A DNA stretch of 64,000 bases from Arboricoccus pini (GTDB lineage: Bacteria; Pseudomonadota; Alphaproteobacteria; Geminicoccales; Geminicoccaceae), in contig NZ_FYEH01000008.1 of NCBI RefSeq assembly GCF_900187945.1, positions 1-64,000 of the forward strand, written 5' to 3'. The notes under the pieces are model-generated. The model was not told where the DNA came from. It saw only the letters and a list, made by a program, of their open reading frames with translations, and did no database searches. Shown here one piece after another: positions 1-64,000 of the stretch. A program made the translations under genes and the position numbers. How positions within the stretch are numbered: position 1 is the stretch's first letter; each line of letters begins with the position of its first letter.

Positions 1-2
1 AG

Positions 3-77
3 GACGCCAAGGCCCGCTTCCCCCAGGGCTGGAAGACCCTCAAGCCCTATCTGCGCGTCGTCGATCTCAATAAATAG
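3..77 (+). CDS. C-terminal end of an unidentified protein (partial)
   Basis: An open frame enters from the left edge and ends at TAG 75-77. It encodes 24 residues ending in PYLRVVDLNK. The tail is too short to assign a family. It runs in the same direction as the importer operon that starts at 318, but 240 bases separate them, so co-transcription is uncertain. The real gene begins outside the window. Confidence 0.5.
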   Translation, partial: DAKARFPQGWKTLKPYLRVVDLNK

Positions 78-108
78 CCGGGCCGCTCGCGCGCCCTTTG
101 TCGACCGG

Positions 109-130
109 GGCCGAGGAGGTGAGCTCGGCC
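109..130. terminator. possible stem-loop after the edge gene
   Basis: GGCCGAG (109-115) and CTCGGCC (124-130) can pair with an 8-base loop, about 30 bases past the stop of the edge gene. No T-run follows, so it is at best a weak or factor-assisted terminator. Confidence 0.2.
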
Positions 131-239
131 GCGCGTTCCGGGTCGGCGACAGGCTCGCCGCCCGTCGCCGACGCTTGACCCCGATCCGTCGAGCGTCAAG
201 GCAGGCGGGGCGCCATCGCGTCATCGTCGTCTCTAAAAG

Positions 240-256
240 CCTATATTCATCATAGG
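240..256. promoter_or_regulatory. inverted repeat CCTAT-N7-ATAGG upstream of the first importer operon
   Basis: CCTAT (240-244) and ATAGG (252-256) are exact inverted arms with a 7-base spacer, inside an AT-rich patch (about 230-270) of an otherwise GC-rich region and 62 bases before the first ATG. The left arm belongs to an AAGCCTATA string that recurs, slightly varied, upstream of other monooxygenase and importer genes here. This layout suits a LysR-type activator or the promoter itself; that role is inferred. Confidence 0.35.
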
Positions 257-317
257 TTACCTAACAAATTCAGTCGAACTGCCGGCGCCCTGCGGTCGCG
301 GCGAGGATGGTGTTCTT

Positions 318-1931
318 ATGCGATTGGCAAGACGGTCGTTCATCTCGAAGACGGCCAGCGTGACCGGCCTCGGCCTGCTGCCCGGTGTCGCGTTCGCGGC
401 GGATTCCCCCAGGCGCGGCGGGACGCTCTCCGCCATCATCCAGCCAGAGCCGGTCGTCTTGACCGCCGCCATCAATACCGCGGCGCCGACGGGCGTCGTC
501 TCAGGTTCCATCTTCGATGGTCTCGTCGATTACGACGCGGCACTGCAACCCGTGCCGGCCCTGGCGCAAAGCTGGGAGACCAGCGCGGACGGTCGGACGA
601 TCACCTTCCATCTGCGCCCTGGCGTCCTTTGGCATGATGGCCAGCCCTTCACATCGGCGGACGTGAAATGGACGCTCGAGAATGTCTGGAAGACCATTCA
701 TCCGCGCAACCAGGCGACCTTCGGCAAGGTCGAGACCGTCCTGACCCCGGACGATCATACCGTCATCCTGCATCTGAGCGCGCCATCGCTGGCGATCCTG
801 AGTTCGCTCAACAGTAATGGCGCGCAGATCCTGCCCCGGCATCTCTACGAAGGCACGGACGTTCTCAACAATCCATATAACAACAAGCCTATCGGCACGG
901 GGCCGTTTGTCTTCAAGGAATGGAATCGCGGCAACTATATCGTGCTGGAGCGTAATCCCCATTATTGGGACGAGGGAAAGCCTTACCTGGATCGGGTAAT
1001 CTTCAAGGTCATCCCCGATGCCGCCGCGCGCTCGGCGGCGCTGGAGACGGGCGAAGCGCACTATGCCGTGCTTAGCCCCGTGCCGCTCAAGGACGCGGCG
1101 CGACTGGCCAAGCTGCCGAGCCTTCGTGTTACGACGACGGGCTATGAGTGGGTGTCTCCCTGGCTCTTCTTCGACTTCAACGTGACGCGACCCGGTCTCG
1201 ACAACCCCAAGATCCGCCAGGCGCTGGCGCACGCTGTCGACAAGAATGCCATCGCCAAGATCGTCTGGTTCGGCTTTGGCGAGCCCGCCATCAGCCCGGT
1301 CCCAAGCTCGCTCAGGGCGTTTCACGATTCGACCGTGCCGCGCTACGATTTCGACCCCAAGAAAGCAGCCGCCCTCCTGGACGAGGCCGGCCTCAAGCCC
1401 CGCGCCGACGGCAACCGGCTGAGCCTCTTCATCGACTACATCCCCTACGGCGATGATTTCAAGCGCACCGCCGAATACCTGAAGCAGGCATTCAAGCGCG
1501 TCGGCGTCGAGGCGACGGTGCGCAGCCAGGACACGGCCGCCTATACCAAGCGCGTCTATGGCGACCGTGACTTCGATATCGCGATCACCTGGTTCGCCGC
1601 CTTCGCCGATCCGCAGATCGGCGTCACCCGCGCCTATTCCTCGGCCTCCATCGGCAAGAACATCCCTTGGACGAACGGCTCCGGCTATAATAATCCGAAG
1701 GTCGACCAGATCATCAGTGACGTACAAGGCGAGGCCGACCAGGCAAAGCGCATCGAGGCGTTCAAGAGTTTCCAGCAGATTGTCATGAGCGACTTGCCGA
1801 CCCTGCCGCTCCTGGAAATGAAATTTTTCAACGTCGAGGCGGCAGCATTGCGTCATCCACCGGCCTTCGGCGATCAGGTCTATGGCTCGTTGCGCGATTT
1901 CTGGCTGGACATATCCAGCGATCCCAAGTGA
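318..1931 (+). CDS. ABC transporter substrate-binding protein, peptide/nickel family 5 (paralogue 1)
   Basis: This is a periplasmic solute-binding protein of 537 residues, the normal size for the DppA/OppA/NikA group (SBP_bac_5). The N-terminus has an ARRSFISK stretch followed by a hydrophobic segment and an AFA cleavage site near residue 27, so it probably uses the Tat export route. Family hallmarks are visible: RGGTL soon after the signal, ITFHLRPGVLWHDGQPFTSADV in segments near residues 95-115, and RQALAHAVDK near residue 300. It opens a five-gene operon with a near-identical-length paralogue, two permeases and a fused ATPase. Ligand is unknown; these proteins bind peptides, metals, opines or thioether compounds. 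The context of flavin monooxygenases suggests an organosulfur ligand, which is inference only. Confidence 0.9.
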   Translation: MRLARRSFISKTASVTGLGLLPGVAFAADSPRRGGTLSAIIQPEPVVLTAAINTAAPTGVVSGSIFDGLVDYDAALQPVPALAQSWETSADGRTITFHLRPGVLWHDGQPFTSADVKWTLENVWKTIHPRNQATFGKVETVLTPDDHTVILHLSAPSLAILSSLNSNGAQILPRHLYEGTDVLNNPYNNKPIGTGPFVFKEWNRGNYIVLERNPHYWDEGKPYLDRVIFKVIPDAAARSAALETGEAHYAVLSPVPLKDAARLAKLPSLRVTTTGYEWVSPWLFFDFNVTRPGLDNPKIRQALAHAVDKNAIAKIVWFGFGEPAISPVPSSLRAFHDSTVPRYDFDPKKAAALLDEAGLKPRADGNRLSLFIDYIPYGDDFKRTAEYLKQAFKRVGVEATVRSQDTAAYTKRVYGDRDFDIAITWFAAFADPQIGVTRAYSSASIGKNIPWTNGSGYNNPKVDQIISDVQGEADQAKRIEAFKSFQQIVMSDLPTLPLLEMKFFNVEAAALRHPPAFGDQVYGSLRDFWLDISSDPK

Positions 1932-1950
1932 CTCCCGCAGGAAGAATGGC

Positions 1951-3564
1951 ATGCCTCGACTGAGCCGCCGATCCGCCGTTTCCAGGCTGGCCCTGGCTTC
2001 TCTCCTGGCTCCCTTGGGACCGGAGCTGGTCTTGGCCGCGACGACGCCAAGACGCGGCGGGACCTTGACGGCGATCGTCCAGCCGGAACCCGTGGTCCTG
2101 ACGGCCGCCGTGAATACGGCCGCACCCACCCAGTTCGTCAGCGGCAACGTCTTTGACGGACTGGTCGACTATGCGTTCGACCTCTCGCTCCGGCCCTCGC
2201 TGGCGACGAGTTGGGAGGTGGCCCCTGACGGCAAGACCATCACCTTCCACCTGCGCCAGGGCGTGCTCTGGCACGACGGCCAGCCCTTCACCTCGGCGGA
2301 CGTCAAATGGTCGCTCGAGAATGTCTGGCAGACCATCCATCCCCGCAACAAAAGCATCTACAAGAATGTCGAAACGGTCGATGTGCCCGATGAACACACG
2401 GTCGTCCTGCGCCTGAAGGCTCCCTCGCTGGCCATTATGAGCACGCTTAACGCCAGCGGTGCGACGATCCTCCCCAGGCATCTCTACGAAGGCACGGACA
2501 TTCTCACCAATCCTTACAACAATAAGCCGATCGGTACGGGGCCGTTCGTCTTCAAGGAATGGAAGAAGGGTGAATATATCCTTCTGGAGCGCAATCCGCA
2601 TTACTGGGACCAGGACAAGCCCTATCTGGACAAGCTCATCTTCAAGGTGGTGCCGGACGCCGCCGCGCGCGCCGCGGCTCTGGAAAAAGGCGAGGCTCAA
2701 TACGCGATCTTGAGCCCGGTGCCTTTGCGCGAGGCGGAAAGGCTGGGCAAGCTGCCGCAGCTGCGCATCGAGACGCGCGGCTATGAATGGCTCTCACCCG
2801 TCTTCTATCTCGATTTCAACATCGACAATCCTTATCTCAAGGATGTCAAAGTGCGTCAGGCGCTGGCCCACGCGATCGACCTGCAGGCCATCGCCAAGAT
2901 CGTCTGGTATGGTTTTGCCGTGCCGGCGATCAGCCCCGTACCCTCCACCGTGCCGTTCTTCCATAATCCCGACGTGCCGCGCTACGCCTTCGATCCCGCC
3001 AGGGCGGAGACGCTGCTCGACGAGGCGGGACTGAAGCGCGGTGCGAACGGCGTCCGCTTCAAGCTGACGCACGACTTCCTCCCCTATGGCGACGACTTCA
3101 AGCGCACGGGCGATTACCTGAAGCAGGCGCTAAAGCGCGTCGGCATCGAGGTCGATATCCGCGCCCAGGACACGGCCAGCTTCATCAAGCGCGTCTATGC
3201 CGACCGCGACTTCGACGTCTCCAGCAGCTGGAACGGCGCGTTCCCCGATCCGCAGATGGGCATCACACGGATCTACTGGTCGGGCTGGGTTGGCAGCGGG
3301 ACCCCCTGGACCAACGCCTCCGGCTACAAGAACCCGCTGGTCGACGATCTCATCGACCAGGCGGCGATCAGCCCCGACGCGAAGGCGCGGGCCGAGCTGT
3401 TCCGCAAATTCCAGACGGTTGTGCAAACCGACCTGCCGACCTTGCCGCTGGCGGAGCTGCGCTTCTTCACGCTCCACGCAGCCAATCTGCGCGACCTGAC
3501 GCAGCAAGGCGACCAGGTCTATGCCTCGGTCAAGAATGCCTGGTTCGATACGAGCGCGGAGTGA
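1951..3564 (+). CDS. ABC transporter substrate-binding protein, peptide/nickel family 5 (paralogue 2)
   Basis: This second family-5 solute-binding protein is also exactly 537 residues and matches its upstream neighbour at most positions over long stretches (for example VLWHDGQPFTSADVKW and YNNKPIGTGPFVFKEW). I place the start at ATG 1951, preceded by AGGAAG and followed by a LSRRSA...VLAA export signal. An open extension back to 1882 would overlap the previous gene and lacks a signal. The pair looks like a tandem duplication that has diverged mainly in the signal peptide and surface segments. Two binding proteins sharing one permease pair usually broaden substrate range. Stop is 6 bases before the permease gene. 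Confidence 0.9.
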   Translation: MPRLSRRSAVSRLALASLLAPLGPELVLAATTPRRGGTLTAIVQPEPVVLTAAVNTAAPTQFVSGNVFDGLVDYAFDLSLRPSLATSWEVAPDGKTITFHLRQGVLWHDGQPFTSADVKWSLENVWQTIHPRNKSIYKNVETVDVPDEHTVVLRLKAPSLAIMSTLNASGATILPRHLYEGTDILTNPYNNKPIGTGPFVFKEWKKGEYILLERNPHYWDQDKPYLDKLIFKVVPDAAARAAALEKGEAQYAILSPVPLREAERLGKLPQLRIETRGYEWLSPVFYLDFNIDNPYLKDVKVRQALAHAIDLQAIAKIVWYGFAVPAISPVPSTVPFFHNPDVPRYAFDPARAETLLDEAGLKRGANGVRFKLTHDFLPYGDDFKRTGDYLKQALKRVGIEVDIRAQDTASFIKRVYADRDFDVSSSWNGAFPDPQMGITRIYWSGWVGSGTPWTNASGYKNPLVDDLIDQAAISPDAKARAELFRKFQTVVQTDLPTLPLAELRFFTLHAANLRDLTQQGDQVYASVKNAWFDTSAE

Positions 3565-3570
3565 AGCTGC

Positions 3571-4545
3571 ATGGCCAGCCTGCACTATTGGGCGCGACGC
3601 CTGATCCAGATCATTTTCGTGGTCCTTGGCATCGCGGTGATCAATTTCTTTCTCCTGCACCTCGCACCGGGCGATGCCGCCTCGGTGCTGGCCGGCGAGG
3701 CGGGTGCTGCCAGCCCTGACTACATGGCGGCCCTGCGTGCGCAGTTCGGCCTCGACCAACCGCTCTACATCCAGTTTGCGCGCTATATCGGCAATATCCT
3801 GACCTTCAATCTCGGCTTTTCCTTCCGCCAGGGCCTGCCGGTCCTGGACCTCATCTTACAGCGTCTGCCGGCCACCCTCCTCTTGATGGGCACCAGTATC
3901 GGCTTTGCCTTTCTTGGCGGCTCCGCCCTGGGCGTGCTGGCGGCCCGTCGGGTTGGCCGAGGAGCTGACATCGTGATTTCGACCGTGGCTCTTCTTTTCT
4001 ATGCCACGCCCTTGTTCTGGATCGGCATTGTCCTGGTCGTCGTCTTCTCGGTCTGGCTCGACTGGCTGCCGGTCGGCGGCATGAGCAGCATCGAGAGCGG
4101 TTATGGCGGCATCGCCTATGCCCTGGACGTGGCCCGTCACCTGGTCCTGCCGGCGGTAACGCTGGGCCTCTTCTATCTGGCCGCCTACACGCGCCTTATG
4201 CGCGCCTCGGTCTTGAGCGTGATGTCACGTGATTTCATCCGCTCCGCAAGGGCGCGCGGTGTGGACGAGCGACGCCTGATGCGCCGCCATGTCGTGCCGA
4301 ACGCGCTGCTTCCGGTCGTCACCATGCTGGGCGTGCAGATCGGCTCGATCCTGGGCGGCGCGGTTCTGGTCGAGACGGTCTTTGCCTGGCCGGGTCTCGG
4401 CCGTCTAGCCTTCGAGGCCTTGTTTCAGCGCGATCTCAATTTGCTGCTCGGTATCCTCCTTTGCAGCTCCATCATCGTCGTGCTCGTCAATCTTGGCGTC
4501 GATCTCCTTTATAGCGTCCTCGACCCGCGCATCGAACTGAACTGA
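3571..4545 (+). CDS. ABC transporter permease, DppB-like
   Basis: This 324-residue inner-membrane permease has the DppB/OppB layout: an N-terminal helix after about residue 8, a periplasmic segment with the LAPGDAASVLAGE and LRAQFGLDQPLY signatures (residues 30-70), and five further hydrophobic helices. The EAA-type cytoplasmic loop that contacts the ATPase is seen as SARARGVDERRLMRRHVVPNA near residues 228-250 (given here in overlapping pieces). It starts 6 bases after the second binding protein and its stop is one base before the next permease ATG, so translation is probably coupled. It forms the pore as a heterodimer with the next product. Confidence 0.93.
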   Translation: MASLHYWARRLIQIIFVVLGIAVINFFLLHLAPGDAASVLAGEAGAASPDYMAALRAQFGLDQPLYIQFARYIGNILTFNLGFSFRQGLPVLDLILQRLPATLLLMGTSIGFAFLGGSALGVLAARRVGRGADIVISTVALLFYATPLFWIGIVLVVVFSVWLDWLPVGGMSSIESGYGGIAYALDVARHLVLPAVTLGLFYLAAYTRLMRASVLSVMSRDFIRSARARGVDERRLMRRHVVPNALLPVVTMLGVQIGSILGGAVLVETVFAWPGLGRLAFEALFQRDLNLLLGILLCSSIIVVLVNLGVDLLYSVLDPRIELN

Positions 4546-4546
4546 C

Positions 4547-5437
4547 ATGGCACTGGCTGAACCCGACGAACTGGGAGCACCCGCGGGCGCGCTGATGCCG
4601 CAAAGCGGTCCCTGCCTGGCGATGCGGCTGCTGCGGCGGCCATGCGCCGTCATCGGCCTCATCCTCCTGGCGGTGATCCTCTTCATGGCCGCCAGTGCGA
4701 ACTGGCTCTATCCCGACGATCCACTCGACATGGTGGCGCTGCCCTTCCTCTGGCCGGGTGACGATCCGGCTTTCCCCCTGGGGACGGACATGCTGGGTCG
4801 CGATCTCATCGCCGGCATCTTCCACGGTGCCCGCGTCTCGCTGGCGATCGGCGTCGTCGCCACCTTCGTCTCGCTTCTCATCGGTGTCGGGATCGGCCTC
4901 CTTGCCGGCTATCACGGCAAGCGGCTCGATCAGGGCCTCATGCGCGCGACCGAGCTGTTCCAGACGATACCGCCCTTCCTCTTCGTCTTGGCGGTGGTCG
5001 CCATCCTTCAGCCCTCGATCCCGGCCATCGTACTGGCGATCGGCATCACCTCCTGGCCGGGCCTGGCGCGCATTGTGCGGGCCGAGACGCTGAAGCTCCG
5101 CCAGAGCGAGTTTGTCGAGGCCCTGATCGGCATGGGTCTGCCTTCCTGGCGCATCATCCTCTTCCACATCCTGCCAGGCACGCTGGCACCGATCATCGTC
5201 TCGGCCTCGATGATGGTGGCAACCGCGATCCTCACCGAATCCAGCCTGGCCTTCCTGGGCTTGGGCGATCCCAACGTCATCAGCTGGGGCGGCATGGTCG
5301 GCGCCGGCCGGGAGGTGCTGCGCACCGATTGGTATGTCGCAACCTTGCCCGGCATCGCCATCCTGGTCGCGGTACTGGCCCTGAACCTTCTGGGCGATGG
5401 CCTGAACGACGCCCTCGATGCGAAGCAGCACCAATGA
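4547..5437 (+). CDS. ABC transporter permease, DppC-like
   Basis: This 296-residue permease has the DppC/OppC plan: a short cytoplasmic N-terminus, a first helix around residues 28-46, a periplasmic stretch with FPLGTDMLGRDL, and five more helices. The ATPase-contact loop appears as EALIGMGLPSWRIILFHILP near residue 185. The end shows the usual ESSLAFLGLGDP motif. It starts one base after the DppB-like stop and overlaps the ATPase start by four bases (ATGA at 5434-5437). Together with the upstream genes it completes the membrane part of a Dpp-type importer. Confidence 0.93.
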   Translation: MALAEPDELGAPAGALMPQSGPCLAMRLLRRPCAVIGLILLAVILFMAASANWLYPDDPLDMVALPFLWPGDDPAFPLGTDMLGRDLIAGIFHGARVSLAIGVVATFVSLLIGVGIGLLAGYHGKRLDQGLMRATELFQTIPPFLFVLAVVAILQPSIPAIVLAIGITSWPGLARIVRAETLKLRQSEFVEALIGMGLPSWRIILFHILPGTLAPIIVSASMMVATAILTESSLAFLGLGDPNVISWGGMVGAGREVLRTDWYVATLPGIAILVAVLALNLLGDGLNDALDAKQHQ

Positions 5438-7248
5438 GCGAGACCATTCTCCAGACCTCGGTCGTCGCGGCAGCCGAACCAGTGGCCCCGGTCTTGACGG
5501 TGCAAGATCTCCGCGTCGAATTTCGCCATGGCGGGCGTTGGACCCCGGTGGTGCGTGGCGTGTCATTCGATATCCGGCCAGCCGAAACCCTGGCCGTGGT
5601 TGGGGAATCAGGCTCCGGCAAAAGCGTCACCGCCCTCTCGATCATGCGCCTGCTGCCGAAAAGGACGGCGCGCATCGGTGGCCGCGTCGAGCTGGCCGGC
5701 CGCAACCTTCTGGATCTGCCCGAACCGGCCCTGCCAAGCGTGCGCGGACGCGAGGTCGGCATGATCTTCCAGGAGCCGATGACCAGCCTCAATCCGGTCA
5801 TGCCGATCGGCCAGCAGATCGGCGAGACGCTGCGTATCCACCAGAAAATGTCGGCGCGGGCCGCCGATGCGGAGGTGGTTCGCCTGCTCGATCGTGTGCG
5901 TATCCCCGATGCGCGGCGCCGGCGGCTGGACTACCCGCACCGCCTCTCCGGCGGCATGCGACAGCGGGCGATGATCGCCGCCGCCATCGCCTGCCGGCCG
6001 AAGCTGCTCATCGCCGACGAGCCCACCACGGCCCTGGACGTCACCATCCAGGCCCAGATTCTCGACCTCTTGCGCGATCTCCAGGACGAGATGGGCGTGG
6101 CCCTCCTGTTCATTACCCACGACATGGGTGTCGTCGCACAGCTGGCCGACCGGGTCATGGTCATGCGACATGGTCAGATCGTCGAGCAGGGCCAGGCGGC
6201 TTCCTTGCTGGCAGCACCGTCCCAAGCCTACACCAAGGCCTTGCTGGCGGCGGTACCCCGCCTGGGTGACATGGCGGGCTCGACCACACCGCGCCGCTTC
6301 GCCGATGGCGCGCAGCCGGCCCAGGGCGGTGAAGCGCCGGCGCAGGGTCGGCCTTTGCTCACGGTCGAGGATCTGGTCACGCGGTTTCCCGCACGGCGGA
6401 ACTGGCGGGGCCGCCGAACCGCCGAGGTCGTGGCCGTCGATCATGTGTCCTTCGACCTCCATGAGGGCGAGACGCTGGCGATCGTCGGCGAATCGGGCTC
6501 CGGCAAGTCGACGACCGGACGCAGCATTCTGCGCCTGATCGAGCCGTACTCAGGCAGCGTGCGGTTCGCCGGGCAGACTCTGGCCGGCCTCGACGAGGTG
6601 GCCTTACGGCCGTTCCGCCAGCGCATGCAGATGATCTTCCAAGATCCGTTCGGCTCGCTCGACCCGCGCCAGACGATCGGCAGCGCGCTGGCCGAGCCGA
6701 TCAGGCTGCATGGCCTGGCACGCGGCAGGCAGATTCGCGAGCGGACGGCCGAACTTCTGGTCCGGGTGGGTCTGGATGCCGCCCATCTCGACCGGTACCC
6801 GCATCAATTTTCCGGCGGGCAGCGCCAGCGCATCTGTATCGCCCGCGCCCTGGCGCTGGAGCCGCGCCTCCTGATCGCCGACGAAGCGGTCTCGGCGCTG
6901 GACGTGTCCGTCAAGGCCAGGATCGTCGATCTCTTGATCGATCTCCAGCAGCAGCTCGGCATCGCCTGCCTGTTCATCAGTCACGACATGGCGGTGGTCG
7001 AGCGCATCAGCCACCGGATCGCCGTCATGTATCGCGGCCAGATCGTCGAGATCGGCAGCCGGGCACAAATCATGGAAACGCCGCAGCACCCCTATACACG
7101 CCACCTCTTGAACGCCGTCCCCTCCCTCACGCGCGCCGCGCCTCTGCCTCGAGGCGCTGCCGGTTTCATGCCGGACTTTCCCTTCAGGCCGGGACCAAGG
7201 CCACGCCTCGAGGTGGCCCCGGGACATTTCGTCCAGGCATCAGACTAA
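5434..7248 (+). CDS. ABC transporter ATP-binding protein, fused DppD-DppF type
   Basis: This 604-residue protein carries two complete ABC ATPase domains in one chain. Each has a Walker A ([12 protein letters not shown], then [12 protein letters not shown]), a signature (LSGGMRQR, then FSGGQRQR) and a Walker B ([12 protein letters not shown], then [12 protein letters not shown]). The first domain ends with the oligopeptide-type C-terminal extension ([14 protein letters not shown]), the second with [12 protein letters not shown] choose ATG 5434, which overlaps the permease stop as ATGA; an open extension to 5329 only reads through the permease. Usual systems encode the two ATPases separately; fused forms are known for GsiA and YejF. 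The second Dpp operon here has the same fusion. Confidence 0.93.
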
Positions 7249-7341
7249 GGCCCCAAGAAAGCCGTCTATGGCGATTGGGACAAGAAGCCTCTCGATGAAA
7301 GCATGTCGGACGAAATGATCTTCATCGTTGAAGCCGCCTGA
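7249..7341 (+). pseudogene. orphan in-frame tail after the ATPase gene
   Basis: Directly after the ATPase stop the same frame stays open for 30 codons to TGA 7339-7341. It encodes a coding-like string including VYGDWDKKPLDESMSDEMIF, unlike random GC-rich translation. There is no start codon near its beginning and no ribosome site. It looks like the C-terminus of a lost gene left by a deletion that fused its end to the ATPase stop. I do not recognise the family. Confidence 0.3.
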
Positions 7342-7413
7342 GCCTGCCAGCCGTATATCCGTGCCCCTTTGATGTTCAAGGGCATGGTCGGCGGTCGTGG
7401 GGCATTCCGCCGG

Positions 7414-8793
7414 TCAGCGACTGGCGGGGAAAGGTCGATAGCCGGCGGCTGGATGGGGAGGGGTCAGCAGCCGGCGGCCACCCGGGAAGAGCTTTTCACG
7501 CAGCGTGCCCTCGCCGTAGCGCTGCTTGTATCGACCTCGCTTTTGCAGCTCGGGAACGAGCAGGTCGACGACGTCGACGAAGGTCTCGGGTGCCACGGCA
7601 TAGGCCAGATTGAAGCCATCGATGCCGGTCAGTTCCATCCAGCGCTCCAACTGGTCGGCGACCCCGGCCGGATCGCCGACGATCACGGGGCCGATGCCAC
7701 CGATACCGGCATGCTCGGCCACCTCGCGAACCGTCCAGACTCTCTCGGGATCCGCGCGGCTGATATTCTCAAGCGCCGAGCGACCGGCATCGTTGTCGAT
7801 ATAGCGTATCTCCTGATCCGGGTCGTACCGGCTGAAATCGAGCCCGGTCCAGCCGGAGAACAGGGTAAGCGCCCCCTCGACGCTCACATAGCTGCGATAT
7901 TCCTCGTGCTTGGCGGCGGCCGCCGCCGCTGTCGGCGCCACGATGACGGTGGCAAGGGCGAAGATGAGCACGGAGGCCGGATCGCGGCCCGCTTCCTCCG
8001 CCGCCTGACGAACGCCTTGAACCCTTGGGGCCACCACCTGGGGCGAGGGGCCGGACATGAAAACGCACTCGGCATGGCGGCCGGCGAAAGCCCGGCCCTT
8101 TGTCGACGATCCCGCCTGGTAGAGGACCGGTGTTCGCTGGAGCGAGGGCTCGGCCAGGTGAATGGCGTCCAGCCGGTGATGCTGGCTTGCATGGTGAACG
8201 CGGTGAACCTTCGCAGGATCGGTGAAGATGCCGCGTTCCTTGTCGCGCAGGACCGCACCTTCCTCCCAGCTTCCCTCCCAGAGCTTGTAGACCACCTCCA
8301 TGTAATCCTCGGCGATCAGGTAGCGATCGTCGTGCGCGTTCTGCCGATCTCGCCCCAGGCCCTTGGCGGCGCTGTCCAGATAGCCCGTGACGATGTTCCA
8401 GCCGATGCGGCCTTCTGTCAGGTGGTCCAGCGTCGACATGCGGCGTGCAAAGGTGAAAGGCGGCTCGTAGGAAAGCGTGCAGGTGATGCCGAACCCCAGA
8501 TGCCTGGTCGCCTGCGCCATGGCCGGGACGAGCAGCATGGGATCGTTGACGGGAATCTGCGTCGCGTTGCGCAAGGCGGCGTCCGCGTTTTGACCATAGA
8601 CGTCATAGACGCCCAGGACGTCGGCAAGAAATAGGCCGTCAAAGAGGCCGCGCTCCAGCACCGCTGCAAGCTCAACCCAGTAACCCAGCCGGTTATATTC
8701 GCCCGACCGGTCGCGCGGATGGCGCCAGAGACCAGGTGACTGATGCGCGACGCAGTTCATGTCGAAGGCGTTGAGACGAATTTCTTGGCGCAT
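7414..8793 (-). CDS. LLM-class flavin-dependent monooxygenase (NtaA/SnaA/DszA group)
   Basis: This 459-residue protein belongs to the bacterial luciferase-like monooxygenases of the nitrilotriacetate/pristinamycin/dibenzothiophene-sulfone group. Visible hallmarks are LFDGLFLADVLGVYD near residue 50, a TLDHLTEGRIGWNIVTGYLD string near residue 130 (read in two parts), HDDRYLIAEDYMEVVYKLWEGSWE, and the LYQAGSSTKGRAFAGRHAE FMN-site segment. Such enzymes are two-component: they use reduced FMN from a separate reductase and oxygen to cleave C-S or C-N bonds or oxidise sulfones. It lies downstream of and in line with a sulfonate-type importer (11719 to 9080), 286 bases away. The likely role is desulfurisation of an imported organosulfur compound; the exact substrate is not predictable. 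Confidence 0.88.
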   Translation of the reverse strand: MRQEIRLNAFDMNCVAHQSPGLWRHPRDRSGEYNRLGYWVELAAVLERGLFDGLFLADVLGVYDVYGQNADAALRNATQIPVNDPMLLVPAMAQATRHLGFGITCTLSYEPPFTFARRMSTLDHLTEGRIGWNIVTGYLDSAAKGLGRDRQNAHDDRYLIAEDYMEVVYKLWEGSWEEGAVLRDKERGIFTDPAKVHRVHHASQHHRLDAIHLAEPSLQRTPVLYQAGSSTKGRAFAGRHAECVFMSGPSPQVVAPRVQGVRQAAEEAGRDPASVLIFALATVIVAPTAAAAAAKHEEYRSYVSVEGALTLFSGWTGLDFSRYDPDQEIRYIDNDAGRSALENISRADPERVWTVREVAEHAGIGGIGPVIVGDPAGVADQLERWMELTGIDGFNLAYAVAPETFVDVVDLLVPELQKRGRYKQRYGEGTLREKLFPGGRRLLTPPHPAAGYRPFPASR

Positions 8794-8902
8794 GGATTTG
8801 CTTAACCGAAGGCAGCGTCAGGTACCGAGGAGCAGAGGAAAGGAGTCTCTCGACCCGGCGGCGACACCAGCCGAGTCATCCATTGTTATCATGACGATCG
8901 TC

Positions 8903-8914
8903 TTTATAGACTTT
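8903..8914 (-). promoter_or_regulatory. AAAGTCTATAAA motif upstream of LLM gene 1
   Basis: On the minus strand AAAGTCTATAAA lies about 110 bases before the monooxygenase start. The same core (AGYCTATA or AGCCTATT) occurs before the operons at 318 and 11719 and between the divergent genes at 54381/54515. The remaining spacer 8794-9079 contains no gene; a small GGCTG/CAGCC hairpin at 8960-8973 may end the permease transcript. Confidence 0.3.
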
Positions 8915-9079
8915 CTGCCGGCCCGTCACTAGGCGGGGCATAACGCCAGCCGCGATGAGGGCTGGTCCCAGCCGCGCCCAAGCGAAGAGGGCGCGGCGGG
9001 GCCCGAATGAAAGCCCCTCCTGTCCAGACGCAAGGATCCGGCACGCAAGGTGGCGTTCCCTCGGGCCGGGCGGCGGCAA

Positions 9080-9898
9080 CTACGCTTCCTGCCCCCAGCG
9101 CTGGACGGTGAGCCTGCTGAGCGTGCTGAAGACCAGGGCTTCCACGAGCAGGCCGATCAGGATGACCGCAAGGAGGCCGGCAAAGACATTGGCCGTCTCG
9201 AGTTGCGCGCGATTGACGAAAATATACCAGCCAATGCCCCCCGACGCGGCACTGGCACCAAAGACCATCTCGGCCGCGATCAACGTGCGCCAGGCGAACG
9301 CCCATCCCAGCCGCAGGCCCGAGAGGATGGACGGCAAGGCCGCGGGAAAGAGGATGTCGAAGACATACCGCGAGCCCGACAGGCCCAGGTTCCGCCCGGC
9401 CATGCGCAAGGTCTGCGGCACCGCGCGAAAACCCGCGTGGCACGACAGCGTCAAGGGCCATAGCACGGCATGGACGACGACGAAGATCAGGCTTGCGGAA
9501 CCAACCCCGAACCAGAGAAGGGCGATCGGCAAGAGGGCGATGGCTGGCAGCGGATTGAACATCGAGGTCAGCAGGACCAGGAAGCTCTCGCCCCATCGGC
9601 TCAGCGCCGCGACGGCGGTAATGACGACGGCAAGAAGGATGCCGATGGCGTAGCCGACAAGAAGGACTTCGAGAGACGCCCCGGTCCTGCTTGGCAACTC
9701 CCCGTTCAGGATCGCGGCCAGCAAGGCTGAGATTGTCTGGGTAAAGCTGGGTAGCAGGAGCGAATTATCATACCAGCGGGCGCAGGCCTCCCAGCCGGCA
9801 GCGAGAAGGATCAGGATGATCAGCCGACGTCTGGCCGGGGCGAGCGCCAGGACCCGTCGCTCCGACAAGGCCGCATGGCGCAGCGTCTGCTCAGGCAT
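9080..9898 (-). CDS. ABC transporter permease, SsuC/TauC type
   Basis: This is a 272-residue inner-membrane permease (BPD_transp_1) of the sulfonate/nitrate/taurine importer family. It has about six hydrophobic helices and the family contact loop RMAGRNLGLSGSRYVFDILFP near residue 170 (20-residue core). I start it at ATG 9898, which overlaps the ATPase stop by eight bases; a longer open frame upstream only reads antisense to or through the ATPase gene. With the ATPase (9891-10712) and binding protein (10715-11719) it forms a complete three-gene importer in the order A-B-C. Confidence 0.9.
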   Translation of the reverse strand: MPEQTLRHAALSERRVLALAPARRRLIILILLAAGWEACARWYDNSLLLPSFTQTISALLAAILNGELPSRTGASLEVLLVGYAIGILLAVVITAVAALSRWGESFLVLLTSMFNPLPAIALLPIALLWFGVGSASLIFVVVHAVLWPLTLSCHAGFRAVPQTLRMAGRNLGLSGSRYVFDILFPAALPSILSGLRLGWAFAWRTLIAAEMVFGASAASGGIGWYIFVNRAQLETANVFAGLLAVILIGLLVEALVFSTLSRLTVQRWGQEA

Positions 9899-10712
9899 GA
9901 GCGATGTCCCGATCATCCATAGGGCCGTGGCCAGCGAAAATGACGGCCTGGATGTCGGCCTGGAGCTTTGCCAGCTGCGCCGCCCCGCGATCGGCCGCTG
10001 CCTCGGGCACGCCATATTCGGCGGCGACGCGGCCGGGGTTAGCGGAGAGGACGAGGATGCGCGTGCCCACATGCAATGCCTCGTCGATCGCGTGCGTGAC
10101 GAACAAGGTGGTGGCGCCTGTCTCCTGGCAAAGAGCCAGCAACTCGTCCTGCATGCGGCCGCGCGAGAGGGCATCCAGAGCCGCGAATGGCTCGTCCATG
10201 AGCAAGATGGCGGGCTGCACGGCAAACGCGCGGGCGATGGCGACGCGCTGCTTCATGCCGCCGGAGAGCGTGTGGGGGAAGGCGGTCGCGAATTTGCTCA
10301 AGCCCACCCGCCCGATCCAGTCGCGCGCCACGGTCCTTGCCTCGGCCGCCGAAAGATGACGCGCGCGACGCAGCGCGAATTCGACATTCCCGGCGACGGT
10401 CCGCCATGGCAGCAATTGGTCGAATTCCTGAAAGACCATCATGCGATCCGGGCCTGGACCCGTCACCGCGGCGTCGTCCAGCCGAATTTCGCCGCTGACC
10501 GGCCGGAGAAACCCGCCAACGGCGCGCAAGAGTGAGGACTTGCCACAGCCCGAAGGACCGAGCAGCACCAGGCGTTCACCCTTGCCGATCGTGAACGACA
10601 CATTGTCAACGGCGGTAACCGGGCCGGATTCAGCCGCGTAGCGCAGGGTTACGCCCGAGACGGCCAGTTGCGCGGTAAGCCGATCGCCCGCGCTCCGCGA
10701 GCCTGGGGTCAT
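9891..10712 (-). CDS. ABC transporter ATP-binding protein, SsuB/TauB type
   Basis: This 273-residue single-domain ATPase has Walker A LLGPSGCGKSSLLRAVGG, a Q-loop near MMVFQEFDQLLPWRT, signature [15 protein letters not shown], Walker B ILLMDEPFAALD and the H-loop VTHAIDEAL. The VFQE..LLPW Q-loop and MDEPFAALD are typical of the sulfonate/taurine/nitrate branch. It lies two bases after the binding protein stop and overlaps the permease start, so the three genes are translationally coupled. It energises uptake from the cytoplasmic face. Confidence 0.92.
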   Translation of the reverse strand: MTPGSRSAGDRLTAQLAVSGVTLRYAAESGPVTAVDNVSFTIGKGERLVLLGPSGCGKSSLLRAVGGFLRPVSGEIRLDDAAVTGPGPDRMMVFQEFDQLLPWRTVAGNVEFALRRARHLSAAEARTVARDWIGRVGLSKFATAFPHTLSGGMKQRVAIARAFAVQPAILLMDEPFAALDALSRGRMQDELLALCQETGATTLFVTHAIDEALHVGTRILVLSANPGRVAAEYGVPEAAADRGAAQLAKLQADIQAVIFAGHGPMDDRDIAHA

Positions 10713-10714
10713 GC

Positions 10715-11719
10715 TCAGCTGCCATTTTTCGCGTGAAGCCCGGGCTGGAACAATTCCTTCCAGGTGGGCTTTTCCTTGATCAGGCCGATGCGGAACTCGA
10801 AATCGGCGAACGCATCGACGCGCTCGGGAACCGTGGTGAAATCGATCTGCGGGTCGCGAATGATCCGCTCGATGAAATCGGGTGCGAGCTTCGAGTGTTC
10901 CGCCGCCACATAGAGCTTGGCCGCTTCCGTGGGGTTGGCCTTGATCCAGCTATTGGCCTCATCCAGCGCATCGACGAAAGCCGCGACGGTCTTTGGATTG
11001 TCGGCTGTGAACTTCTCGGTCGCATAGACGACGTTGAAGGTGTGCGGCCCGCCCAGCACGTCATAGCTGTTGAGCACCGCATGGGCCTTACCGCTCTCGA
11101 GTTCCTGCTCCATGAAAGGCGGCGAGGAGAAATGCGCGGTGATCCCACCGGCACCGGACAGGATCGCCGCCGCTGCGTCCGGGTGGGGCAGGCTTACAGT
11201 CAGGCTGTCGAGCTTGTCATACTGGCCAAATGTCTTTTCCGCCGCGATCTGCAGGACGATCGGCTGAAACCCAACCTTGACCGAGGGCAGCGCGATGCGA
11301 TCGGTAGAGGTGAAATCCTTGATCGTCTTCACCGCTGGATTATTGCTGACCAGGATATTGGGCATCGAGCCCAGCGAACAGATCAGCGTGATGTTCATCC
11401 GGCCGCGGGTCTTGTCCCTGGTGAGAATGGCGGGCGCCACGCCGGCGGTAGCGAAATCCAGCCCGCCAGAGATCAGCGAATCGTTCATGGCGGCAGCGCC
11501 CGACATCTGCAGCCAGGTGACCTCGGTCGCCGGCAACCCCAGACTTACCGCGTGCTTCTCGATCAGCTTTTGTTCCTTGGCGACGATCAAGGGCAGATAG
11601 CCGATCCCGAACTGCTGAGCGATGCGCAACCTGTTCGTCTCGGCCGCAGCCGCAACGATCTGCGACAGAAGAAGCGCCGGAAAGAGTGCCGCAATCGCCA
11701 GGAACGCCCGTACGCGCAT
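10715..11719 (-). CDS. ABC transporter substrate-binding protein, sulfonate/nitrate/taurine family
   Basis: This is a 334-residue periplasmic binding protein of the SsuA/TauA/NMT1 type. ATG 11719 is chosen because GGAAGGA sits eight bases upstream; a TTG five codons earlier would place the ribosome site inside the gene. A signal peptide (MRVRAFLAIAALFPALLLSQ then AAAAE) occupies about residues 1-26. The mature start RLRIAQQFGIGYLPLIVAKE is the family's usual first strand and helix. It is the first gene of an A-B-C importer that runs toward a flavin monooxygenase, which favours an alkyl- or aryl-sulfonate-like ligand over nitrate; that is inference. Confidence 0.88.
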   Translation of the reverse strand: MRVRAFLAIAALFPALLLSQIVAAAAETNRLRIAQQFGIGYLPLIVAKEQKLIEKHAVSLGLPATEVTWLQMSGAAAMNDSLISGGLDFATAGVAPAILTRDKTRGRMNITLICSLGSMPNILVSNNPAVKTIKDFTSTDRIALPSVKVGFQPIVLQIAAEKTFGQYDKLDSLTVSLPHPDAAAAILSGAGGITAHFSSPPFMEQELESGKAHAVLNSYDVLGGPHTFNVVYATEKFTADNPKTVAAFVDALDEANSWIKANPTEAAKLYVAAEHSKLAPDFIERIIRDPQIDFTTVPERVDAFADFEFRIGLIKEKPTWKELFQPGLHAKNGS

Positions 11720-11780
11720 GTATGATCCTTCCAACCGAATGGATGCAGTGCGGGAGCACTAACCATAATAACGATCAATT

Positions 11781-11791
11781 TAATAGGCTTA
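11781..11791 (-). promoter_or_regulatory. TAAGCCTATTA motif upstream of the sulfonate importer
   Basis: Minus-strand TAAGCCTATTA lies 62 bases before the binding protein start in an AT-rich stretch (11757-11845). It matches the AAGCCTAT string at 236-244 that sits a comparable distance before the first importer. It may be an activator site or promoter element; no experimental support can be seen here. Confidence 0.3.
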
Positions 11792-11879
11792 TTCGGCTGC
11801 ATTTCCCGTCGCTGGACTAATTGTCATAATGTAACTTATGCACATTTCTGGGTCTCGTTCGTTCCGTCTGGACGAGGCG

Positions 11880-11897
11880 GCCCCGAGCTTGCGGGGC
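11880..11897 (-). terminator. possible terminator stem after the NAD(P)H-binding gene
   Basis: GCCCCG (11880-11885) and CGGGGC (11892-11897) form a six-pair stem with a 6-base loop, 22 bases beyond the stop of the minus-strand gene at 11920. No clear T-run follows. Confidence 0.25.
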
Positions 11898-11919
11898 AAG
11901 CGCCTTTCCCGGCTGTCGA

Positions 11920-12531
11920 TCAATAGCCGACGGTGAAACGTTCGCGGATATGCGCGGGATTTTCCCATTCGTCGACGAGTGCGATAGCATAGTCCTCGAA
12001 CGAGATGCTGCTGCCCGCTTCGCTGGTCAAAAGCGTGTCCTTGCCCAGACGGAACTTTCCGGTTCGTTCACCTGGCACGAATGCGGCCGAGGGCGATAGG
12101 AAGGTCCAGTCGAGATCGGTCTCGCTACGCAGACGTTGGAGGAACTCCGCTCCTTTCGCGGCTTCCGAGCGATAGGCTTCGGGGAAGTCGGGCTGATCGA
12201 TCAGTCGCTTTCCCGGCGCGATTTCCAGGCTGCCGGCGCCGCCGACGACCAGATAGCGCTTCACGCCGGCTTCCTTGACGGCGCCGATCAGCAGTTCCGG
12301 ATCGGACTGCGTGAAATGCACCGAACTTATTACCGCATCATGACCTTTCAGCAGCGCTGCAAGGCCAGCGCGGTCGAAGAGATCACCCTTGACGGCGGTC
12401 ACATGTGGAAGTGAGGCGATCTTTTCGGGATTGCGGGCGATGGCGGTGACCTGATGGCCGCGATTGGACAGTTCCTTCAGGATGCGCGATCCGGCATTGC
12501 CGGAGGCTCCGATGAGAGCAACACGGCTCAT
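11920..12531 (-). CDS. NAD(P)H-binding oxidoreductase, NmrA/SDR-like
   Basis: This 203-residue single-domain Rossmann protein starts with RVALIGASGNAGSRILKEL, the GxxGxxG dinucleotide site, followed by GHQVTAIARNPEKI, where the arginine usually selects NADPH. Residues near 60-75 read AALLKGHDAVISS. It matches the YwnB/NAD(P)H-binding family of atypical short-chain reductases (about 205 residues). AAGGAA lies seven bases before the ATG. It is divergently paired with an HxlR regulator gene 131 bases away, a common arrangement in which the regulator senses an electrophile or oxidant and controls the reductase. Substrate is unknown; a quinone or carbonyl is typical. Confidence 0.85.
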   Translation of the reverse strand: MSRVALIGASGNAGSRILKELSNRGHQVTAIARNPEKIASLPHVTAVKGDLFDRAGLAALLKGHDAVISSVHFTQSDPELLIGAVKEAGVKRYLVVGGAGSLEIAPGKRLIDQPDFPEAYRSEAAKGAEFLQRLRSETDLDWTFLSPSAAFVPGERTGKFRLGKDTLLTSEAGSSISFEDYAIALVDEWENPAHIRERFTVGY

Positions 12532-12662
12532 GGCTGTTCCTTTCCGTCAGTCTTATGGTATGTAATGGGCACAAAGTATGAAAGGTGGACTGCTGAACGG
12601 AAGCTATGCTGTTCGAACGAAAGCCACAAGAAGTCACGGTCAAACGACAAGGTCACGCCACA

Positions 12663-13043
12663 ATGACTAAAGCAATTTCCAGCGTCGCAGAGTCGGATAT
12701 CGAGATCACCGAACCCTGTCCGATTCGCGACGTGCTCGACCGGATCGGTGACCAGTGGAGTCTACTGGTATTGGAGGCGCTTTCGGCCAGAACCTGTCGT
12801 TTCAATGAGCTGACGCGCGAGATTGGCGATATCTCGCGTCAGATGCTTTCGCGAACGCTGAAGCGGCTCGAACAAGACGGCTTTATTACCCGCACAGTTT
12901 ATGCCGAGGTCCCTCCCCGCGTCGAATATGAACTCACCGATCTCGGGCGGTCCTTTCTGGTCCCGATGCAGGCGCTCGTTCGATGGGCTGATGCCAATCA
13001 TTTGGCGATCTGCCGCGCGCGCAAAACTTTTGCGCCGCGGTAG
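12663..13043 (+). CDS. HxlR-family transcriptional regulator
   Basis: This is a 126-residue winged-helix regulator of the HxlR/MarR-like DUF24 family. CPIRDVLDRIGDQWSLLVLE is the classic N-terminal signature and the cysteine there (residue 19) is the redox or electrophile sensor in YodB/HypR/QorR relatives. RFNELTREIGDISRQMLSRT is the recognition helix region and the wing follows at VPPRVEYELTDLG. I start at ATG 12663; an upstream frame to 12606 is open but adds residues that do not resemble the family. It probably represses the divergent oxidoreductase and itself from the shared 131-base spacer. Confidence 0.9.
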   Translation: MTKAISSVAESDIEITEPCPIRDVLDRIGDQWSLLVLEALSARTCRFNELTREIGDISRQMLSRTLKRLEQDGFITRTVYAEVPPRVEYELTDLGRSFLVPMQALVRWADANHLAICRARKTFAPR

Positions 13044-13144
13044 AGCGGATCATGCGTGACCTATGCCCCTAAGTGCAGGCGCGTCTCCGCACGAATGAAA
13101 CCTGCCACGCGCGTAACACCGACGGAATGAGGAGTAATAATCTC

Positions 13145-13435
13145 ATGGTCACATCAAGCGCCACTGTGAGAACCCTGAGCGCCAGCCGGTATCTCCAGCA
13201 ATTGTGCAAGCACTGGAGCCACCGCTTCACCGTCACTTTCGACCCGGCGAAAGGCAACATCGACTTCGGGGAAGGACAGTCGGTTGAACTCTCAGCGAAA
13301 GAGACGGAACTGGTTGTGGTGGTCCGAGACAACGAAGAAGTGAGTCTGGCCAAACTTGAGACTGTTGTCGCGGATCACATCAAGCGCTTCGCTTTCCGCG
13401 AAACACTCGATTTCAACTGGTCGCGACAGACCTGA
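13145..13435 (+). CDS. DUF2218 domain-containing protein
   Basis: This small soluble protein of 96 residues matches the DUF2218 family, whose members are about 90-100 residues with the pattern ASRYLQQLCKHWSHRF near the N-terminus and a final H-x-x-RFAFRE segment. GGAG stands about 12 bases before ATG 13145; an in-frame upstream start at 13073 lacks a ribosome site and adds non-family sequence. The function of DUF2218 is not known to me; such genes often sit near metal or stress genes. Here it lies about 100 bases after the HxlR regulator in the same direction and could share its transcript. Confidence 0.85.
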   Translation: MVTSSATVRTLSASRYLQQLCKHWSHRFTVTFDPAKGNIDFGEGQSVELSAKETELVVVVRDNEEVSLAKLETVVADHIKRFAFRETLDFNWSRQT

Positions 13436-14037
13436 GTCTCGACAAGAAGGACCGCAGCTTCATACATGGTTCCGGACCAACGTCCGTCACCTTGATCAAC
13501 GACAAAGAAACCGAGTTGGCAATCGGAGGCAGCAAAGCCCTTTCGTCCAGCGGATGCCTTGGTGTCAGAGAAGCGGCGCAGCGGATCAATGTCGATCATC
13601 CTGTGCCCGTCCACGCCGAGTTGTGGGGTATGCTAACCACCAGCCGCCGCTGGCGAGGACGCCGGTGCAACTGCTGCTCGCGCCGATCGCCGCCGAGGTC
13701 GCCGCGAGGCCGTTTCACAGTTTACATATAGTGCTCGTCTCTGTTGGGCGTGGCCAGAAAATTGCGTCTATTCCTCTCCTTGCCTTGATCTGCTTAAAAT
13801 TCGCCTCATAAGTAGAAGAAAAATAGGCGATGTCGACTTAAGGGTATTCTTCTATATTCATATATGACTTACAGCACCCTTTCATTGATACCCTCATATC
13901 AGAATGATCCATCCCGGTATAAGAATCCCGGTATAAGAATTGTGCGCGTGATGCTGACGATCATCGGGTTGTCGTCTGATATGGCGTCGCGACGATAAAC
14001 CGCTCCCGGGAGACCAGTAACCGGAGCGCTTTTCAGC
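13436..14037. other. 602-base non-coding stretch with no recognisable gene
   Basis: I see no supported gene here. Short open frames on both strands lack ribosome sites and family motifs. The right half (13740-13960) becomes AT-rich. It holds a tandem 14-base repeat, listed separately. The stretch may be decayed coding sequence, but I cannot name a parent family. Confidence 0.5.
13912..13939. repeat. tandem 14-base direct repeat
   Basis: TCCCGGTATAAGAA occurs twice head to tail at 13912-13925 and 13926-13939 with no mismatch. Each copy contains CGGTATAA. It is 99 bases past the MarR gene's stop side, so it is not in that gene's promoter. It may be slippage or a pair of protein-binding sites. 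Confidence 0.6.
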
Positions 14038-14508
14038 CTAAGGTTCTAGCAAAAAATTGGAGATGATCTTGTCCAGTGAGGATATCAGTTCCTCACGTTG
14101 CTTCTGGCTCAGTCCCGATAAAACGGTTTCCTCGATCTGTTGGGTGATAGCGAAAATCGGGCCTATCCGGTCGATACCAAGAGCGGTCAACGTGACTCTC
14201 TTCAGCCGACGGTCCTTCATGTCCACTTTGCGCTCGATGAAACCCTGCTTCTCCAGGGTGTCGACAATCCGGGCCAGTGTCGCGTCATCGCATTGGAGGG
14301 CATCCACCAGGTTCCTTTGCGAGAGGCCCTCGGGCATCAGAGCAAGATACAGCAGCGGGCGCACTAGCGTGAGTGACAGACCAGTCTCGGCATAGGCGCG
14401 GTCGAGATGGGTCCGCCATAAGGCCGCCAGCCTCATCGTCCGGTAAGTGACGGTGATATCAGGATGTCCGGCTTTCTCCCGATCCATAACGGCCAGAAAC
14501 TTGTTCAT
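14038..14508 (-). CDS. MarR-family transcriptional regulator
   Basis: This 156-residue winged-helix regulator has the MarR pattern: an N-terminal dimerisation helix, LSQRNLVDALQCDDATLARI as recognition segment near residues 70-90, and a wing DMKDRRLKRVTLTALG. The D-x-R-D-R-R motif of the family is present as VDMKDRRLK. ATG 14508 is preserved by GGGAGG eight bases upstream; an ATG five codons earlier has no such site. It is divergent from the aldehyde dehydrogenase gene (225-base gap) and probably represses it, responding to an aromatic or aliphatic aldehyde, alcohol or acid. Confidence 0.9.
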   Translation of the reverse strand: MNKFLAVMDREKAGHPDITVTYRTMRLAALWRTHLDRAYAETGLSLTLVRPLLYLALMPEGLSQRNLVDALQCDDATLARIVDTLEKQGFIERKVDMKDRRLKRVTLTALGIDRIGPIFAITQQIEETVLSGLSQKQREELISSLDKIISNFLLEP

Positions 14509-14586
14509 TCGGCCACCTCCCATCCCGATCCATCAGCTTTTCGTGAAGACATGGCACCTTTTATCAGGACCGTTCCGAGCATATAG

Positions 14587-14598
14587 TCTCATTTGAGA
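14587..14598. promoter_or_regulatory. TCTCA-TT-TGAGA inverted repeat, candidate MarR operator
   Basis: A perfect five-base inverted repeat with a two-base centre lies in the divergent spacer, 79 bases before the MarR start and 136 before the dehydrogenase start. Size and position suit a MarR dimer site, but the arms are short, so this is tentative. Confidence 0.3.
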
Positions 14599-14721
14599 AC
14601 ATTGGCATCATATCCGAGTTGCCGGACTTGGCGAAAAGTGGACGAGCGCTCGACGCATGGTTTGGGTGTGACCAGGAATATGAAGGGACACCTTGGAATG
14701 ATGGCGATTCGACATCTTTAA

Positions 14722-16044
<1,323 letters not shown>

Positions 16045-16107
16045 GAACCCGCCGCCGCAGGTGAGGGATCAGCCCGCTACTTGAAATATCATGAAGGAGC
16101 GTCGGCA

Positions 16108-17724
16108 ATGGCGCGGAATTATTTTGATGTCATTATCGTAGGAAGCGGCGCGGCGGGCTGCGTCATCGCGGATTATCTTGCGCGGAACACGGAAGCCACG
16201 ATCGCCGTCGTCGAGGCAGGTGGCATGGATCGAGATCCGATGATCCATATGCCGGCCGGATATTCCGTCATACTGTCCCACGATCGTCACGTGTGGGCCT
16301 ACGACACGGTTCCTATACATGGCGTGCCGCGCCGATATCGGATGGGCAAGGTCGTTGGCGGCGGCACTTCCGTCAATGCCATGTGCTATGTACGCGGTCA
16401 AAAACAGGATTTCGCCGCATGGCAGGCGGCCGTCGGAGAAACGGGCGACTGGTCTTGGGAAACCATGCTTCAGACATTCATAGAGCAGGAGAAGAACGAC
16501 ACGTTCCACAATGCCCACCACGGCATCGGCGGCCATCTCTCGGTAGAGCTTCCCAAGGGGATCAATGAACTAAACCAGCGCTGCATGAAAGCCTTCCAGG
16601 AATATGGCCTGCCATACAATCCTGACTATAATGGCGTTAGCCAAGTAGGCGTGGCGCCCGTGCAGAGCAACACCGACAATGGCAAGCGTTGCAGCGCGGC
16701 CGTGGCGCATCTGCGCGGGCACCTCAAAAGCGGGCGCGTCACCTTGCTCACCGGGGCGACCGTGACAAAGGTGCTCCTGGATGGCACGCGTGCGGTCGGC
16801 GTCGAGACGCTGCAGCACAAGGCAAAACAGGACATTTCAGCCGGTCTGGTCATTCTTTCCGCCGGCGCCGTCCAGTCGCCCAAGATATTGATGCATTCCG
16901 GCATCGGCCAGAAGGAACAGCTCGAGAAGTTCGACATCCCCGTCATCGCCGCTCTGCCGGGCGTCGGCGAGAATCTGCACGACCATCCGATCATTCCCAT
17001 CACCGCCTATGTGAAAGGCAAGATGGGCTATCAGAGCATCGCCCATGGTTTCGGCTCTCTGGTGGCCGGTGCTCGCTATCTCCTGACGAATGACGGCCCG
17101 GTCTCGGGTAACGGCATCGAGACGGTATCGTATTGGGATCCGACGAACCTGGGCAATGAAGAGCCCACCGTGCAGTGTTATCATGAGCCGATCATTGCCA
17201 CGAACGGTCTCAATGCGACAGGCTCGCGCTCAGGTGTGACGTTCGCGACCGTTGTGCTTCAGCCCAGGAGCCGTGGCTGGGTCCGCCTTGCCGATGGTGA
17301 CCCGACATCCATGCCCCTGATCAATCCTAATTTCATCGGCCACGAATATGACCTCAAGGTCGGCATCGAAGCGGTCAAGGCCGTGCGCAAGGTCATGGCG
17401 CAGGAATCTCTGGCGGAGATCATTGATGAAGAGGTTCTGCCGGGCGCGGACAAGCAGACGGATGAGCAGATAGGCGAATTCGTCAAAAGCGTCGCCACCA
17501 CCATGTGGCACCCGGTCGGCACCTGCCGGATGGGGATAGACGAGATGGCTGTGGTCGATGCCACACTCAAGGTGAAGGGGATCGATGGCCTGCATGTGAT
17601 CGACGCATCCATCATGCCGACCATCACCAGTGGTAATACCAATGCGCCGACCCAGGCGTTGGCATTGCATGCTTCAAAGATGCTGGCGTCGACCTATTTC
17701 AGCAGCCTTTCCCGAGCTGCCTGA
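16108..17724 (+). CDS. GMC-family FAD-dependent alcohol oxidoreductase (AlkJ/choline dehydrogenase-like)
   Basis: This 538-residue flavoprotein starts with DVIIVGSGAAGCVIADYLAR, the FAD-binding fingerprint. It carries the GMC signature GKVVGGGTSVNAMCYVRG near residue 85 and the second signature SAGAVQSPKILMHSGIG near residue 255. The C-terminal catalytic pair is in MWHPVGTCRMG (His) and SGNTNAPTQA (Asn). Length fits AlkJ, choline and polyethylene-glycol dehydrogenases. ATG 16108 is chosen for AGGAG eight bases upstream; a TTG at 16081 would overlap that site. It is probably co-transcribed with the aldehyde dehydrogenase. The substrate alcohol is not predictable from sequence alone. Confidence 0.92.
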   Translation: MARNYFDVIIVGSGAAGCVIADYLARNTEATIAVVEAGGMDRDPMIHMPAGYSVILSHDRHVWAYDTVPIHGVPRRYRMGKVVGGGTSVNAMCYVRGQKQDFAAWQAAVGETGDWSWETMLQTFIEQEKNDTFHNAHHGIGGHLSVELPKGINELNQRCMKAFQEYGLPYNPDYNGVSQVGVAPVQSNTDNGKRCSAAVAHLRGHLKSGRVTLLTGATVTKVLLDGTRAVGVETLQHKAKQDISAGLVILSAGAVQSPKILMHSGIGQKEQLEKFDIPVIAALPGVGENLHDHPIIPITAYVKGKMGYQSIAHGFGSLVAGARYLLTNDGPVSGNGIETVSYWDPTNLGNEEPTVQCYHEPIIATNGLNATGSRSGVTFATVVLQPRSRGWVRLADGDPTSMPLINPNFIGHEYDLKVGIEAVKAVRKVMAQESLAEIIDEEVLPGADKQTDEQIGEFVKSVATTMWHPVGTCRMGIDEMAVVDATLKVKGIDGLHVIDASIMPTITSGNTNAPTQALALHASKMLASTYFSSLSRAA

Positions 17725-18113
17725 AGAAATGTGAGCTATGTATAATTGAGCATATTTCGATCTTGATCGGCCAGGCGTCGCGCGGAGCTGTTCCGGCGGA
17801 TGAAACCGCCAGTACAGCCAGCTGATGGCCGGTATTGCCGGTCTCCTTGATGTCCGCTAACAAAAATTTCAACTGAAAGTTGCTGTCGACGAGGCTGCTA
17901 AACTATGACGATGGGATTATCATCCGGTGCAGTCACGGAGCGTCCACAGATAGGAGCGAGCCACGTCACCCCAGAACGACCAACAGGGTAATGTCGAGCA
18001 GAGCAACGCGCCAGACTGACGACATCGGGCAGCCGACGCACAGCGATTTCACTATGGTCGCTGGAGGAGTAATGGCGATTTCTCAATAACGAGAAAGTAC
18101 ACAGAGCTCTCCA
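17725..18113. other. 389-base stretch with no recognisable gene
   Basis: Short frames are interrupted and show no family motif. This may be decayed sequence upstream of the phospholipase D-like remnant, but I cannot match it. Confidence 0.4.
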
Positions 18114-18473
18114 GTGCGTCGTCGTCGCGGAATTGTCAGATGCGTGGTCGCGTTTTGGGACGATGGGGCGCTCAAGACCCTGTTTGGCTTCAAGAAGCTT
18201 GCGTCTAAAGCGGGAATTATATGCGCTCATCACGATGGACGGGTGCACGCGAAGCTGTATGTCTTAAGCTCCAGCATGGTCGTTACGTCCGCCTATGCCT
18301 CCAATCGAGGCATAGGCTTTGTCGAGCCGGCAATGATCACGGAGTGCGGTATATTTCATGGGCCCGATACGGTTCCGTTCCGTGAAGGTGCACAGTGGTT
18401 GGATGTGATCTGGAAGAAATCCCATGACGTCGATTCCAAGGCCCTCGCCGCAGACCGGGCCGCATGGGTGTAA
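18114..18473 (+). pseudogene. phospholipase D-like protein, C-terminal remnant
   Basis: The frame encodes a VVAFWDDGALKTL segment and then DGRVHAKLYVLSSSMVVTSA followed by YASNRGIG. This is the HxK...(D) catalytic half-motif and the downstream S/N..RG loop of PLD-family nuclease/phospholipase domains. In intact proteins two such motifs and a longer middle occur; here the spacing from AFW to HAK is much shorter than usual and the upstream half is missing. The ASN loop reads SAYASN where relatives have SAN. There is no clear ribosome site. I read it as a truncated, internally deleted gene. Confidence 0.6.
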
Positions 18474-18791
18474 ATCGCCCGCGGCACGGCATGCCCTCAC
18501 CTCACCCACCGTCCACGAAGCTTGCCACGATCGCAGCCGATTCTGATCTGGATCGTGGGATCGGGTGGTGTTTTCCTCGGGCGAGGCCGACCATGAAGAC
18601 GTCCAGCGGGTTGGCCAAAGCGGCGATCAGGCCGGGAGGTCGAGGCCAGAGATGAGCGAGAAGTTGCCTGCCGGCTTACAGCGTGGAGACATCCGAACGA
18701 TGTGGTTCCGCCCAGTGGCGGACCATGGTGCGTGATTGTTCGCAAGCCGCATTTTGAGTATTTCCGGGATGCTCGATCTTGTCGCTTTCGA
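18474..18791. other. 318-base stretch with no recognisable gene
   Basis: No motif-bearing frame is found on either strand. It separates the phospholipase D-like remnant from the stop of the minus-strand short-chain dehydrogenase. Confidence 0.4.
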
Positions 18792-19556
18792 TCACGTAAG
18801 GTTGAGTCCACCATCGGAGAGCAAAATCTCGCCCGTCAAATAATCCGATTGCACGAGCATCATGACTGCTTGCGCAATGTCTTCCGGGCTGGCCGGCCGC
18901 CGCATCGGCGCGCGCGTTCTCCATAACTCTTGGGCTGCCGTCCAGTCGGCTGTTAGCGGTGTGTCAACAAGGCCAGGCGCAACGGCATTTACCCTGATGG
19001 CTGGCGCCAGTGACAATGCAAGTAGCCGTGTCACGTGGTTGAGCGCCGCCTTGGTGGCTGCATATGGAATTGAGGCCCCTTTTGGCCGAACTCCGGCGTG
19101 AGAGCTAATGTTTACGATACAAGCCGTTCGTCCATGCTGCGCCGCGTTGCGGAGCGCGGTCTCAGCTTCAGCTATAAGGTGAAAGGGCGCCACCATATTC
19201 ACTTCGTATAGTGCGTGCCAAATCTCTGAAGTGGCTGCACGTAGATCCGTGTGGGGTATCAAACCGCTCAGACCAGCATTGTTCACCAGTACGTCCAACC
19301 GTCCCCATAGGCCAACAGCGTCATGTATGAGACGTCTGCGGTGGCTTTCTAGGGCTAAGTCGGCTTGAATATAGCCGGCAAATTTAAGCTCGGCCGCAAG
19401 AGCCCGGCCTTTATCCTCGGAATTACGAGAATGAAAGATAACATTATACCCTTCCTGCACGAACCTCCGGGCTACGGATTCGCCAATTCCAGATGTTGAG
19501 CCTGTGACAAGGGCGACGGGACGATAATCTTCCACCAGGCTAAACTCTTCTCTCAA
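18792..19556 (-). CDS. short-chain dehydrogenase/reductase (classical SDR)
   Basis: This 254-residue NAD(P)-dependent oxidoreductase shows the classical SDR order: TGSTSGIGESVARRF (TGxxxGxG cofactor site), NNAGLSG, catalytic Ser in IVNISSHAG, YAATKAALNH (YxxxK) and the PGLVDTPL segment after it. The end, YLTGEILLSDGGLN, is the usual C-terminal motif. An Arg after the second strand (FHSRNSED) suggests NADPH. The first codon is TTG 19556 with GAGG nine bases upstream; GTG seven codons later is an alternative. It stands alone, upstream of but separated by 170 bases from the second Dpp operon's end, so substrate and regulation are unknown. Confidence 0.9.
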   Translation of the reverse strand: MREEFSLVEDYRPVALVTGSTSGIGESVARRFVQEGYNVIFHSRNSEDKGRALAAELKFAGYIQADLALESHRRRLIHDAVGLWGRLDVLVNNAGLSGLIPHTDLRAATSEIWHALYEVNMVAPFHLIAEAETALRNAAQHGRTACIVNISSHAGVRPKGASIPYAATKAALNHVTRLLALSLAPAIRVNAVAPGLVDTPLTADWTAAQELWRTRAPMRRPASPEDIAQAVMMLVQSDYLTGEILLSDGGLNLT

Positions 19557-19726
19557 TTCCTGTCCCTCGCTTATGGCTGCCTTCCGGAAACATCAAATGA
19601 TCTGGCAGCGACGGCCCTGGGTCGATAGCTGCCTGGCCGCTTCCATAGTTCGCCAAACGCTGATTCAGCAGCGGCATGAGCCAATATGACCTGACCTATA
19701 CCGACAACCGGGGCGCGTACTCGCCA

Positions 19727-21451
19727 TCAGCGTGCAGAGGCGGCCATCCGCAACTGGGCGTATTCCAGACGCGGAAGGGACGCGAGCAAGCTCTGTGTAT
19801 AGGCGTGCTTGGGATGATAGAAAACCTGATCGGCCGTCCCTTGCTCGACGGCTTTCCCGTCCTTCATGACCAAGACCCGGTCGCTCATATGATGGATCAC
19901 CCCGAGGTCATGCGAGATGAACAGGTAGCTGATGCCGAGCTGCGCCTGCAGATCGGTGAGCAGGTCCAGGATCTGCGCTTGCACCGATACGTCCAGTGCC
20001 GAGACGGCTTCGTCGAGAATGATGATCTCGGGTTCGGTGGCGATCGCGCGCGCGATCGCCACGCGCTGGCGCTGTCCGCCCGACATTTGGAGGGGCCATC
20101 GATCAAGATGGACGGGTTCGAGGCCCACGGCCTCGAGCAGCGCCGCCGCGTATTGCCGGGCATCTTGAGCGCGTGATGGATTGGCCAGGGTGATCGCGTC
20201 GGTGAGGATGCGCGAGACCCGCCAACGGGGATCGAACGACGATAGCGGGTCCTGATAGACGACCGAGATACGCTTGCGGATCTGGCGCTGCTCAGCGGGC
20301 ACGGCGCCGGTCCAGATTCGACCCTCGAAGCGCACCTCGCCACTGTCGGGTGTCTCGAGCGATAGTGCTACGCGGGCAAGGGTGCTCTTGCCAGAGCCCG
20401 ATTCGCCGACGATGCCCAGTGTCTCGCCGCGCGCCAGTGTGAACGACACTCCCTTCACAACTGTACGCCGGATCCCGTCAGGGCTGCGAAAAGTCTTGAC
20501 GATGTTGCGTGCGTCGAGCAGGGGGACTCTATTGTTCGAGGATCTGCCCCTTGATTGTGAGAACAGTCCAGGCCTGAGGACGCCGCCATCTGCCGAGAGC
20601 CTCGTACCCTTCGTATGCTCGCTCGGGACGGCGTCGATTAATTGCTGCGTGTAGCGATGCCGAGGACGGTTGAGCACCCTGTCGCGCGGACCGGCTTCGA
20701 CAATGGAGCCGCCCCGCATCACGTAGATGATGTCCGCAAGCTTCGATACGACCGCAAGATCGTGGCTGATCAGGATGATGCTCGTGCCGCGGGCGAGCAT
20801 CTGTTTCAATACGCCAAGCACCTGCGCCTGCACGGTGACGTCCAGCGCGGTGGTAGGCTCATCGGCGATCACGACATTCGGATGCAAGGCAATCGCTGCG
20901 GCGATCAGGGCTCGCTGCCGCAGCCCGCCGGAAAGCTCGCCGGATCGTTGTTTCGCCCGCAATGCCGGCTCGGGGACGCCTACTTGGCCCAGAATTTTGA
21001 GGATTTTCTCGCGACGGGAGGCGCGATCTCCCCAACGATGCAGCCATAGAGCCTCGTCGATCTCCTTGCCCACTGGGCGCAACGGATCGAGCGAGACCAG
21101 AGCGTCTTGAAGGATGAGACCGATCTTGGAGCCCCGCACATGCCTCCACCATCTATCGCTGCGGCCCAGTAGCGTCTCACCCTCGAAAGTGAGGTTGGCG
21201 GCCTCGACCCTTGAGCCTGCGCCGGCGAGGCCGATCAGGGATCGCGCCGTGACGCTTTTGCCCGATCCAGACTCTCCTACGAGGGCAATGCACTGGCCAG
21301 CATACAGTTCAAGGTCTACTCCCTTGACCACATGCCTCCGCGAGTCACCATCCTGACCGAACCAGACATTGAGGTCGCGAACTTCCAGGATTAGCCGGCT
21401 GGCGCCCATGCCGTCGTGGCTCATCACCTGCGCTTGGGCGAATGCGTTCAT
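19727..21451 (-). CDS. ABC transporter ATP-binding protein, fused DppD-DppF type (second system)
   Basis: This 574-residue protein again has two ABC domains: Walker [15 protein letters not shown] and [14 protein letters not shown], signatures LSGGLRQR and MSGGQRQR, and Walker [13 protein letters not shown] and [12 protein letters not shown]. The oligopeptide-type tail after domain 1 (YTQQLIDAVPS) and after domain 2 (YTQSLLASLPRLE) is present. ATG 21451 overlaps the upstream permease stop as ATGA; a longer open frame to 21601 would read through the permease gene. It is the last gene of a five-gene operon beginning with a flavin monooxygenase. Not an exact copy of the ATPase at 5434, so this is a related but separate importer. 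Confidence 0.93.
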   Translation of the reverse strand: MNAFAQAQVMSHDGMGASRLILEVRDLNVWFGQDGDSRRHVVKGVDLELYAGQCIALVGESGSGKSVTARSLIGLAGAGSRVEAANLTFEGETLLGRSDRWWRHVRGSKIGLILQDALVSLDPLRPVGKEIDEALWLHRWGDRASRREKILKILGQVGVPEPALRAKQRSGELSGGLRQRALIAAAIALHPNVVIADEPTTALDVTVQAQVLGVLKQMLARGTSIILISHDLAVVSKLADIIYVMRGGSIVEAGPRDRVLNRPRHRYTQQLIDAVPSEHTKGTRLSADGGVLRPGLFSQSRGRSSNNRVPLLDARNIVKTFRSPDGIRRTVVKGVSFTLARGETLGIVGESGSGKSTLARVALSLETPDSGEVRFEGRIWTGAVPAEQRQIRKRISVVYQDPLSSFDPRWRVSRILTDAITLANPSRAQDARQYAAALLEAVGLEPVHLDRWPLQMSGGQRQRVAIARAIATEPEIIILDEAVSALDVSVQAQILDLLTDLQAQLGISYLFISHDLGVIHHMSDRVLVMKDGKAVEQGTADQVFYHPKHAYTQSLLASLPRLEYAQLRMAASAR

Positions 21452-22314
21452 TGGTGCAGGGTCCCTTCCAGGCGGTCTTGTATGTACCGGCCGATCTGCG
21501 TGAATGAGAGTGCAACGAAGACGATGGCGACGCCGGGAAATATCTCGAGCCACCAGGCTACCGTGATGTTGGCCTTGCCGGCTTCCAGAAGGGCGCCCCA
21601 TTCCGGCGACGGCGGGGCTACACCCAGCCCGAGAAACGAGAGACCCGAGGCCCAGACCACCGACTGTCCGATACCCAGCGCGAAAAGCGCCACGAGGGGG
21701 CGAAAGGCATTAGGCGCGATGTGTTGGCGAAAAATCGTGTGGCCGGGATGTCCGAGCGCCCAGGCGGCCTCGACATAGCCGGAAGACTTGACCTTGAGGG
21801 TTTGAGCCCGGATCAGCCTTGCATAGCCGGGCGCCGTACCGATGCCTACCGAGAACAGCAGGCTCGTCGCCGAGGGGCCAAGCAGCGCGACGAAGAGCAG
21901 TGCCAGCAGTAGTGTCGGGAAGGCCAGCAGAATTTCGAGAATGCGGTCGATCGGCTCGGCGATCCATCGGGGTGCCAGGGCCGCGGCAAAGCCCAGCACG
22001 GTCGCGCTCGTGAGCGCCACCGCCATCGCGCCCAGGCCGATAAGCAGCGATTGCCGAGTTCCCCAGATGATGCGGCTATAGAGGTCGCGACCGATGTCGT
22101 CGGTCCCGAGCAGGTGGTCGGACGCTGGCGGTGTCAGCGAGCTCAACAGATCGGTATCGAAGGGCGAGTGCGTGGACAGCGCGGCTGGCGTTATCGCGGC
22201 GGCGACAAAGAACAATGCCACCAGGACGGACAAGGCGACCGAGAGAGGAACCTTGAAGATAGACCGCTGTCGTTCCGATGCCGCTCGCGCCTGGCCGGTC
22301 ACGCTTGCTGTCAT
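21448..22314 (-). CDS. ABC transporter permease, DppC-like (second system)
   Basis: This 288-residue permease has a cytoplasmic N-terminus, a first helix near residues 25-47, the DHLLGTDDIGRDLYSRIIWG segment after it, and five more helices. The ATPase-contact loop reads EAAWALGHPGHTIFRQHIAP and the end GLSFLGLGVAPPSPEWG is typical of DppC/OppC. Start and stop codons overlap both neighbours as ATGA (22311-22314 and 21448-21451), so translation is tightly coupled. Confidence 0.93.
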   Translation of the reverse strand: MTASVTGQARAASERQRSIFKVPLSVALSVLVALFFVAAAITPAALSTHSPFDTDLLSSLTPPASDHLLGTDDIGRDLYSRIIWGTRQSLLIGLGAMAVALTSATVLGFAAALAPRWIAEPIDRILEILLAFPTLLLALLFVALLGPSATSLLFSVGIGTAPGYARLIRAQTLKVKSSGYVEAAWALGHPGHTIFRQHIAPNAFRPLVALFALGIGQSVVWASGLSFLGLGVAPPSPEWGALLEAGKANITVAWWLEIFPGVAIVFVALSFTQIGRYIQDRLEGTLHQ

Positions 22315-23318
22315 GCCTTGTCCCTCAGTCTGGGATCGACGACCAGGTAGATCAGATCGACGATGAAGTTGATAAGGACATAAAGAAAGCTGTTGAGAAT
22401 AAGGATGCCCGAAACGAGGGCGAAATCCTTGGTGTTCACGGCATTGACCAGAACCGCGCCAAGTCCCGGGCGGGCGAATACGGCCTCAACCAGCACCGTG
22501 CCCGAGAGCAGATGGCCGATTGCCCATCCGCTCAAGGTAATGCCCGGGATCAACGCATGCCGCAGGACGTGTCGTGCGCGAACCCCGGCAGCACTCATAC
22601 CGCGGGCGCGGGCGGAGAGGACGAAGGGCTCACGCATGGCGCGGTCGAACTCGCTGCGAATGGATTGTCCGATGAAGCCGGCCAGCGGTACCGCCAGGGT
22701 GACCGTCGGGAGGACCGTGTTGACCAGACCCGTGCCGCCGATCACTGGAAACCAGTTCAGCCAGATCGCGAAGACAATGAGCAGCAGGATGCCGACCCAG
22801 TATTGCGGCAGCCCCGCCAGGATGGTCTCGGCGGCCGAGCCGAACGCTCCGAGGCGGGCGCCGCGTCCAGCCGTCAGCAGCGTCCAAGGAATGGTGAAGA
22901 TCCATGCCAGCACCAGAGCTGCGATCGCCAGCGTGAATGTCGGCGCAATCTGCTCGCTAATAATGTTTAAGACGGGCCGCTGGAGTTCGTACGATGCTCC
23001 AAGATCACCATGCAGGAGTCCGCTAACGTAGCGGATGTATTGGACGGCGATCGGTTGGTCGAACCCATAGGCTGCATTGATCGGAGCCAGTTCCTCGGGT
23101 GTACGCTCGATGGCCTGCCCCGAGCGGATATTGAGAAGGATCGTCGCGCGATCACCGGGAAGGATCGAGAGTACAAGGAAGGTGATCGTTACCGTTCCCC
23201 AAAGGACAAAGAGCGTTGCTCCCAGTCGACGCAGGATCCTGCGCGTCAGGTTCGAGGACGAACGAGGCTGAACATCATCGGCGGGGACCATATCGAGTCC
23301 GGAGGAGATGACAGGCAT
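22311..23318 (-). CDS. ABC transporter permease, DppB-like (second system)
   Basis: This 335-residue permease has the DppB plan with an N-terminal helix near residues 30-50, a periplasmic stretch LPGDRATILLNIRSGQAIER then INAAYGFDQPIAVQY, and five further helices. The contact loop appears as SARARGMSAAGVRARHVLRH. The ATG has AAGGAG eight bases upstream, and that site overlaps the end of the binding protein gene whose stop is only three bases before the ATG. The extended N-terminus (about 20 residues longer than the 3571 copy) is cytoplasmic and not conserved. Confidence 0.92.
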   Translation of the reverse strand: MPVISSGLDMVPADDVQPRSSSNLTRRILRRLGATLFVLWGTVTITFLVLSILPGDRATILLNIRSGQAIERTPEELAPINAAYGFDQPIAVQYIRYVSGLLHGDLGASYELQRPVLNIISEQIAPTFTLAIAALVLAWIFTIPWTLLTAGRGARLGAFGSAAETILAGLPQYWVGILLLIVFAIWLNWFPVIGGTGLVNTVLPTVTLAVPLAGFIGQSIRSEFDRAMREPFVLSARARGMSAAGVRARHVLRHALIPGITLSGWAIGHLLSGTVLVEAVFARPGLGAVLVNAVNTKDFALVSGILILNSFLYVLINFIVDLIYLVVDPRLRDKA

Positions 23319-23321
23319 ATG

Positions 23322-24944
23322 TCACTCCTTGACGAAATACGCATCGTAGAAATTCAGCAAGCCGTTGCCCTGATCCTGCCATAACCCTTTCAGGTTTTTG
23401 GCAATGGCGACATTGTAAGTGAAGTTATAGACACCGACCGCGACCGCTTGGTCCGTAAACCACTGCTGAAGCGTATTGAATTTTTGCTGACGTGATTTCG
23501 GATCGGGCTCACGCTGAGCATCTATAATCTGTTCTTCTATCTCGGGATTATTGAAGAATGTCGTATTATTCCCGTTCGGTTGACCCTTGAGCTGGTGATT
23601 ATAGACGATGTCGAGAATATTCGGCGATGGCCACACCCAATAGCCGAAGCTGATCTCCTTGTCGCCGGGCTTGGAATAGGCGCCAGCAAACCCCTCGGTC
23701 TGCGTAAGGGGTATCAGGTCCACTTTTATGCCGACATTCTTGACCTGATCTTGAATGACCTGAAGGGCCACGGCGCCCTCGGCATCGATGATCGCCTGGT
23801 TGAAGGGCAGCCGAGCCTCCAGTGTCTTGCCGTCCTTGGCCCGATAGCCATTCGCGTCGCGAGCGGTCCAGCCCGCTTCATCGAGCAACTTGTTGGCTTT
23901 GGCGGGATCGAATGGGTAATTGTCGTCGACATTGAGATAAAGCGGCGTGGTCTTGCTCAGCGAACCGTTACCTTCGAACGGCACGGTCCCTTTGAAGACC
24001 GCCTGGACGATCTTTTTGCGGTCGACAGCATCGACAAAGGCCTGACGTACGCGCTGGTCGGTAAACGGTCCACGAGAGACGTTGAACGACAATCCCTGGG
24101 GACGACCCGTCGCCACGAACGAAAGCGTCTGAAACTGCCGCTGCGCGTTCTTCCACTGTACCGAGGGCGGTTGGTACGCGACGTCCGCCTCGCCGCTGAC
24201 GAGCGCTCCCCAGCGCGTCGTCGCATCTGGCACGAACCGCCATTCCAGCCGCTGGGCGTAAGCCCTGCCATTATGATGGGCGTTGGGGGGCGCCCAATTA
24301 TAGGCGTCGTTGCGTACGAAGCTGATCCCGGCGCCGCGCGTCCATTTCTCTACCCGCCATGGACCCGTGCCGACTGGTGCAAGGCATTTCTGCTCGCTCG
24401 TGTTGCGGGCGATCGAGGTCGGGGACTGAAAGCCATAATGGCCATTGGCCAGAACATTATAGATTTCTGGATTGGGCTCAGAGAGATGCAGCTCGACCGT
24501 GAAATCGTCGACTTTCGTGAAGCCTTGCATGTAGGTGAAGCCGTGCCAGCCGATGCCTTTTTCCCAGACGGGATAATTGGCGATCACCGCGTCAGCGTCG
24601 AACTTCGTTCCGTCCGTGAAGACAACGTCCTTGCGGAGATGGAAGGTAATCGTCTTGCGGTCGCTCGACTGGCTCCAGTCGGTCGCAAGCCACGGACGGA
24701 TCTGGCCGTTATCGTAGCTGACGAGGTAGTCGAAGACCTGTCGCGCGAGATAGGCCTGCTGCACCCAGCCACCCCAGAGGCAGGGCGGCTCTTGCTGGTG
24801 GACATAGGTTATGGTTCCGCCATCAACGCGCTGGTCTTGATCCGCGCTGCCCGTGGCGAATGCCGGCAACGGGGCCCACCCCGCAAGCAGAACAATGGCT
24901 GCAACCTTTGATGTGGCCCGGGCTGTCATAGCTATTCTCTTCAT
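23322..24944 (-). CDS. ABC transporter substrate-binding protein, peptide/nickel family 5 (second system)
   Basis: This is a family-5 solute-binding protein of about 540 residues. The signal peptide is MKRIAMTARATSKVAAIVLL then AGWAPLPAFA, so ATG 24944 or ATG 24929 is likely; a TTG start 63 bases upstream would bury the signal. The mature part opens with VDGGTITYVHQQEPPCLWGG, a variant seen in binding proteins that co-occur with flavin monooxygenases, and continues with ITFHLRKDVVFTDGTKFDAD and the RQAFVDAVDRKKIVQAVF hinge segment. It is only distantly similar to the 537-residue pair at 318-3564. Ligand unknown; its place directly after a monooxygenase gene implies the importer delivers that enzyme's substrate. 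Confidence 0.9.
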   Translation of the reverse strand: MKRIAMTARATSKVAAIVLLAGWAPLPAFATGSADQDQRVDGGTITYVHQQEPPCLWGGWVQQAYLARQVFDYLVSYDNGQIRPWLATDWSQSSDRKTITFHLRKDVVFTDGTKFDADAVIANYPVWEKGIGWHGFTYMQGFTKVDDFTVELHLSEPNPEIYNVLANGHYGFQSPTSIARNTSEQKCLAPVGTGPWRVEKWTRGAGISFVRNDAYNWAPPNAHHNGRAYAQRLEWRFVPDATTRWGALVSGEADVAYQPPSVQWKNAQRQFQTLSFVATGRPQGLSFNVSRGPFTDQRVRQAFVDAVDRKKIVQAVFKGTVPFEGNGSLSKTTPLYLNVDDNYPFDPAKANKLLDEAGWTARDANGYRAKDGKTLEARLPFNQAIIDAEGAVALQVIQDQVKNVGIKVDLIPLTQTEGFAGAYSKPGDKEISFGYWVWPSPNILDIVYNHQLKGQPNGNNTTFFNNPEIEEQIIDAQREPDPKSRQQKFNTLQQWFTDQAVAVGVYNFTYNVAIAKNLKGLWQDQGNGLLNFYDAYFVKE

Positions 24945-25003
24945 CAAGCCTGCTCGTTTCGCTGCTCGAGTCCGTGTCGGCCCCGATCTCTCCGCTCGAT
25001 CGC

Positions 25004-26383
25004 TCAATGCGTCCCGAAGCCGTTCAGGCCTATGGCTCGAGCCCGGTGGCTATCCGCGAGGCGATCGCCGGCGCCGAACAATTTTTGCCTGAATGTACCC
25101 GGTGTATATTCGCTCTGGGCAAGGCCGCGAGCCTGGAGGACCGGGACGACATGGTCGACCCACTCGTCCCACCATCCGAGCGTCGTGATTGGAACGACGT
25201 TGAACCCGTCGACACCTGCATCCGCCCAGCGTTGGACTTCATCGGCGATCTGCTCGGGCGTGCCGGCGAATCGACCCGGAAGCAGGGCAGTCTGCACAAG
25301 ATGCTCCCCCCATGTCGCATCAAGGTCGAGGTCGGGATTACGATCGAGGATTCGGCGGAAACCGCTGCGGACATGTTCGCTGCTGGCGTAGCGCTCCTGA
25401 AGTTCGCGAATCGTCGTCTCAGGCGGAATGTTGAAGTAATCGATGCCGCTATTTCCGCTCAAGAACGCCTGGAATGCCGCGAAATCCGTATGCTCATGGA
25501 GATAGGCCTGCTTTCGCCTGGCTTCCTCCTCGGTCGAGCCGATGACGGTCGATAGGGTGACGATCTTCTTTAGCGATTTCGGGTCGCGTCCAAGTCGCAG
25601 GGCTAGGTCGTCGAGGATCGCGATATCGCGCACGGCCGCCTCGGGTGTAGCCGACGGGAGAAAGGTAACCTCCGCGTTGCGCACCGCAAATTCCCGCCCG
25701 GCTGTGGAGTTTCCGGCCTGAAAGAGCACAGGCGTGCGCTGCGGGGATGGCTCGACGATGTGAGGACCGGCCACACGGTAGCGATCGCCTACGTGGTTGA
25801 TCCGGTGGATGCGCTCTGGATCAAAAAAGCGATTGCTGGAGGCGTCGTGAAGAACGGCGCCCTCTTCCCACGAATGCTCCCACAATTTGTAGGCGACATC
25901 GAGATATTCCTGGGCCCATCGATACCGCTCGTCATGTGGTACGATGCCGTCGTAGCCGAAATTCTGAAAGCCGTTCGTCAGGTAGCTCGTAACGATGTTC
26001 CAGCCGATCCGGCCGTTCGTGTAATGGTCGAGCGAGGAAAGCTGCCGGGCAAACGCGAACGGGTGACTCTGGATGATATTGCTCGTGACCGCCAGGCCCA
26101 GATGCTCTGTAGCAAGCCCGAGTGCGGACACGATGGTGATCGGGTCAGCCGAGGGGAATTGCGACCCCGCGCGGATGGTATGCTCGAAATCGTAGACGCC
26201 AGAAACATCGGCGATGAAGAGCGTATCGAAACAGCCGCGCTCGAGAGTCTTCACCACATGAACATAGGGCTCGAGCTTGGAGTAGCCATACTGAATGCTG
26301 CCCTCCGGAGTCCGCCAATAACCGTGACTATGATGATTGGGGGTAAGATGGAGAAAGCCGTTATAGATAAGGCGGCTAGTCAT
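25004..26383 (-). CDS. LLM-class flavin-dependent monooxygenase (NtaA/SnaA/DszA group), first gene of importer operon
   Basis: This protein has 459 residues when started at ATG 26383 (AGGA nine bases upstream), the same length as the enzyme at 7414. It shows ERGCFDTLFIADVSGVYDFE, SLDHYTNGRIGWNIVTSYLT, HDERYRWAQEYLDVAYKLWE and LFQAGNSTAGREFAVRNAE, the family's FMN and substrate framework. It needs reduced flavin from a reductase not encoded here. It leads a minus-strand operon with binding protein, two permeases and fused ATPase (to 19727), the clearest sign in this window that import and oxidative cleavage are coupled. A thioether, sulfone or amine-containing acid is a reasonable guess, not a demonstrated substrate. 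Confidence 0.9.
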   Translation of the reverse strand: MTSRLIYNGFLHLTPNHHSHGYWRTPEGSIQYGYSKLEPYVHVVKTLERGCFDTLFIADVSGVYDFEHTIRAGSQFPSADPITIVSALGLATEHLGLAVTSNIIQSHPFAFARQLSSLDHYTNGRIGWNIVTSYLTNGFQNFGYDGIVPHDERYRWAQEYLDVAYKLWEHSWEEGAVLHDASSNRFFDPERIHRINHVGDRYRVAGPHIVEPSPQRTPVLFQAGNSTAGREFAVRNAEVTFLPSATPEAAVRDIAILDDLALRLGRDPKSLKKIVTLSTVIGSTEEEARRKQAYLHEHTDFAAFQAFLSGNSGIDYFNIPPETTIRELQERYASSEHVRSGFRRILDRNPDLDLDATWGEHLVQTALLPGRFAGTPEQIADEVQRWADAGVDGFNVVPITTLGWWDEWVDHVVPVLQARGLAQSEYTPGTFRQKLFGAGDRLADSHRARAIGLNGFGTH

Positions 26384-27194
26384 CAAGTCATCCTAGTTTT
26401 CGGAAAACACCACGAAGATTGTGCAAGAATCAATAATGTCTGCGATACTCTTTACCGAAAAACCATGTTTAGCATCTAGGTCCGGGTATTTGAGGAATTA
26501 CGATAGATATTTCTCTAAACCCTAATCCGCTCGTCATGCGACCTCCACAACGACACCGGTCTGTCTTGAATAATCCGCGTCGAAGCAGCCTTCGACGGCA
26601 GAACGCATCCTGCTGGATCAAGGATCCAGCGATGGAAAAACTTCCGCGTATCGTTATTTTCGCCTCTGTCGATAGTCCATATTCCCTATCTTGTATAGGA
26701 TCAATAAGGAGGCGGGCGTTCCAGCCGCTCACAGGTGAGCCTGGTCGCAGCACAGCTGAGCGCGGCCCCAATAGGCGAGCGAGCGCCCCCGCCCCGAGGT
26801 CAGGCCTCAGGCCGGAATGTTCCCGAATGACTCGATCCGGGTATGTATCCAGCGCGCGACCGCGTACTGTCGTGGAACGGTGCCCGATAACTCCCAATTA
26901 TGCCCATTCTAGGATGTCGGATACGTCCCGGTCCGGCGGGCAGGCTTGAGTGCTGCCGCCTGCCGGTCGATGCGGTGCTCATGAGCATGGCGACGGCCAA
27001 GCAGCTGAGCGACCAATGTCATTCACGTGTCCTCGGGCATCGTCCTCACGATGAAGGACGCTCTGCCATCGTCCTGACGCTCCCGTCGACAGGCTGCGGT
27101 GTGCCTCTTGCCCCCGCCCTCCTTTATGAATGGTGGTAGCAGCGGCTGGCGACGCTGCCGCATTCGCCCGCTATCGCGCACTGCGGATGCCCCA
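26384..27194. other. 811-base stretch between divergent operons, no recognisable gene
   Basis: This holds the promoters of the minus-strand monooxygenase/importer operon and, at its right end, leads to the operator of the acid-sugar operon. The part next to 26384 is AT-rich (26387-26560) as expected for a promoter. Open frames in 26470-27140 on both strands have no ribosome site or family motif. Confidence 0.45.
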
Positions 27195-27237
27195 TGCGCA
27201 CAATGCGCATATCTTGACTCAATGCGCATTGTGCGCA
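27195..27237. promoter_or_regulatory. fourfold TGCGCA operator upstream of the acid-sugar operon
   Basis: TGCGCACAATGCGCA (27195-27209) and TGCGCATTGTGCGCA (27223-27237) are perfect inverted copies separated by 13 bases. Because TGCGCA is itself a palindrome, the site presents four identical hexamers at 27195, 27204, 27223 and 27232. A TTGACT (27214-27219) between the two halves could be a -35 box, which would let a bound repressor block the promoter. It lies 80 bases before the permease ATG. The DeoR-type regulator encoded at the operon's end is the obvious candidate ligand-responsive protein. Confidence 0.75.
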
Positions 27238-27316
27238 AATCATCCGCGCGGCAGGCTGTTGCCCGCCCAAGTAGTGATCGATTCGGGCCGCGCATTTCGC
27301 GCAACGGGGAGGAAAT

Positions 27317-28348
27317 ATGCAGCTTCCAATCAAGCGCACCATCGAGCGCATTCCGGGCGGCATGATGGTGGTGCCGCTGCTGCTGGGGGCGCTGGTCGCC
27401 ACGTTTATTCCGGATGCGCCCAAATTCTTCGGCTCTTTCACGAACGCACTCTTTACGGGCTCGCTCGCCATCCTTGCGGTATTTTATGTCTGCATGGGAG
27501 CCAGCATCGATTTCCGCGCCACCCCCTACATCGTCAAGAAGGGCGGCACGCTCCTAATCGTAAAGATCGGCGCCGCCATGATCTGCGGCGTAATCGCCGG
27601 GCATTTTCTCGGTGAGGCGCCGGTTTCGGGAGGGATCTTTGCCGGCATCTCGACCCTGGCCATCGTGGCAGCGATGAATGATACGAATGGCGGCCTCTAT
27701 ATGGCTCTCATGGGTCAATATGGCCGGCCGCGTGATGTTGGCGCCTATACGATCATGACGCTGGAAAGCGGGCCCTTCCTAACGATGGTGACGCTGGGCG
27801 TCGCAGGCCTCGCCGCTTTTCCCTGGCAGTCTCTGGTGGGGGCTATTCTACCTCTCGTCTTCGGCATGATCATCGGTAATTTCGATCGCGAGATGCGCGC
27901 CTTTCTCGGCCGGGCCATACCCGTAATGATACCCTTCTTCGCTCTGGCACTGGGCGCCACCCTCGATCTCAGCAAGGTATGGCAGGCGGGTCTGCTCGGC
28001 GTCGGCATGGGCGTGGCGGTCGTCGTTCTGACCGGCATCCCCCTCTTCTTCGCCGATCGCCTGACCGGTGGCACCGGTGTTGCCGGCGTCTCCGCGGCCT
28101 CCGCCGCCGGTAATGCCGCAGCTGTGCCGGCGATCGTCGCGGCGGCGAATCCGGCTTATGCCGACGCCGCCGCTCCAGCGACCATTCTCGTTGCGGCCTG
28201 CGTGGTCGTCACCTCGATCCTGGTGCCCATCGCCACCGCATGGACTTACCGGGTATTCGGCCAAGGTGAGGATCTTGCAGGTGAGCAGGAAGCCGACGCG
28301 GACGTCCTCGCTGAATCCTATCAAGGGGCTAGCAGGGCTGCCCGATGA
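27317..28348 (+). CDS. 2-keto-3-deoxygluconate permease family transporter (KdgT-like)
   Basis: This 343-residue membrane protein matches the KdgT permease family: it starts [20 protein letters not shown], then about ten hydrophobic helices, with [20 protein letters not shown] and [15 protein letters not shown] segments typical of the family. KdgT proteins are proton-coupled importers of 2-keto-3-deoxygluconate; relatives next to DUF1537 kinases probably import four-carbon acid sugars such as threonate. GGGAGGAAAT precedes the ATG ideally. Its stop overlaps the kinase start by four bases (28345-28348). Confidence 0.9.
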
Positions 28349-29598
28349 CACAGAGCTGGCTCATCCTGGCCGACGATCTCACTGGTGCCGCCGACTGCGC
28401 CATCGCGTTCGCGCGCCGCGGCCGCCGCGCCGTAGTGAGCTGGGGCGAGGTGGAGAGCGGCTGGCGACCAGCCGATGTCGTCGCGTATGACACTGCCAGC
28501 CGGGGACTGCCGCCTGAGCGCGCCGCGCAGGCACATCGCCAGATGCTTGGGCGTCTGAGCGGCCCCGATCGAACGCTCTTTAAGAAGATCGATTCGACGC
28601 TACGCGGTGAACCGGCGATCGAAACGGCTGTGACCGCCGAGTTCCTGCGGGCCCAGACAGGCATGGCGTTCGGCGTCTTTGCCCCGGCCTTCCCATCGAC
28701 GGGCCGCACGACCATCGACGGTCATGTCCATGTTGCCGGCAGGCCGCTTGAGGAAGCGGAGGTCTGGCGCCGTGACCACACTTATGCGAGTGCCGATCTC
28801 GTCGAGGTGCTAGCCAGCGCCGACGTCGTAGCGGAACGGGTGCCGCTGGCGATCATTCGCCGTGGCAGCGCCGCCTTGCGGGCTGCGTTCGCCGCGATCA
28901 AGGCACACCAAGCGACGGTCGCAGTGTGCGATGCGGAGACCGATCAAGATCTTCATCTCATCGCCGAGGCCAGCCTTCCCGGGACACCCGGCGATTTCTT
29001 TATCGGCAGTGCCGGGCTTGCCCACGCGCTGGCCGCCAGGGTGCCCGGCCACGCCGTGGCGACCCCATCCGTCACCGACGGCCGGCAAGGTGCACTGATC
29101 GTCGTGGGTTCGCTTGCCGCGACGTCGCGTAGCGGTGCGCGGAAGCTGGTTGCTGGCGGCGAGGTCGTTCATGTCCCCGTCACGCCGGACATTCTCCTCT
29201 CTGATGCGGAGGACCGAACTGAGCTCGGCCACGAGGTTGCGCGCCTGCTTGATGCGGATGCCGATGTACTGGTCGAGATCCAAATGGGCCCGTCGCCGGA
29301 CATGTCGCTGGGGCCCCGACTGGCGGCGGGCTTGGCCGCGGCGCTCGAACCTGCGGCGGATCGAATGAGCGCGTTCGCCGCAACGGGCGGCGAAACGGCT
29401 GCAGCGCTCCTTTCCCGGTTTGGCGTCAACGGCATCGAGCTGATCGACGAAATCGAACCCGGTGTGGCCCTGGGCTTTAGCCTTGGCAGGTTATCAATTC
29501 CGGTTGTCACCAAGGCCGGGGCCTTTGGTGACGAGAACAGTCTCGGCCGCATCGCGGCTAGACTTCGAGCCATTCGTAAAAGTGGAATATCGACATGA
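28345..29598 (+). CDS. four-carbon acid sugar kinase family protein (DUF1537, DtnK/OtnK-like)
   Basis: This 417-residue kinase begins [20 protein letters not shown], the N-terminal DDxTGAxD substrate-binding motif of the DUF1537 family, followed by [11 protein letters not shown] and [15 protein letters not shown]. The C-terminal nucleotide-binding part shows [15 protein letters not shown] and the final [13 protein letters not shown]. Known members phosphorylate D-threonate (DtnK), 3-oxo-tetronates (OtnK) or D-erythronate-derived acids. Because the next gene is PdxA2 rather than an OtnC aldolase, a D-threonate or D-erythronate 4-kinase role is the best-supported guess. Confidence 0.9.
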
Positions 29599-30647
29599 GT
29601 CAGGGCGCTTCTAGTCTCCCCACCATCGCGATCACCATGGGTGATCCGGCGGGTATCGGTCCGGAAGTCATCATGAAGGCGCTGGCGCAGAGCGAGGTCC
29701 ATGCGATGTGCCGGCCGTTGGTCATCGGTGATGCCGAGCGCCTGCGGCAGGCAGGCCGCATTGTCGGCAGCGACCTTGTGGTCGAGGCGGTCGACGACGC
29801 GGCGGAGAGCGTTGCATCGCGGCACGTGCGTTGTGTCGATCTGCAGCTGGTTCCATCCGATCTGGCCTTCGGCAAGGTCTCGCCGATTGCCGGCGAGGCC
29901 GCCTATCGCTACATTGAAAAGGCGGTCGATATCATCAGAGCCGGGATCGCCGATGCGATCTGTACGGCCCCCCTCAGCAAGGAGGCGCTGCACGCCGCCG
30001 GCCACAAATTTCCGGGCCACACCGAGCTCCTGGCGCATCTGACCGGTACTCCCGAGGTCTCGATGATGCTGGTCTCGCCCAAGCTGCGCGTCATACATGT
30101 GACCACGCATATCGGCTTGATCGACGCGATCGCGAAAATCGAGCCCGGGCTGGTGGAGCGCGTCATAACGCGCGGGCATGACGTACTGGTCAACGCCGGG
30201 ATCGCCAACCCCAAGATCGGCGTCTGCGCGATCAATCCGCATGCTGGCGAGAACGGCCTCTTTGGCCATGGCGAGGAAGCCGCGAAGATCACGCCCGCGA
30301 TCGAGGCCTGTAAGGCCAAAGGCTGGGACGTGCGCGGGCCTCTGCCGGCGGATACCCTCTTCTTCCTAGCAGGCCGCGGCGATTACGATATGGTGGTCGC
30401 CATGTACCACGATCAAGGTCATGGGCCGATCAAGGTTCTGGGACTCGAGGCAGGCGTCAACATCTCGGTGGGCCTGCCCGTGATCCGCACCTCGGTCGAT
30501 CACGGCACCGCTTTCGACATCGCCGGGACGGGGGTGGCCGACGAGCGGAGTCTCGTTGAGGCCCTGAGGCAGGCGGTCAATCTGGCGCCCAAGCGGCAGT
30601 GCACCCAGCCGGCAACGCCAGAGCCTGCCCCAACTGCGCATGCGTAG
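29595..30647 (+). CDS. pdxA2: 4-hydroxythreonate-4-phosphate dehydrogenase-like protein (PdxA2)
   Basis: This 350-residue enzyme belongs to the PdxA family. MGDPAGIGPEVIMKAL is the N-terminal signature, GHTELLAHLTG and HVTTHIGLIDAI carry metal-binding histidines, NPHAGENGLFG and MYHDQGHGPIK the others, and VIRTSVDHGTAFDIAGTG is the C-terminal hallmark. PdxA2 proteins clustered with DUF1537 kinases oxidise and decarboxylate threonate/erythronate 4-phosphate to dihydroxyacetone phosphate instead of serving vitamin B6 synthesis. The four-base overlap with the kinase (29595-29598) supports this catabolic role. The symbol follows that context; without the neighbours it could be mistaken for pdxA. 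Confidence 0.88.
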   Translation: MSQGASSLPTIAITMGDPAGIGPEVIMKALAQSEVHAMCRPLVIGDAERLRQAGRIVGSDLVVEAVDDAAESVASRHVRCVDLQLVPSDLAFGKVSPIAGEAAYRYIEKAVDIIRAGIADAICTAPLSKEALHAAGHKFPGHTELLAHLTGTPEVSMMLVSPKLRVIHVTTHIGLIDAIAKIEPGLVERVITRGHDVLVNAGIANPKIGVCAINPHAGENGLFGHGEEAAKITPAIEACKAKGWDVRGPLPADTLFFLAGRGDYDMVVAMYHDQGHGPIKVLGLEAGVNISVGLPVIRTSVDHGTAFDIAGTGVADERSLVEALRQAVNLAPKRQCTQPATPEPAPTAHA

Positions 30648-31398
30648 CCAGCAGCGACGCGCACTATTGCTGGGCGCGTTGCGGACGGGCGAGGTGGATG
30701 TTGCCGGCCTCGCCCGGCATTTTGGCGTCTCGGCCTCGACGGTGCGGCGCGACCTGCAGCATCTCTCTGCGGAAAAGGCCGTGCGGCGCACCTACGGCGG
30801 CGCGATCTTGACCACGCAGGGACCGGAGTCGACTCTCAGCGAGCGCGAGACGGTCCAGGACAAACAAAAGCGTGCCATCGCCCTGGCGGCGTTGGCTATG
30901 ATCGAGGACGGCGAGACGTTAATTCTCGATGCCGGATCGACGGTCATGGCGCTGGGCTGCCTGCTCAAGGGGCGCAGGCTCACGATCGTCACCAATAATG
31001 TCGCTCTCTTGCCCGCACTTGCGAATGAGCCGAATATCGAGATGATCGTCCTCGGAGGCTCGCTCCGCGCCACCAGCATGGGGACCGTGGGTCACTTTGC
31101 GATGGAGGCTCTGCGCCGTATCACCGCCGATCGCGTTTTCATGAGCGCCGATGGCGTGGTCGCCGGCCGAGGCCTTTGCGAGGCCAGCCTCGACCAGGTA
31201 TGGCTCAAGAGTCTGATGATGGAGCAGGCGCGCGAGACGATCGTGCTCGCCGACGCAACCAAGCTTGGCCGTTCGGAACAGTCCGCCTGGGCGCCATTGC
31301 CGCCCCGTTGGCGCCTCGTTACCGATGCCGAGGCGACGAGCCCCGAAATGTTGGCCCTAATCGCAGCCGGGGCGGAGGCAATCACGGTAACACCCTGA
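30640..31398 (+). CDS. DeoR/GlpR-family transcriptional regulator
   Basis: This 252-residue repressor has an N-terminal helix-turn-helix (VDVAGLARHFGVSASTVRRD with DLQHLSAEKAVRRTYGGA) and a C-terminal sugar-phosphate-sensing domain of the ribose-5-phosphate isomerase fold (LDAGSTVMALG, TNNVALLPAL, GGSLRATSMGTVG, SADGV, VLADATKLGR). It overlaps the PdxA2 gene by eight bases and is thus part of the operon it probably controls through the TGCGCA operator at 27195. The inducer is likely a phosphorylated four-carbon acid or dihydroxyacetone phosphate. Confidence 0.92.
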   Translation: MRSQQRRALLLGALRTGEVDVAGLARHFGVSASTVRRDLQHLSAEKAVRRTYGGAILTTQGPESTLSERETVQDKQKRAIALAALAMIEDGETLILDAGSTVMALGCLLKGRRLTIVTNNVALLPALANEPNIEMIVLGGSLRATSMGTVGHFAMEALRRITADRVFMSADGVVAGRGLCEASLDQVWLKSLMMEQARETIVLADATKLGRSEQSAWAPLPPRWRLVTDAEATSPEMLALIAAGAEAITVTP

Positions 31399-31716
31399 AA
31401 ATGGGCAGGCCCAGACCGCCATTCACAGTTGCGAGGCGCGAGGGGCATGTTGCTGTGTGGCTTGCGGACAGCACCGCACGCCCGTGGCATTGAGCTACGA
31501 GAAAGCATGCTGGCGGTCGCGCCCTAGTTGGGCGACATGGCGGGTCCGGGTGCCCGAGCCATGAGATCGGCGTCGAGTCCCGCTTAGACTTAGAGATGGC
31601 GACTTAAGCTTTACAGCGAGGCTCCGCCTTATTTGACCGCGTGAGCATAACATCGGCACCGTTTCGCCTGCTAGGACCAAGCGAGTTGGTCGCGTGTCCA
31701 ATGCCTGCATCTCGAT
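31399..31716. other. 318-base stretch with no recognisable gene
   Basis: It follows the DeoR gene stop and precedes the catalase remnant. Frames are short, with no motif or ribosome site. The left end of the catalase gene decay may extend here but cannot be traced. Confidence 0.4.
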
Positions 31717-31971
31717 TCAGGCTCGCGCTAAACCTTTCTCGCCGGCGGCGGTTGAAAACCGCGAGAACATTGGCTTCTGCTTTCCGGCGTCAAAGAAGAT
31801 CGCCACCTTGGTATAGCGCGTTATGCCGTTCGTAACGGTGAAGGTGTCGAAGGCGCCGGTTGGATTGGTATGCATCCAGCGCTAGATGTCCTACAGGAAC
31901 GTGAGGCCGCCCAGTCCCGCTTTCATGATTTTAAAGTTATCGACGATAGCTGTGGCGAGCTTCTTGTTCGA
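31717..31971 (-). pseudogene. heme catalase N-terminal remnant
   Basis: One minus-strand frame reads IVDNFKIMKAGLGGLTFL, amber, DI, amber, RWMHTNPTG and then FDTFTVTNGITRYTKVAIF and PMFSRFSTAAGEKGLARA before a stop. These match the catalase N-terminal run (MTAGPRGPxLLQD; GxFGTFTVTxDITxYTKAxxF; FxRFSTVAGERG). Both internal stops are TAG where CAG glutamine is expected, and about 20 residues that normally carry the active-site His region are missing. The remainder of the catalase is gone. It sits just after the alpha/beta hydrolase gene on the same strand, as if once the last gene of that operon. Confidence 0.75.
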
Positions 31972-32038
31972 CTAATTGTGTTCCGTTTCAGATCGATCGC
32001 TTCAAGCGGTTGCTGGCAAAAAACCATTTAAGGGCGTA

Positions 32039-32893
32039 TCAACTCTCCAGGAATTCGGCGATCGTGGCCGCAATTTCCTCGGCGTGCGTCTCCAGCGCGA
32101 AGTGACCCGTGTTGAGGAAGCGAACCTGGGCATTCGGCAGGTCGCGCTTGTAAGCCTCGGCACCTGGCGGAAGGAAAAACGGGTCCTTGTCGCCCCAGAT
32201 TGCCAGCAACTTAGGTTGGTGTTCGCGGAAATAGGCTTGGAAGGCGGGATAGAGAGCGACGTTGTTCGCATAATCGAGGAACAGATCGAGCTGAATCTCA
32301 TCTGCCCCAGGACGCCCCATGTACCAGGAATCGAGCGTGTATCCGTCAGGCGAAACTCTGGTGATATCGGGAACGCCGTGGTCATACTGCCAGCGGATGG
32401 ATTCCGGCGTAAGCATCTTGCGCAGCGCCTGCCGATTTTCGTCGCTTGGGTCACGCCAGTAGCGCTCGATCGGATTCCATCCGTCGCTCAGCCCTTCCTT
32501 ATAGGCATTGCCGTTTTGCGTGATGATCGCGGTTACGCGCTCGGGATGAGCCATTGCGATACGCAGGCCGGTCGGTGCGCCATAGTCGAAGATGTAGATG
32601 GCGAATTGATCGAGTCCGATGACCTCGGTGAAACGATCGATTACCTTGGCAAGATTGTCGAAGGTGTAGGTGAATTGCCTGCGTGAGGGCTGCGCCGTCA
32701 AGCCGAAGCCCGGCAGGTCCGGCGCGACCAGGTGGAAGCGATCAGCCAGCAGCGGGATCAGGTCGCGGAACATATGGCTGGACGAGGGATAACCGTGCAG
32801 CAGCAGCAGGGGTGGTTTGGCTGGGTCGCCGGCTTCGCGGTAAAAGACCTCGAAGCCGTCAACGTCGGCTGTGCGGTAGGATGTGTGGGTCAT
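32039..32893 (-). CDS. alpha/beta hydrolase, epoxide hydrolase/haloalkane dehalogenase-like
   Basis: This 284-residue hydrolase has the HGYPSSSHMFRDLIPLLA oxyanion-hole segment (HGxP, residues 33-36) and an aspartate nucleophile in IFDYGAPTG (Asp 103) where esterases would have serine. The acid appears in IWGDKDPFF and the base in NTGHFALETH. An Asp nucleophile points to epoxide hydrolase or dehalogenase chemistry. AAGGAG lies nine bases before the ATG. It is the fourth gene of a minus-strand set with AhpD-like, pyridoxamine-oxidase-fold and NTF2-like genes, 60 bases after the last. Substrate unknown. Confidence 0.88.
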   Translation of the reverse strand: MTHTSYRTADVDGFEVFYREAGDPAKPPLLLLHGYPSSSHMFRDLIPLLADRFHLVAPDLPGFGLTAQPSRRQFTYTFDNLAKVIDRFTEVIGLDQFAIYIFDYGAPTGLRIAMAHPERVTAIITQNGNAYKEGLSDGWNPIERYWRDPSDENRQALRKMLTPESIRWQYDHGVPDITRVSPDGYTLDSWYMGRPGADEIQLDLFLDYANNVALYPAFQAYFREHQPKLLAIWGDKDPFFLPPGAEAYKRDLPNAQVRFLNTGHFALETHAEEIAATIAEFLES

Positions 32894-32953
32894 GGTCGTG
32901 CTCCTTGCGTGCCTGGCGCCAACGGCGGTCGGGATGATGGACGCGGGGAATGA

Positions 32954-33424
32954 TTAAAAGCCGAGCTCGCTGAGCCCTGGGTGATCGTCCGGGCGGCGAC
33001 CCAAGGACCAATGATAGCGGCGGTCCGACTCTTGAATCGGCACATCGTTGATGGACGCGAAGCGACGACGCATCAGACCATTCTCGTCGAACTCCCAATT
33101 CTCATTGCCATAGGAGCGGAACCAGTTGCCGCTATCGTCGTGCCACTCGTAGGCAAAACGGACCGCGATGCGGTTCTCGCGGAATCCCCACAGCTCTTTG
33201 ATGAGTCGGTAATCAAGCTCGCGCTGCCATTTGCGCTTTAGAAAATCGATGATCGCTTCGCGCCCCTGCACGAACTCGGCGCGATTTCGCCAGTAGCTAT
33301 CGACGGTGTAGGCGAGCGCGACCTTTTCAGGATCGCGACTGTTCCAGCCGTCTTCGGCCAGACGAACTTTTTCGACCGCAGTTTCCACCGTGAACGGTGG
33401 CAAGGGAGGACGCTGGGTACTCAT
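32954..33424 (-). CDS. NTF2-like protein, DUF1348 family
   Basis: This 156-residue protein fits the DUF1348 branch of the NTF2/SnoaL fold: [20 protein letters not shown] at the start, the [16 protein letters not shown] segment, [38 protein letters not shown] and [14 protein letters not shown]. Members are small cone-shaped proteins of unknown role, sometimes isomerase-like. The ATG overlaps the preceding gene stop as ATGA (33421-33424), so it is translated with the pyridoxamine-oxidase-fold gene. Such DUF1348 genes often travel with AhpD and hydrolase genes under a LysR regulator, as here. Confidence 0.88.
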
Positions 33425-34053
33425 GTGGGATCTCCATTGTTGGCGCGGCGAGCACGTAGCTCTGCATTCTCGGATTCGAGTTGGGCCAGACGATCACGAA
33501 GCGGACGTACCGCCTCGTGGACTTCCTGCTCGGTGAAGCGCGGTGTGATGTGCTGTGAGCAATTCCAGTCGAAGTTTTCGAGGCGCAGCCGGAAGACACG
33601 TTCTAGCTTCGCTTGGTAGTCCGCTACGGTGACAAGCTCGGTCAGCGCTGGGTCTGTGTCGAGCGCCAGAGTTTCGACGTGGACATAAATCTTGAGCCGC
33701 GCACGTTGCGCGTAGTCCATAAGGAACAGGCAGGCGCGATCATCCGCTGCGACGTTGCCAGTACTGATATACTGGCGGTTGCCGCGATAGTCGGCAAAAG
33801 CAAGCGTGCGATTGTCGACCAGCTTGAGAAACCCTGTTGGTCCACCGCGGTGCTGCACGTACGGCCAGCCGGTTTCGGAAACCGTCGCCATGTAGAAGCT
33901 GTCGCGGGTCGCAATGAACGCTCTCTCGTCATCGGTGAATCGATCGAACTCGCGATGCCCGTTAAAGCCCTTCCAGAAGTGATCGACGCCCATCCTGGCC
34001 TGTGCAGCCCGGACGCTGGGGGTCACGGCAATCTCGAGAAACCCATAGGACAT
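33421..34053 (-). CDS. pyridoxamine 5'-phosphate oxidase-fold flavoprotein
   Basis: This 210-residue protein belongs to the split-barrel FMN-binding group (Putative PNPOx). [20 protein letters not shown] and [20 protein letters not shown] are the family segments that line the flavin, and [12 protein letters not shown] near the end is common in members annotated as pyridamine oxidase-like. GGAGA stands eight bases before ATG 34053; an upstream in-frame start at 34083 has no such site. It could reduce or bind FMN or act on an oxidised small molecule; vitamin B6 synthesis is unlikely given its divergence and context. Confidence 0.85.
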
Positions 34054-34113
34054 GATGGGTCTCCGCTGATGAAATAACAGCAAATAGGGCGCTGGCCCCC
34101 TGCCCGATTGGTA

Positions 34114-34659
34114 TCATGCGCCTTCTGCGGCGTGGACGACCGGAAAGTCGATGTCGGTCTCCGCGACCAGATTGAGCAGATTAGTGAAGACGTTTTCCGC
34201 GGTGACGGCAACGATCTCCACAATCTGACAGTCGCTGTAGCCAGCGTCGCGTACAGCCTTGATATCGGCATCAGTGACGTGACCACGTTCGCGTACGACC
34301 TTGGCGGCAAACTGAACGGCCGCGTTGGCCTTGACGTCGCTTGATGCGCCCTTGCGATTCAGCGCGATTTCTTCCGGGCTGATCCTGGCGAGGTTAAGGC
34401 CGAGATATGTGTGGGCCGACAGGCAGTAGTCGCAGCCATTCACTTGGGCGACGGCCAGCGCGATCCGCTCGCGGGTCTTCACGTCGAGCGTCTTGGTTAG
34501 TGCGGCACCATTAGACGTGAAGCCCTGCAACGTGGTTGGGCTCTGCGCGAGCAGGCGATACATGTTGGGGACGACGCCGAGCTGCTTGTGCACGGCATCA
34601 AGAACCGGCTTCGAGGCTTCCGGGGCGACGTCGAGGGCGAGGATAGAGAGACGGGACAT
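34114..34659 (-). CDS. carboxymuconolactone decarboxylase/AhpD-like peroxidase-related protein
   Basis: This 181-residue protein has the AhpD/CMD core: TRERIALAVAQVNGCDYCLS followed by AHTYLG, giving Cys 76, Cys 79 and His 83 in the CxxCxxxH active site of alkylhydroperoxidase D-type enzymes. The N-terminal part (KQLGVVPNMYRLLAQSP) is typical of the uncharacterised peroxidase-related group. ATG 34659 is the likely start; an ATG seven codons upstream lacks a ribosome site. It is the first gene of the minus-strand stress-type set and is divergent from a LysR gene at 34799, which probably controls it. Confidence 0.9.
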   Translation of the reverse strand: MSRLSILALDVAPEASKPVLDAVHKQLGVVPNMYRLLAQSPTTLQGFTSNGAALTKTLDVKTRERIALAVAQVNGCDYCLSAHTYLGLNLARISPEEIALNRKGASSDVKANAAVQFAAKVVRERGHVTDADIKAVRDAGYSDCQIVEIVAVTAENVFTNLLNLVAETDIDFPVVHAAEGA

Positions 34660-34798
34660 GCTGTTCTCGTTCCGGGTCATGAGCCGGGATTGGCTCGGTA
34701 AGGAGAATCATGCGTCTTTCCATCTTGGTTGATAATCTGATAATATCAGGAATCTCCTTGCCATTATTTGGAAGAATGAAATCGACCGTCTGGAAGCT

Positions 34799-35704
34799 AT
34801 GTCGATGCTGGTAGCCGTAACAGAGAAAGGCAGTCTGTCTGCGGCAGGACGCGCTTTGCAGGTCCCGTTGGCCACTCTCAGCCGTAAGATTTCCGACCTC
34901 GAAGCTCTACTAGGCACACGGCTGCTCGTTCGTACAACACGCAAGCTCACACTGACGGACGCGGGCATCGGCTATGTTGCAGCGGCGCGCCGTATCCTCG
35001 AGGAGGTCGAAGTGGCCGAGCGCGAAGCGGCCGGTGAGTTTATTGTGCCCAAGGGCGAGTTGGTCGTGACCGCGTCCCTTATGTTCGGGCGCCTGCATGT
35101 CCTACCGGTTGTCACCGACTTCCTGGCGACATTTCCCGAAATCAATATCCGGCTCATGCTGGCCGATCGCAACGTGGATCTCATCGGCGACCACGTGGAC
35201 ATGGCCGTACGAATCGGGAACTTGCCAGACAGTTCGATGGTGGCAACACAGATAGGCGTGATGCGTACAGTGACATGCGCCAGCCCGGCTCTCCTTGCCG
35301 GTCGTGGTACGCCGCAGACCCCCGATGATTTACAACTTATTCCATGCGTGGCCGTGGACACGCCCATGCCTTCACCAATTTGGCGTTTCCGGAATCCACG
35401 ATCAGGCGCCGCGATTCACATTGGAATAGTGCCGCGCCTGACCGTAACGACGACGGAAGCTGCGGCTCAGGCTGCAGTGGGCAATGTCGGCGTTGTCCGG
35501 TTACTGCATTACCAAGCAGCTGAAGCGGTCGAACGTGGTGAACTGCAAATCATTCTTGAGACATATGAGCCAGAGCCCGCCCCAGTTCATCTTGTTCACG
35601 TATCGCGTGGACAGATGCCGTTGAAAATGCGTCGGTTCCTTGATTTTGCCGCGCCGCGCCTCAAGCAGGTTCTCAGCAGAATTAATTCCATTCAGCCTAT
35701 GTAG
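34799..35704 (+). CDS. LysR-family transcriptional regulator
   Basis: This regulator has 301 residues from ATG 34799. The helix-turn-helix reads GSLSAAGRALQVPLATLSRK followed by ISDLEALLGTRLLVRTTRKL, and the effector domain follows (GELVVTASLMFGRLHVLPVV, NPRSGAAIH, then RLLHYQAAEAVERGEL). Relatives normally begin MDRLEAM before SMLVAV. Here the codons just upstream do encode IDRLEAM in frame, but no ATG, GTG or TTG exists there; see findings. It is divergent from the AhpD-like gene (139-base spacer) and likely its activator or repressor. Confidence 0.9.
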   Translation: MSMLVAVTEKGSLSAAGRALQVPLATLSRKISDLEALLGTRLLVRTTRKLTLTDAGIGYVAAARRILEEVEVAEREAAGEFIVPKGELVVTASLMFGRLHVLPVVTDFLATFPEINIRLMLADRNVDLIGDHVDMAVRIGNLPDSSMVATQIGVMRTVTCASPALLAGRGTPQTPDDLQLIPCVAVDTPMPSPIWRFRNPRSGAAIHIGIVPRLTVTTTEAAAQAAVGNVGVVRLLHYQAAEAVERGELQIILETYEPEPAPVHLVHVSRGQMPLKMRRFLDFAAPRLKQVLSRINSIQPM

Positions 35705-35814
35705 GCAATACTTACCGACACTAGGTCGTAAACTCATAAATTCGGAACGCTCTCAGGACCAATCTACCGCTGCTGTATTGAGCTGATATGCAGATCGTTA
35801 TGCGCGCAAACCTT

Positions 35815-36702
35815 TTATGGAACAGGAAACGCCTCCAGATGCCGAATCAGGAGCCGAAATCCTCGATCCACAATCTTGTCATCCCGGACGACGTAGCCGA
35901 CTGTTCTTGAGAGAGGCGGATTCAGGTTATGCGATACTGCTCCTGGTGTTGGAGTAAGGAGTGCCAATTTTGGGACGATCGCAGCTCCGAGCCCGGCGCC
36001 AACCAGTACTTTGATTGCTTCGAAACTGCCCAACTCCATGATGGGTGTGACCGCCACCTCCGACGCGTGAAACCAAGCATCCGTGATCGTGCGCGTATCG
36101 CCGGCGGCGCGGTAGGCGATAAATGGGAGCTGCGCAAGTTGCTGCGGCATAATTCCCTTAGGGTATGTGCCTGCCCGCTCCGGTAACATCGCCATCAGCG
36201 GTTCAGAAAATAGCGGTATGTAGGTCAACGAAGGAACGGTGCCCCTGGGCAGCGTCATCAGGCCGATGTCGAGATCGCCGGCTTGGACCTGTGGCACAAG
36301 ATCTGCTGTGTCTCCGATGGTCACCTTGAGCGACAGACGCGGCATCGCCCTCTTTACGGCGCCCAGGACCGACGGCAGGAGGTGGATGCACCCGGTCGCT
36401 CCGGAACCGATCCTGATCTGGCCCGAATCCCCCTGCCTGGTCTCAGCCGCGAGCACCACGGCATCCTCCGCAGCTGCCAAGGCGCGGCGCGCCGGTTCCA
36501 CGAGCGACTGGCCCGCCGCGGTCGGGATTGATCTCCCATTCGCTCGCTCAAACAGGCGTACGGATAGCGTTCGCTCCAGCTCCCGCAACTGCTGGCTGAC
36601 AGCCGGCTGCGTCAAACCTAACGAGCGCGCCGCGACGGAGACGCTTCCTGTCTCTGCCACGAGAAGGAACGCCCGAAACTGCTTGATGGAGGGTAACCGC
36701 AT
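35815..36702 (-). CDS. LysR-family transcriptional regulator, divergent from the beta-lactamase-like gene
   Basis: This 295-residue LysR regulator opens with IKQFRAFLLVAETGSVSVAA and RSLGLTQPAVSQQLRELER as helix-turn-helix. The effector domain has GQIRIGSGATGCIHLLPSVL and DLDIGLMTLPRGTVPSL. Its wording is CysB/GltC/NAC-like rather than AmpR-like, although its position, divergent from a class A beta-lactamase-like gene with a 129-base spacer, copies the AmpR-AmpC/PenR-PenA layout. A TTATTCTAATAG string at 36712-36723 with TATT/AATA arms sits in the spacer and may be part of its binding site. Confidence 0.9.
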   Translation of the reverse strand: MRLPSIKQFRAFLLVAETGSVSVAARSLGLTQPAVSQQLRELERTLSVRLFERANGRSIPTAAGQSLVEPARRALAAAEDAVVLAAETRQGDSGQIRIGSGATGCIHLLPSVLGAVKRAMPRLSLKVTIGDTADLVPQVQAGDLDIGLMTLPRGTVPSLTYIPLFSEPLMAMLPERAGTYPKGIMPQQLAQLPFIAYRAAGDTRTITDAWFHASEVAVTPIMELGSFEAIKVLVGAGLGAAIVPKLALLTPTPGAVSHNLNPPLSRTVGYVVRDDKIVDRGFRLLIRHLEAFPVP

Positions 36703-36831
36703 AAGAAAAACTTATTCTAATAGGGTTCATAGAAAATAGTTTCTTCCCTATCAGGACACAAGCCGGGTAAACGAGGCACCGAGTTTCACCGCTAAACGTT
36801 TGTAGCTAAATAACTTTTTGGGCGCATACGA

Positions 36832-37701
36832 ATGTCGATCTTTTTGTCTCGCCGGGCGATGATTGCCGGGTTGTCGATTGCCTCAGGAGCTATAATCGTA
36901 GGCCCTGCATGGGCTCAGAGTGATCCAGCGATTGCCGCGATCGAGCAGCGCCATGGCGGCCGGCTGGGAGTTTTTGCCGTTGACACCGGGTCGAACCGAG
37001 CGCTCGCACATCGCTCCGACGAACGGTTTCTTATGTGCAGCACTTTCAAGGGTCTGCTCGGCGCGCTGATCTTGGCGAGGGTGGACCAGGGTAAGGAAAG
37101 CCTGCAGCGCCGAGTCACCTATAGCGAGCAGGACCTGATTTTTACGTCGCCTATCACCAAGACCAATGTCGCAAAAGGCCAGATGTCAGTGGAGGACCTT
37201 CTTGAGGCCATGCTGGTGTATAGCGACAATACCGCCGCCATCCTGCTCATGCGTAGCGCTGGCGGGCCTGCGGCGCTCACGCAGTTCTTGCGGGGTATCG
37301 GGGACACTGTCACGCGCTCTGATCGCTACGAGCCGAAGTCGAACCAGTACGATGGGGCGCTCGACACCACTTCGCCGCGCGCGATCATTGGATCGGCTTA
37401 CCAAATACTCATCGGAAACGTGCTCACGCCAGCCTCTCGGGCGCGCCTTGAATCCGGTATGATTGCGTGTAAGCCCGGCGTCAGGCGCATCCGCGCGTCC
37501 TTGCCTGCAAGCTGGTCTATTGGCGACAGGCCAGGTGAGAATGTGACCGAAGAATCGAACGACTATGCCATTGTGCGTCCGCCCGGTCGTGCACCTCTGC
37601 TGATAGCGACATACTACGATGACCCGCATAGGAGCACAGCCGATCGCGAGGCGGTCATCCGCGATGTTGGGTCCGCATTTGTCGCCTGGGCAAACGGTTA
37701 A
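36832..37701 (+). CDS. class A beta-lactamase-like serine hydrolase with altered KTG motif
   Basis: This 289-residue exported protein has an SRRAMIAGLSIASGA signal (Tat-like arginine pair) ending at AWA near residue 28. It keeps the catalytic Ser-Thr-Phe-Lys (70-73), SDN (131-133) and the omega-loop Glu in YEPKSN (Glu 167, Asn 171). The third conserved box, normally K-T/S-G, reads R-P-G (233-235, in SIGDRPGEN). Arg at the Lys place occurs in some active enzymes, but Pro at the next position is very unusual and would remove a hydroxyl that orients the beta-lactam carboxylate. A Cys precedes Ser 70 (MCSTFK), but no partner Cys is seen after the RPG box. It may be a weak beta-lactamase or a peptidoglycan- or ester-directed hydrolase. 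Confidence 0.88.
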   Translation: MSIFLSRRAMIAGLSIASGAIIVGPAWAQSDPAIAAIEQRHGGRLGVFAVDTGSNRALAHRSDERFLMCSTFKGLLGALILARVDQGKESLQRRVTYSEQDLIFTSPITKTNVAKGQMSVEDLLEAMLVYSDNTAAILLMRSAGGPAALTQFLRGIGDTVTRSDRYEPKSNQYDGALDTTSPRAIIGSAYQILIGNVLTPASRARLESGMIACKPGVRRIRASLPASWSIGDRPGENVTEESNDYAIVRPPGRAPLLIATYYDDPHRSTADREAVIRDVGSAFVAWANG

Positions 37702-37707
37702 GCCACT

Positions 37708-38889
37708 ATGAGCACCGGTCATCGCAACCCCCGGATCGACCTGATCCGGGGTATCTCGATACTTCTTGTGCTGCTGCATCACTTCAACATCGCGTATCGT
37801 CTGAACGATACGCCGTTGGCACAGCTGATAAGCTGGGATGCCGTGAGAGCCGTCGTCCGAAACGGCAATTACGGCGTGACGATGTTTTTCGTTATCTCGG
37901 GCTATCTCATTACGTCGAATGCAAACCGGCGTTGGCCTGATTTTGCGCGCATGGATCTGCGTGGCTTCTATGTATTGCGCATCGCGCGCATTGTTCCTTG
38001 CCTTCTTCTGCTGCTTGGTGTCGCCGATATACTCGCGTTGAGCGGCATTGCCATTTTCCAAAACCACGCTCCACAGGGAACGCTGGTCTCGCTTTGGGTC
38101 GTGAACCTCGCATCCCTGACCTTCTGGATGAATGTCCTGATTGGCCTCTACGGCTGGGTCAACTATCCGCTAGGCGTGCTATGGTCCTTGTCAGTCGAGG
38201 AAGTCTTCTATCTAACGTTCCCTCTGCTCTGCGTGCTACTGCGCCGCCCATCGCGATTGATCGCTTTCTGGGCCGTGATCATTGTTGTCGGCCCCCTCTA
38301 TCGTGCGGCGCACCAGGGCGATGAAGGCGACTTCCTCTATTCTTATTTCGCGTGTTTCGACGGAATTGCCATTGGCTGCTGTACGGCATTGCTGGCCGGC
38401 AAGCGGCCGATGCCCCTTCTCGCCAGCTGGCCGGTTCAGATCCTGACCTTGATCCTCATGGCGTTCCTTTACCTCTCTTATCCCATTAGCGAGACGAATA
38501 TTCTCGGTGTGACGGTAATGGCCTTGGGGACGGCCCTGCTGCTCATCGGTGCGCATCACGGACACGGCGAGGTATCTCAAGGGCGGGCTGGCGCTGGCCT
38601 GCGGTGGTTCGGGAGGCATAGCTACGAACTATACCTTCTTCACTTACTTTTTCTGGGAGCCATGCGGAGCATTTTGGTTCCTCATGCTGTGGGGGGTGCC
38701 GAGAAGCTGCTCTTGCTATCTGCCTTCCTCTTGCTCTCTGCAGCCTTCAGCCATGTCATCGCACGGTTCTATGCCGAGCCCTTAAACTTCTTTCTTCGCC
38801 GCTTGTTGTGGAGGCCTGCAAGGGCTGGCGAAAGTTCTGTGCCGACTGAGGAACCGGCGTCGTGTTGGTGGGCACGAGGACCACATTAA
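37708..38889 (+). CDS. membrane acyltransferase, acyltransferase-3 family
   Basis: This 393-residue integral membrane protein has about ten hydrophobic helices and the family's opening pattern, RIDLIRGISILLVLLHHFNI, with the catalytic-type His in that first helix. GNYGVTMFFVISGYLIT and YPLGVLWSLSVEEVFYLTFP are hallmark segments (R/H..FF.ISGYL; LWSL..EE.FY). Members transfer acetyl, succinyl or other acyl groups to sugars or lipids at the membrane (OafA/NolX type). It starts six bases after the beta-lactamase-like stop, so the two form an operon under the LysR gene, hinting at a shared envelope substrate. Confidence 0.9.
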   Translation: MSTGHRNPRIDLIRGISILLVLLHHFNIAYRLNDTPLAQLISWDAVRAVVRNGNYGVTMFFVISGYLITSNANRRWPDFARMDLRGFYVLRIARIVPCLLLLLGVADILALSGIAIFQNHAPQGTLVSLWVVNLASLTFWMNVLIGLYGWVNYPLGVLWSLSVEEVFYLTFPLLCVLLRRPSRLIAFWAVIIVVGPLYRAAHQGDEGDFLYSYFACFDGIAIGCCTALLAGKRPMPLLASWPVQILTLILMAFLYLSYPISETNILGVTVMALGTALLLIGAHHGHGEVSQGRAGAGLRWFGRHSYELYLLHLLFLGAMRSILVPHAVGGAEKLLLLSAFLLLSAAFSHVIARFYAEPLNFFLRRLLWRPARAGESSVPTEEPASCWWARGPH

Positions 38890-38986
38890 CGCTTTCAGGC
38901 TTTCGCGATAGGATAGGAGCACCCTGTTTTTCCGGCGGTGGCAATGGTAAGGGGGCTTTACGAATGACGATTGCGCCGGGTGTCTT

Positions 38987-40198
38987 TTGAATAATGCATG
39001 GCAACAGGCCGAAATTGACGCACCGCCGCTGACAGAAAGCGCGCGGGCGGTCCTGCGGACGATCGCCAGCAACGGGCCTGCCACCAGACCACAATTGAGC
39101 GCTGCTCTGATGTTCTCCAAGCCCACAATGTCCGCGGCGGTCAGCGAGCTCGAACGTTATGATCTTCTGGCACCTGTAGGCGTCAATCGCGGCTCGGTCG
39201 GGCGCAGCTCGGTCACCTACGGCCTTGGCCCCAGGGCCGGCTTCGTTGTCGGGATCGATTGCGGGACGACGCATGTCAACGCGATCGCGCGCGGTCTCGA
39301 TGGCGCAACGCTGGCCACGGTAGGAATGCAGCTGGTGGATAAGTCCGCCGCCGAACGGTTTCAGCTGGTCGAAGAGATTATCAAGCAGTTGCTCTCGCAG
39401 TCCGAAGCGCGATCGACACCACTGCGTGCTTTGGTTATCGCTCTTCCCAACATCATCTCCGCCTCGCTCGAGAGAATGTTCGGCCGCGATATACTGCTAC
39501 CCATACTGGCACGGCTGCAATCCACCTACGGCGCACCTATACTCTTAGAAAATAACGTCAATTGCGCCGCTCTCGCCGAGTATCACGAAGGAGCTGCAAA
39601 GCATCACTCCTTCGCGATCTATATGCAGATCGGCGTGAAGACCGGCATGGGCATCGTACTCGATGGGCGGCTGTTCCGCGGCTTCAAGGGAGGCGCCGGC
39701 GAAATCGGCCATCTGCCATTTCCCTGGTCGGAGCGAGAGCAGCCGAAGTGGCAGCAGGTGGAAACCTATATGGGCTCGGCGGCTTTGCTGGAGCGCGCGG
39801 CCATGAGCTGGCCGAAGAAGGACGGAGCGCCGCCAGGAAGCACCAGCGATCTCTTTGCGCGCGTCGAGCAGTCTCTGGCTGCGCGCACCATTGTCGAACA
39901 ACATGCCCGAGACATCGGAAACCTGGCCGCTGCTTGTGTAAGCGTGTTGGATCCGGAACTGATCGTACTTGGTGGCGGTGTCGGGCAAAATCCGCAGCTG
40001 CTGCCGAGTGTGAGGCGCGTCGTGAATGAATTGTGTTGGGCCGTCGAAGTCGTCAATGGCCAGTTGGCCGACCAGGCGACCGTTCTCGGCGCCGTGCGCC
40101 TTGCCATGGATTTCGCCATGGCAAGGCTTTTAGGAGAGGAAGGAAAGCCCGCTTTCCTCTATCCGGAAGCGCTGACCGTGGATCGGATCAGCGTTTAG
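38987..40198 (+). CDS. ROK-family transcriptional regulator
   Basis: This 403-residue protein has an N-terminal winged helix (SARAVLRTIASNGPATRPQL, MFSKPTMSAAVSELERYDLL) and a C-terminal ROK kinase-like domain (FVVGIDCGTTHVNAIA, ILLENNVNCAALAEYHEGAA, GGAGEIGHLPF, LIVLGGGVGQNP). The zinc site CxCGxxGCxE that normally follows GEIGH is absent; the protein reads WSEREQPKWQQVE there. The start appears to be TTG 38987; no ATG or GTG lies in frame near it, so it may be slightly off. Its gene is convergent with the kinase/importer/SIS operon (8-base gap), which it presumably controls in response to an amino sugar-like ligand. Confidence 0.88.
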   Translation: MNNAWQQAEIDAPPLTESARAVLRTIASNGPATRPQLSAALMFSKPTMSAAVSELERYDLLAPVGVNRGSVGRSSVTYGLGPRAGFVVGIDCGTTHVNAIARGLDGATLATVGMQLVDKSAAERFQLVEEIIKQLLSQSEARSTPLRALVIALPNIISASLERMFGRDILLPILARLQSTYGAPILLENNVNCAALAEYHEGAAKHHSFAIYMQIGVKTGMGIVLDGRLFRGFKGGAGEIGHLPFPWSEREQPKWQQVETYMGSAALLERAAMSWPKKDGAPPGSTSDLFARVEQSLAARTIVEQHARDIGNLAAACVSVLDPELIVLGGGVGQNPQLLPSVRRVVNELCWAVEVVNGQLADQATVLGAVRLAMDFAMARLLGEEGKPAFLYPEALTVDRISV

Positions 40199-40205
40199 CC
40201 GCTGC

Positions 40206-41213
40206 TCAAACGTCCCGCTTGGTGTCGGTCTGCCGGTAGCGGAATTCGCAGACTGGCAGTCCGGCGTCTTCCGAAAGCGTGGCAATGAGCAACTGCGCCG
40301 GCATAGCCTGCAGGATTGCGTCGCCGATGCCTTCGGAAAAGGCCGGAACATGGATGACGACCAGATTGTCGGCGTCTGCGATATCGGCTCTCGATGTTAC
40401 CAGAACGGTGGGAATGCCAAAGCCAGCGAGATCCTGCGCCAGCTTGACTTCCCGCCCGTGACCGAACAGCAATACGCCGCTGTCTTGATCGTTCGGCTCC
40501 ATCGGACCGTGCAGAAAGTTCAGCGTATCCCAGTCCTGGGCTGCCACACGCGCTGCTTCGCGAATGAGAAGTGCTGCATAGCCGGCTGTCCCGTAGGCCG
40601 TGCCTGCACCCACGCAATCGATCGACTTCTTGCCGGCAAATAGCTTGGCGGCCTTCTCTGCCTGTGCACGCGTCGTCTTCAAGACGGCTTCGGCTCGACC
40701 CGATATCTCGGCCCATTTCGTGGCTGATGGGCGTCCGGCCTTGTCGGCAAGGAGCGCCGCGGTTAGCAGCGAGCCCAGATAGCTCGTCGTGTTCGGACCA
40801 CTGTCGTTGCCACTCCCGGTCGCGATCATGTGCTTGACGACACGGGAAATCGGCGTGCCATCTGCTTTGGCGACACCGTAAGATTCTGCATTCGGGCGAA
40901 GCTCCATCGCACGCGCCGGTTCTTCGCTGCGTCCGGATGCGGAAAAGGCGATATAGGCTCCGCCGGCATCGATCGATGCATCATAGAGATCCGTGCCCGG
41001 CAACGCGAAGGCCCGAATGCCTTGCGCACGCATCTGAGCCGCGGCCACGATGGCCGCGTAGAGGCTGGCGCCGATGCCAACCAGGATCGCAGGGCCTTTC
41101 GCGATAGGCGCAACGTCAAGGGCTTCAAGCCGCCTTGAAACGGCTTCGAGGCAGGATTTCAGGGCTTCGGGCTGGAGCGCGATCGCTTCGCGATAAGGCA
41201 ATTTGTCCGACAT
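40206..41213 (-). CDS. double SIS-domain sugar isomerase/deglycase-like protein
   Basis: This 335-residue protein has two sugar-isomerase (SIS) domains: GPAILVGIGASLYAAIVAAA with IAFSASGRSEEPARAMEL, and SIDCVGAGTAYGTAGYAALL with LNFLHGPMEPNDQDSGVLLF. The fold and size fit AgaS, the isomerase half of GlmS, and the fructoselysine-6-phosphate deglycase FrlB. The second domain's HGP motif is shared with those enzymes. ATG 41213 follows AAAGGA. It ends the minus-strand operon whose other genes encode a sugar kinase and an amino-acid-type importer. That pairing suggests a 6-phosphorylated amino sugar or fructosyl-amino acid as substrate. Confidence 0.87.
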   Translation of the reverse strand: MSDKLPYREAIALQPEALKSCLEAVSRRLEALDVAPIAKGPAILVGIGASLYAAIVAAAQMRAQGIRAFALPGTDLYDASIDAGGAYIAFSASGRSEEPARAMELRPNAESYGVAKADGTPISRVVKHMIATGSGNDSGPNTTSYLGSLLTAALLADKAGRPSATKWAEISGRAEAVLKTTRAQAEKAAKLFAGKKSIDCVGAGTAYGTAGYAALLIREAARVAAQDWDTLNFLHGPMEPNDQDSGVLLFGHGREVKLAQDLAGFGIPTVLVTSRADIADADNLVVIHVPAFSEGIGDAILQAMPAQLLIATLSEDAGLPVCEFRYRQTDTKRDV

Positions 41214-41280
41214 GATCATTCCTTTATTTTTTGTAAAAAAAGCGGCCGCGCAGATCGCGGTTGCCAGGGAATTGCCGGTT

Positions 41281-42171
41281 TCAATCCAACTTCATGTAAT
41301 CGGCGAAACGCGCAGCATCGTTGACGGTGACTTTGTCCAGCTTGTTCTCGCCGAGACCCCATTTTTCGAAGATCTTGGCGTAAGAGCCGTCATCGATCAT
41401 CGACTGCATGGTGGCTGCCAGGACATCGCGCAATTGCGGGTTGTCCTTGCCGACTAGCATTGACTGATAGCCGACGGCATATTGGCTGCCTTTGACGAGT
41501 TCGAGCTTCTTGCTGCCTTCGGGCTGGTGCTGAAGGCTGTAGGCTGCAACGCCCGTCGTATCCATGGAGAGGTCCACGCGCCCGCTCTGCAATGCAATCG
41601 TAATCTGATCGTTTGAGGGGAACTGCATGACGTTGAGCGGCTTGTCGGCCGGGCAAAGCGTCTTCTGCTTGTCGAGAAGCTGGAGCGGGATGGAGCCCTG
41701 AACCGCGCCAGCATTCAACCCGCAAGCGTCTTTGAGCTTGTGTATGTCCTTCGGATTGCCTTCCAGAACTAGAATGCTGGTGCCTTCGAGCATGTAGTTG
41801 ACGACATCGACAATCTTCTCGCGCTCGGCAAAATCGCCGAGACCCGACATGCCCATGTCGAAACGACCGGCCTGGATGCCGGGAATGATGCTCGCGAATT
41901 GAGCGGGAATGTCGGTAAACTTCACGCCAAGGCGCGTACCCATTTCGTCGCGAAGCTCACGCTCAAGACCGATGATCGTCTTGTTGTCCTCGCCGTAAAA
42001 ATCGTATGGTGGCGTTTGCGGCTCAGTGCCGACTTTGATTTCACCCGCCGATTTGATCTTTTCCGGCAGCATATCATGCAACTTCTGGTCAACGCCCGCC
42101 GCCCATGCGGTAGAGCTTGCCAGCGCAGCTGCGGCCACCAGGATGATCGTCAGATTGATCTTTCCCGTCAT
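41281..42171 (-). CDS. ABC transporter substrate-binding protein, polar amino acid family 3
   Basis: This 296-residue periplasmic binding protein has a signal peptide (MTGKINLTIILVAAAALASS then TAWA) and the family-3 order: AGEIKVGTEPQTPPYDF at the mature start, IIGLERELRDEMGTRLGVKF, PGIQAGRFDMGMSGLGDFAE and a second lobe with ITIALQSGRVDLSMDTTG. AAGGGA lies eight bases before ATG 42171; an upstream TTG or ATG to 42219 lacks one. Family 3 usually binds amino acids, opines or amino-acid-sugar conjugates. With the SIS and kinase genes a conjugate ligand is attractive. Confidence 0.9.
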   Translation of the reverse strand: MTGKINLTIILVAAAALASSTAWAAGVDQKLHDMLPEKIKSAGEIKVGTEPQTPPYDFYGEDNKTIIGLERELRDEMGTRLGVKFTDIPAQFASIIPGIQAGRFDMGMSGLGDFAEREKIVDVVNYMLEGTSILVLEGNPKDIHKLKDACGLNAGAVQGSIPLQLLDKQKTLCPADKPLNVMQFPSNDQITIALQSGRVDLSMDTTGVAAYSLQHQPEGSKKLELVKGSQYAVGYQSMLVGKDNPQLRDVLAATMQSMIDDGSYAKIFEKWGLGENKLDKVTVNDAARFADYMKLD

Positions 42172-42238
42172 CGGTAATCCCTTTTTCTCCTGATGCACGT
42201 GAAGGACGTGCGGCCTCATTTCGATGCCTGCCTGCCGG

Positions 42239-43023
<785 letters not shown>

Positions 43024-43027
<4 letters not shown>

Positions 43028-43890
43028 CCGTTTCTCCCTTCGGCGCGCATCAGCCGCAGGGCGTTCGTCACGAATCCGGGCGTCTGGTTCGTTGACTTGC
43101 CAAGTCGCTGCTCGACGATGAACTGAATGGCGGAGGCGATCGTCGTCATGACGAGGTACCAGATGCTTGCGACGATCAGTAGTTCGATAATCAAAAAGTT
43201 GCGCGCGTAGATGTTTTGTGCCCGTGTCAGCAGGTCCTGAGCCGCAACGATCGAGACCAGCGAGGTCGTCTTCAGCATCGAGATCGTCTGATTGCCGATC
43301 GGCGGGATGATGACGCGAAGCGCCTGAGGGAAAATGATGCGGAGCATGGCCTGGCCCGGCGTATAGCCGAGGGCTTTGGCGGCTTCGTGCTGACCGCTGT
43401 CCACCGCCATCAGCCCGCCGCGAATGATTTCGGCCATGTAGGCCGCCTCGTTGAGACTGAGGGCAAGAAGCGCTGCGATGAAGGCCGTGATGATCGAATT
43501 AGTATCGACGTGAAACGAACCGATATCAATACTCGGTATGAACAGCTGAATATTGAACCAGAAAATAATCTGAACCAGTAGCGGCGTGCCACGAAAGAAC
43601 CAGATGTAGAGGCTTGCGAAGGCGGAAAGCACGGGGTTTGGAGAAAGCCGCATCATCGCCAGGATCGCCCCGGCGATGATGCTTATGACCATCGACAAGA
43701 CGGTGAAAAGGATCGTCAACTTGATCCCGTCGAGGATCGTTTCATCGAAAATATACTGCGGTATGGCCGACCAGATGATGTGCCGGCTGGTCGCCACCAG
43801 AGACACCAGCAAGGCGACGATAATAATGAGCAACAACGCCACTGCACGCTGTCCCCAGTTTCGCGCTGGGATGATTTTTGGGGTCGTCAT
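43024..43890 (-). CDS. ABC transporter permease, polar amino acid type (HisM/GlnP-like)
   Basis: This 288-residue permease has about five to six helices and the family's EAA loop as [20 protein letters not shown] followed by [25 protein letters not shown] and [15 protein letters not shown] are further hallmark segments. ATG 43890 follows GGAGAG and overlaps the kinase stop as ATGA. A single permease gene is present, so it should work as a homodimer. Confidence 0.93.
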
Positions 43891-44840
43891 GCGGCTCTCC
43901 AATCACGCGCGGTCTTCAACTCGCCATCGACATGCGGCAGTGGAAAAGTTGCGGGCAGAGTGCCGGCGCTGAGCTTGCGCGCCAGCGCCATCGCTCCCAC
44001 AACGGGCTGTTCGCGCAGCAATGTCAGCGTCACATCCGGCAGGCGATTTGCCAGGGCGGTTTGGAATGCAGCAAGAAGGCGTGGCTGCCGGGCTATAACG
44101 CCACCGCCGGTCACGACGTGACCGCGCGGCGCGCCACGACGCACCAGTTGCTCAACGAGCGCCGAAAGCGCCACGCCCGCATCGGCGATAACCTTCTGCG
44201 CCGGCTTCGAGCCTGCATCCGCGGCGTAAAAGACGAGCGGAGCGAGCCGGCCAATACCGGCGGCCGTGCCGATCTCGCCAAGCGTTCGACCGAGTTCGAT
44301 GGGAGACGAGATGGCCAGAGCCTCCATCAGGTTCTGGCCGAGGGCATCGAGCGTGCCTCCCTGATCAAGCGTAAGGCGCACGGCGCGCGCGGCCTCGCGC
44401 ACCAGTCCGCTGGCGCTGCCTTCGTCGCCCAGGTACCAGCCCCATCCCCCCGATGCGATCATTCTTCGCAATGCATCGCGCGCCACGGCGATCGAGCCTG
44501 TGCCGCTGATGACCGAAATGCCGCTCTCTTTGCCTGCCGCAGGCAGGAGAAGTTCGGAATCGTTGAGAACCAGGACCGTGCCACGCAGGCGGGAGGCAAG
44601 CTTTGTTTGCAGCTCCAGTCGATCCTCATCGCTGTCGCAACCATGGGCGCCGACGACAGTGACTACCGGCATCGCTCCGGCGGTCGTAACGAGCAGCGAG
44701 ACAAGCGCGTTGACGTCTGCGTCGTGATCGGCCCGTCCGCGCCATTCGGCCGTGGCCACTAACGCATCGCCGACCGCGCTGCCATCGCGCTCGGCGATGA
44801 GCTGGGTTTTCGTGCCGCCAATATCTATTCCGACAATCAT
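43887..44840 (-). CDS. BadF/BadG-type sugar kinase, N-acetylglucosamine kinase-like
   Basis: This 317-residue protein is an ASKHA-fold kinase. It begins IVGIDIGGTKTQLIAERDGS (phosphate-1 loop), has VISGTGSIAVARDALRRMIA (phosphate-2) followed by the GGWGWYLGDEGSASGLVREA segment typical of N-acetylglucosamine and N-acetylmuramic acid kinases in the BadF/BadG/BcrA/BcrD family, and VTGGGVIARQP (adenosine). It leads the minus-strand operon with permease, ATPase, binding protein and SIS gene. It probably phosphorylates the imported amino sugar or sugar conjugate at carbon 6 so that the SIS protein can act. Confidence 0.9.
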   Translation of the reverse strand: MIVGIDIGGTKTQLIAERDGSAVGDALVATAEWRGRADHDADVNALVSLLVTTAGAMPVVTVVGAHGCDSDEDRLELQTKLASRLRGTVLVLNDSELLLPAAGKESGISVISGTGSIAVARDALRRMIASGGWGWYLGDEGSASGLVREAARAVRLTLDQGGTLDALGQNLMEALAISSPIELGRTLGEIGTAAGIGRLAPLVFYAADAGSKPAQKVIADAGVALSALVEQLVRRGAPRGHVVTGGGVIARQPRLLAAFQTALANRLPDVTLTLLREQPVVGAMALARKLSAGTLPATFPLPHVDGELKTARDWRAA

Positions 44841-44856
44841 GTACCAGCTTCCGTTT

Positions 44857-44875
44857 GTTAGGCAACTTACCTAAC
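44857..44875. promoter_or_regulatory. GTTAGG-N7-CCTAAC inverted repeat, candidate ROK operator
   Basis: Perfect six-base arms GTTAGG (44857-44862) and CCTAAC (44870-44875) flank a 7-base centre, 17 bases before the kinase ATG. The TTAG...CTAA frame resembles operators of ROK repressors such as XylR-type proteins. Its position over the ribosome-site/promoter region fits repression by the ROK protein encoded at 38987. Confidence 0.6.
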
Positions 44876-45079
44876 TATATGGAAGACGCAAGCAGTACTT
44901 GGCCGGTCGTTGCAGCCCATCCGAGCGGGCATGCGCGAGCGTGGAACGGGGCGATTCCTGGAGCGTTGCGAAACGTCGAGGAGATCCTTTCTGGCATGTG
45001 CAGCCGAGGAGGGTGATGGCTGCGGACGGCCGACGCCAGCTAGGCCATGTGACCGAATTTGAACGAGCATGGCCGAGGC

Positions 45080-45223
45080 GCAAAACAGAGATGGCCAGAA
45101 GCTCGCGTAGGATTTTTCGCATCAGGGCGCAACACGACTGATTGCGCCGCCCGCGCGAAGCTCCGGCAGCCAGACGGCGATACGACAGCGTAGGCAAAGC
45201 GGGACATTTTGGGTGACGAACAT
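45080..45223 (-). pseudogene. cas2e: cas2 (type I-E) remnant with frameshift
   Basis: An ATG at 45223 with GAGGAGG ten bases upstream opens a frame reading FVTQNVPLCLRCRIAVWLPE and LRAGGAISRVAP before TGA at 45122. This matches the N-terminal third of Cas2e ([29 protein letters not shown]). After a one-base shift the next frame continues MRKILRELLAI, which fits the following Cas2e helix. The C-terminal half, including the FQTFG region, is not traceable. The gene once followed cas1, as in all type I-E loci, but cas1's body is deleted. Confidence 0.7.
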
Positions 45224-45263
45224 CTTCGGCAACCCTCCTCAACGGTTGCGCTGCCGAGAGGCT

Positions 45264-45398
45264 CAGCACCCCCTGGCTATCGATGACGACGAAGGTGCCA
45301 TCTTGAACGTCGATCTGGCCCCTTTCGATAAAGACCAGCGAGGAGCGATCCTTGAGCGGGATGGGCCGAGGGGGCGCCATGCCCGGAAGCACGCTCAC
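45264..45398 (-). pseudogene. cas1e: cas1 (type I-E) N-terminal fragment
   Basis: The frame begins at GTG 45398, overlapping the cas6e stop as GTGA. It reads PPRPIPLKDRSSLVFIERGQ then IDVQDGTFVVIDSQGVL, matching the first 45 residues of Cas1e (PLKDRVSxxFLxYGQIDVxDGAFVLIDxxG). Homology stops near 45264, and the cas2 ribosome site begins only about 25 bases later, so roughly 250 codons containing all catalytic residues are deleted. The open frame runs on to 44871 but that part is out-of-frame cas2 and spacer, not Cas1. Confidence 0.8.
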
Positions 45399-46138
45399 CG
45401 ACCGTTGCTCCTGGCGCGGCGGATGAGCATCAGGCCGCAGCCCCAGGCCCTGGCCTTGCCGAAGCCGGCATGGAGGCGGCGCAAAAAGCGCGAAGGATCG
45501 TCGACGCGCAGCTTGCCATCGAATTCCAGCATGGAGAACCTAATTGGGCTCGAGGCCGGACCACGCGGAACGCGGATCTGCTCATAACCATCGATGCGCA
45601 GGCTCGCCTCCGGATCGAGCAGCGTGAAGACCGCCGTCTCACCTTGGCGCTCGAGCCAGGCCAGACCTGCACTGCGAATCGCAACCTCGCGACGTTCCGA
45701 CCTGCTTCCCGCGAAAGCGCCGTCGGCCGGGGAAGAGAGTGCGTGCATGACGACGTCATGGTAGCGCTGAGTCTTTCCGGGCCCCTTTCTTTCCGGGTCG
45801 TGGCGCAGGCGGCGGACGGGATTGGCACGCAGGGAAAATGAGAGCTGGTCGCCGGCGCGAAGGACTGGCGACCATTGCTTGGTCTCCAGCGGCTCGAAAA
45901 GACCGTGCGGATCGAGCGGGGGCCTGGCCGACAGGACGAGAAAGCCGGCCTGGCCCGTGCCCTCCTCGCGCCAGAGAAAATCCCTCCGGCGATCCGCCGT
46001 GTCGGCAAAGAGCGTCCAGACCAGCCGGTGGGCGGTTCCGGTGCGGGCATGCGGATCGTCCGGCATGAGCAGGGGCCCCAGGGCGGAGAGTGCCCCATCA
46101 CGGCGCAACCGCACGCGACTGAGATAAGCCATCGTCAT
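45395..46138 (-). CDS. cas6e: CRISPR-associated endoribonuclease Cas6e (Cse3/CasE)
   Basis: This 247-residue protein fits Cas6e, which cuts CRISPR precursor RNA in type I-E systems and stays on the crRNA 3' handle. It starts YLSRVRLRRD, has HRLVWTLFADTADRRRDFLW (where the catalytic His is in the HRLVW segment), the FSLRANPVRRLR strand, and the C-terminal glycine-rich loop FGKARAWGCGLMLIRRA. Length is slightly above the 200-230 usual. GGAG precedes ATG 46138. The frame is intact, yet cas3, cas8e, cse2, cas7 and cas5 are absent upstream and cas1/cas2 downstream are broken, so the protein has no visible partners or array here. Confidence 0.88.
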   Translation of the reverse strand: MTMAYLSRVRLRRDGALSALGPLLMPDDPHARTGTAHRLVWTLFADTADRRRDFLWREEGTGQAGFLVLSARPPLDPHGLFEPLETKQWSPVLRAGDQLSFSLRANPVRRLRHDPERKGPGKTQRYHDVVMHALSSPADGAFAGSRSERREVAIRSAGLAWLERQGETAVFTLLDPEASLRIDGYEQIRVPRGPASSPIRFSMLEFDGKLRVDDPSRFLRRLHAGFGKARAWGCGLMLIRRARSNGR

Positions 46139-46710
46139 GGCAACGCTCCGCTGGACGGGGCGGGTGTATAATCAAGGGTGCATGCATCCAGAGAACGACC
46201 AGTGCCACACCTTTTCCCGTCGTTAAACCGTCGAACCTTTTGACGCCGACGAAATCTGGGCGCTCCGAGGACGTGAACAGGTCTTGCAACCCGATTTCGC
46301 GCACTATCTTAACCAGTCGGAAGGAGGCCGTAAGCTCATGGGAGTGCATAGATAACCGGACGGGTGCTATTATTGATTATTTAGTTCTTGAAAAGCTAAG
46401 TAATTATAGAAATTACTTGAGAGTGAGCCCATTCTATAATGAAAAAACGGGAGATCCGATGAGATAATCTATGAATCGCTACGCGAAGTAGGCGCCCGAC
46501 AAAAAGTACGAGATGTGCTTAGTGGAATTCTCTTTATTTCCTCACCCATTGGGTTCCAGATAGGCGACGAATGGCCCTAAAGGCGATGTCCGTGCTTTAT
46601 AGTCTTATCGAAATGAGATCCCCACTTTGTGGGCTTGGTTCATCTTCTGGTGGCCCGTGAGGCCGCCGGCAGTCCCCAAGCAGCAATTTATCGAGGAATT
46701 TCTGGACGTG
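46139..46710. other. 572-base stretch between cas6e and the NADH dehydrogenase-like gene
   Basis: No gene is supported. The part where cas5 should stand (46139-46350, minus strand) does not translate to a Cas5 C-terminus. The middle (46360-46470) is strongly AT-rich compared with its surroundings and contains the inverted repeat at 46398-46418. This may be the scar of the deletion that removed the Cascade genes. Confidence 0.45.
46398..46418. repeat. AAGTAATT/AATTACTT inverted repeat
   Basis: Perfect eight-base arms at 46398-46405 and 46411-46418 with a 5-base centre lie in the AT-rich patch. No T-run of terminator type follows. It may be a binding site for a regulator of the downstream gene or a remnant of a mobile element end. 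Confidence 0.4.
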
Positions 46711-48027
46711 GTGAGCAAAGAGCAGCAACAGCGGGTCGTTGTCGTGGGCGGCGGGGTAGCGGGCCTGGAGATCGCCACCACGCTGGGACGACGCTGGCGC
46801 CGACAGCGCGGTCGTGCCCCCGGAAACTCCACGATCACGCTCATCGACCGCGATTTCGCACATGTGTGGAAGCCCATGCTGCACACCATTGCGGCCGGGA
46901 CGACCGATATTTCCCAGCAGCAGACTCCGTACATTGCTCAGGCACGTGATGCCGGTTTTGCTTATCAGCCGGGCGAACTGAGCGGCCTAGACCGGGCCAG
47001 GCAGGAGGTACTAATAGCTCCCCTGCATGCACCGGACGGCCGCCTGCTGGTCCCTGAAAGGCGGCTGGCATATGACACACTGATCATCGCGGTTGGTAGC
47101 CACGCGAACGACTTCGGTACGCCAGGCGTGGTAGACCATTGCCGTATGATTGACTCCCGTCAGCAGGCCAAGGCCTTCAACCACGAACTGCGCATCCGCA
47201 TGCTTCAGTGCCAGGCGCAGGAGGGTGAACTATCGATCGCCATCGTAGGGGGCGGAGCGACAGGAGTGGAACTCGCGGCGGAGTTGGTACAGCTGGTCGC
47301 AGCTTCTGTCGCCTACGGTGCGCAAGGGCTGGCTGAGCGAATAAAGATCATCTTGATCGAAAGCGGGCCACGGCTACTGGCGGCGTTTCCGCAGGATATT
47401 TCTGCTGCCACGCGCGCGCGGCTCGAAGCATTGGGTATCCGGGTGATGACTGACACCCGGGTCAGCGCGGCGACTGCCGATAGCTTCGTCCTCAGCAACG
47501 GCCAGCAGGTGGAGGCGTCCCTGAAGGTCTGGGCGGCGGGAGTGAAGGCGCCGGATTTCCTTGCCCATCTTGATGGCCTGGAAACGACACGCGGCAACCA
47601 ATTGGTGATTCTGCCGTCGCTGCGGACCACCCTGGATCCCAACATCTATGCGGTGGGTGATTGTGCAAGCCTCACGCTGCCCGGTGCCGAACGGCCACTG
47701 CCGCCCACGGCCCAGGTTGCCCATCAACAGGCCCGGCACCTGATCCGCTACCTGCCAGGTGCCATGCAGCGCGGTGAGGCCATCCCCGATTTCGTCTACC
47801 GCGATTTCGGCTCACTGGTGTCGCTTGGCGACTACGATGCCTACGGTTCGCTGGGTCAGTTCGGTATGTTCAAGGGGGTTACCATCCGTGGCCGCTTGGC
47901 CCAACTGAGCCATGTCATGCTCTACCGAAGCCATCAAGCGATGCTTTACGGGTTCTGGCGCGGCAGTCTGCTGTGGCTGGTAGATCGCCTGAACGCGCAC
48001 GTGCGAGCGTCAATACGCTTGAACTGA
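46711..48027 (+). CDS. FAD-dependent pyridine nucleotide oxidoreductase, type II NADH dehydrogenase-like
   Basis: This protein is about 438 residues from GTG 46711 (an adjacent GTG at 46708 is equally possible; GAGGAA lies upstream). It has the first Rossmann site RVVVVGGGVAGLEIATTLGR, the HVWKPMLHTIAAGT segment seen in Ndh-2 enzymes, a second nucleotide site IAIVGGGATGVELAAELVQL, WAAGVKAP and the FAD-ribityl motif NIYAVGDCASL. The C-terminal amphipathic/hydrophobic part (MLYRSHQAMLYGFWRGSLLW) would attach it to the membrane. The likely reaction is NADH oxidation with quinone reduction. An upstream TTG at 46627 is open but adds no family sequence. It stands alone between decayed regions. Confidence 0.87.
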   Translation: MSKEQQQRVVVVGGGVAGLEIATTLGRRWRRQRGRAPGNSTITLIDRDFAHVWKPMLHTIAAGTTDISQQQTPYIAQARDAGFAYQPGELSGLDRARQEVLIAPLHAPDGRLLVPERRLAYDTLIIAVGSHANDFGTPGVVDHCRMIDSRQQAKAFNHELRIRMLQCQAQEGELSIAIVGGGATGVELAAELVQLVAASVAYGAQGLAERIKIILIESGPRLLAAFPQDISAATRARLEALGIRVMTDTRVSAATADSFVLSNGQQVEASLKVWAAGVKAPDFLAHLDGLETTRGNQLVILPSLRTTLDPNIYAVGDCASLTLPGAERPLPPTAQVAHQQARHLIRYLPGAMQRGEAIPDFVYRDFGSLVSLGDYDAYGSLGQFGMFKGVTIRGRLAQLSHVMLYRSHQAMLYGFWRGSLLWLVDRLNAHVRASIRLN

Positions 48028-48833
48028 AGCGCGTGCAGCCTGATCTCATTTTCTTTTCGTCCGCCGCACGGGCGGCTTGATGCTGGTATCGTCTGACTTT
48101 CGGTTGCGGCGGCCTCTGCCACGCGGCAGATCGGCTTCTCGCCTTGGAGAGACCGTAGGCTAAGTACGCCCGGCGGCCGTCTATTCCCGCATCAAGCCCC
48201 CGCCTCGCCGGCAATATCGGATCAAGCGGGAGAGCAGCGGCGCTTCGTCTATGTAAGCGTCCCTCATCAGGGATGAACAGCTATGCCAGCTTCGCCATGC
48301 AGGTTGCCGCGCTCCAGGAGCTGTTTTTCAGGCTAGTCTAGACCCGAGCATGTGTCTCGGGTGGCAACAAGCTCGAAATCATCGACAACGTTGGCACTTT
48401 GTTGACGATCCATCCAGCCGAACTTCGCTTTACGGCACGCCACGCCACGCCCACCTGGCGGCCGATGGACAAAAGAGCATCGGGCTCTGGTGTGGCCGCC
48501 TTCCAAGACGAGGGCGCCATGCGACCGAAAACTTGGTTGAACAGCTGACAGCGCCAAGGGTATTCTTGACAGTTCTCGCGTTAGATCTATGAAACTCTCG
48601 ATAGATAATTGCACAATATCGGCGTTGTCGACCCAACTCCGAACAGTCCTCGTCTTGAATGGCTCGGTCCCAATTATTCCTGCCGAATCCTGATAGTGAT
48701 CTTTGGACCCATACGGGGTGCGCCGTCATCAGAAAGATTATTAATATTTATTGCCATAAAATATTGAGATATGAATTTATTCGTTCCAGAAAATCGCATA
48801 TATCTTTCCATTAAATCTATCCTGTTGCGCTGA
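48028..48833. other. 806-base stretch with no recognisable gene
   Basis: Frames on both strands are interrupted and motif-free. A 7-base hairpin (ACCCGAG 48342-48348, CTCGGGT 48356-48362) is present. The right end (48735-48830) is very AT-rich. It leads directly into the LacI fragment. Confidence 0.45.
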
Positions 48834-48977
48834 TATGCCTGCGGCATCTACAAGCGTTGCCAAGCGCTTGGCCTGTCGGTTCCTAGAGACATCCGCTTAC
48901 TCGGCTTTGACGGCAATCCGCTCAATGCCTATCTCGCGCCGCGGCTAAGCACGATCCGCGTGCCTTATGAGGGTTTC
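48834..48977 (+). pseudogene. LacI-family regulator, C-terminal fragment
   Basis: The frame reads YACGIYKRCQALGLSVPRDI then RLLGFDGNPLNAYLAPRLST and IRVPYEGF. This is the ligand-domain segment G.Y.A...LGL.VP.DI.L.GFDD...A....P.LSTVR.P of LacI/GalR regulators, around two-thirds into the protein. The DNA-binding part and the end are missing; the sequence changes at about 48978 into a TetR regulator in another frame. Confidence 0.7.
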
Positions 48978-49447
48978 CAAACGGCCTCTATGCGGCCTTT
49001 GGTTCGAAGGTCGGCCTCTATCGGGCGGCGCTGGGATGGTATGATGTGGCCTTCTCGACGCTGACGGACGAGATGCTGTCTCGTCCCGACCCGCTCGACA
49101 CGCTGTCGACGTGGCTGGAGACGCAGGCGGCGCTGTTCAGTGACCCCGACCATCCGCCCGGCTGCATGATCTCGACCGCCGTTCTTGGCTGCGCGGTCGA
49201 GAACGATCCCCTCGCCCGGATGGTCGCCGAGCGGCGCGAGGCGACGATTGCCCGTATCCAGGCTCGACTGGCGCGGGCAAGGATGGAGGGCGAGATAAAG
49301 GCCGACGCCGATCCTCTCACCCTCGCCCGCTTCGTCGGTGCCATCATTCAAGGCATGTCGATTCAGGCGCGCGACGGCGCCGGCAGGGCGGAACTCACTG
49401 CTCTTGCCAGGCTGGCCGCCGAGGAACTGGCACGCCAGCAGCCGTGA
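48978..49447 (+). pseudogene. TetR-family regulator lacking most of its DNA-binding domain
   Basis: From about 48980 the frame reads NGLYAAFGSKVGLYRAALGW followed by YDVAFSTLTDEML. LYAAFGSKxGLYRAAL is the end of the TetR helix-turn-helix and the start of helix 4. The ligand domain then runs to the stop at 49447 and is complete (PPGCMISTAVLGCAVENDPL, FVGAIIQGMSIQARDGAGRA, typical of the TetR C-terminal 'DUF' branch). The first 35-40 residues, including recognition helix, are replaced by LacI sequence. A GTG at 49046 could start a fragment, but DNA binding would be lost. Confidence 0.7.
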
Positions 49448-49579
49448 GGGCTGAGCCGACCAAGGTTCCTACCCGACCCGTCCCGCGTCACGTCCACCTC
49501 GCCGGCCACACTATCTTTCGCGGCTTCCCGCATCGCTACAAGCTGTCCGGCATGTCAATGTTCTGCATTGTCCATTGAC

Positions 49580-49596
49580 TCTATAGGTTTTATAGA
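49580..49596. promoter_or_regulatory. TCTATA-N5-TATAGA inverted repeat
   Basis: Perfect six-base arms (49580-49585, 49591-49596) lie 97 bases before the FAD/NAD(P)-binding gene. The CTATA arm recalls the motif shared by other monooxygenase and importer promoters here. It may be an activator site or the extended -10 region. Confidence 0.35.
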
Positions 49597-49692
49597 TTTA
49601 CCGATCTCATCTGTCTTGGACGGCCCAGGGCTAGGGGTCGGCTCGACGACATGCGTTGAAGGCAGCTGAGTTCCGCGTAGAGGAGAACGACG

Positions 49693-51156
49693 ATGCAGCA
49701 ACAGTTACGGCGACGGCGGCGGATCGTGATCGTTGGCGGCGGTTTCAGCGGTGCCGTCCTTGCGATCCATTTGGCTCGGCGCGCCAAGGAAAGCCTGGAT
49801 ATCAAGATCGTTGAGCCTCGCGCCCGGCTGGGAAGCGGCCTGGCCTATTCGACGACAGTGCCTGATCATTTCATGAACGCTCCGAGCACCTTGAGTTCGA
49901 TCGAGCCGGAAGATCCCCATCATTTGTCGCGCTGGCTGGAAGCGTACGCGAGCGAACGCGGCCTAGACGTCGACGCGTGGCGGCATGAGGGGCAGGTATT
50001 CACGCCTCGTTGGATCTTCGGGCGCTACATCGAAGCGCAACTGAATGTTGTGGCCGAACAGTGCGCCCCAGCCGTGCTGGTCCGGCATGTACGCGCCGCG
50101 GCGGCGCATATTACGCGGCGCGCCAACGGGACGATCGTCCACTTGTCAGACGGGCGGGCCATCGTCGCGGATCAACTGGTTCTCGCCTTCGGTGCCACGC
50201 CGGGGCGGCCAGATTTCGCCAAGGATCTGCCGCACGGACAGCCAGGTTATCTGGGCGACCCCTGGCGCGAGGATGATTATTCGACATTGGCGGGCGGTTC
50301 CCTAGTTCTCTTGGCCGGGACAGGTCTTACGATGGCGGATGCCATAGCAACGCTGGAGGCAAAGGGTTATCGCGGCCGCTACCTTGCCATTTCGCGCCGA
50401 GGCATCAGAGCTTTCGAGCGTCGGTCGCCGGCAGTCCTTCCCTCGTTCCTGGATCCCGCCGATCTGCCGACTTCACTTACAAAGTTATGGCGGCAGGTGC
50501 GCGCGGTCCTGCGCGATCTAAAGTGCAATGGCGGCGACTGGCAAAGCGTTGTCCCGGTGATCCGGGCGCAATTGCCCGACCTTTGGCGGAGTGCAACCGC
50601 AAAGGACAAACAGCAGTTCCTCAGGCATTTGCGGCGGATCTGGGAAATGTCGCAGCATCGACTTCCGCCGCCGGCAAGTCGCCTCTTGGATGCGCTAGCC
50701 GCCCAGGGCCGTCTTGAGATTAAGGCAGGCCGCATCCAGCGGACGGCGGCCAGAAAAGACGGGCGCCTGGGCGTCGCGTTCAAACCCCGCGGCGGCGATC
50801 ATGTACAAATTCTAACCGTCGATGGACTGATCAACTGCACCGGCGCGCAGCATGATCTCCTGCGAGCGACGAACCGGCCCTTCGTGCAGAATTTGCTGGC
50901 AAGCGGCCATATCAGGCCTGGTCCCTTCTCCTTCGGCTTGGATGTCCATCCCGACCTCAGGGTATTGGATGCGAAAGCCAGACCGCAGTCCTGGCTTTTC
51001 GCCGTGGGAGCGCCGGTTCGGGGCGTCCATTGGGAGTCGAACGGTGTCAGCGAGCTATTATCCCAAGTCGTCGGATTAGCCGATCGCCTGGCGGCAAGAG
51101 CCGATACCAAGGAGGATGGCGTCGAACTCGCGGACAATGTCATTGTCGTTGCATGA
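49693..51156 (+). CDS. FAD/NAD(P)-binding protein (FAD_NAD_binding_9 type)
   Basis: This 487-residue protein begins RRIVIVGGGFSGAVLAIHLA, an FAD/NAD(P) fingerprint, followed by an acidic end of the second strand at VEPRARLGSGLAYST, PDHFMNAPST and GQVFTPRWIFGRYIEAQL. A second nucleotide-type stretch occurs as LVLLAGTGLTMADAIATLEA, and GLINCTGAQHDLL is near the end. This is the family of flavin or pyridine nucleotide proteins often encoded beside luciferase-like monooxygenases and sulfur importers; their substrate is not established to my knowledge. AGGAG precedes the ATG. It could supply reducing power or oxidise a sulfur intermediate. Confidence 0.85.
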   Translation: MQQQLRRRRRIVIVGGGFSGAVLAIHLARRAKESLDIKIVEPRARLGSGLAYSTTVPDHFMNAPSTLSSIEPEDPHHLSRWLEAYASERGLDVDAWRHEGQVFTPRWIFGRYIEAQLNVVAEQCAPAVLVRHVRAAAAHITRRANGTIVHLSDGRAIVADQLVLAFGATPGRPDFAKDLPHGQPGYLGDPWREDDYSTLAGGSLVLLAGTGLTMADAIATLEAKGYRGRYLAISRRGIRAFERRSPAVLPSFLDPADLPTSLTKLWRQVRAVLRDLKCNGGDWQSVVPVIRAQLPDLWRSATAKDKQQFLRHLRRIWEMSQHRLPPPASRLLDALAAQGRLEIKAGRIQRTAARKDGRLGVAFKPRGGDHVQILTVDGLINCTGAQHDLLRATNRPFVQNLLASGHIRPGPFSFGLDVHPDLRVLDAKARPQSWLFAVGAPVRGVHWESNGVSELLSQVVGLADRLAARADTKEDGVELADNVIVVA

Positions 51157-51313
51157 GCATCAGGGCCGCAAGGAGATTGGCCGTCGGCCGGGTTCTCGGA
51201 TCGGCCGCTATCTCCGACGCGCGCTCTAACAGAGATTGCCGAACTTGCATGGCGCCATCTTGGGGCATTTTGCACCGATTCAGCGCGCTCCATATCATTG
51301 GGCCAAGCTCATA

Positions 51314-51540
51314 GTCATCGAGGACGGCGCGACCGCACAGTCCCTGGCGGCGCTGCGGGCCCGGCTCGGCCTCGATCAGCCGATCGCCTGCCAATTCTTG
51401 GACTGCATACGAAATCTGGCCCGCATCTGCCATCGCCGCGCTTTCTTGACCATGGGCCGTGAAAGCGCCTGTCACTATGCTCCTGACTGGCGGGCTTGTT
51501 GTGGCAACTTGCCCGGCCGCTCTTCTTGTCCTTTGGAGAC
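51314..51540 (+). pseudogene. DppB-like permease fragment with frameshift
   Basis: One frame reads VIEDGATAQSLAALRARLGL then DQPIACQFLDCIRNLA and RICHRRAFL, matching the periplasmic segment of DppB-type permeases (LRARLGLDQPxxxQFxxWxxNLxxGDLGxSF). Near 51450 the reading shifts and continues VKAPVTMLLTGGLVVATCPA and ALLVLWRR, matching the following RxPVTxxL transmembrane helix. The first helix and the last two-thirds are absent. It ends directly at the aldo/keto reductase ribosome site, so an importer was probably deleted here. Confidence 0.65.
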
Positions 51541-51545
51541 GAAGC

Positions 51546-52562
51546 ATGACCCTCGATTATCGCAATCTCGGCCGCAGCGGCCTCAAAGTGGCGCCTTTGT
51601 GTCTGGGCGCCATGATGTTCGGTGGCGCTACCGACGAGGCGACATCGCATCGCATCATCGCCAAGGCAAAGGAACAGGGCTTCAATTTCATCGATACCGC
51701 AGACGGATATAATGACGGCGAATCGGAGCGCGTGGTCGGCCGCGCGATCAAGGCCGATCGAGACGACTGGATCCTGGCGACCAAGGTGGCCTCTCCACGA
51801 GGGGGCCTCAACAAGGGCGGCAGCTCGCGCAAATGGATCCATCGCCAAGTCGAGGCCAGCCTGCAGCGCCTGGGAACCGACTATATCGATATCTACTATC
51901 TCCACCGCGAGGATCGGCAGACGGCCCTCTCGGAGACGGTCAACGCGCTTGCCGATCTCGTCCGCGCCGGGAAGATCCGCTATTTCGGCGTCTCCAATTT
52001 CAGGGCCTGGACGGTAGCCGAGATCAGCCATCTGGCCGACCAGGCCGGCATCGACCGGCCAATCGCCAGCCAGCCATGCTACAATGCCTTCAATCGCCAG
52101 CCCGAGGTCGAGCACCTGACTGCCTGCGCGCATTACGGTCTGGCCGTCGTCCCTTATAGCCCCTTGGCGCGTGGCGTCCTGACCGGCAAATACGATCCCG
52201 ACGCGGCCCCTGCCAGCGATACCCGGGCCGGCCGCAACGACCGGCGCATTCACGAGACGGAATGGCGGCCGGAATCACTGCGCCTTGCCCAGAGACTGAA
52301 GCGCTATGCCGAGGAGCGTGGCACCACGGCCGCGCGGTTTGCGCTGGCCTGGGTCCTCAACAGCAGATTCGTGACCAGCGCCATCACCGGGCCGCGCACG
52401 GAGGAACACTGGGACGATTACGTGGCGGCGCTGGATTACCGCTTCAGCGAGGCTGATGAGGCCTTTGTGGACGAGCTCGTCACCAGCGGCCATCCGTCGA
52501 CGCCGGGCTACAACGATCCCAGCCATCCAAGCCTGGGTCGCATCACCCGCTCCTCGCGTTGA
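51546..52562 (+). CDS. aldo/keto reductase
   Basis: This 338-residue NADPH-dependent reductase has the AKR opening (YRNLGRSGLKVAPLCLGAMM), FIDTADGYNDGESERVVGRA with the catalytic Asp and Tyr, ILATKVASPRGG with the catalytic Lys, and DIYYLHREDRQT with the His. The SQPCYNAFNRQPE and YSPLARGVLTGKY segments bind cofactor. It resembles the AKR family of YajO/YghZ/Kv-beta type. GGAG lies eight bases before ATG 51546; an open extension upstream belongs to the DppB remnant. It may reduce an aldehyde released by one of the nearby monooxygenases, which is inference. Confidence 0.92.
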   Translation: MTLDYRNLGRSGLKVAPLCLGAMMFGGATDEATSHRIIAKAKEQGFNFIDTADGYNDGESERVVGRAIKADRDDWILATKVASPRGGLNKGGSSRKWIHRQVEASLQRLGTDYIDIYYLHREDRQTALSETVNALADLVRAGKIRYFGVSNFRAWTVAEISHLADQAGIDRPIASQPCYNAFNRQPEVEHLTACAHYGLAVVPYSPLARGVLTGKYDPDAAPASDTRAGRNDRRIHETEWRPESLRLAQRLKRYAEERGTTAARFALAWVLNSRFVTSAITGPRTEEHWDDYVAALDYRFSEADEAFVDELVTSGHPSTPGYNDPSHPSLGRITRSSR

Positions 52563-52576
52563 GCCTGCCTGACCTG

Positions 52577-52627
52577 CCCCTTTAACCTAGGCGACTTCGG
52601 ACGATCGGGCCGCCTGGGGTAAAGGGG
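52577..52627. repeat. 17-base imperfect inverted repeat after the aldo/keto reductase
   Basis: Arms at 52577-52593 and 52611-52627 pair at 15 of 17 positions around a 17-base loop, starting 15 bases after the gene's stop. There is no T-run, and the loop is large for a terminator. It could be a factor-independent stop, or paired ends of a lost insertion element. Confidence 0.45.
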
Positions 52628-53184
52628 TAGTGCCCTCCACCCGCAAGATAGATACGGGCGAAATTAGCCGAGGGCCTCGGCACCGATCGTGTGATGGCGG
52701 GCAAGATGATGTGGTTCCCGGCAGGTCACAGGTCGCCAGTTTTCAAACATCGCCACGTGACGTGCCTGGTCCGGCGTTATCGCGACTGGCTCGAGGAATG
52801 CCACGACCTCAAGATTGGCACGGCCGGACCCATTCGAGAACGACGCGCCTAGCTAAATGTTTTTCATCTAGTAAAGACGTTGAATACCGACCGTCGAGTC
52901 GAACGTATTGTCACTCAAAAAGTGCCGAAGGCGAAGTCCCGATCAGTGTAAACGCGCCGTAGTCAGGCAGGAATGCCCGACGACCGGAGCATGACCTTGA
53001 TACGCATCTTGGTCAGCGTCTGCTAGGTTACGGAAAGGCTGCCACCCCTCAATTTCGCCAAACCTCCCTACGTGGAACCGGCAACGGCTGAACTTCGCCT
53101 AGTCGCTTACCGGCGCCAAGTCGGCTGCTGCGGACACTCGGCCCGAGCCTCCGTCGGTTCCGGGCGAACGCCATCCCGATCTCC
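52628..53184. other. 557-base stretch with no recognisable gene
   Basis: No supported frame on either strand. It lies between the inverted repeat and the end of the minus-strand monooxygenase gene and may be decayed sequence. Confidence 0.4.
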
Positions 53185-54381
53185 TCAGTGGCGCAAGCCG
53201 ACCTGTTTCATCAAGGGCAGTACCCGCTCGCCGAAAAAGGCGAGATCGGGGGCGAAGTCGTAAAAACTGAGCTGGAAGCCATCGACACCGGCTTCCTTGA
53301 GCTGGAGGAGTTGCGAGGTCACCGTCTCCGGCGAACCGATGAGCTGAACATTCCCGCCGATGGCGCCACCGACCCCAAAGCGCAGATCGTCGTGCTTATG
53401 GCCGCGCCAGGCATGCGCGTCGCTGCGCAGATTTTTCCGTCCGGACAGGGCCACGAGGTCCGCATGGTCGACGATGGCCTGGGCATAGGCATTCGCCTCG
53501 CGATCGGTTTCCCGCACGATGAGCGTCGGATTGAGCAGCGTGCGTACGCTGCGACCCTCCTGCCGTGCCGCCGCCTTCACCCTCGCTGTGTGTGTCGGCA
53601 AGGAGCCCAGGGCGCTATCGATGTCGCCACCACCCGGGCTCGCGATGAAGACGATGTCCGAGTGGCGGGCGGCGAAGGATATTCCGGCATCCGATCCGGT
53701 CGCGTTGACGAGGACCGGCCGGCCAAAGCGCGGGCGCGGGCTGATATAGGCATCCTTGAATCGCCAAGTGCCGCGGCTGCTCGCGTAGGAGAAAGGCTCC
53801 TCCTCGAACCAGAGACGCTCCAGCGTCCGCAAGAGTTCGTCGGCGCGTTCATAACGCTCGTCATGTTCGATCTGGCTCCAGCCGAACAGCTCGTGCTCGT
53901 AGGCCCTATGACCGGTGACGACGTTTATACCCCAACGGCCCTTGGCCACATGATCGAGCGTCGCCCCGAACCGTGCCAGATGAATGGGATGCCAAGGCCC
54001 ATAGAGTACATGGATCGTCGAGATCAGCATGATTTTATGTGTGATCGCCGCCAGGGCCGAGGCGGCGATGAAGGCGTCCAGCCCCTGCTCTGTGCGTGTC
54101 GGGCCCGTGCCTCCCTTCGGCTGCCAGTTGGAGAAGCCAAAAAGCAGGTCGAAGCCCAGAGCCTCGGCCTGGAGCGCCAGCGCGGCATTGTAATCGAAGG
54201 ACCAGTCGGTCGTCCGTGGCAGACTCGAGGCACTCCAGCCGCCATGGTGAAACGGCAAGAACAAGCCCAAGAGGGTCGGCTGCCGCAAGGCAATGGACAA
54301 TGGACTGTCGGCGAAATCCCCAGGCTGTAGCGGCTGGCACCGCGCGTCACTCACAATGCGTTGCATGTCCGTCAGGCTCAT
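53185..54381 (-). CDS. LLM-class flavin-dependent monooxygenase (SfnG/RutA-like group)
   Basis: This 398-residue luciferase-like monooxygenase differs from the NtaA-group enzymes here. It has LGLFLPFHHGGWSASSLPRT near residue 38, FDYNAALALQAEALGFDLLF, HPIHLARFGATLDHVAKGRW followed by GINVVTGH, and a DGFQLSFYDF motif near the end. These resemble dimethylsulfone monooxygenase (SfnG) and the RutA pyrimidine oxygenase. A role in C-S bond cleavage of a small sulfone or sulfonate is likely from context. GAGA precedes the ATG. It is divergent from another LLM gene at 54515 with a shared 133-base spacer. Confidence 0.87.
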   Translation of the reverse strand: MSLTDMQRIVSDARCQPLQPGDFADSPLSIALRQPTLLGLFLPFHHGGWSASSLPRTTDWSFDYNAALALQAEALGFDLLFGFSNWQPKGGTGPTRTEQGLDAFIAASALAAITHKIMLISTIHVLYGPWHPIHLARFGATLDHVAKGRWGINVVTGHRAYEHELFGWSQIEHDERYERADELLRTLERLWFEEEPFSYASSRGTWRFKDAYISPRPRFGRPVLVNATGSDAGISFAARHSDIVFIASPGGGDIDSALGSLPTHTARVKAAARQEGRSVRTLLNPTLIVRETDREANAYAQAIVDHADLVALSGRKNLRSDAHAWRGHKHDDLRFGVGGAIGGNVQLIGSPETVTSQLLQLKEAGVDGFQLSFYDFAPDLAFFGERVLPLMKQVGLRH

Positions 54382-54434
54382 CTGGACGTCTCTCGTCGCG
54401 ACCGCAGTACGGCAAAAGAAGAAGCATCAATTGA

Positions 54435-54446
54435 TAGTCTATAAAA
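54435..54446 (+). promoter_or_regulatory. TAGTCTATAAAA motif between divergent monooxygenase genes
   Basis: TAGTCTATAAAA sits near the middle of the 133-base divergent spacer, 54 bases from the minus-strand start and 69 from the plus-strand start. It matches the AAAGTCTATAAA copy at 8903-8914 in its central ten bases. One site could serve both genes. Confidence 0.35.
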
Positions 54447-54514
54447 CAGATGGACAAAAGGTTTTTTTAGCGCAGAATGATCTCGCCCAGCAGGACGAAG
54501 TGGGAGTCCGTTCG

Positions 54515-55861
54515 ATGTCCGCATCCGCACGCCGCCTCAGCCTCAATCTCTTCATCTATCCGGGCGGCCATCACGAGGCAGCTTGGCGCTATGCCGCTTC
54601 CGATGTCGATCATCTGTTGGACATCGATTTCTACCAGAAGTTGGCTCGGCGTGCCGAACAGGCCAAGCTCGACGGCATCTTCTTTGCCGACGGACCGGTG
54701 CTGGCGGACAATATTCGCTTTGCCGCGCGGTTCCGCCTGGAGCCCATCACGTGGCTGGCCGCGATCGCCACCGCGACTAGCCGCATCGGCCTGATCGCCA
54801 CGGCATCGACGACCTATGGCGAGCCCTACAATCTGGCGCGGCTATTCGCTTCGCTGGACCATATCTCGAAGGGACGAGCCGGCTGGAACATCGTCACGAC
54901 GAGTGCGGGTCTGGCGGCGCAGAATTTCGGTCTGTCAGAACATCCCTCCCATGCCGATCGTTATGGACGCGCCCAGGAATTCGTCGACGTCGTCACCAAG
55001 CTCTGGGACAGCTGGGAAGATGACGCGATCCTGCTCGACAAGAAGACGGGCATCTACGCCGACGATACGAAGATTCACCCGATCGACCATATCGGCCGGC
55101 ATTTCCGCGTCAAAGGCCCCCTCAACACACCGCGCACGCCACAAGGCCGCCCCGTCTATGTCCAGGCGGGCGCGTCAGATGACGGGCGTTCCTTCGCTGC
55201 CCGCTACGCCGAAGCGATCTTCACGGCGCATCAGACCCTTGCCAATGCGCGGGAATTCTACGCCGACATCAAGCGCCAGGCGAAGGCACTCGGCCGCCAT
55301 CCCGATCACATCAAGATCCTGCCCGGGATCAGCCCGTTCATCGGCAGCACGGAGGCAGAAGCACAAAAGCTGCACGACGATTTCAACGAACTGGTGCAGC
55401 CCGAATACTCGCTTCATCAATTAAAGCGCATGCTGGGCATCGATCTCGCCGGTCACGACCTGGATGCCCCGTTTCCGAGTCATCTTATCAATTTCGACGG
55501 CGCGCAGGCTGTCGCCAGTCGATTCAAAGTCGTGCTTGACATCGTCGATCGCGAGAAACCCACCCTGCGGCAGCTGCTGCATCGCCTGGCCGGTGCGCGT
55601 GGCCACTGGGTAACCGTCGGCACGCCGGAGCAGATCGCCGACCGCATGGAAACGTGGTTCCAGAGCGGTGCGGCCGACGGCTTCAACGTCATGCCTCCCT
55701 ACCTGCCCGGCGGATTCGATACGTTTGCGGAGCAGGTTGTGCCGATCCTGCAAAAGCGGGGCCTTTTCCGACTCGACTATGAAGGAACCACGCTTCGCGA
55801 TCATTACGGTCTGCCCCGGCCTGAGAGTGTCTACGGTCAGCAAGCGCGTGCCACTGCCTGA
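54515..55861 (+). CDS. LLM-class flavin-dependent monooxygenase (NtaA/SnaA/DszA group)
   Basis: This protein has 448 residues from ATG 54515, which follows GGGAG by nine bases; a longer open frame to 54293 is antisense to the divergent gene. It has the group's order: RRLSLNLFIYPGGHHEAAWR, AKLDGIFFADGPVL, SLDHISKGRAGWNIVTTSAG, HADRYGRAQEFVDVVTKLWD, the acid-loop IDHIGRHFRVKGPLNTPRTP and VYVQAGASDDGRSFAARYAE. AADGFNVMPPYLPGGFDTFA near the end is typical. It is probably a reduced-FMN-dependent C-S or C-N cleaving enzyme; the reductase is not in the window. Confidence 0.9.
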   Translation: MSASARRLSLNLFIYPGGHHEAAWRYAASDVDHLLDIDFYQKLARRAEQAKLDGIFFADGPVLADNIRFAARFRLEPITWLAAIATATSRIGLIATASTTYGEPYNLARLFASLDHISKGRAGWNIVTTSAGLAAQNFGLSEHPSHADRYGRAQEFVDVVTKLWDSWEDDAILLDKKTGIYADDTKIHPIDHIGRHFRVKGPLNTPRTPQGRPVYVQAGASDDGRSFAARYAEAIFTAHQTLANAREFYADIKRQAKALGRHPDHIKILPGISPFIGSTEAEAQKLHDDFNELVQPEYSLHQLKRMLGIDLAGHDLDAPFPSHLINFDGAQAVASRFKVVLDIVDREKPTLRQLLHRLAGARGHWVTVGTPEQIADRMETWFQSGAADGFNVMPPYLPGGFDTFAEQVVPILQKRGLFRLDYEGTTLRDHYGLPRPESVYGQQARATA

Positions 55862-56093
55862 GGGTCAAATACGAAAGGCCGAACGGCTGTCTTCCCACGA
55901 AATTGTTCGGTGGGGCTCGCAGCCGTCCGCCTCGCTCCAGGTTGACGGCCGAGCTCTCGATGTTGTGGCATCAGGACGCATGTAGCCCGTGGCCCTGTCC
56001 GCTCCGGACGTTCAGACCGAGCTGCTTGGGTAGATGGTCTCGTGGGGTCAGCTCGGTTCCCCTCGCCCGGCAATTGGATATCCGTGCACCATT
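55862..56093. other. non-coding stretch after LLM gene
   Basis: No supported gene in 232 bases. It leads into the 20-base inverted repeat. Confidence 0.4.
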
Positions 56094-56141
56094 ACTAGTC
56101 GAATAAGCGATCATGTGACGTTGATCGCTTATTCAACTAGT
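56094..56141. repeat. 20-base inverted repeat with 8-base loop
   Basis: Arms at 56094-56113 and 56122-56141 match at 19 of 20 positions (starting ACTAGT and ending ACTAGT) around TGTGACGT. It is AT-richer than its surroundings. This is the longest near-perfect palindrome I see in the window. It has no terminal T-run and no gene directly adjoining. Possible roles: strong bidirectional transcription block, a recombination or element-end site, or a regulator site of a lost gene. Confidence 0.8.
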
Positions 56142-56369
56142 TCGGACCCATCGTTCGTCGTCCGACCATGAAGGCGGTGCGTTCACACGTGCTGTCGTCA
56201 TACCGCGATGATGGATCGCTTCGCGCCGGCGCCGATAAGGTCGCTTGTAATGACGCGCCGCAAATTGCAGCTCCAATCAAGGCATGGCCGAGCGCATCGG
56301 CAATGGCGCAATGAGGCGATCGTGGCCGATCCCTGTTTGAACTCAACACCGTCTTAGCCATCCAGTGGC

Positions 56370-56492
56370 GTCCCAATCGTCAGCCGAAAGCGGCCAGCGA
56401 TGGTGGAACATGATCGGCTGGGCGCTCTTTGGCCACCAATCTTTAAAAAAGATCTCGACACCGTCCGGAGTGGTTACGTAAGCGGCGTTCAT
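56370..56492 (-). pseudogene. non-heme chloroperoxidase/alpha-beta hydrolase N-terminal fragment
   Basis: From ATG 56492 the frame reads YVTTPDGVEIFFKDWWPKSA then QPIMFHHRWPLSADDWDA, matching the start of chloroperoxidase-type hydrolases (DGTxIFYKDWGPKxAQPIVFHHGWPLSADDWD). The oxyanion glycine in HHGWPL is replaced by Arg. Homology ends near 56370, after about 41 residues, and a stop follows. The catalytic Ser, Asp and His are all missing. Confidence 0.7.
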
Positions 56493-57356
56493 AGAGGCGT
56501 GTCCTCGATCGGTTACACTAGCGGCAGCCGGTTCGGCCAAGAATTTCCTCAAGAGAATCGTTAGGGAAGATAGGCCGTATTGGGAAGTAAGAATGCCCAG
56601 ACCAGAAAGTCCTTAGCGCGATAATCTACAATCCCGAATGACCTTCTCTACGTTCATTACACATCTGCGGATCAGAAAATAGCATGTGGAAATCCATGGC
56701 CGGTGACATCGCGTCATCTCTGCCGGCGCGCTCCTCGTATCGCCCGTCTATGACGGGGGCCGGCCTGTCCGACGCGCTCAACACCGAAGCGACCGACATG
56801 CTGATAGAGACAAACCGCACGCACGGGATTCCCGCCACCTCGACTAAATGACGATGAACGACATCTAACGTACCGTCCAGGACGGACTGAGCGTCACCAT
56901 TACCATGAGGAGCCAAATCGTTACGGCAACGACGCTGTTCAGGCAGCTGACAGCAGGCGCTCTGCGACAGAGACAATGGTGTCTCTGCCGAGCAGAGCCT
57001 CTGCCGACGGCGGACGGCCGGAAAGTGGACTGCGGTGTCATGGCCCGAGGGGTCGAAAGTGCGACGATCTCCACCTGTCGCTTGATGGTCGAACCGCCCA
57101 TGAGAACGTGGTTGGCGCAAGACGGCCGGGGAGCCTAGTCCAGATAATCCCATCTGGGCGTGAGTAAGGCGACATGAGGGTCGATCTTTAAGCGCGAGGC
57201 TTCGTCGTCATCGCCTCGACCTGTGAGCGAACGATGCCACCTCCCTCAGCCGCTAAAGGCCGAGAGCTGAGGAAAGAGGGCAGGAACGAGAACCCAATCG
57301 CGTCGCAGCAACCCGACAGACCGGCAGCGGTCCGAGCCGGGTTGCCGTTGATCCGG
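56493..57356. other. 864-base stretch with no recognisable gene
   Basis: Frames on both strands lack motifs and ribosome sites. The segment adjoining the hydrolase fragment and the end of the MHS transporter gene may be decayed. Confidence 0.4.
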
Positions 57357-58706
57357 TCAAGCCGGCCGCAGGGCGACCCGTGCGAAGCCAGTTGGCGCCC
57401 GCTCGTCGGCCGTGATGTCGCTCCGGTAGGTTTCCGGACCAAACCAGACGGCGACCGCGGTCAGCAGACCCAGGACGATCGCATATAAAGCTACGGGCCA
57501 AGACGCGCCGCTGGCCCAGGCCACGAGGGCCGCCGAAACCGCGGGTGCCGGACCGCCGGCGATGATCGACCCCAGTTCGCGCGCGAAGGCAAAGCCGCTG
57601 AAGCGACGCGACGGCCCGAACAATTCGGCGAAATAAGCGGCCTGGGTCCCGAACATCGCGGCAGTGCCGACGCCGCTGGTCAGAACGAACGCCATGACGA
57701 GCCAAAAGAAGGAATTCGTTTCCAGCATGGCGAAAAACGGAAAGGAAATAGCGGCGCTAAAGAGTGCCCCGAAGATATACACCGGACGCCGTCCGATCTT
57801 ATCCGACAGCATTGAGAAGCCGAGAATGGCCGGGATCTGAAAAAGATAGCCCGTCATGAGGGCCACCAGCGCTTCCGACTTCAAGACGCCTAGTTGGTTG
57901 ACGGCGTAGCTCAGTCCGAAGACGGGAAAGAGAAAGCCATGGCCGTTTTCAGCCAGCCGTGCGCCCAGGACGACGAGAAAGCTCCTGGGTTGATGCCGAA
58001 TGGCATCCAGGATGGGCATCCTGCTTTTGGCCTTGCGCGAGATGACGGCCTTCTCGAAGACCGGCGTCTCGCTCAACCGCGCGCGCACGAAGATGCCGAA
58101 CGCCACCATGACGATGCTAAGCAGGAAGGGCACCCGCCAGCCCCATTGCAGGAACGCCTGCTCCGGCATCATCGAGACAAGCGCGAACGTGGCCGATGCC
58201 AGCATCATGCCGATGCCGACGCCGAGCGGCGCGAACGAGCCCCAAAATCCCCTCCTATGTGGCGGCGCGTGCTCGACCAGCATGATCACCGCACCACCAT
58301 ATTCGGCACCGGCACCGAAACCCTGTACCAGCCGCAGACAGACAAGCAGGATCGGTGCCCAAATGCCGATCGTCGCATAGGTCGGCAGAACGCCGATCAG
58401 CGCCGTCCCTATTCCGACGACGAGAAGCGTGGCGACGAGAATCGGCTTGCGCCCGAGGCGATCGCCCAGATGACCGAAGACGATGCCCCCCAGGGGGCGC
58501 GAGAGAAAGCCGACGCCGAAGGTGGCCAGCGCCACCAAGGTGCCAACGGCCGGATCCAGATTGGTGAAGAACAGGCGTCCGAAGACGAGTGCCGCCGCTG
58601 AACTATAAATAAAGAAGTCATACCATTCGAGTGCCGATCCCACGCAGGATGCGAGGATGACCCGACGCTGATGGCGCCGACCCTCCCTCATGTCGTCCGT
58701 CGCCAT
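57357..58706 (-). CDS. MFS transporter, metabolite:H+ symporter (MHS) family
   Basis: This 449-residue protein has twelve predicted helices and MHS signatures: ASCVGSALEWYDFFIYSSAA at the start, FLSRPLGGIVFGHLGDRLGR then KPILVATLL (loop 2-3), RLVQGFGAGAEYGGAVIMLV, RRGFWGSFAPLGVGIG and LSDKIGRRPVYIFGALF. MHS members import organic acids, osmolytes and aromatic acids with protons (ProP, ShiA, KgtP). It follows the PhyH-like gene by 107 bases on the same strand, so it probably takes up that enzyme's substrate or a precursor. Confidence 0.93.
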   Translation of the reverse strand: MATDDMREGRRHQRRVILASCVGSALEWYDFFIYSSAAALVFGRLFFTNLDPAVGTLVALATFGVGFLSRPLGGIVFGHLGDRLGRKPILVATLLVVGIGTALIGVLPTYATIGIWAPILLVCLRLVQGFGAGAEYGGAVIMLVEHAPPHRRGFWGSFAPLGVGIGMMLASATFALVSMMPEQAFLQWGWRVPFLLSIVMVAFGIFVRARLSETPVFEKAVISRKAKSRMPILDAIRHQPRSFLVVLGARLAENGHGFLFPVFGLSYAVNQLGVLKSEALVALMTGYLFQIPAILGFSMLSDKIGRRPVYIFGALFSAAISFPFFAMLETNSFFWLVMAFVLTSGVGTAAMFGTQAAYFAELFGPSRRFSGFAFARELGSIIAGGPAPAVSAALVAWASGASWPVALYAIVLGLLTAVAVWFGPETYRSDITADERAPTGFARVALRPA

Positions 58707-58813
58707 GACTTGATCTCCCTGATTTTTATACCCCCTGAAAGGGCATGACCGCGCGCAAGGTCGCGGCTATGCCAAATGGGGCGGCGGCGCTTCTGTTTCG
58801 CGCTCGCGAATGA

Positions 58814-59725
58814 CTAGGCCGCCCGCTCGCCGGGCTTGGCGAAGGCGCTGATCGCGCCGGCACTTTTCTGCGTCTTGAAGATCGAGGAACTATCGGGTGC
58901 CGGTGGCAACGGCAGGAGGACCGGCACATCGGCCAGGCGCGGCCGATTGGTCTGCTCGCCAAAGATCAGCTTCGCTTGCGTCGCCTCCCAGGTCTCCTTC
59001 TGGCTCATCCCGACATAGGCGCCGGAAGCGCCCGCCAAGGGCCAGGCATCTGCCGATGCGACCTCGTAGAAGCAGATCAGGCGCGCCCGATCGGACATGT
59101 TGGGCGCCGAGCCGTGCAGGGTGCGGACGTGATGCAGCGTCATCGAGCCCGCCTTGCCCGTCAGCGTCACGGCTTTGTCGCGTTCAAAAAGCTGATCGGC
59201 TGGATCAATGGCACCACAAAACACGCCATTGCGAAAATGGCTGAGAACAGGGCCCTTATGCGTGCCCGGCACGACCATAAGTGGCCCATTTGCCTCGTCG
59301 ACATCCTCGAGCATCAAGCCGATCGCCAGGAGATCGTCATTGGTGTGCGGATAGAATGCCCAGTCCTGATGCCACTCGACCGCGGCCCCGCCACCAGGTG
59401 CCTTTGTATTGAGCTTGCTCGTCTGCAGGCGAACGGCGGGACCGATGAGCGCTTCCAGCACGGCGCGTACCTTGGGGCTGCGCAGCACCTCAAAGAAGGG
59501 CGGCATCAGTACGTGCGGTTGCTTGATCCGCGTCAGACGGGGCGATGTGGCGGAATGGCCGTCATCCAGGTCGAAGGCAGCGTCACTGGCGCTGACCATG
59601 CGGGATTTCTCGATCATTCCATAGGTCAAGTCGCGCAGCTCATCGAGCAATCGCCCCGTCACCGCGTCCTCGACCATGATATAGCCGTCCTCGCGATAGG
59701 CCTTGATTTGTGCCTCGCTCAACAT
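58814..59725 (-). CDS. phytanoyl-CoA dioxygenase family protein (PhyH-like)
   Basis: This 303-residue protein belongs to the Fe(II)/2-oxoglutarate-dependent PhyH group. IKAYREDGYIMVEDAVTG is the usual N-terminus; the iron ligands are His 119 and Asp 121 in EWHQDWAFYPHT and His 204 in RTLHGSAPN, and a 2-oxoglutarate-binding Arg follows in SDRARLICFY. Bacterial members hydroxylate diverse small acids, ectoine or cleave C-P or C-S bonds. It is the first gene of a minus-strand pair with an MHS transporter and is divergent from a LacI regulator. The substrate is unknown; the operator between them suggests catabolic induction. Confidence 0.9.
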   Translation of the reverse strand: MLSEAQIKAYREDGYIMVEDAVTGRLLDELRDLTYGMIEKSRMVSASDAAFDLDDGHSATSPRLTRIKQPHVLMPPFFEVLRSPKVRAVLEALIGPAVRLQTSKLNTKAPGGGAAVEWHQDWAFYPHTNDDLLAIGLMLEDVDEANGPLMVVPGTHKGPVLSHFRNGVFCGAIDPADQLFERDKAVTLTGKAGSMTLHHVRTLHGSAPNMSDRARLICFYEVASADAWPLAGASGAYVGMSQKETWEATQAKLIFGEQTNRPRLADVPVLLPLPPAPDSSSIFKTQKSAGAISAFAKPGERAA

Positions 59726-59794
59726 CTGTCAGCCTCCTTTGTTGGACGGACTCGACGCACCGATCGCCGAGGACCGTCTAGTTCAAGATACCAG

Positions 59795-59808
59795 TGTTTG
59801 CGCAAACA
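59795..59808. promoter_or_regulatory. TGTTTGCGCAAACA perfect palindrome, LacI-type operator
   Basis: A 14-base perfect palindrome with a central CG lies 69 bases before the PhyH-like ATG and about 100 bases before the LacI start. Even-length, CG-centred palindromes with TG..CA ends are the typical LacI/GalR-family operator. The placement between the divergent genes supports control of both by the LacI protein at 59905. Confidence 0.75.
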
Positions 59809-59904
59809 TGTCGCAGGGTCAAGGTTGTGCCTTGTGCGTCGCCCCATGGTCTAGCCCGCGACGATCGCCTAGGAAGGAGAGCGTTTGCTGAAGGAGGCGC
59901 ATTC

Positions 59905-60915
59905 CTGGACAAGCCTGGCCTGAAGGTCACGATGCACGATGTGGCACATCGGGCCGGGGTATCGCAGATGACGGTCTCGCGCGCCTTGCGAGCGCCCGAC
60001 AAGGTAGCGGAAGTCACGCGGCGGCGAATTCAGCGAGCGATGGACGAGCTCGGCTATATTCCCGACCTCGGGGCCAGCGCGCTTGCCAGCCGCCAAAGCG
60101 GATTGATCGCCGCCATCGTCTCGACCTTGGAAAACTCGATCTTCGCGCAGACGATCTCGGGCCTTTCCACCAACGTCGTACGGCATGGCTATTCGATGTT
60201 GCTCGGCACCTCGGATTATTCGACGGTCGATGAGGAGAAGCTGCTGCGCACGGTTCTCGGGCGGCGACCGGACGGAATTGTCCTCACCGACAATGTCCAC
60301 ACAGCGGCGGCGCGCAAGCTGCTGTCCGCCGCAAGGGTGCCGGTGGTTGAAACCTGGCAACTGCCGGATCAGCCGATCGACATGGCGGTGGGCTTCTCCA
60401 ATCGCAGCGCCGCACGCGCCATGACACGTGCGCTTTTCTCCTATGGTTATCGACGTATCGCCTTTGTCGGGCTGCGCACGCCGGATGACCGACGGGGCCA
60501 GCTGAGACGCCGGGGCTATCGTGACGCGATCGCGTACAGCGATCAGTCTCCGCGCGAGCTGTTCCTTGAGGCGGCCAAGCCTGATCTGATGGCGGGCGCG
60601 ACGGCGCTTGAAGAAATCGTCGAGCGGTTCCCAGAGACGGATGCAATCTTCTGCGCCGTCGATATTCTCGCGGCCGGAATCTATTTCGCCGCGCAACGCC
60701 GCGGATGGTCCATACCCGAACGCTTCGCGCTCGCGGGGTTTGGTGATTTTGCCATCGCGCAGGCGGCGGGTCTTGATCTCACCACCGTGCGTGTCGATGG
60801 CGAGCAGATCGGCAGCCGTGCAGGCGATCTGCTGCTGGCCCGACTTCGCAAGGAAATCCTGTCCACAGCTACCATTGATGTCGGCTACAAGATCATACGC
60901 CGTTCGAGCGCCTGA
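59905..60915 (+). CDS. LacI-family transcriptional regulator
   Basis: This is about 336 residues, with helix-turn-helix VTMHDVAHRAGVSQMTVSRA and hinge IQRAMDELGYIPDLGASALA. The ligand domain shows SGLIAAIVSTLENSIFAQTI, GRRPDGIVLTDN, and ALAGFGDFAIAQAAGLDLTT then VRVDGEQIG near the end. The start is unusual. AAGGAGG (59891-59897) is followed at ideal spacing by CTG 59905, giving LDKPGLKVTMHDVA; the next ATG (59932) is 34 bases from that site. A GTG at 59794 overlaps the operator and adds non-family sequence. It presumably regulates the PhyH-like/MHS pair and itself. Confidence 0.88.
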   Translation: MDKPGLKVTMHDVAHRAGVSQMTVSRALRAPDKVAEVTRRRIQRAMDELGYIPDLGASALASRQSGLIAAIVSTLENSIFAQTISGLSTNVVRHGYSMLLGTSDYSTVDEEKLLRTVLGRRPDGIVLTDNVHTAAARKLLSAARVPVVETWQLPDQPIDMAVGFSNRSAARAMTRALFSYGYRRIAFVGLRTPDDRRGQLRRRGYRDAIAYSDQSPRELFLEAAKPDLMAGATALEEIVERFPETDAIFCAVDILAAGIYFAAQRRGWSIPERFALAGFGDFAIAQAAGLDLTTVRVDGEQIGSRAGDLLLARLRKEILSTATIDVGYKIIRRSSA

Positions 60916-60993
60916 AACCGCAAGCATCGGGTCATACGCGGGCGTGCCTTACGGCACACCGCTCGCACTGGTCGGCCGCATGTCGGCCGGCGC

Positions 60994-61749
60994 TCAGGCG
61001 GTCTCGTACCTTGTAAGAACACGTCCGAGGTGACCGGCCACGGCATTGAGGGCAAAGCCGACGACGCCCAGGATCAGGATGCCCAGCATCACCTGATCCA
61101 TCTCGAAGCGCTCGCGGCCCTCAATGATGAGACCGCCTATCCCGGGTCCGACGGTCATGAAATACTCCGTCCCGATCGTCGCCAACCAGGATGCCATGAG
61201 CGCGAGCTGGATGCCTGTGAGAATGGCCGGCAGAGCCGAGGGCAGAAAGATCCGCGTCAGCCTCTGGCGTCGATTGAAGGTGAGGACCCGGCCGACCTCG
61301 ATCAACTGGCGCGAGGCGCCTCGCATGCCCTCCTCGGTATTGAGAACCACGGGCACGAAGGCGGCGATGGCGATGAAGACGATCTTCGCCAGTTCGCCGA
61401 TCCCGAACCACATCGAGATAAGCGGAATCCAGGCAAAGATCGCGATCTGCTTCAGACCGTGAAAGCTCGGTCCCAGGAGGCGATCACCCAGCCGGGAGAG
61501 ACCGAGCAGCGTCCCGAAGCACAAGCCTGCCAGCGTGCCCAGCGAGAAGCCGGCAAGATCGCGGGTGAGACTTGCCAGAAGATTGCCCAGGAGATCGTCG
61601 TTCCAAAACGCCGCCCACCCTCGCAGGAGAACCTGGCTCGCCGGCGGCAAGATGCGCGGATCGGCCAATCCGAGCCGGCTTGCCAGCTCCCAGGCCAGAA
61701 GGAGGATGAGCGGAAGAGTGAGGCCGCGACGCAAGGCGTTCCACCTCAA
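60994..61749 (-). CDS. ABC transporter permease, SsuC type (second permease of the system)
   Basis: This 251-residue permease of the sulfonate/nitrate/taurine family has an N-terminal helix (LTLPLILLLAWELASRLG), five further helices, and the contact loop EVGRVLTFNRRQRLTRIFLP near residue 150. MFGIGELAKIVFIAIAAFVP-type wording (here WFGIGELAKIVF) is conserved. It overlaps the other permease stop by four bases (61746-61749). Two different permeases in one system imply a heterodimeric pore, unlike the single SsuC of the importer at 9080. Confidence 0.92.
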   Translation of the reverse strand: MRWNALRRGLTLPLILLLAWELASRLGLADPRILPPASQVLLRGWAAFWNDDLLGNLLASLTRDLAGFSLGTLAGLCFGTLLGLSRLGDRLLGPSFHGLKQIAIFAWIPLISMWFGIGELAKIVFIAIAAFVPVVLNTEEGMRGASRQLIEVGRVLTFNRRQRLTRIFLPSALPAILTGIQLALMASWLATIGTEYFMTVGPGIGGLIIEGRERFEMDQVMLGILILGVVGFALNAVAGHLGRVLTRYETA

Positions 61750-62603
61750 GACGGATCTCCCAAGGGACCAATCCGCCAGCGCTGAAGGCGGCGCTCGATG
61801 CGCGCCAGGCCATAGTCCATGGCAAAGCCCAGCACGCCGATCACCGCCATGGCGAGAAGGACCATGTCGAGCCAGAACATCTGCCTGCCCCAGACGAGGA
61901 GGTACCCCAGCCCCTCAGCCGAGGCCAGAAGCTCCACGCCGACGAGGGCCTTCCAGGCATGCGTCAGGCCGTAGCGAATGCCCGTGAAGATCGTGGGTAC
62001 GGAGGCCGGGAGGACGACACGGAGGAGTTGCTGCCGTCGCGTGTACATAAAGCAGCGCGCTACCTCCAGAAGACCCTGCGGTACGGCTCGCACGGCAGCG
62101 CGGGTGTTGATGACCATGGGAATGAAGGCGGCGATGGCGATGATCGCGACCTTTAGGCCTTCATCAATGCCAAGGAGGATCATCAAGAGCGGCACCCAGC
62201 CCAGCGTCGGCACCTGAGCGAAGGCGGTGATGAGCGGCGAGAGGTAATCGTCCAATATTGGTGACAGACCGATCGAGAAGCCGAGCGTCAGACCGATAAC
62301 GGCGCCCAGCGCAAATCCTTCCACCACACGCTGGAGTGAGATTTCGATATGGCCAAGAAGCTCACCACTTTTGACCATGTCGACGAAACTCTGCCAGACC
62401 ATGTCTGGCGGCGGCAGGATCTGCTGCGGCAACCAGTCACGCGAGGCGCTGACTTGCCAGAGCAGCAAGGCCAGGAGCGGTACGATGAATCCGGCAAGAG
62501 CCGTCACGACAAGCCGCACCCAGCCGCGAGCGCGCGTCCGCGGCGCCTGGGTGCGAAAGGCGCCCAGGGCCGCCGTCATGGATATGTCGGTGACGATACG
62601 CAC
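61746..62603 (-). CDS. ABC transporter permease, SsuC type (first permease of the system)
   Basis: This 285-residue permease has a longer arginine-rich N-terminus, a first helix near residues 30-50, and the usual PPDMVWQSFVDMVKSGELLG, WVPLLMILLGIDEGLKVAII and contact-loop EVARCFMYTRRQQLLRVVLP segments. It lies three bases after the binding protein stop and overlaps the next permease, so the operon is tightly packed. The two permeases are only moderately alike, as expected for a heterodimer. Confidence 0.92.
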   Translation of the reverse strand: MRIVTDISMTAALGAFRTQAPRTRARGWVRLVVTALAGFIVPLLALLLWQVSASRDWLPQQILPPPDMVWQSFVDMVKSGELLGHIEISLQRVVEGFALGAVIGLTLGFSIGLSPILDDYLSPLITAFAQVPTLGWVPLLMILLGIDEGLKVAIIAIAAFIPMVINTRAAVRAVPQGLLEVARCFMYTRRQQLLRVVLPASVPTIFTGIRYGLTHAWKALVGVELLASAEGLGYLLVWGRQMFWLDMVLLAMAVIGVLGFAMDYGLARIERRLQRWRIGPLGDPS

Positions 62604-62606
62604 GCC

Positions 62607-63680
62607 TCAAGATCCGAGCGGCTTGCCGTCGGCGCCATAGCGTTGCCAGAAATTCTCGAGATGCTGCGCTTTTTGCGCCCTTTCGAGATAGCTAGTGTCG
62701 ATCCATCCCGTCTGGTCGACCGGTCGGCGCAGCAGGCCATATTCGAGCGCGGCCGCTCCCTGCTCGGCATATTGCGACCGCATGAAATCGTCGAAGAGGG
62801 GCGAATGGCGCCACGCAAGGCTTTCATCCGCGAAATAGGCCCGGTTGATATCGGCCGGAATCCCGGACGTGGTCCAGAGCTGAAAGAGCGCCTCGCGATT
62901 GGCTTCCTCGGAAGACCAGCGCGCCGCGGCCACGACGGCGTCCACGACCGTCTGGGTCTCCTCGGGATGCGCTGCTACGAAGGCCTCGGTGACCAGGAAC
63001 GCGCCATTGCGGCCTAGTCGCGGATCATCACCTTTCGTCGTGTAGGCGATCCGCGCCACGCCCTGCTGCTCCAGTCGGATCAATTCCGTGTCGCCGAACG
63101 CCGCGTCGATCTCCTTGGCGGCCAGGGCCGCCGTGGCTGCCGCCGAGTCCATGTTGACGATCTTAAGGTCGCGCTCGCTCAGCCCCTTGGCTGCCAGGAC
63201 CTTGTCGACGGCCAACTGGTTGTTGGTGCCGCGTTGCAGCGCGACCCGACGCCCCTTGAGATCCTGGACGCCCTTGATGTCGGAAGAAGGTTGCACGGCC
63301 AGATAGACCGGCTTGTGCGCGCCGCTCGCCAGCAGGAGCTTCGTCCTCAGTCCGTTGGCCCGGCCGATGAGCGAGGGCAGATCGCCCTGATAGGCAAAGT
63401 CGAGCTGGCCATTGGCGATGGCCTCGTTGACCGCCGGTCCAGCACCTTTGAAGAAATACCACTCGATCTTGACGTCAGGCCGCTGGGCGAACGCCTTTTC
63501 GACATACTGGCCGGCACGTGCCGTCGCCACCGATGTCTGATCCGCATAAGGACGATTGCCGACCCCGATCGCGGCATAGCCGATACGGATGGTAAGCGGC
63601 GAAGCGGCCAAGGCGGGCGCGGCCAGAGCGAAGGCGATTGCCAGGGCCGCGATGCCTCGGCGCGTCAGGGGACGAATCAT
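62607..63680 (-). CDS. ABC transporter substrate-binding protein, aliphatic sulfonate type
   Basis: This 357-residue periplasmic binding protein has a signal peptide (RRGIAALAIAFALAAPALAA) and the SsuA-like first strand LTIRIGYAAIGVGNRPYADQ. DVKIEWYFFKGAGPAVNEAI and NGQLDFAYQGDLPSLIGRAN are the family's ligand-site segments, and KGRRVALQRGTNNQLAVDKV is the hinge. AAGGAT precedes ATG 63680. The gene order ATPase, binding protein, permease, permease on the minus strand is complete except for the ATPase N-terminus outside the window. Confidence 0.92.
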   Translation of the reverse strand: MIRPLTRRGIAALAIAFALAAPALAASPLTIRIGYAAIGVGNRPYADQTSVATARAGQYVEKAFAQRPDVKIEWYFFKGAGPAVNEAIANGQLDFAYQGDLPSLIGRANGLRTKLLLASGAHKPVYLAVQPSSDIKGVQDLKGRRVALQRGTNNQLAVDKVLAAKGLSERDLKIVNMDSAAATAALAAKEIDAAFGDTELIRLEQQGVARIAYTTKGDDPRLGRNGAFLVTEAFVAAHPEETQTVVDAVVAAARWSSEEANREALFQLWTTSGIPADINRAYFADESLAWRHSPLFDDFMRSQYAEQGAAALEYGLLRRPVDQTGWIDTSYLERAQKAQHLENFWQRYGADGKPLGS

Positions 63681-63701
63681 GTATCCTTGGGCCTTCCGAT
63701 G

Positions 63702-64000
63702 TCAGGCGAGTGCCGGCCGGGCTTCCAGTGGCCCTACCGGTTGGGTGGCAAGCGGCCGAGCGGATTCGCCCGATATCTCTTCAAGTGTTTCGAGAATGCG
63801 GGCGCGCTGCTGGACCAGACGGTCATCGGTGCGCCGGCGCGGCCGCGGCAGATCGATGTCGAAGACGTGCGCGACCCGGCCGGGTCGCGGCGCCATGACG
63901 ATCACGCGATCGCCCAGATAGACCGCTTCCTCGACGTCGTGGGTGACAAGAACGGTGGTGATTTGCTCGTCCTGCTGGATGCGCTGCAATTCGTCTTGGA
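63702..64000 (-). CDS. ABC transporter ATP-binding protein, SsuB type (C-terminal part)
   Basis: The visible 99 or so codons are the C-terminal third of a sulfonate/nitrate-type ATPase; the gene starts beyond 64000. The segment LQRIQQDEQITTVLVTHDVE includes the H-loop histidine, followed by EAVYLGDRVIVMAPRPGRVA and the family tail. The Walker motifs and signature lie outside the window. It is 22 bases upstream of the binding protein start, so it is the leading gene of the operon. Confidence 0.88.
   Translation of the reverse strand, partial: QDELQRIQQDEQITTVLVTHDVEEAVYLGDRVIVMAPRPGRVAHVFDIDLPRPRRRTDDRLVQQRARILETLEEISGESARPLATQPVGPLEARPALA

What the first reader, a model, noticed from the sequence alone, without database searches (positions are those of the whole stretch)
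38987..44875. ROK regulator, BadF-type kinase, amino-acid-type importer and SIS protein: candidate Amadori-product or amino-sugar pathway
Seen: minus-strand operon of kinase, HisM-like permease, HisP-like ATPase, family-3 binding protein and double-SIS protein, convergent with a ROK regulator. Known: FrlB-type deglycases are SIS proteins that split phosphorylated fructosyl-amino acids; family-3 importers carry amino acids, opines and such conjugates. The usual partner kinase FrlD is PfkB-type; here a BadF/N-acetylglucosamine-kinase-type protein takes that place, and no NagA deacetylase or NagB is seen. This combination looks like a non-standard version of conjugate catabolism.
Basis: partly seen in the sequence, partly recalled or inferred. 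Interest (0 to 1): 0.62.

Follow-up and report, generated by a model that had tools for sequence, protein, structure and literature searches.

The report
Mobile kinase-SIS amino-sugar uptake cassette
A six-gene cassette that moves between soil bacteria appears to import a nitrogen-containing sugar compound, phosphorylate it and split it; its exact food is unknown, but its set of parts matches none of the characterised pathways compared here.

Summary
In detail: kinase, permease, ATPase, family-3 binding protein and double-SIS protein on the minus strand, tail-to-tail with a ROK regulator. It is a discrete mobile unit: 6.1 kb is 90.8% identical to a Rhizobiales contig that shares nothing else in 17 kb. 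The SIS gene is in 1 of 31 genomes of the window's order and 1 of 385 drawn from its class. Kinase is found in 78 and ROK in 77 of 79 related loci, while the importer is exchanged: amino-acid, sugar or oligopeptide type, or a YfcC permease. A 19-bp palindrome at 44857-44875 is the likely operator: a matrix trained on amino-acid-type loci puts its best site upstream of a cassette gene in 45 of 48 other loci.

I favour uptake, phosphorylation and GlmS-type cleavage of an N-substituted 2-amino sugar (sugar-amino-acid conjugate), about 0.5; a plain amino sugar is the main rival, 0.35. No substrate was tested.

The parts
38924..45003 (.). transferred unit, as delimited by the single match to L018
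   Evidence: 90.8% DNA identity over 6087 aligned columns, no other match at E 1e-5 between the 17-kb locus and the window
38987..40198 (+). ROK-family regulator with N-terminal helix-turn-helix-like region (TTG start as listed)
   Evidence: PF00480 131.5 bits; MarR_2 22.1 bits, below its 27-bit cut-off
40206..41219 (-). double-SIS protein, GlmS-isomerase/GlcN6P-deaminase fold, with E and H 16 residues apart and a C-terminal FRYRQTDTK motif
   Evidence: PF01380 35.5 bits; AF2 pLDDT 91.9; Z 38.3 to 1moq; RE-x15-HG in 80 of 80
41281..42219 (-). family-3 solute-binding protein; R133 invariant, canonical amine-binding Asp position is Thr
   Evidence: PF00497 96.6 bits
42239..43027 (-). ABC ATPase, amino-acid-importer type
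   Evidence: PF00005 117.2 bits; EhuA-like 307.8 bits, cut-off 345.4
43024..43902 (-). single ABC permease, amino-acid-importer type
   Evidence: PF00528 88.2 bits; HEQRo_perm_3TM 71.1 bits over its 42.2 cut-off
43887..44840 (-). BadF/NAGK-type sugar kinase
   Evidence: PF01869 66.3 bits over 31.5; family profile nearest MurNAc/GlcNAc kinase 8zo3, 128.8 bits, then Sulfolobus hexokinase, 100 bits
44857..44875 (.). palindromic operator GTTAGGTAAGTTGCCTAAC (minus-strand reading), 16 bases before the kinase start; inferred ROK site
   Evidence: only site in the genome at up to 2 mismatches

Best explanation
A horizontally moved, inducible catabolic cassette. Without substrate the ROK protein holds the 19-bp operator before the kinase gene and silences the operon. 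The family-3 importer takes up a carboxylated amino-sugar compound; the BadF/NAGK-type kinase puts a phosphate on the sugar (6-position inferred from relatives); the GlmS/NagB-II-type SIS protein then opens the ring and expels the 2-amino group, giving fructose 6-phosphate and an amine. The most likely substrate is an N-substituted 2-amino-2-deoxyhexose, that is a sugar-amino-acid conjugate of the Heyns type, so that the amine released is an amino acid. Shown by sequence: gene content, recurrence, mobility, operator conservation, fold class, conserved E/H pair. Inferred: that ROK binds this operator, each chemical step, the substrate.
For: (1) Kinase and ROK accompany this SIS in 70 and 69 of 71 genome loci and 8 and 8 of 8 plasmid loci; the three misses (kinase L046; ROK L081, L084) lie where the contig ends; the ROK of L086 is 8 kb off. 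(2) The same operator stands with amino-acid-type and sugar-type importers, so probably the same effector: 45 of 48 held-out loci; Saccharopolyspora (L088) has it too. (3) Importer families in the slot: family-3, CUT1, Opp/Dpp with oligo_HPY domains (L086), YfcC (L015); my inference is a compound part sugar, part amino acid. (4) In Agrobacterium L012 operator-like sites precede two D-beta-hydroxy-amino-acid aldolase-type genes: 24.7 bits before a D-threonine-aldolase-like gene, 18.1 bits between a BhcC-like gene and SIS; the best score in shuffled loci was 16.8. (5) SIS fold is GlmS-like (Z 38.3) over FrlB (27.1), and its profile scores NagB-II and GlmS chains (71 and 67 bits) over FrlB-type 3eua (45 bits); this fits cleavage at C2. 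(6) Kinase profile nearest to a MurNAc/GlcNAc kinase, which accepts N-substituted glucosamines. (7) The binding protein keeps the arginine that in family 3 binds a carboxylate (recalled role) and has Thr where the amine-binding Asp (recalled role) should be. (8) The genome already carries a relative of the S. meliloti glucosamine operon (L102).
Against: No substrate evidence of any kind. GlmS-type fold and GlcNAc-type kinase equally suit a plain amino sugar, and the second-best kinase match is a hexokinase. The two odd importers are the weakest cases: L015 has no operator and the best site of L086 is not before the cassette, though a 17.3-bit site lies 121 bases before its kinase. Accessory genes differ between clades (BKACE, APH plus class-III PLP enzyme, aldolases); the APH pair has no operator, and none lies in the window's own cassette. 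The tree puts the SIS family in no characterised group. The SIS C-terminal tail could not be mapped with certainty on the GlmS Schiff-base lysine. Importer exchange could mean that substrates differ between clades.
Confidence: 0.5

Rival explanations
1. Plain amino-sugar catabolism: the kinase phosphorylates glucosamine (or galactosamine, mannosamine or similar) and the SIS protein is a glucosamine-6-phosphate-deaminase-like enzyme that releases ammonia. No deacetylase is needed because the sugar is not acetylated.
For: Nearest solved relatives of the SIS family are NagB-II and GlmS; nearest kinase relatives include GlcNAc/MurNAc kinases. A ROK + CUT1 + SIS + sugar kinase operon of S. meliloti (L096) fits SM_b21216-21221 by arrangement (the record is unannotated), whose kinase SM_b21217 is called a glucosamine kinase from mutant fitness (PMC11378808, passages).
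Against: SIS is far below the NagB-II equivalog cut-off (22.9 of 430 bits) and in a separate clade from SMb21218-type and NagB-II-like proteins; the S. meliloti kinase is PfkB-type. The window's genome already has a relative of that operon (L102). Operator-controlled aldolases in L012 and the oligopeptide-type importer in L086 are not needed for this.
Confidence: 0.35
2. Amadori-product pathway: fructosyl-amino acid, phosphorylated and split by an FrlB-like deglycase.
For: Cassette or its relative lies beside FrlB-like + PfkB + family-3 operons in L010 and L015, and beside an FrlB-clade SIS in L014. The C-tail holds an RY pair as FrlB-type tails do.
Against: FrlB model not among the matches; six FrlB-type proteins form their own clade on a branch of 3.01, though the SM_b21218 pair is as remote, 3.31; Z 27.1 to FrlB 8glr against 38.3 for GlmS; no PfkB kinase.
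Confidence: 0.1

Closest known systems
S. meliloti SM_b21216-SM_b21221 glucosamine operon (L096, identified by arrangement)
   Same: ROK regulator, ABC importer, sugar kinase, SIS protein, no deacetylase seen beside them; same kind of layout as the CUT1-type cassettes (importer and ROK genes read by eye)
   Different: kinase is PfkB-type and SIS is in another clade; the window uses a family-3 importer
NagK/NagB-II of Shewanella (NF046058, NF046059; structures 8eol, 8eym, 8fdb)
   Same: BadF-type kinase with SIS-type enzyme; nearest solved sequence to the SIS family
   Different: 58.6 of 370 and 22.9 of 430 bits; C-tail FRYRxxDTK where NagB-II-like proteins end in KVTET or the like; no NagA in the cassette
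GlmS isomerase domain and archaeal GlcN6P deaminase (1moq, 2cb0)
   Same: among the best fold matches, Z 38.3 and 36.7
   Different: 20 and 18% identity; no glutaminase domain; stands in a catabolic cassette
FrlB-type deglycases (8glr, 3eua; 3fkj and 2a3n by recalled kinship)
   Same: SIS protein beside kinase and importer; E/H pair conserved in the three FrlB-clade proteins aligned
   Different: fold more distant (Z 27.1 to 28.9), separate clade, PfkB kinase partner
MurNAc/GlcNAc kinase 8zo3
   Same: best match of the kinase profile, 128.8 bits
   Different: partner here is not a MurQ-type etherase; no MurQ model among the SIS matches

Membership tests
FrlB-type 6-phosphofructosamine deglycase pathway | SIS protein matches the FrlB model NF008481 | tested here: not met
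   not among families at E up to 0.001
FrlB-type 6-phosphofructosamine deglycase pathway | PfkB-type (FrlD) kinase | tested here: not met
   kinase is PF01869, its only Pfam match at E 0.001
FrlB-type 6-phosphofructosamine deglycase pathway | SIS protein groups with FrlB proteins | tested here: not met
   separate starred clades; the tool warns of long branches
FrlB-type 6-phosphofructosamine deglycase pathway | activity on 6-phosphofructosyl-amino acids | not testable with these tools
   no assay
NagB-II glucosamine-6-phosphate deaminase | score over the NF046059 cut-off | tested here: not met
   22.9 bits of 430
NagB-II glucosamine-6-phosphate deaminase | catalytic Glu/His pair 16 residues apart (roles recalled from GlmS) | tested here: met
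   RE-x15-HG in 80 of 80 cassette proteins
NagB-II glucosamine-6-phosphate deaminase | C-terminal lysine equivalent to GlmS Lys603 (recalled) | tested here: inconclusive
   alignment places K of DTK at the lysine of the other tails, with gaps
S. meliloti glucosamine operon type | PfkB kinase orthologous to SM_b21217 | tested here: not met
   window kinase is BadF-type; pSymB has no PF01869 match over cut-off
BadF/BcrA/NAGK kinase family (PF01869) | score over gathering cut-off | tested here: met
   66.3 of 31.5 bits
ROK repressors (NagC/Mlc type) | ROK domain | tested here: met
   PF00480 131.5 bits
ROK repressors (NagC/Mlc type) | DNA-binding N-terminus | tested here: inconclusive
   MarR_2 match at residues 14-60, 22.1 bits, under its 27-bit cut-off
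ROK repressors (NagC/Mlc type) | zinc motif CxCGxxGC (recalled) | tested here: not met
   0 of 78 orthologues
Family-3 solute-binding proteins (PF00497) | score over gathering cut-off | tested here: met
   96.6 of 26.4 bits
Family-3 solute-binding proteins (PF00497) | carboxylate Arg and amine Asp (recalled roles) | tested here: inconclusive
   Arg aligned and invariant; Asp position is Thr, with an Asp one residue before

The most novel reading that the evidence does not exclude
A bacterial route for Heyns-type sugar-amino-acid conjugates: a GlcNAc-kinase-type enzyme phosphorylates the N-substituted 2-amino-2-deoxy sugar, and a GlmS-fold SIS enzyme splits it into fructose 6-phosphate and the amino acid, as the C2 counterpart of the FrlD/FrlB route for Amadori products. 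It spreads as a ROK-operator cassette with exchangeable importers and amino-acid enzymes.
Probability: 0.3. Interest if true: 0.72.

Novelty: new variant of a known kind. Interest (0 to 1): 0.5.

Why it matters
The constant kinase/SIS/ROK core with one operator and several importer families gives a clean, testable prediction: one sensed substrate class, several ways in. If the substrate is a sugar-amino-acid conjugate linked at C2, it would give bacteria of soil and roots a way to use the Heyns half of early glycation products, beside the known Amadori half. It also shows that naming such SIS genes by their neighbourhood as FrlB deglycases can mislead.

Tried and rejected
FrlB deglycase: rejected on model and fold, and not contradicted by the tree. 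MurQ-type etherase (suggested by the MurNAc-kinase likeness): no MurQ model among the SIS matches. Direct orthology to the S. meliloti glucosamine system: rejected. D-glucosaminate dehydratase identity for the L012 aldolases: recalled idea; one search listed three papers, none usable; models say BhcC/D-threonine-aldolase type. Binding-protein fold comparison: dropped, model too poor (pLDDT 65.1). APH plus class-III PLP genes as part of the regulon: not supported, no operator, although they adjoin ROK in 8 of 79 loci. tRNA or long repeats at the cassette edges: 0 tRNA genes in the window; the repeats listed are of 18-27 bases in two copies. Operator-like site at L086:12419 before a PQQ dehydrogenase (21.0 bits): left open.

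Counting cautions. The genome scan used the patterns FRYR[QM][TQ]DT and [WH]DT[LR][NH][FY]LHG, so conservation of those motifs is partly built in and remote members are missed. The 8 plasmid loci are those I fetched of 25 records with a match. L013 and L064 are the same record. Many loci are near relatives, so counts are not independent events. Presence of genes was counted by tblastn score and distance; with a looser score and a shorter ROK distance one search gave kinase 78, ROK 76 of 79. The operator matrix was made from the loci that it scanned; one search is the held-out test, trained on 16 distinct sites from 31 loci, with single-base shuffles as control. The tree used 26 of 80 cassette SIS rows and 5 of 7 NagB-II-like rows (L114 came out as a fragment, L118 was not recovered; L117 is partial) and holds no GlmS row. 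A4 holds 30, A5 29 and A3 16 rows. One search scored at most 5 candidates a genome. In L096, L101 and L102 importer and regulator genes were read by eye; only kinase and SIS were scanned.

Literature: searches showed me no paper on this cassette, but lists were capped (20 of 59, 20 of 49, 20 of 102 and 10 of 62 papers). Apart from passages of PMC11378808 and PMC4961836, and a term search in PMC9609667 that found no passage, I saw listings and abstract beginnings only.

Full report
What is there. Searches confirm the six genes, order and strands. The unit is compact: kinase and permease overlap, permease and ATPase overlap, and the SIS and ROK genes end 7 bases apart. The listed ROK start is TTG.

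It is a mobile unit. Comparison of the 17-kb locus L018 (Rhizobiales bacterium AFS050986) with the whole window gives one match only at E 1e-5, window 38924-45003, 90.8% over 6087 columns. Seven plasmid records of Rhizobium and Agrobacterium cover at least 80% of the query 38750-45400, the best at 79.0%; two of them are equally long records of one strain. In the window's own order only its own genome of 31 has the SIS gene at E 1e-30; in an even draw from the class only its own of 385 at E 1e-60. A scan of named genomes with the SIS alignment gave 71 loci, mostly Rhizobium, Mesorhizobium, Phyllobacterium, Devosia and Inquilinus, and one Saccharopolyspora contig.

Core and exchangeable parts. 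Of the 71 loci 70 have the kinase and 69 the ROK gene; of the 8 plasmid loci that I fetched all 8 have both. The misses, L046 for the kinase and L081 and L084 for ROK, lie where contigs end. The ROK gene of L086 is 8 kb away. The importer differs: family-3 type in 28 of 71 and 3 of 8; CUT1 sugar type in 41 of 71 and 4 of 8; neither in L084, L086 and L015. L086 has an oligopeptide-type importer with two oligo_HPY ATPases, next to an enolase-superfamily enzyme and an aldo-keto reductase. L015, a Klebsiella plasmid, has a YfcC-family permease and lies beside a LacI, FrlB-like, PfkB, family-3 operon. Further enzymes are clade-specific: a BKACE-family gene inside the CUT1 operon in 17 of 71 loci, whose copy in L013 passes the cut-off of the 3,5-dioxohexanoate:acetyl-CoA acetone transferase model; BhcC-like genes in L012, L047, L078 and L079, two of them scanned and under the 690-bit cut-off (562.4 and 581.2), with a remote relative in L053; an APH kinase plus class-III PLP enzyme in 8 of 79.

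The operator. The kinase start is preceded by GTTAGGTAAGTTGCCTAAC. The strict form TTAGG-N7-CCTAA occurs once each in 22 of 79 loci, all with the family-3 importer and all just upstream of the kinase, and in the window. A matrix trained on family-3 loci alone then scanned the 48 other loci: its best site in the entire locus lies within 300 bp upstream of a cassette gene in 45 of 48; the exceptions are L015, L084 and L086. In 36 of 48 the score reaches or exceeds the best of the shuffled loci. The window's genome has exactly one site at up to 2 mismatches. So the regulator and its site stay the same when the importer changes from amino-acid to sugar type, which argues for one sensed compound class. 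In Agrobacterium L012 there are sites before the sugar importer (23.4 bits), between the BhcC-like gene and the SIS gene (18.1) and before a D-threonine-aldolase-like gene (24.7), against a best of 16.8 in shuffled loci. That ROK binds the site is inferred from co-conservation.

What the enzymes are. SIS: 30 aligned family members share E221, H237 and the tail R327 Y328 D332 T333 K334; RE-x15-HG stands in 80 of 80 and FRYR..DTK in 75 of 80 (biased by the scan patterns, see Tried and rejected). The AF2 model has pLDDT 91.9. VIA-align gives GlmS isomerase domain Z 38.3 (1moq, rmsd 2.6, 331 aligned), Pyrococcus GlcN6P deaminase 36.7 (2cb0), Stenotrophomonas GlcN6P deaminase 35.3 (7kqa), NagB-II 33.1 (8fdb), against 27.4 (3eua, 3fkj), 27.1 (FrlB 8glr) and 28.9 (2a3n) (that 3fkj and 2a3n are deglycase relatives is recalled). 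The family profile agrees: NagB-II 71 bits, human GFAT 67, 3eua 45. In the tree the cassette proteins, with the unlabelled L106 and L011_SIS2 rows inside (98/93), stand apart from FrlB-type (100/99), NagB-II-like (100/99) and SM_b21218-type (100/100) groups; it does not say which of these is nearest, and the tool warns of long branches. Kinase: profile nearest to MurNAc/GlcNAc kinase 8zo3 (128.8 bits), then Sulfolobus hexokinase (100) and human NAGK (58.7). Binding protein: R133, G128-D129-F130 and T221 invariant in 16; in the alignments R133 falls on the canonical carboxylate arginine and T221 on the canonical amine-binding aspartate (roles recalled).

Setting in the genome. The genome also has NagA, a relative of the S. 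meliloti glucosamine operon with PfkB kinase (L102) and a third operon with BadF kinase, CUT1 importer, DeoR-type regulator (by eye) and a SIS protein nearest GlmD, 133.8 of 580 bits (L101). No FrlB relative was found in it at E 1e-25. A 2024 paper calls SM_b21217 a glucosamine kinase from mutant fitness (PMC11378808, passages); a 2016 paper predicted D-galactosamine for the same genes (PMC4961836, passages). I take L096 for that operon from its gene order, as the record is unannotated. Either way a plain amino-sugar route seems already present, which weakly disfavours a second one.

How it most likely works. Import, 6-phosphorylation and GlmS-type release of the C2 amine, under ROK control. 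GlmS-type chemistry and a kinase class that accepts N-substituted glucosamine point to a 2-amino sugar; importers of amino-acid, sugar and oligopeptide type, operator-controlled aldolases, and a binding protein with a carboxylate arginine point to an amino-acid part. The simplest compound with both is a Heyns-type conjugate. This is inference; a free amino sugar remains nearly as likely.

Verdict. Real, mobile, and differing from each characterised relative compared here in kinase, SIS clade or importer. It belongs to a known kind (kinase plus SIS catabolism of amino sugars and conjugates), so I rate it a new variant; interest 0.5.

Noticed in passing
window 45245-46138 (-): A Cas6e gene (45395-46138) is followed by only about the first 50 residues of a Cas1e (21-bit match), then unmatched sequence up to the cassette: apparently a broken type I-E CRISPR remnant beside the unit.
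   Followed up: partly
window 36832-37701 (+): A class-A beta-lactamase-like protein (by eye; not scanned) beside a divergent LysR gene, separated from the cassette by one gene.
   Followed up: no
L101 (own genome C13:28000-47000), kinase 8072-9049, SIS 12139-13113: A second BadF-kinase plus SIS operon with CUT1 importer and DeoR-type regulator (by eye), SIS nearest to GlmD but far under its cut-off.
   Followed up: partly
L088, Saccharopolyspora indica contig: Actinobacterial copy of the cassette with family-3 importer and the same operator core: apparent transfer across phyla.
   Followed up: partly
L015, Klebsiella plasmid, 7006-18828: Remote kinase/SIS/ROK set with a YfcC permease directly beside an FrlB/FrlD-like operon with family-3 importer.
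   Followed up: partly
L048 10243-12704 and 7 similar loci: APH-type kinase plus class-III PLP enzyme (phospholyase-type relatives, recalled) divergent from ROK, conserved from Rhizobium to Devosia but without the operator.
   Followed up: partly
L086 12419: A 21.0-bit operator-like site before a PQQ-dehydrogenase gene, the best site of that locus; meaning unknown.
   Followed up: no
L042, record titled Mycobacterium sp. KBS0706: Cassette gene identities like those of Inquilinus limosus (L045), same G+C of 0.708; the record name may be wrong.
   Followed up: no
L011 12374-13489: Gene annotated as isonitrile-synthase family, with TRAP importer and another SIS protein, next to the Agrobacterium cassette.
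   Followed up: no
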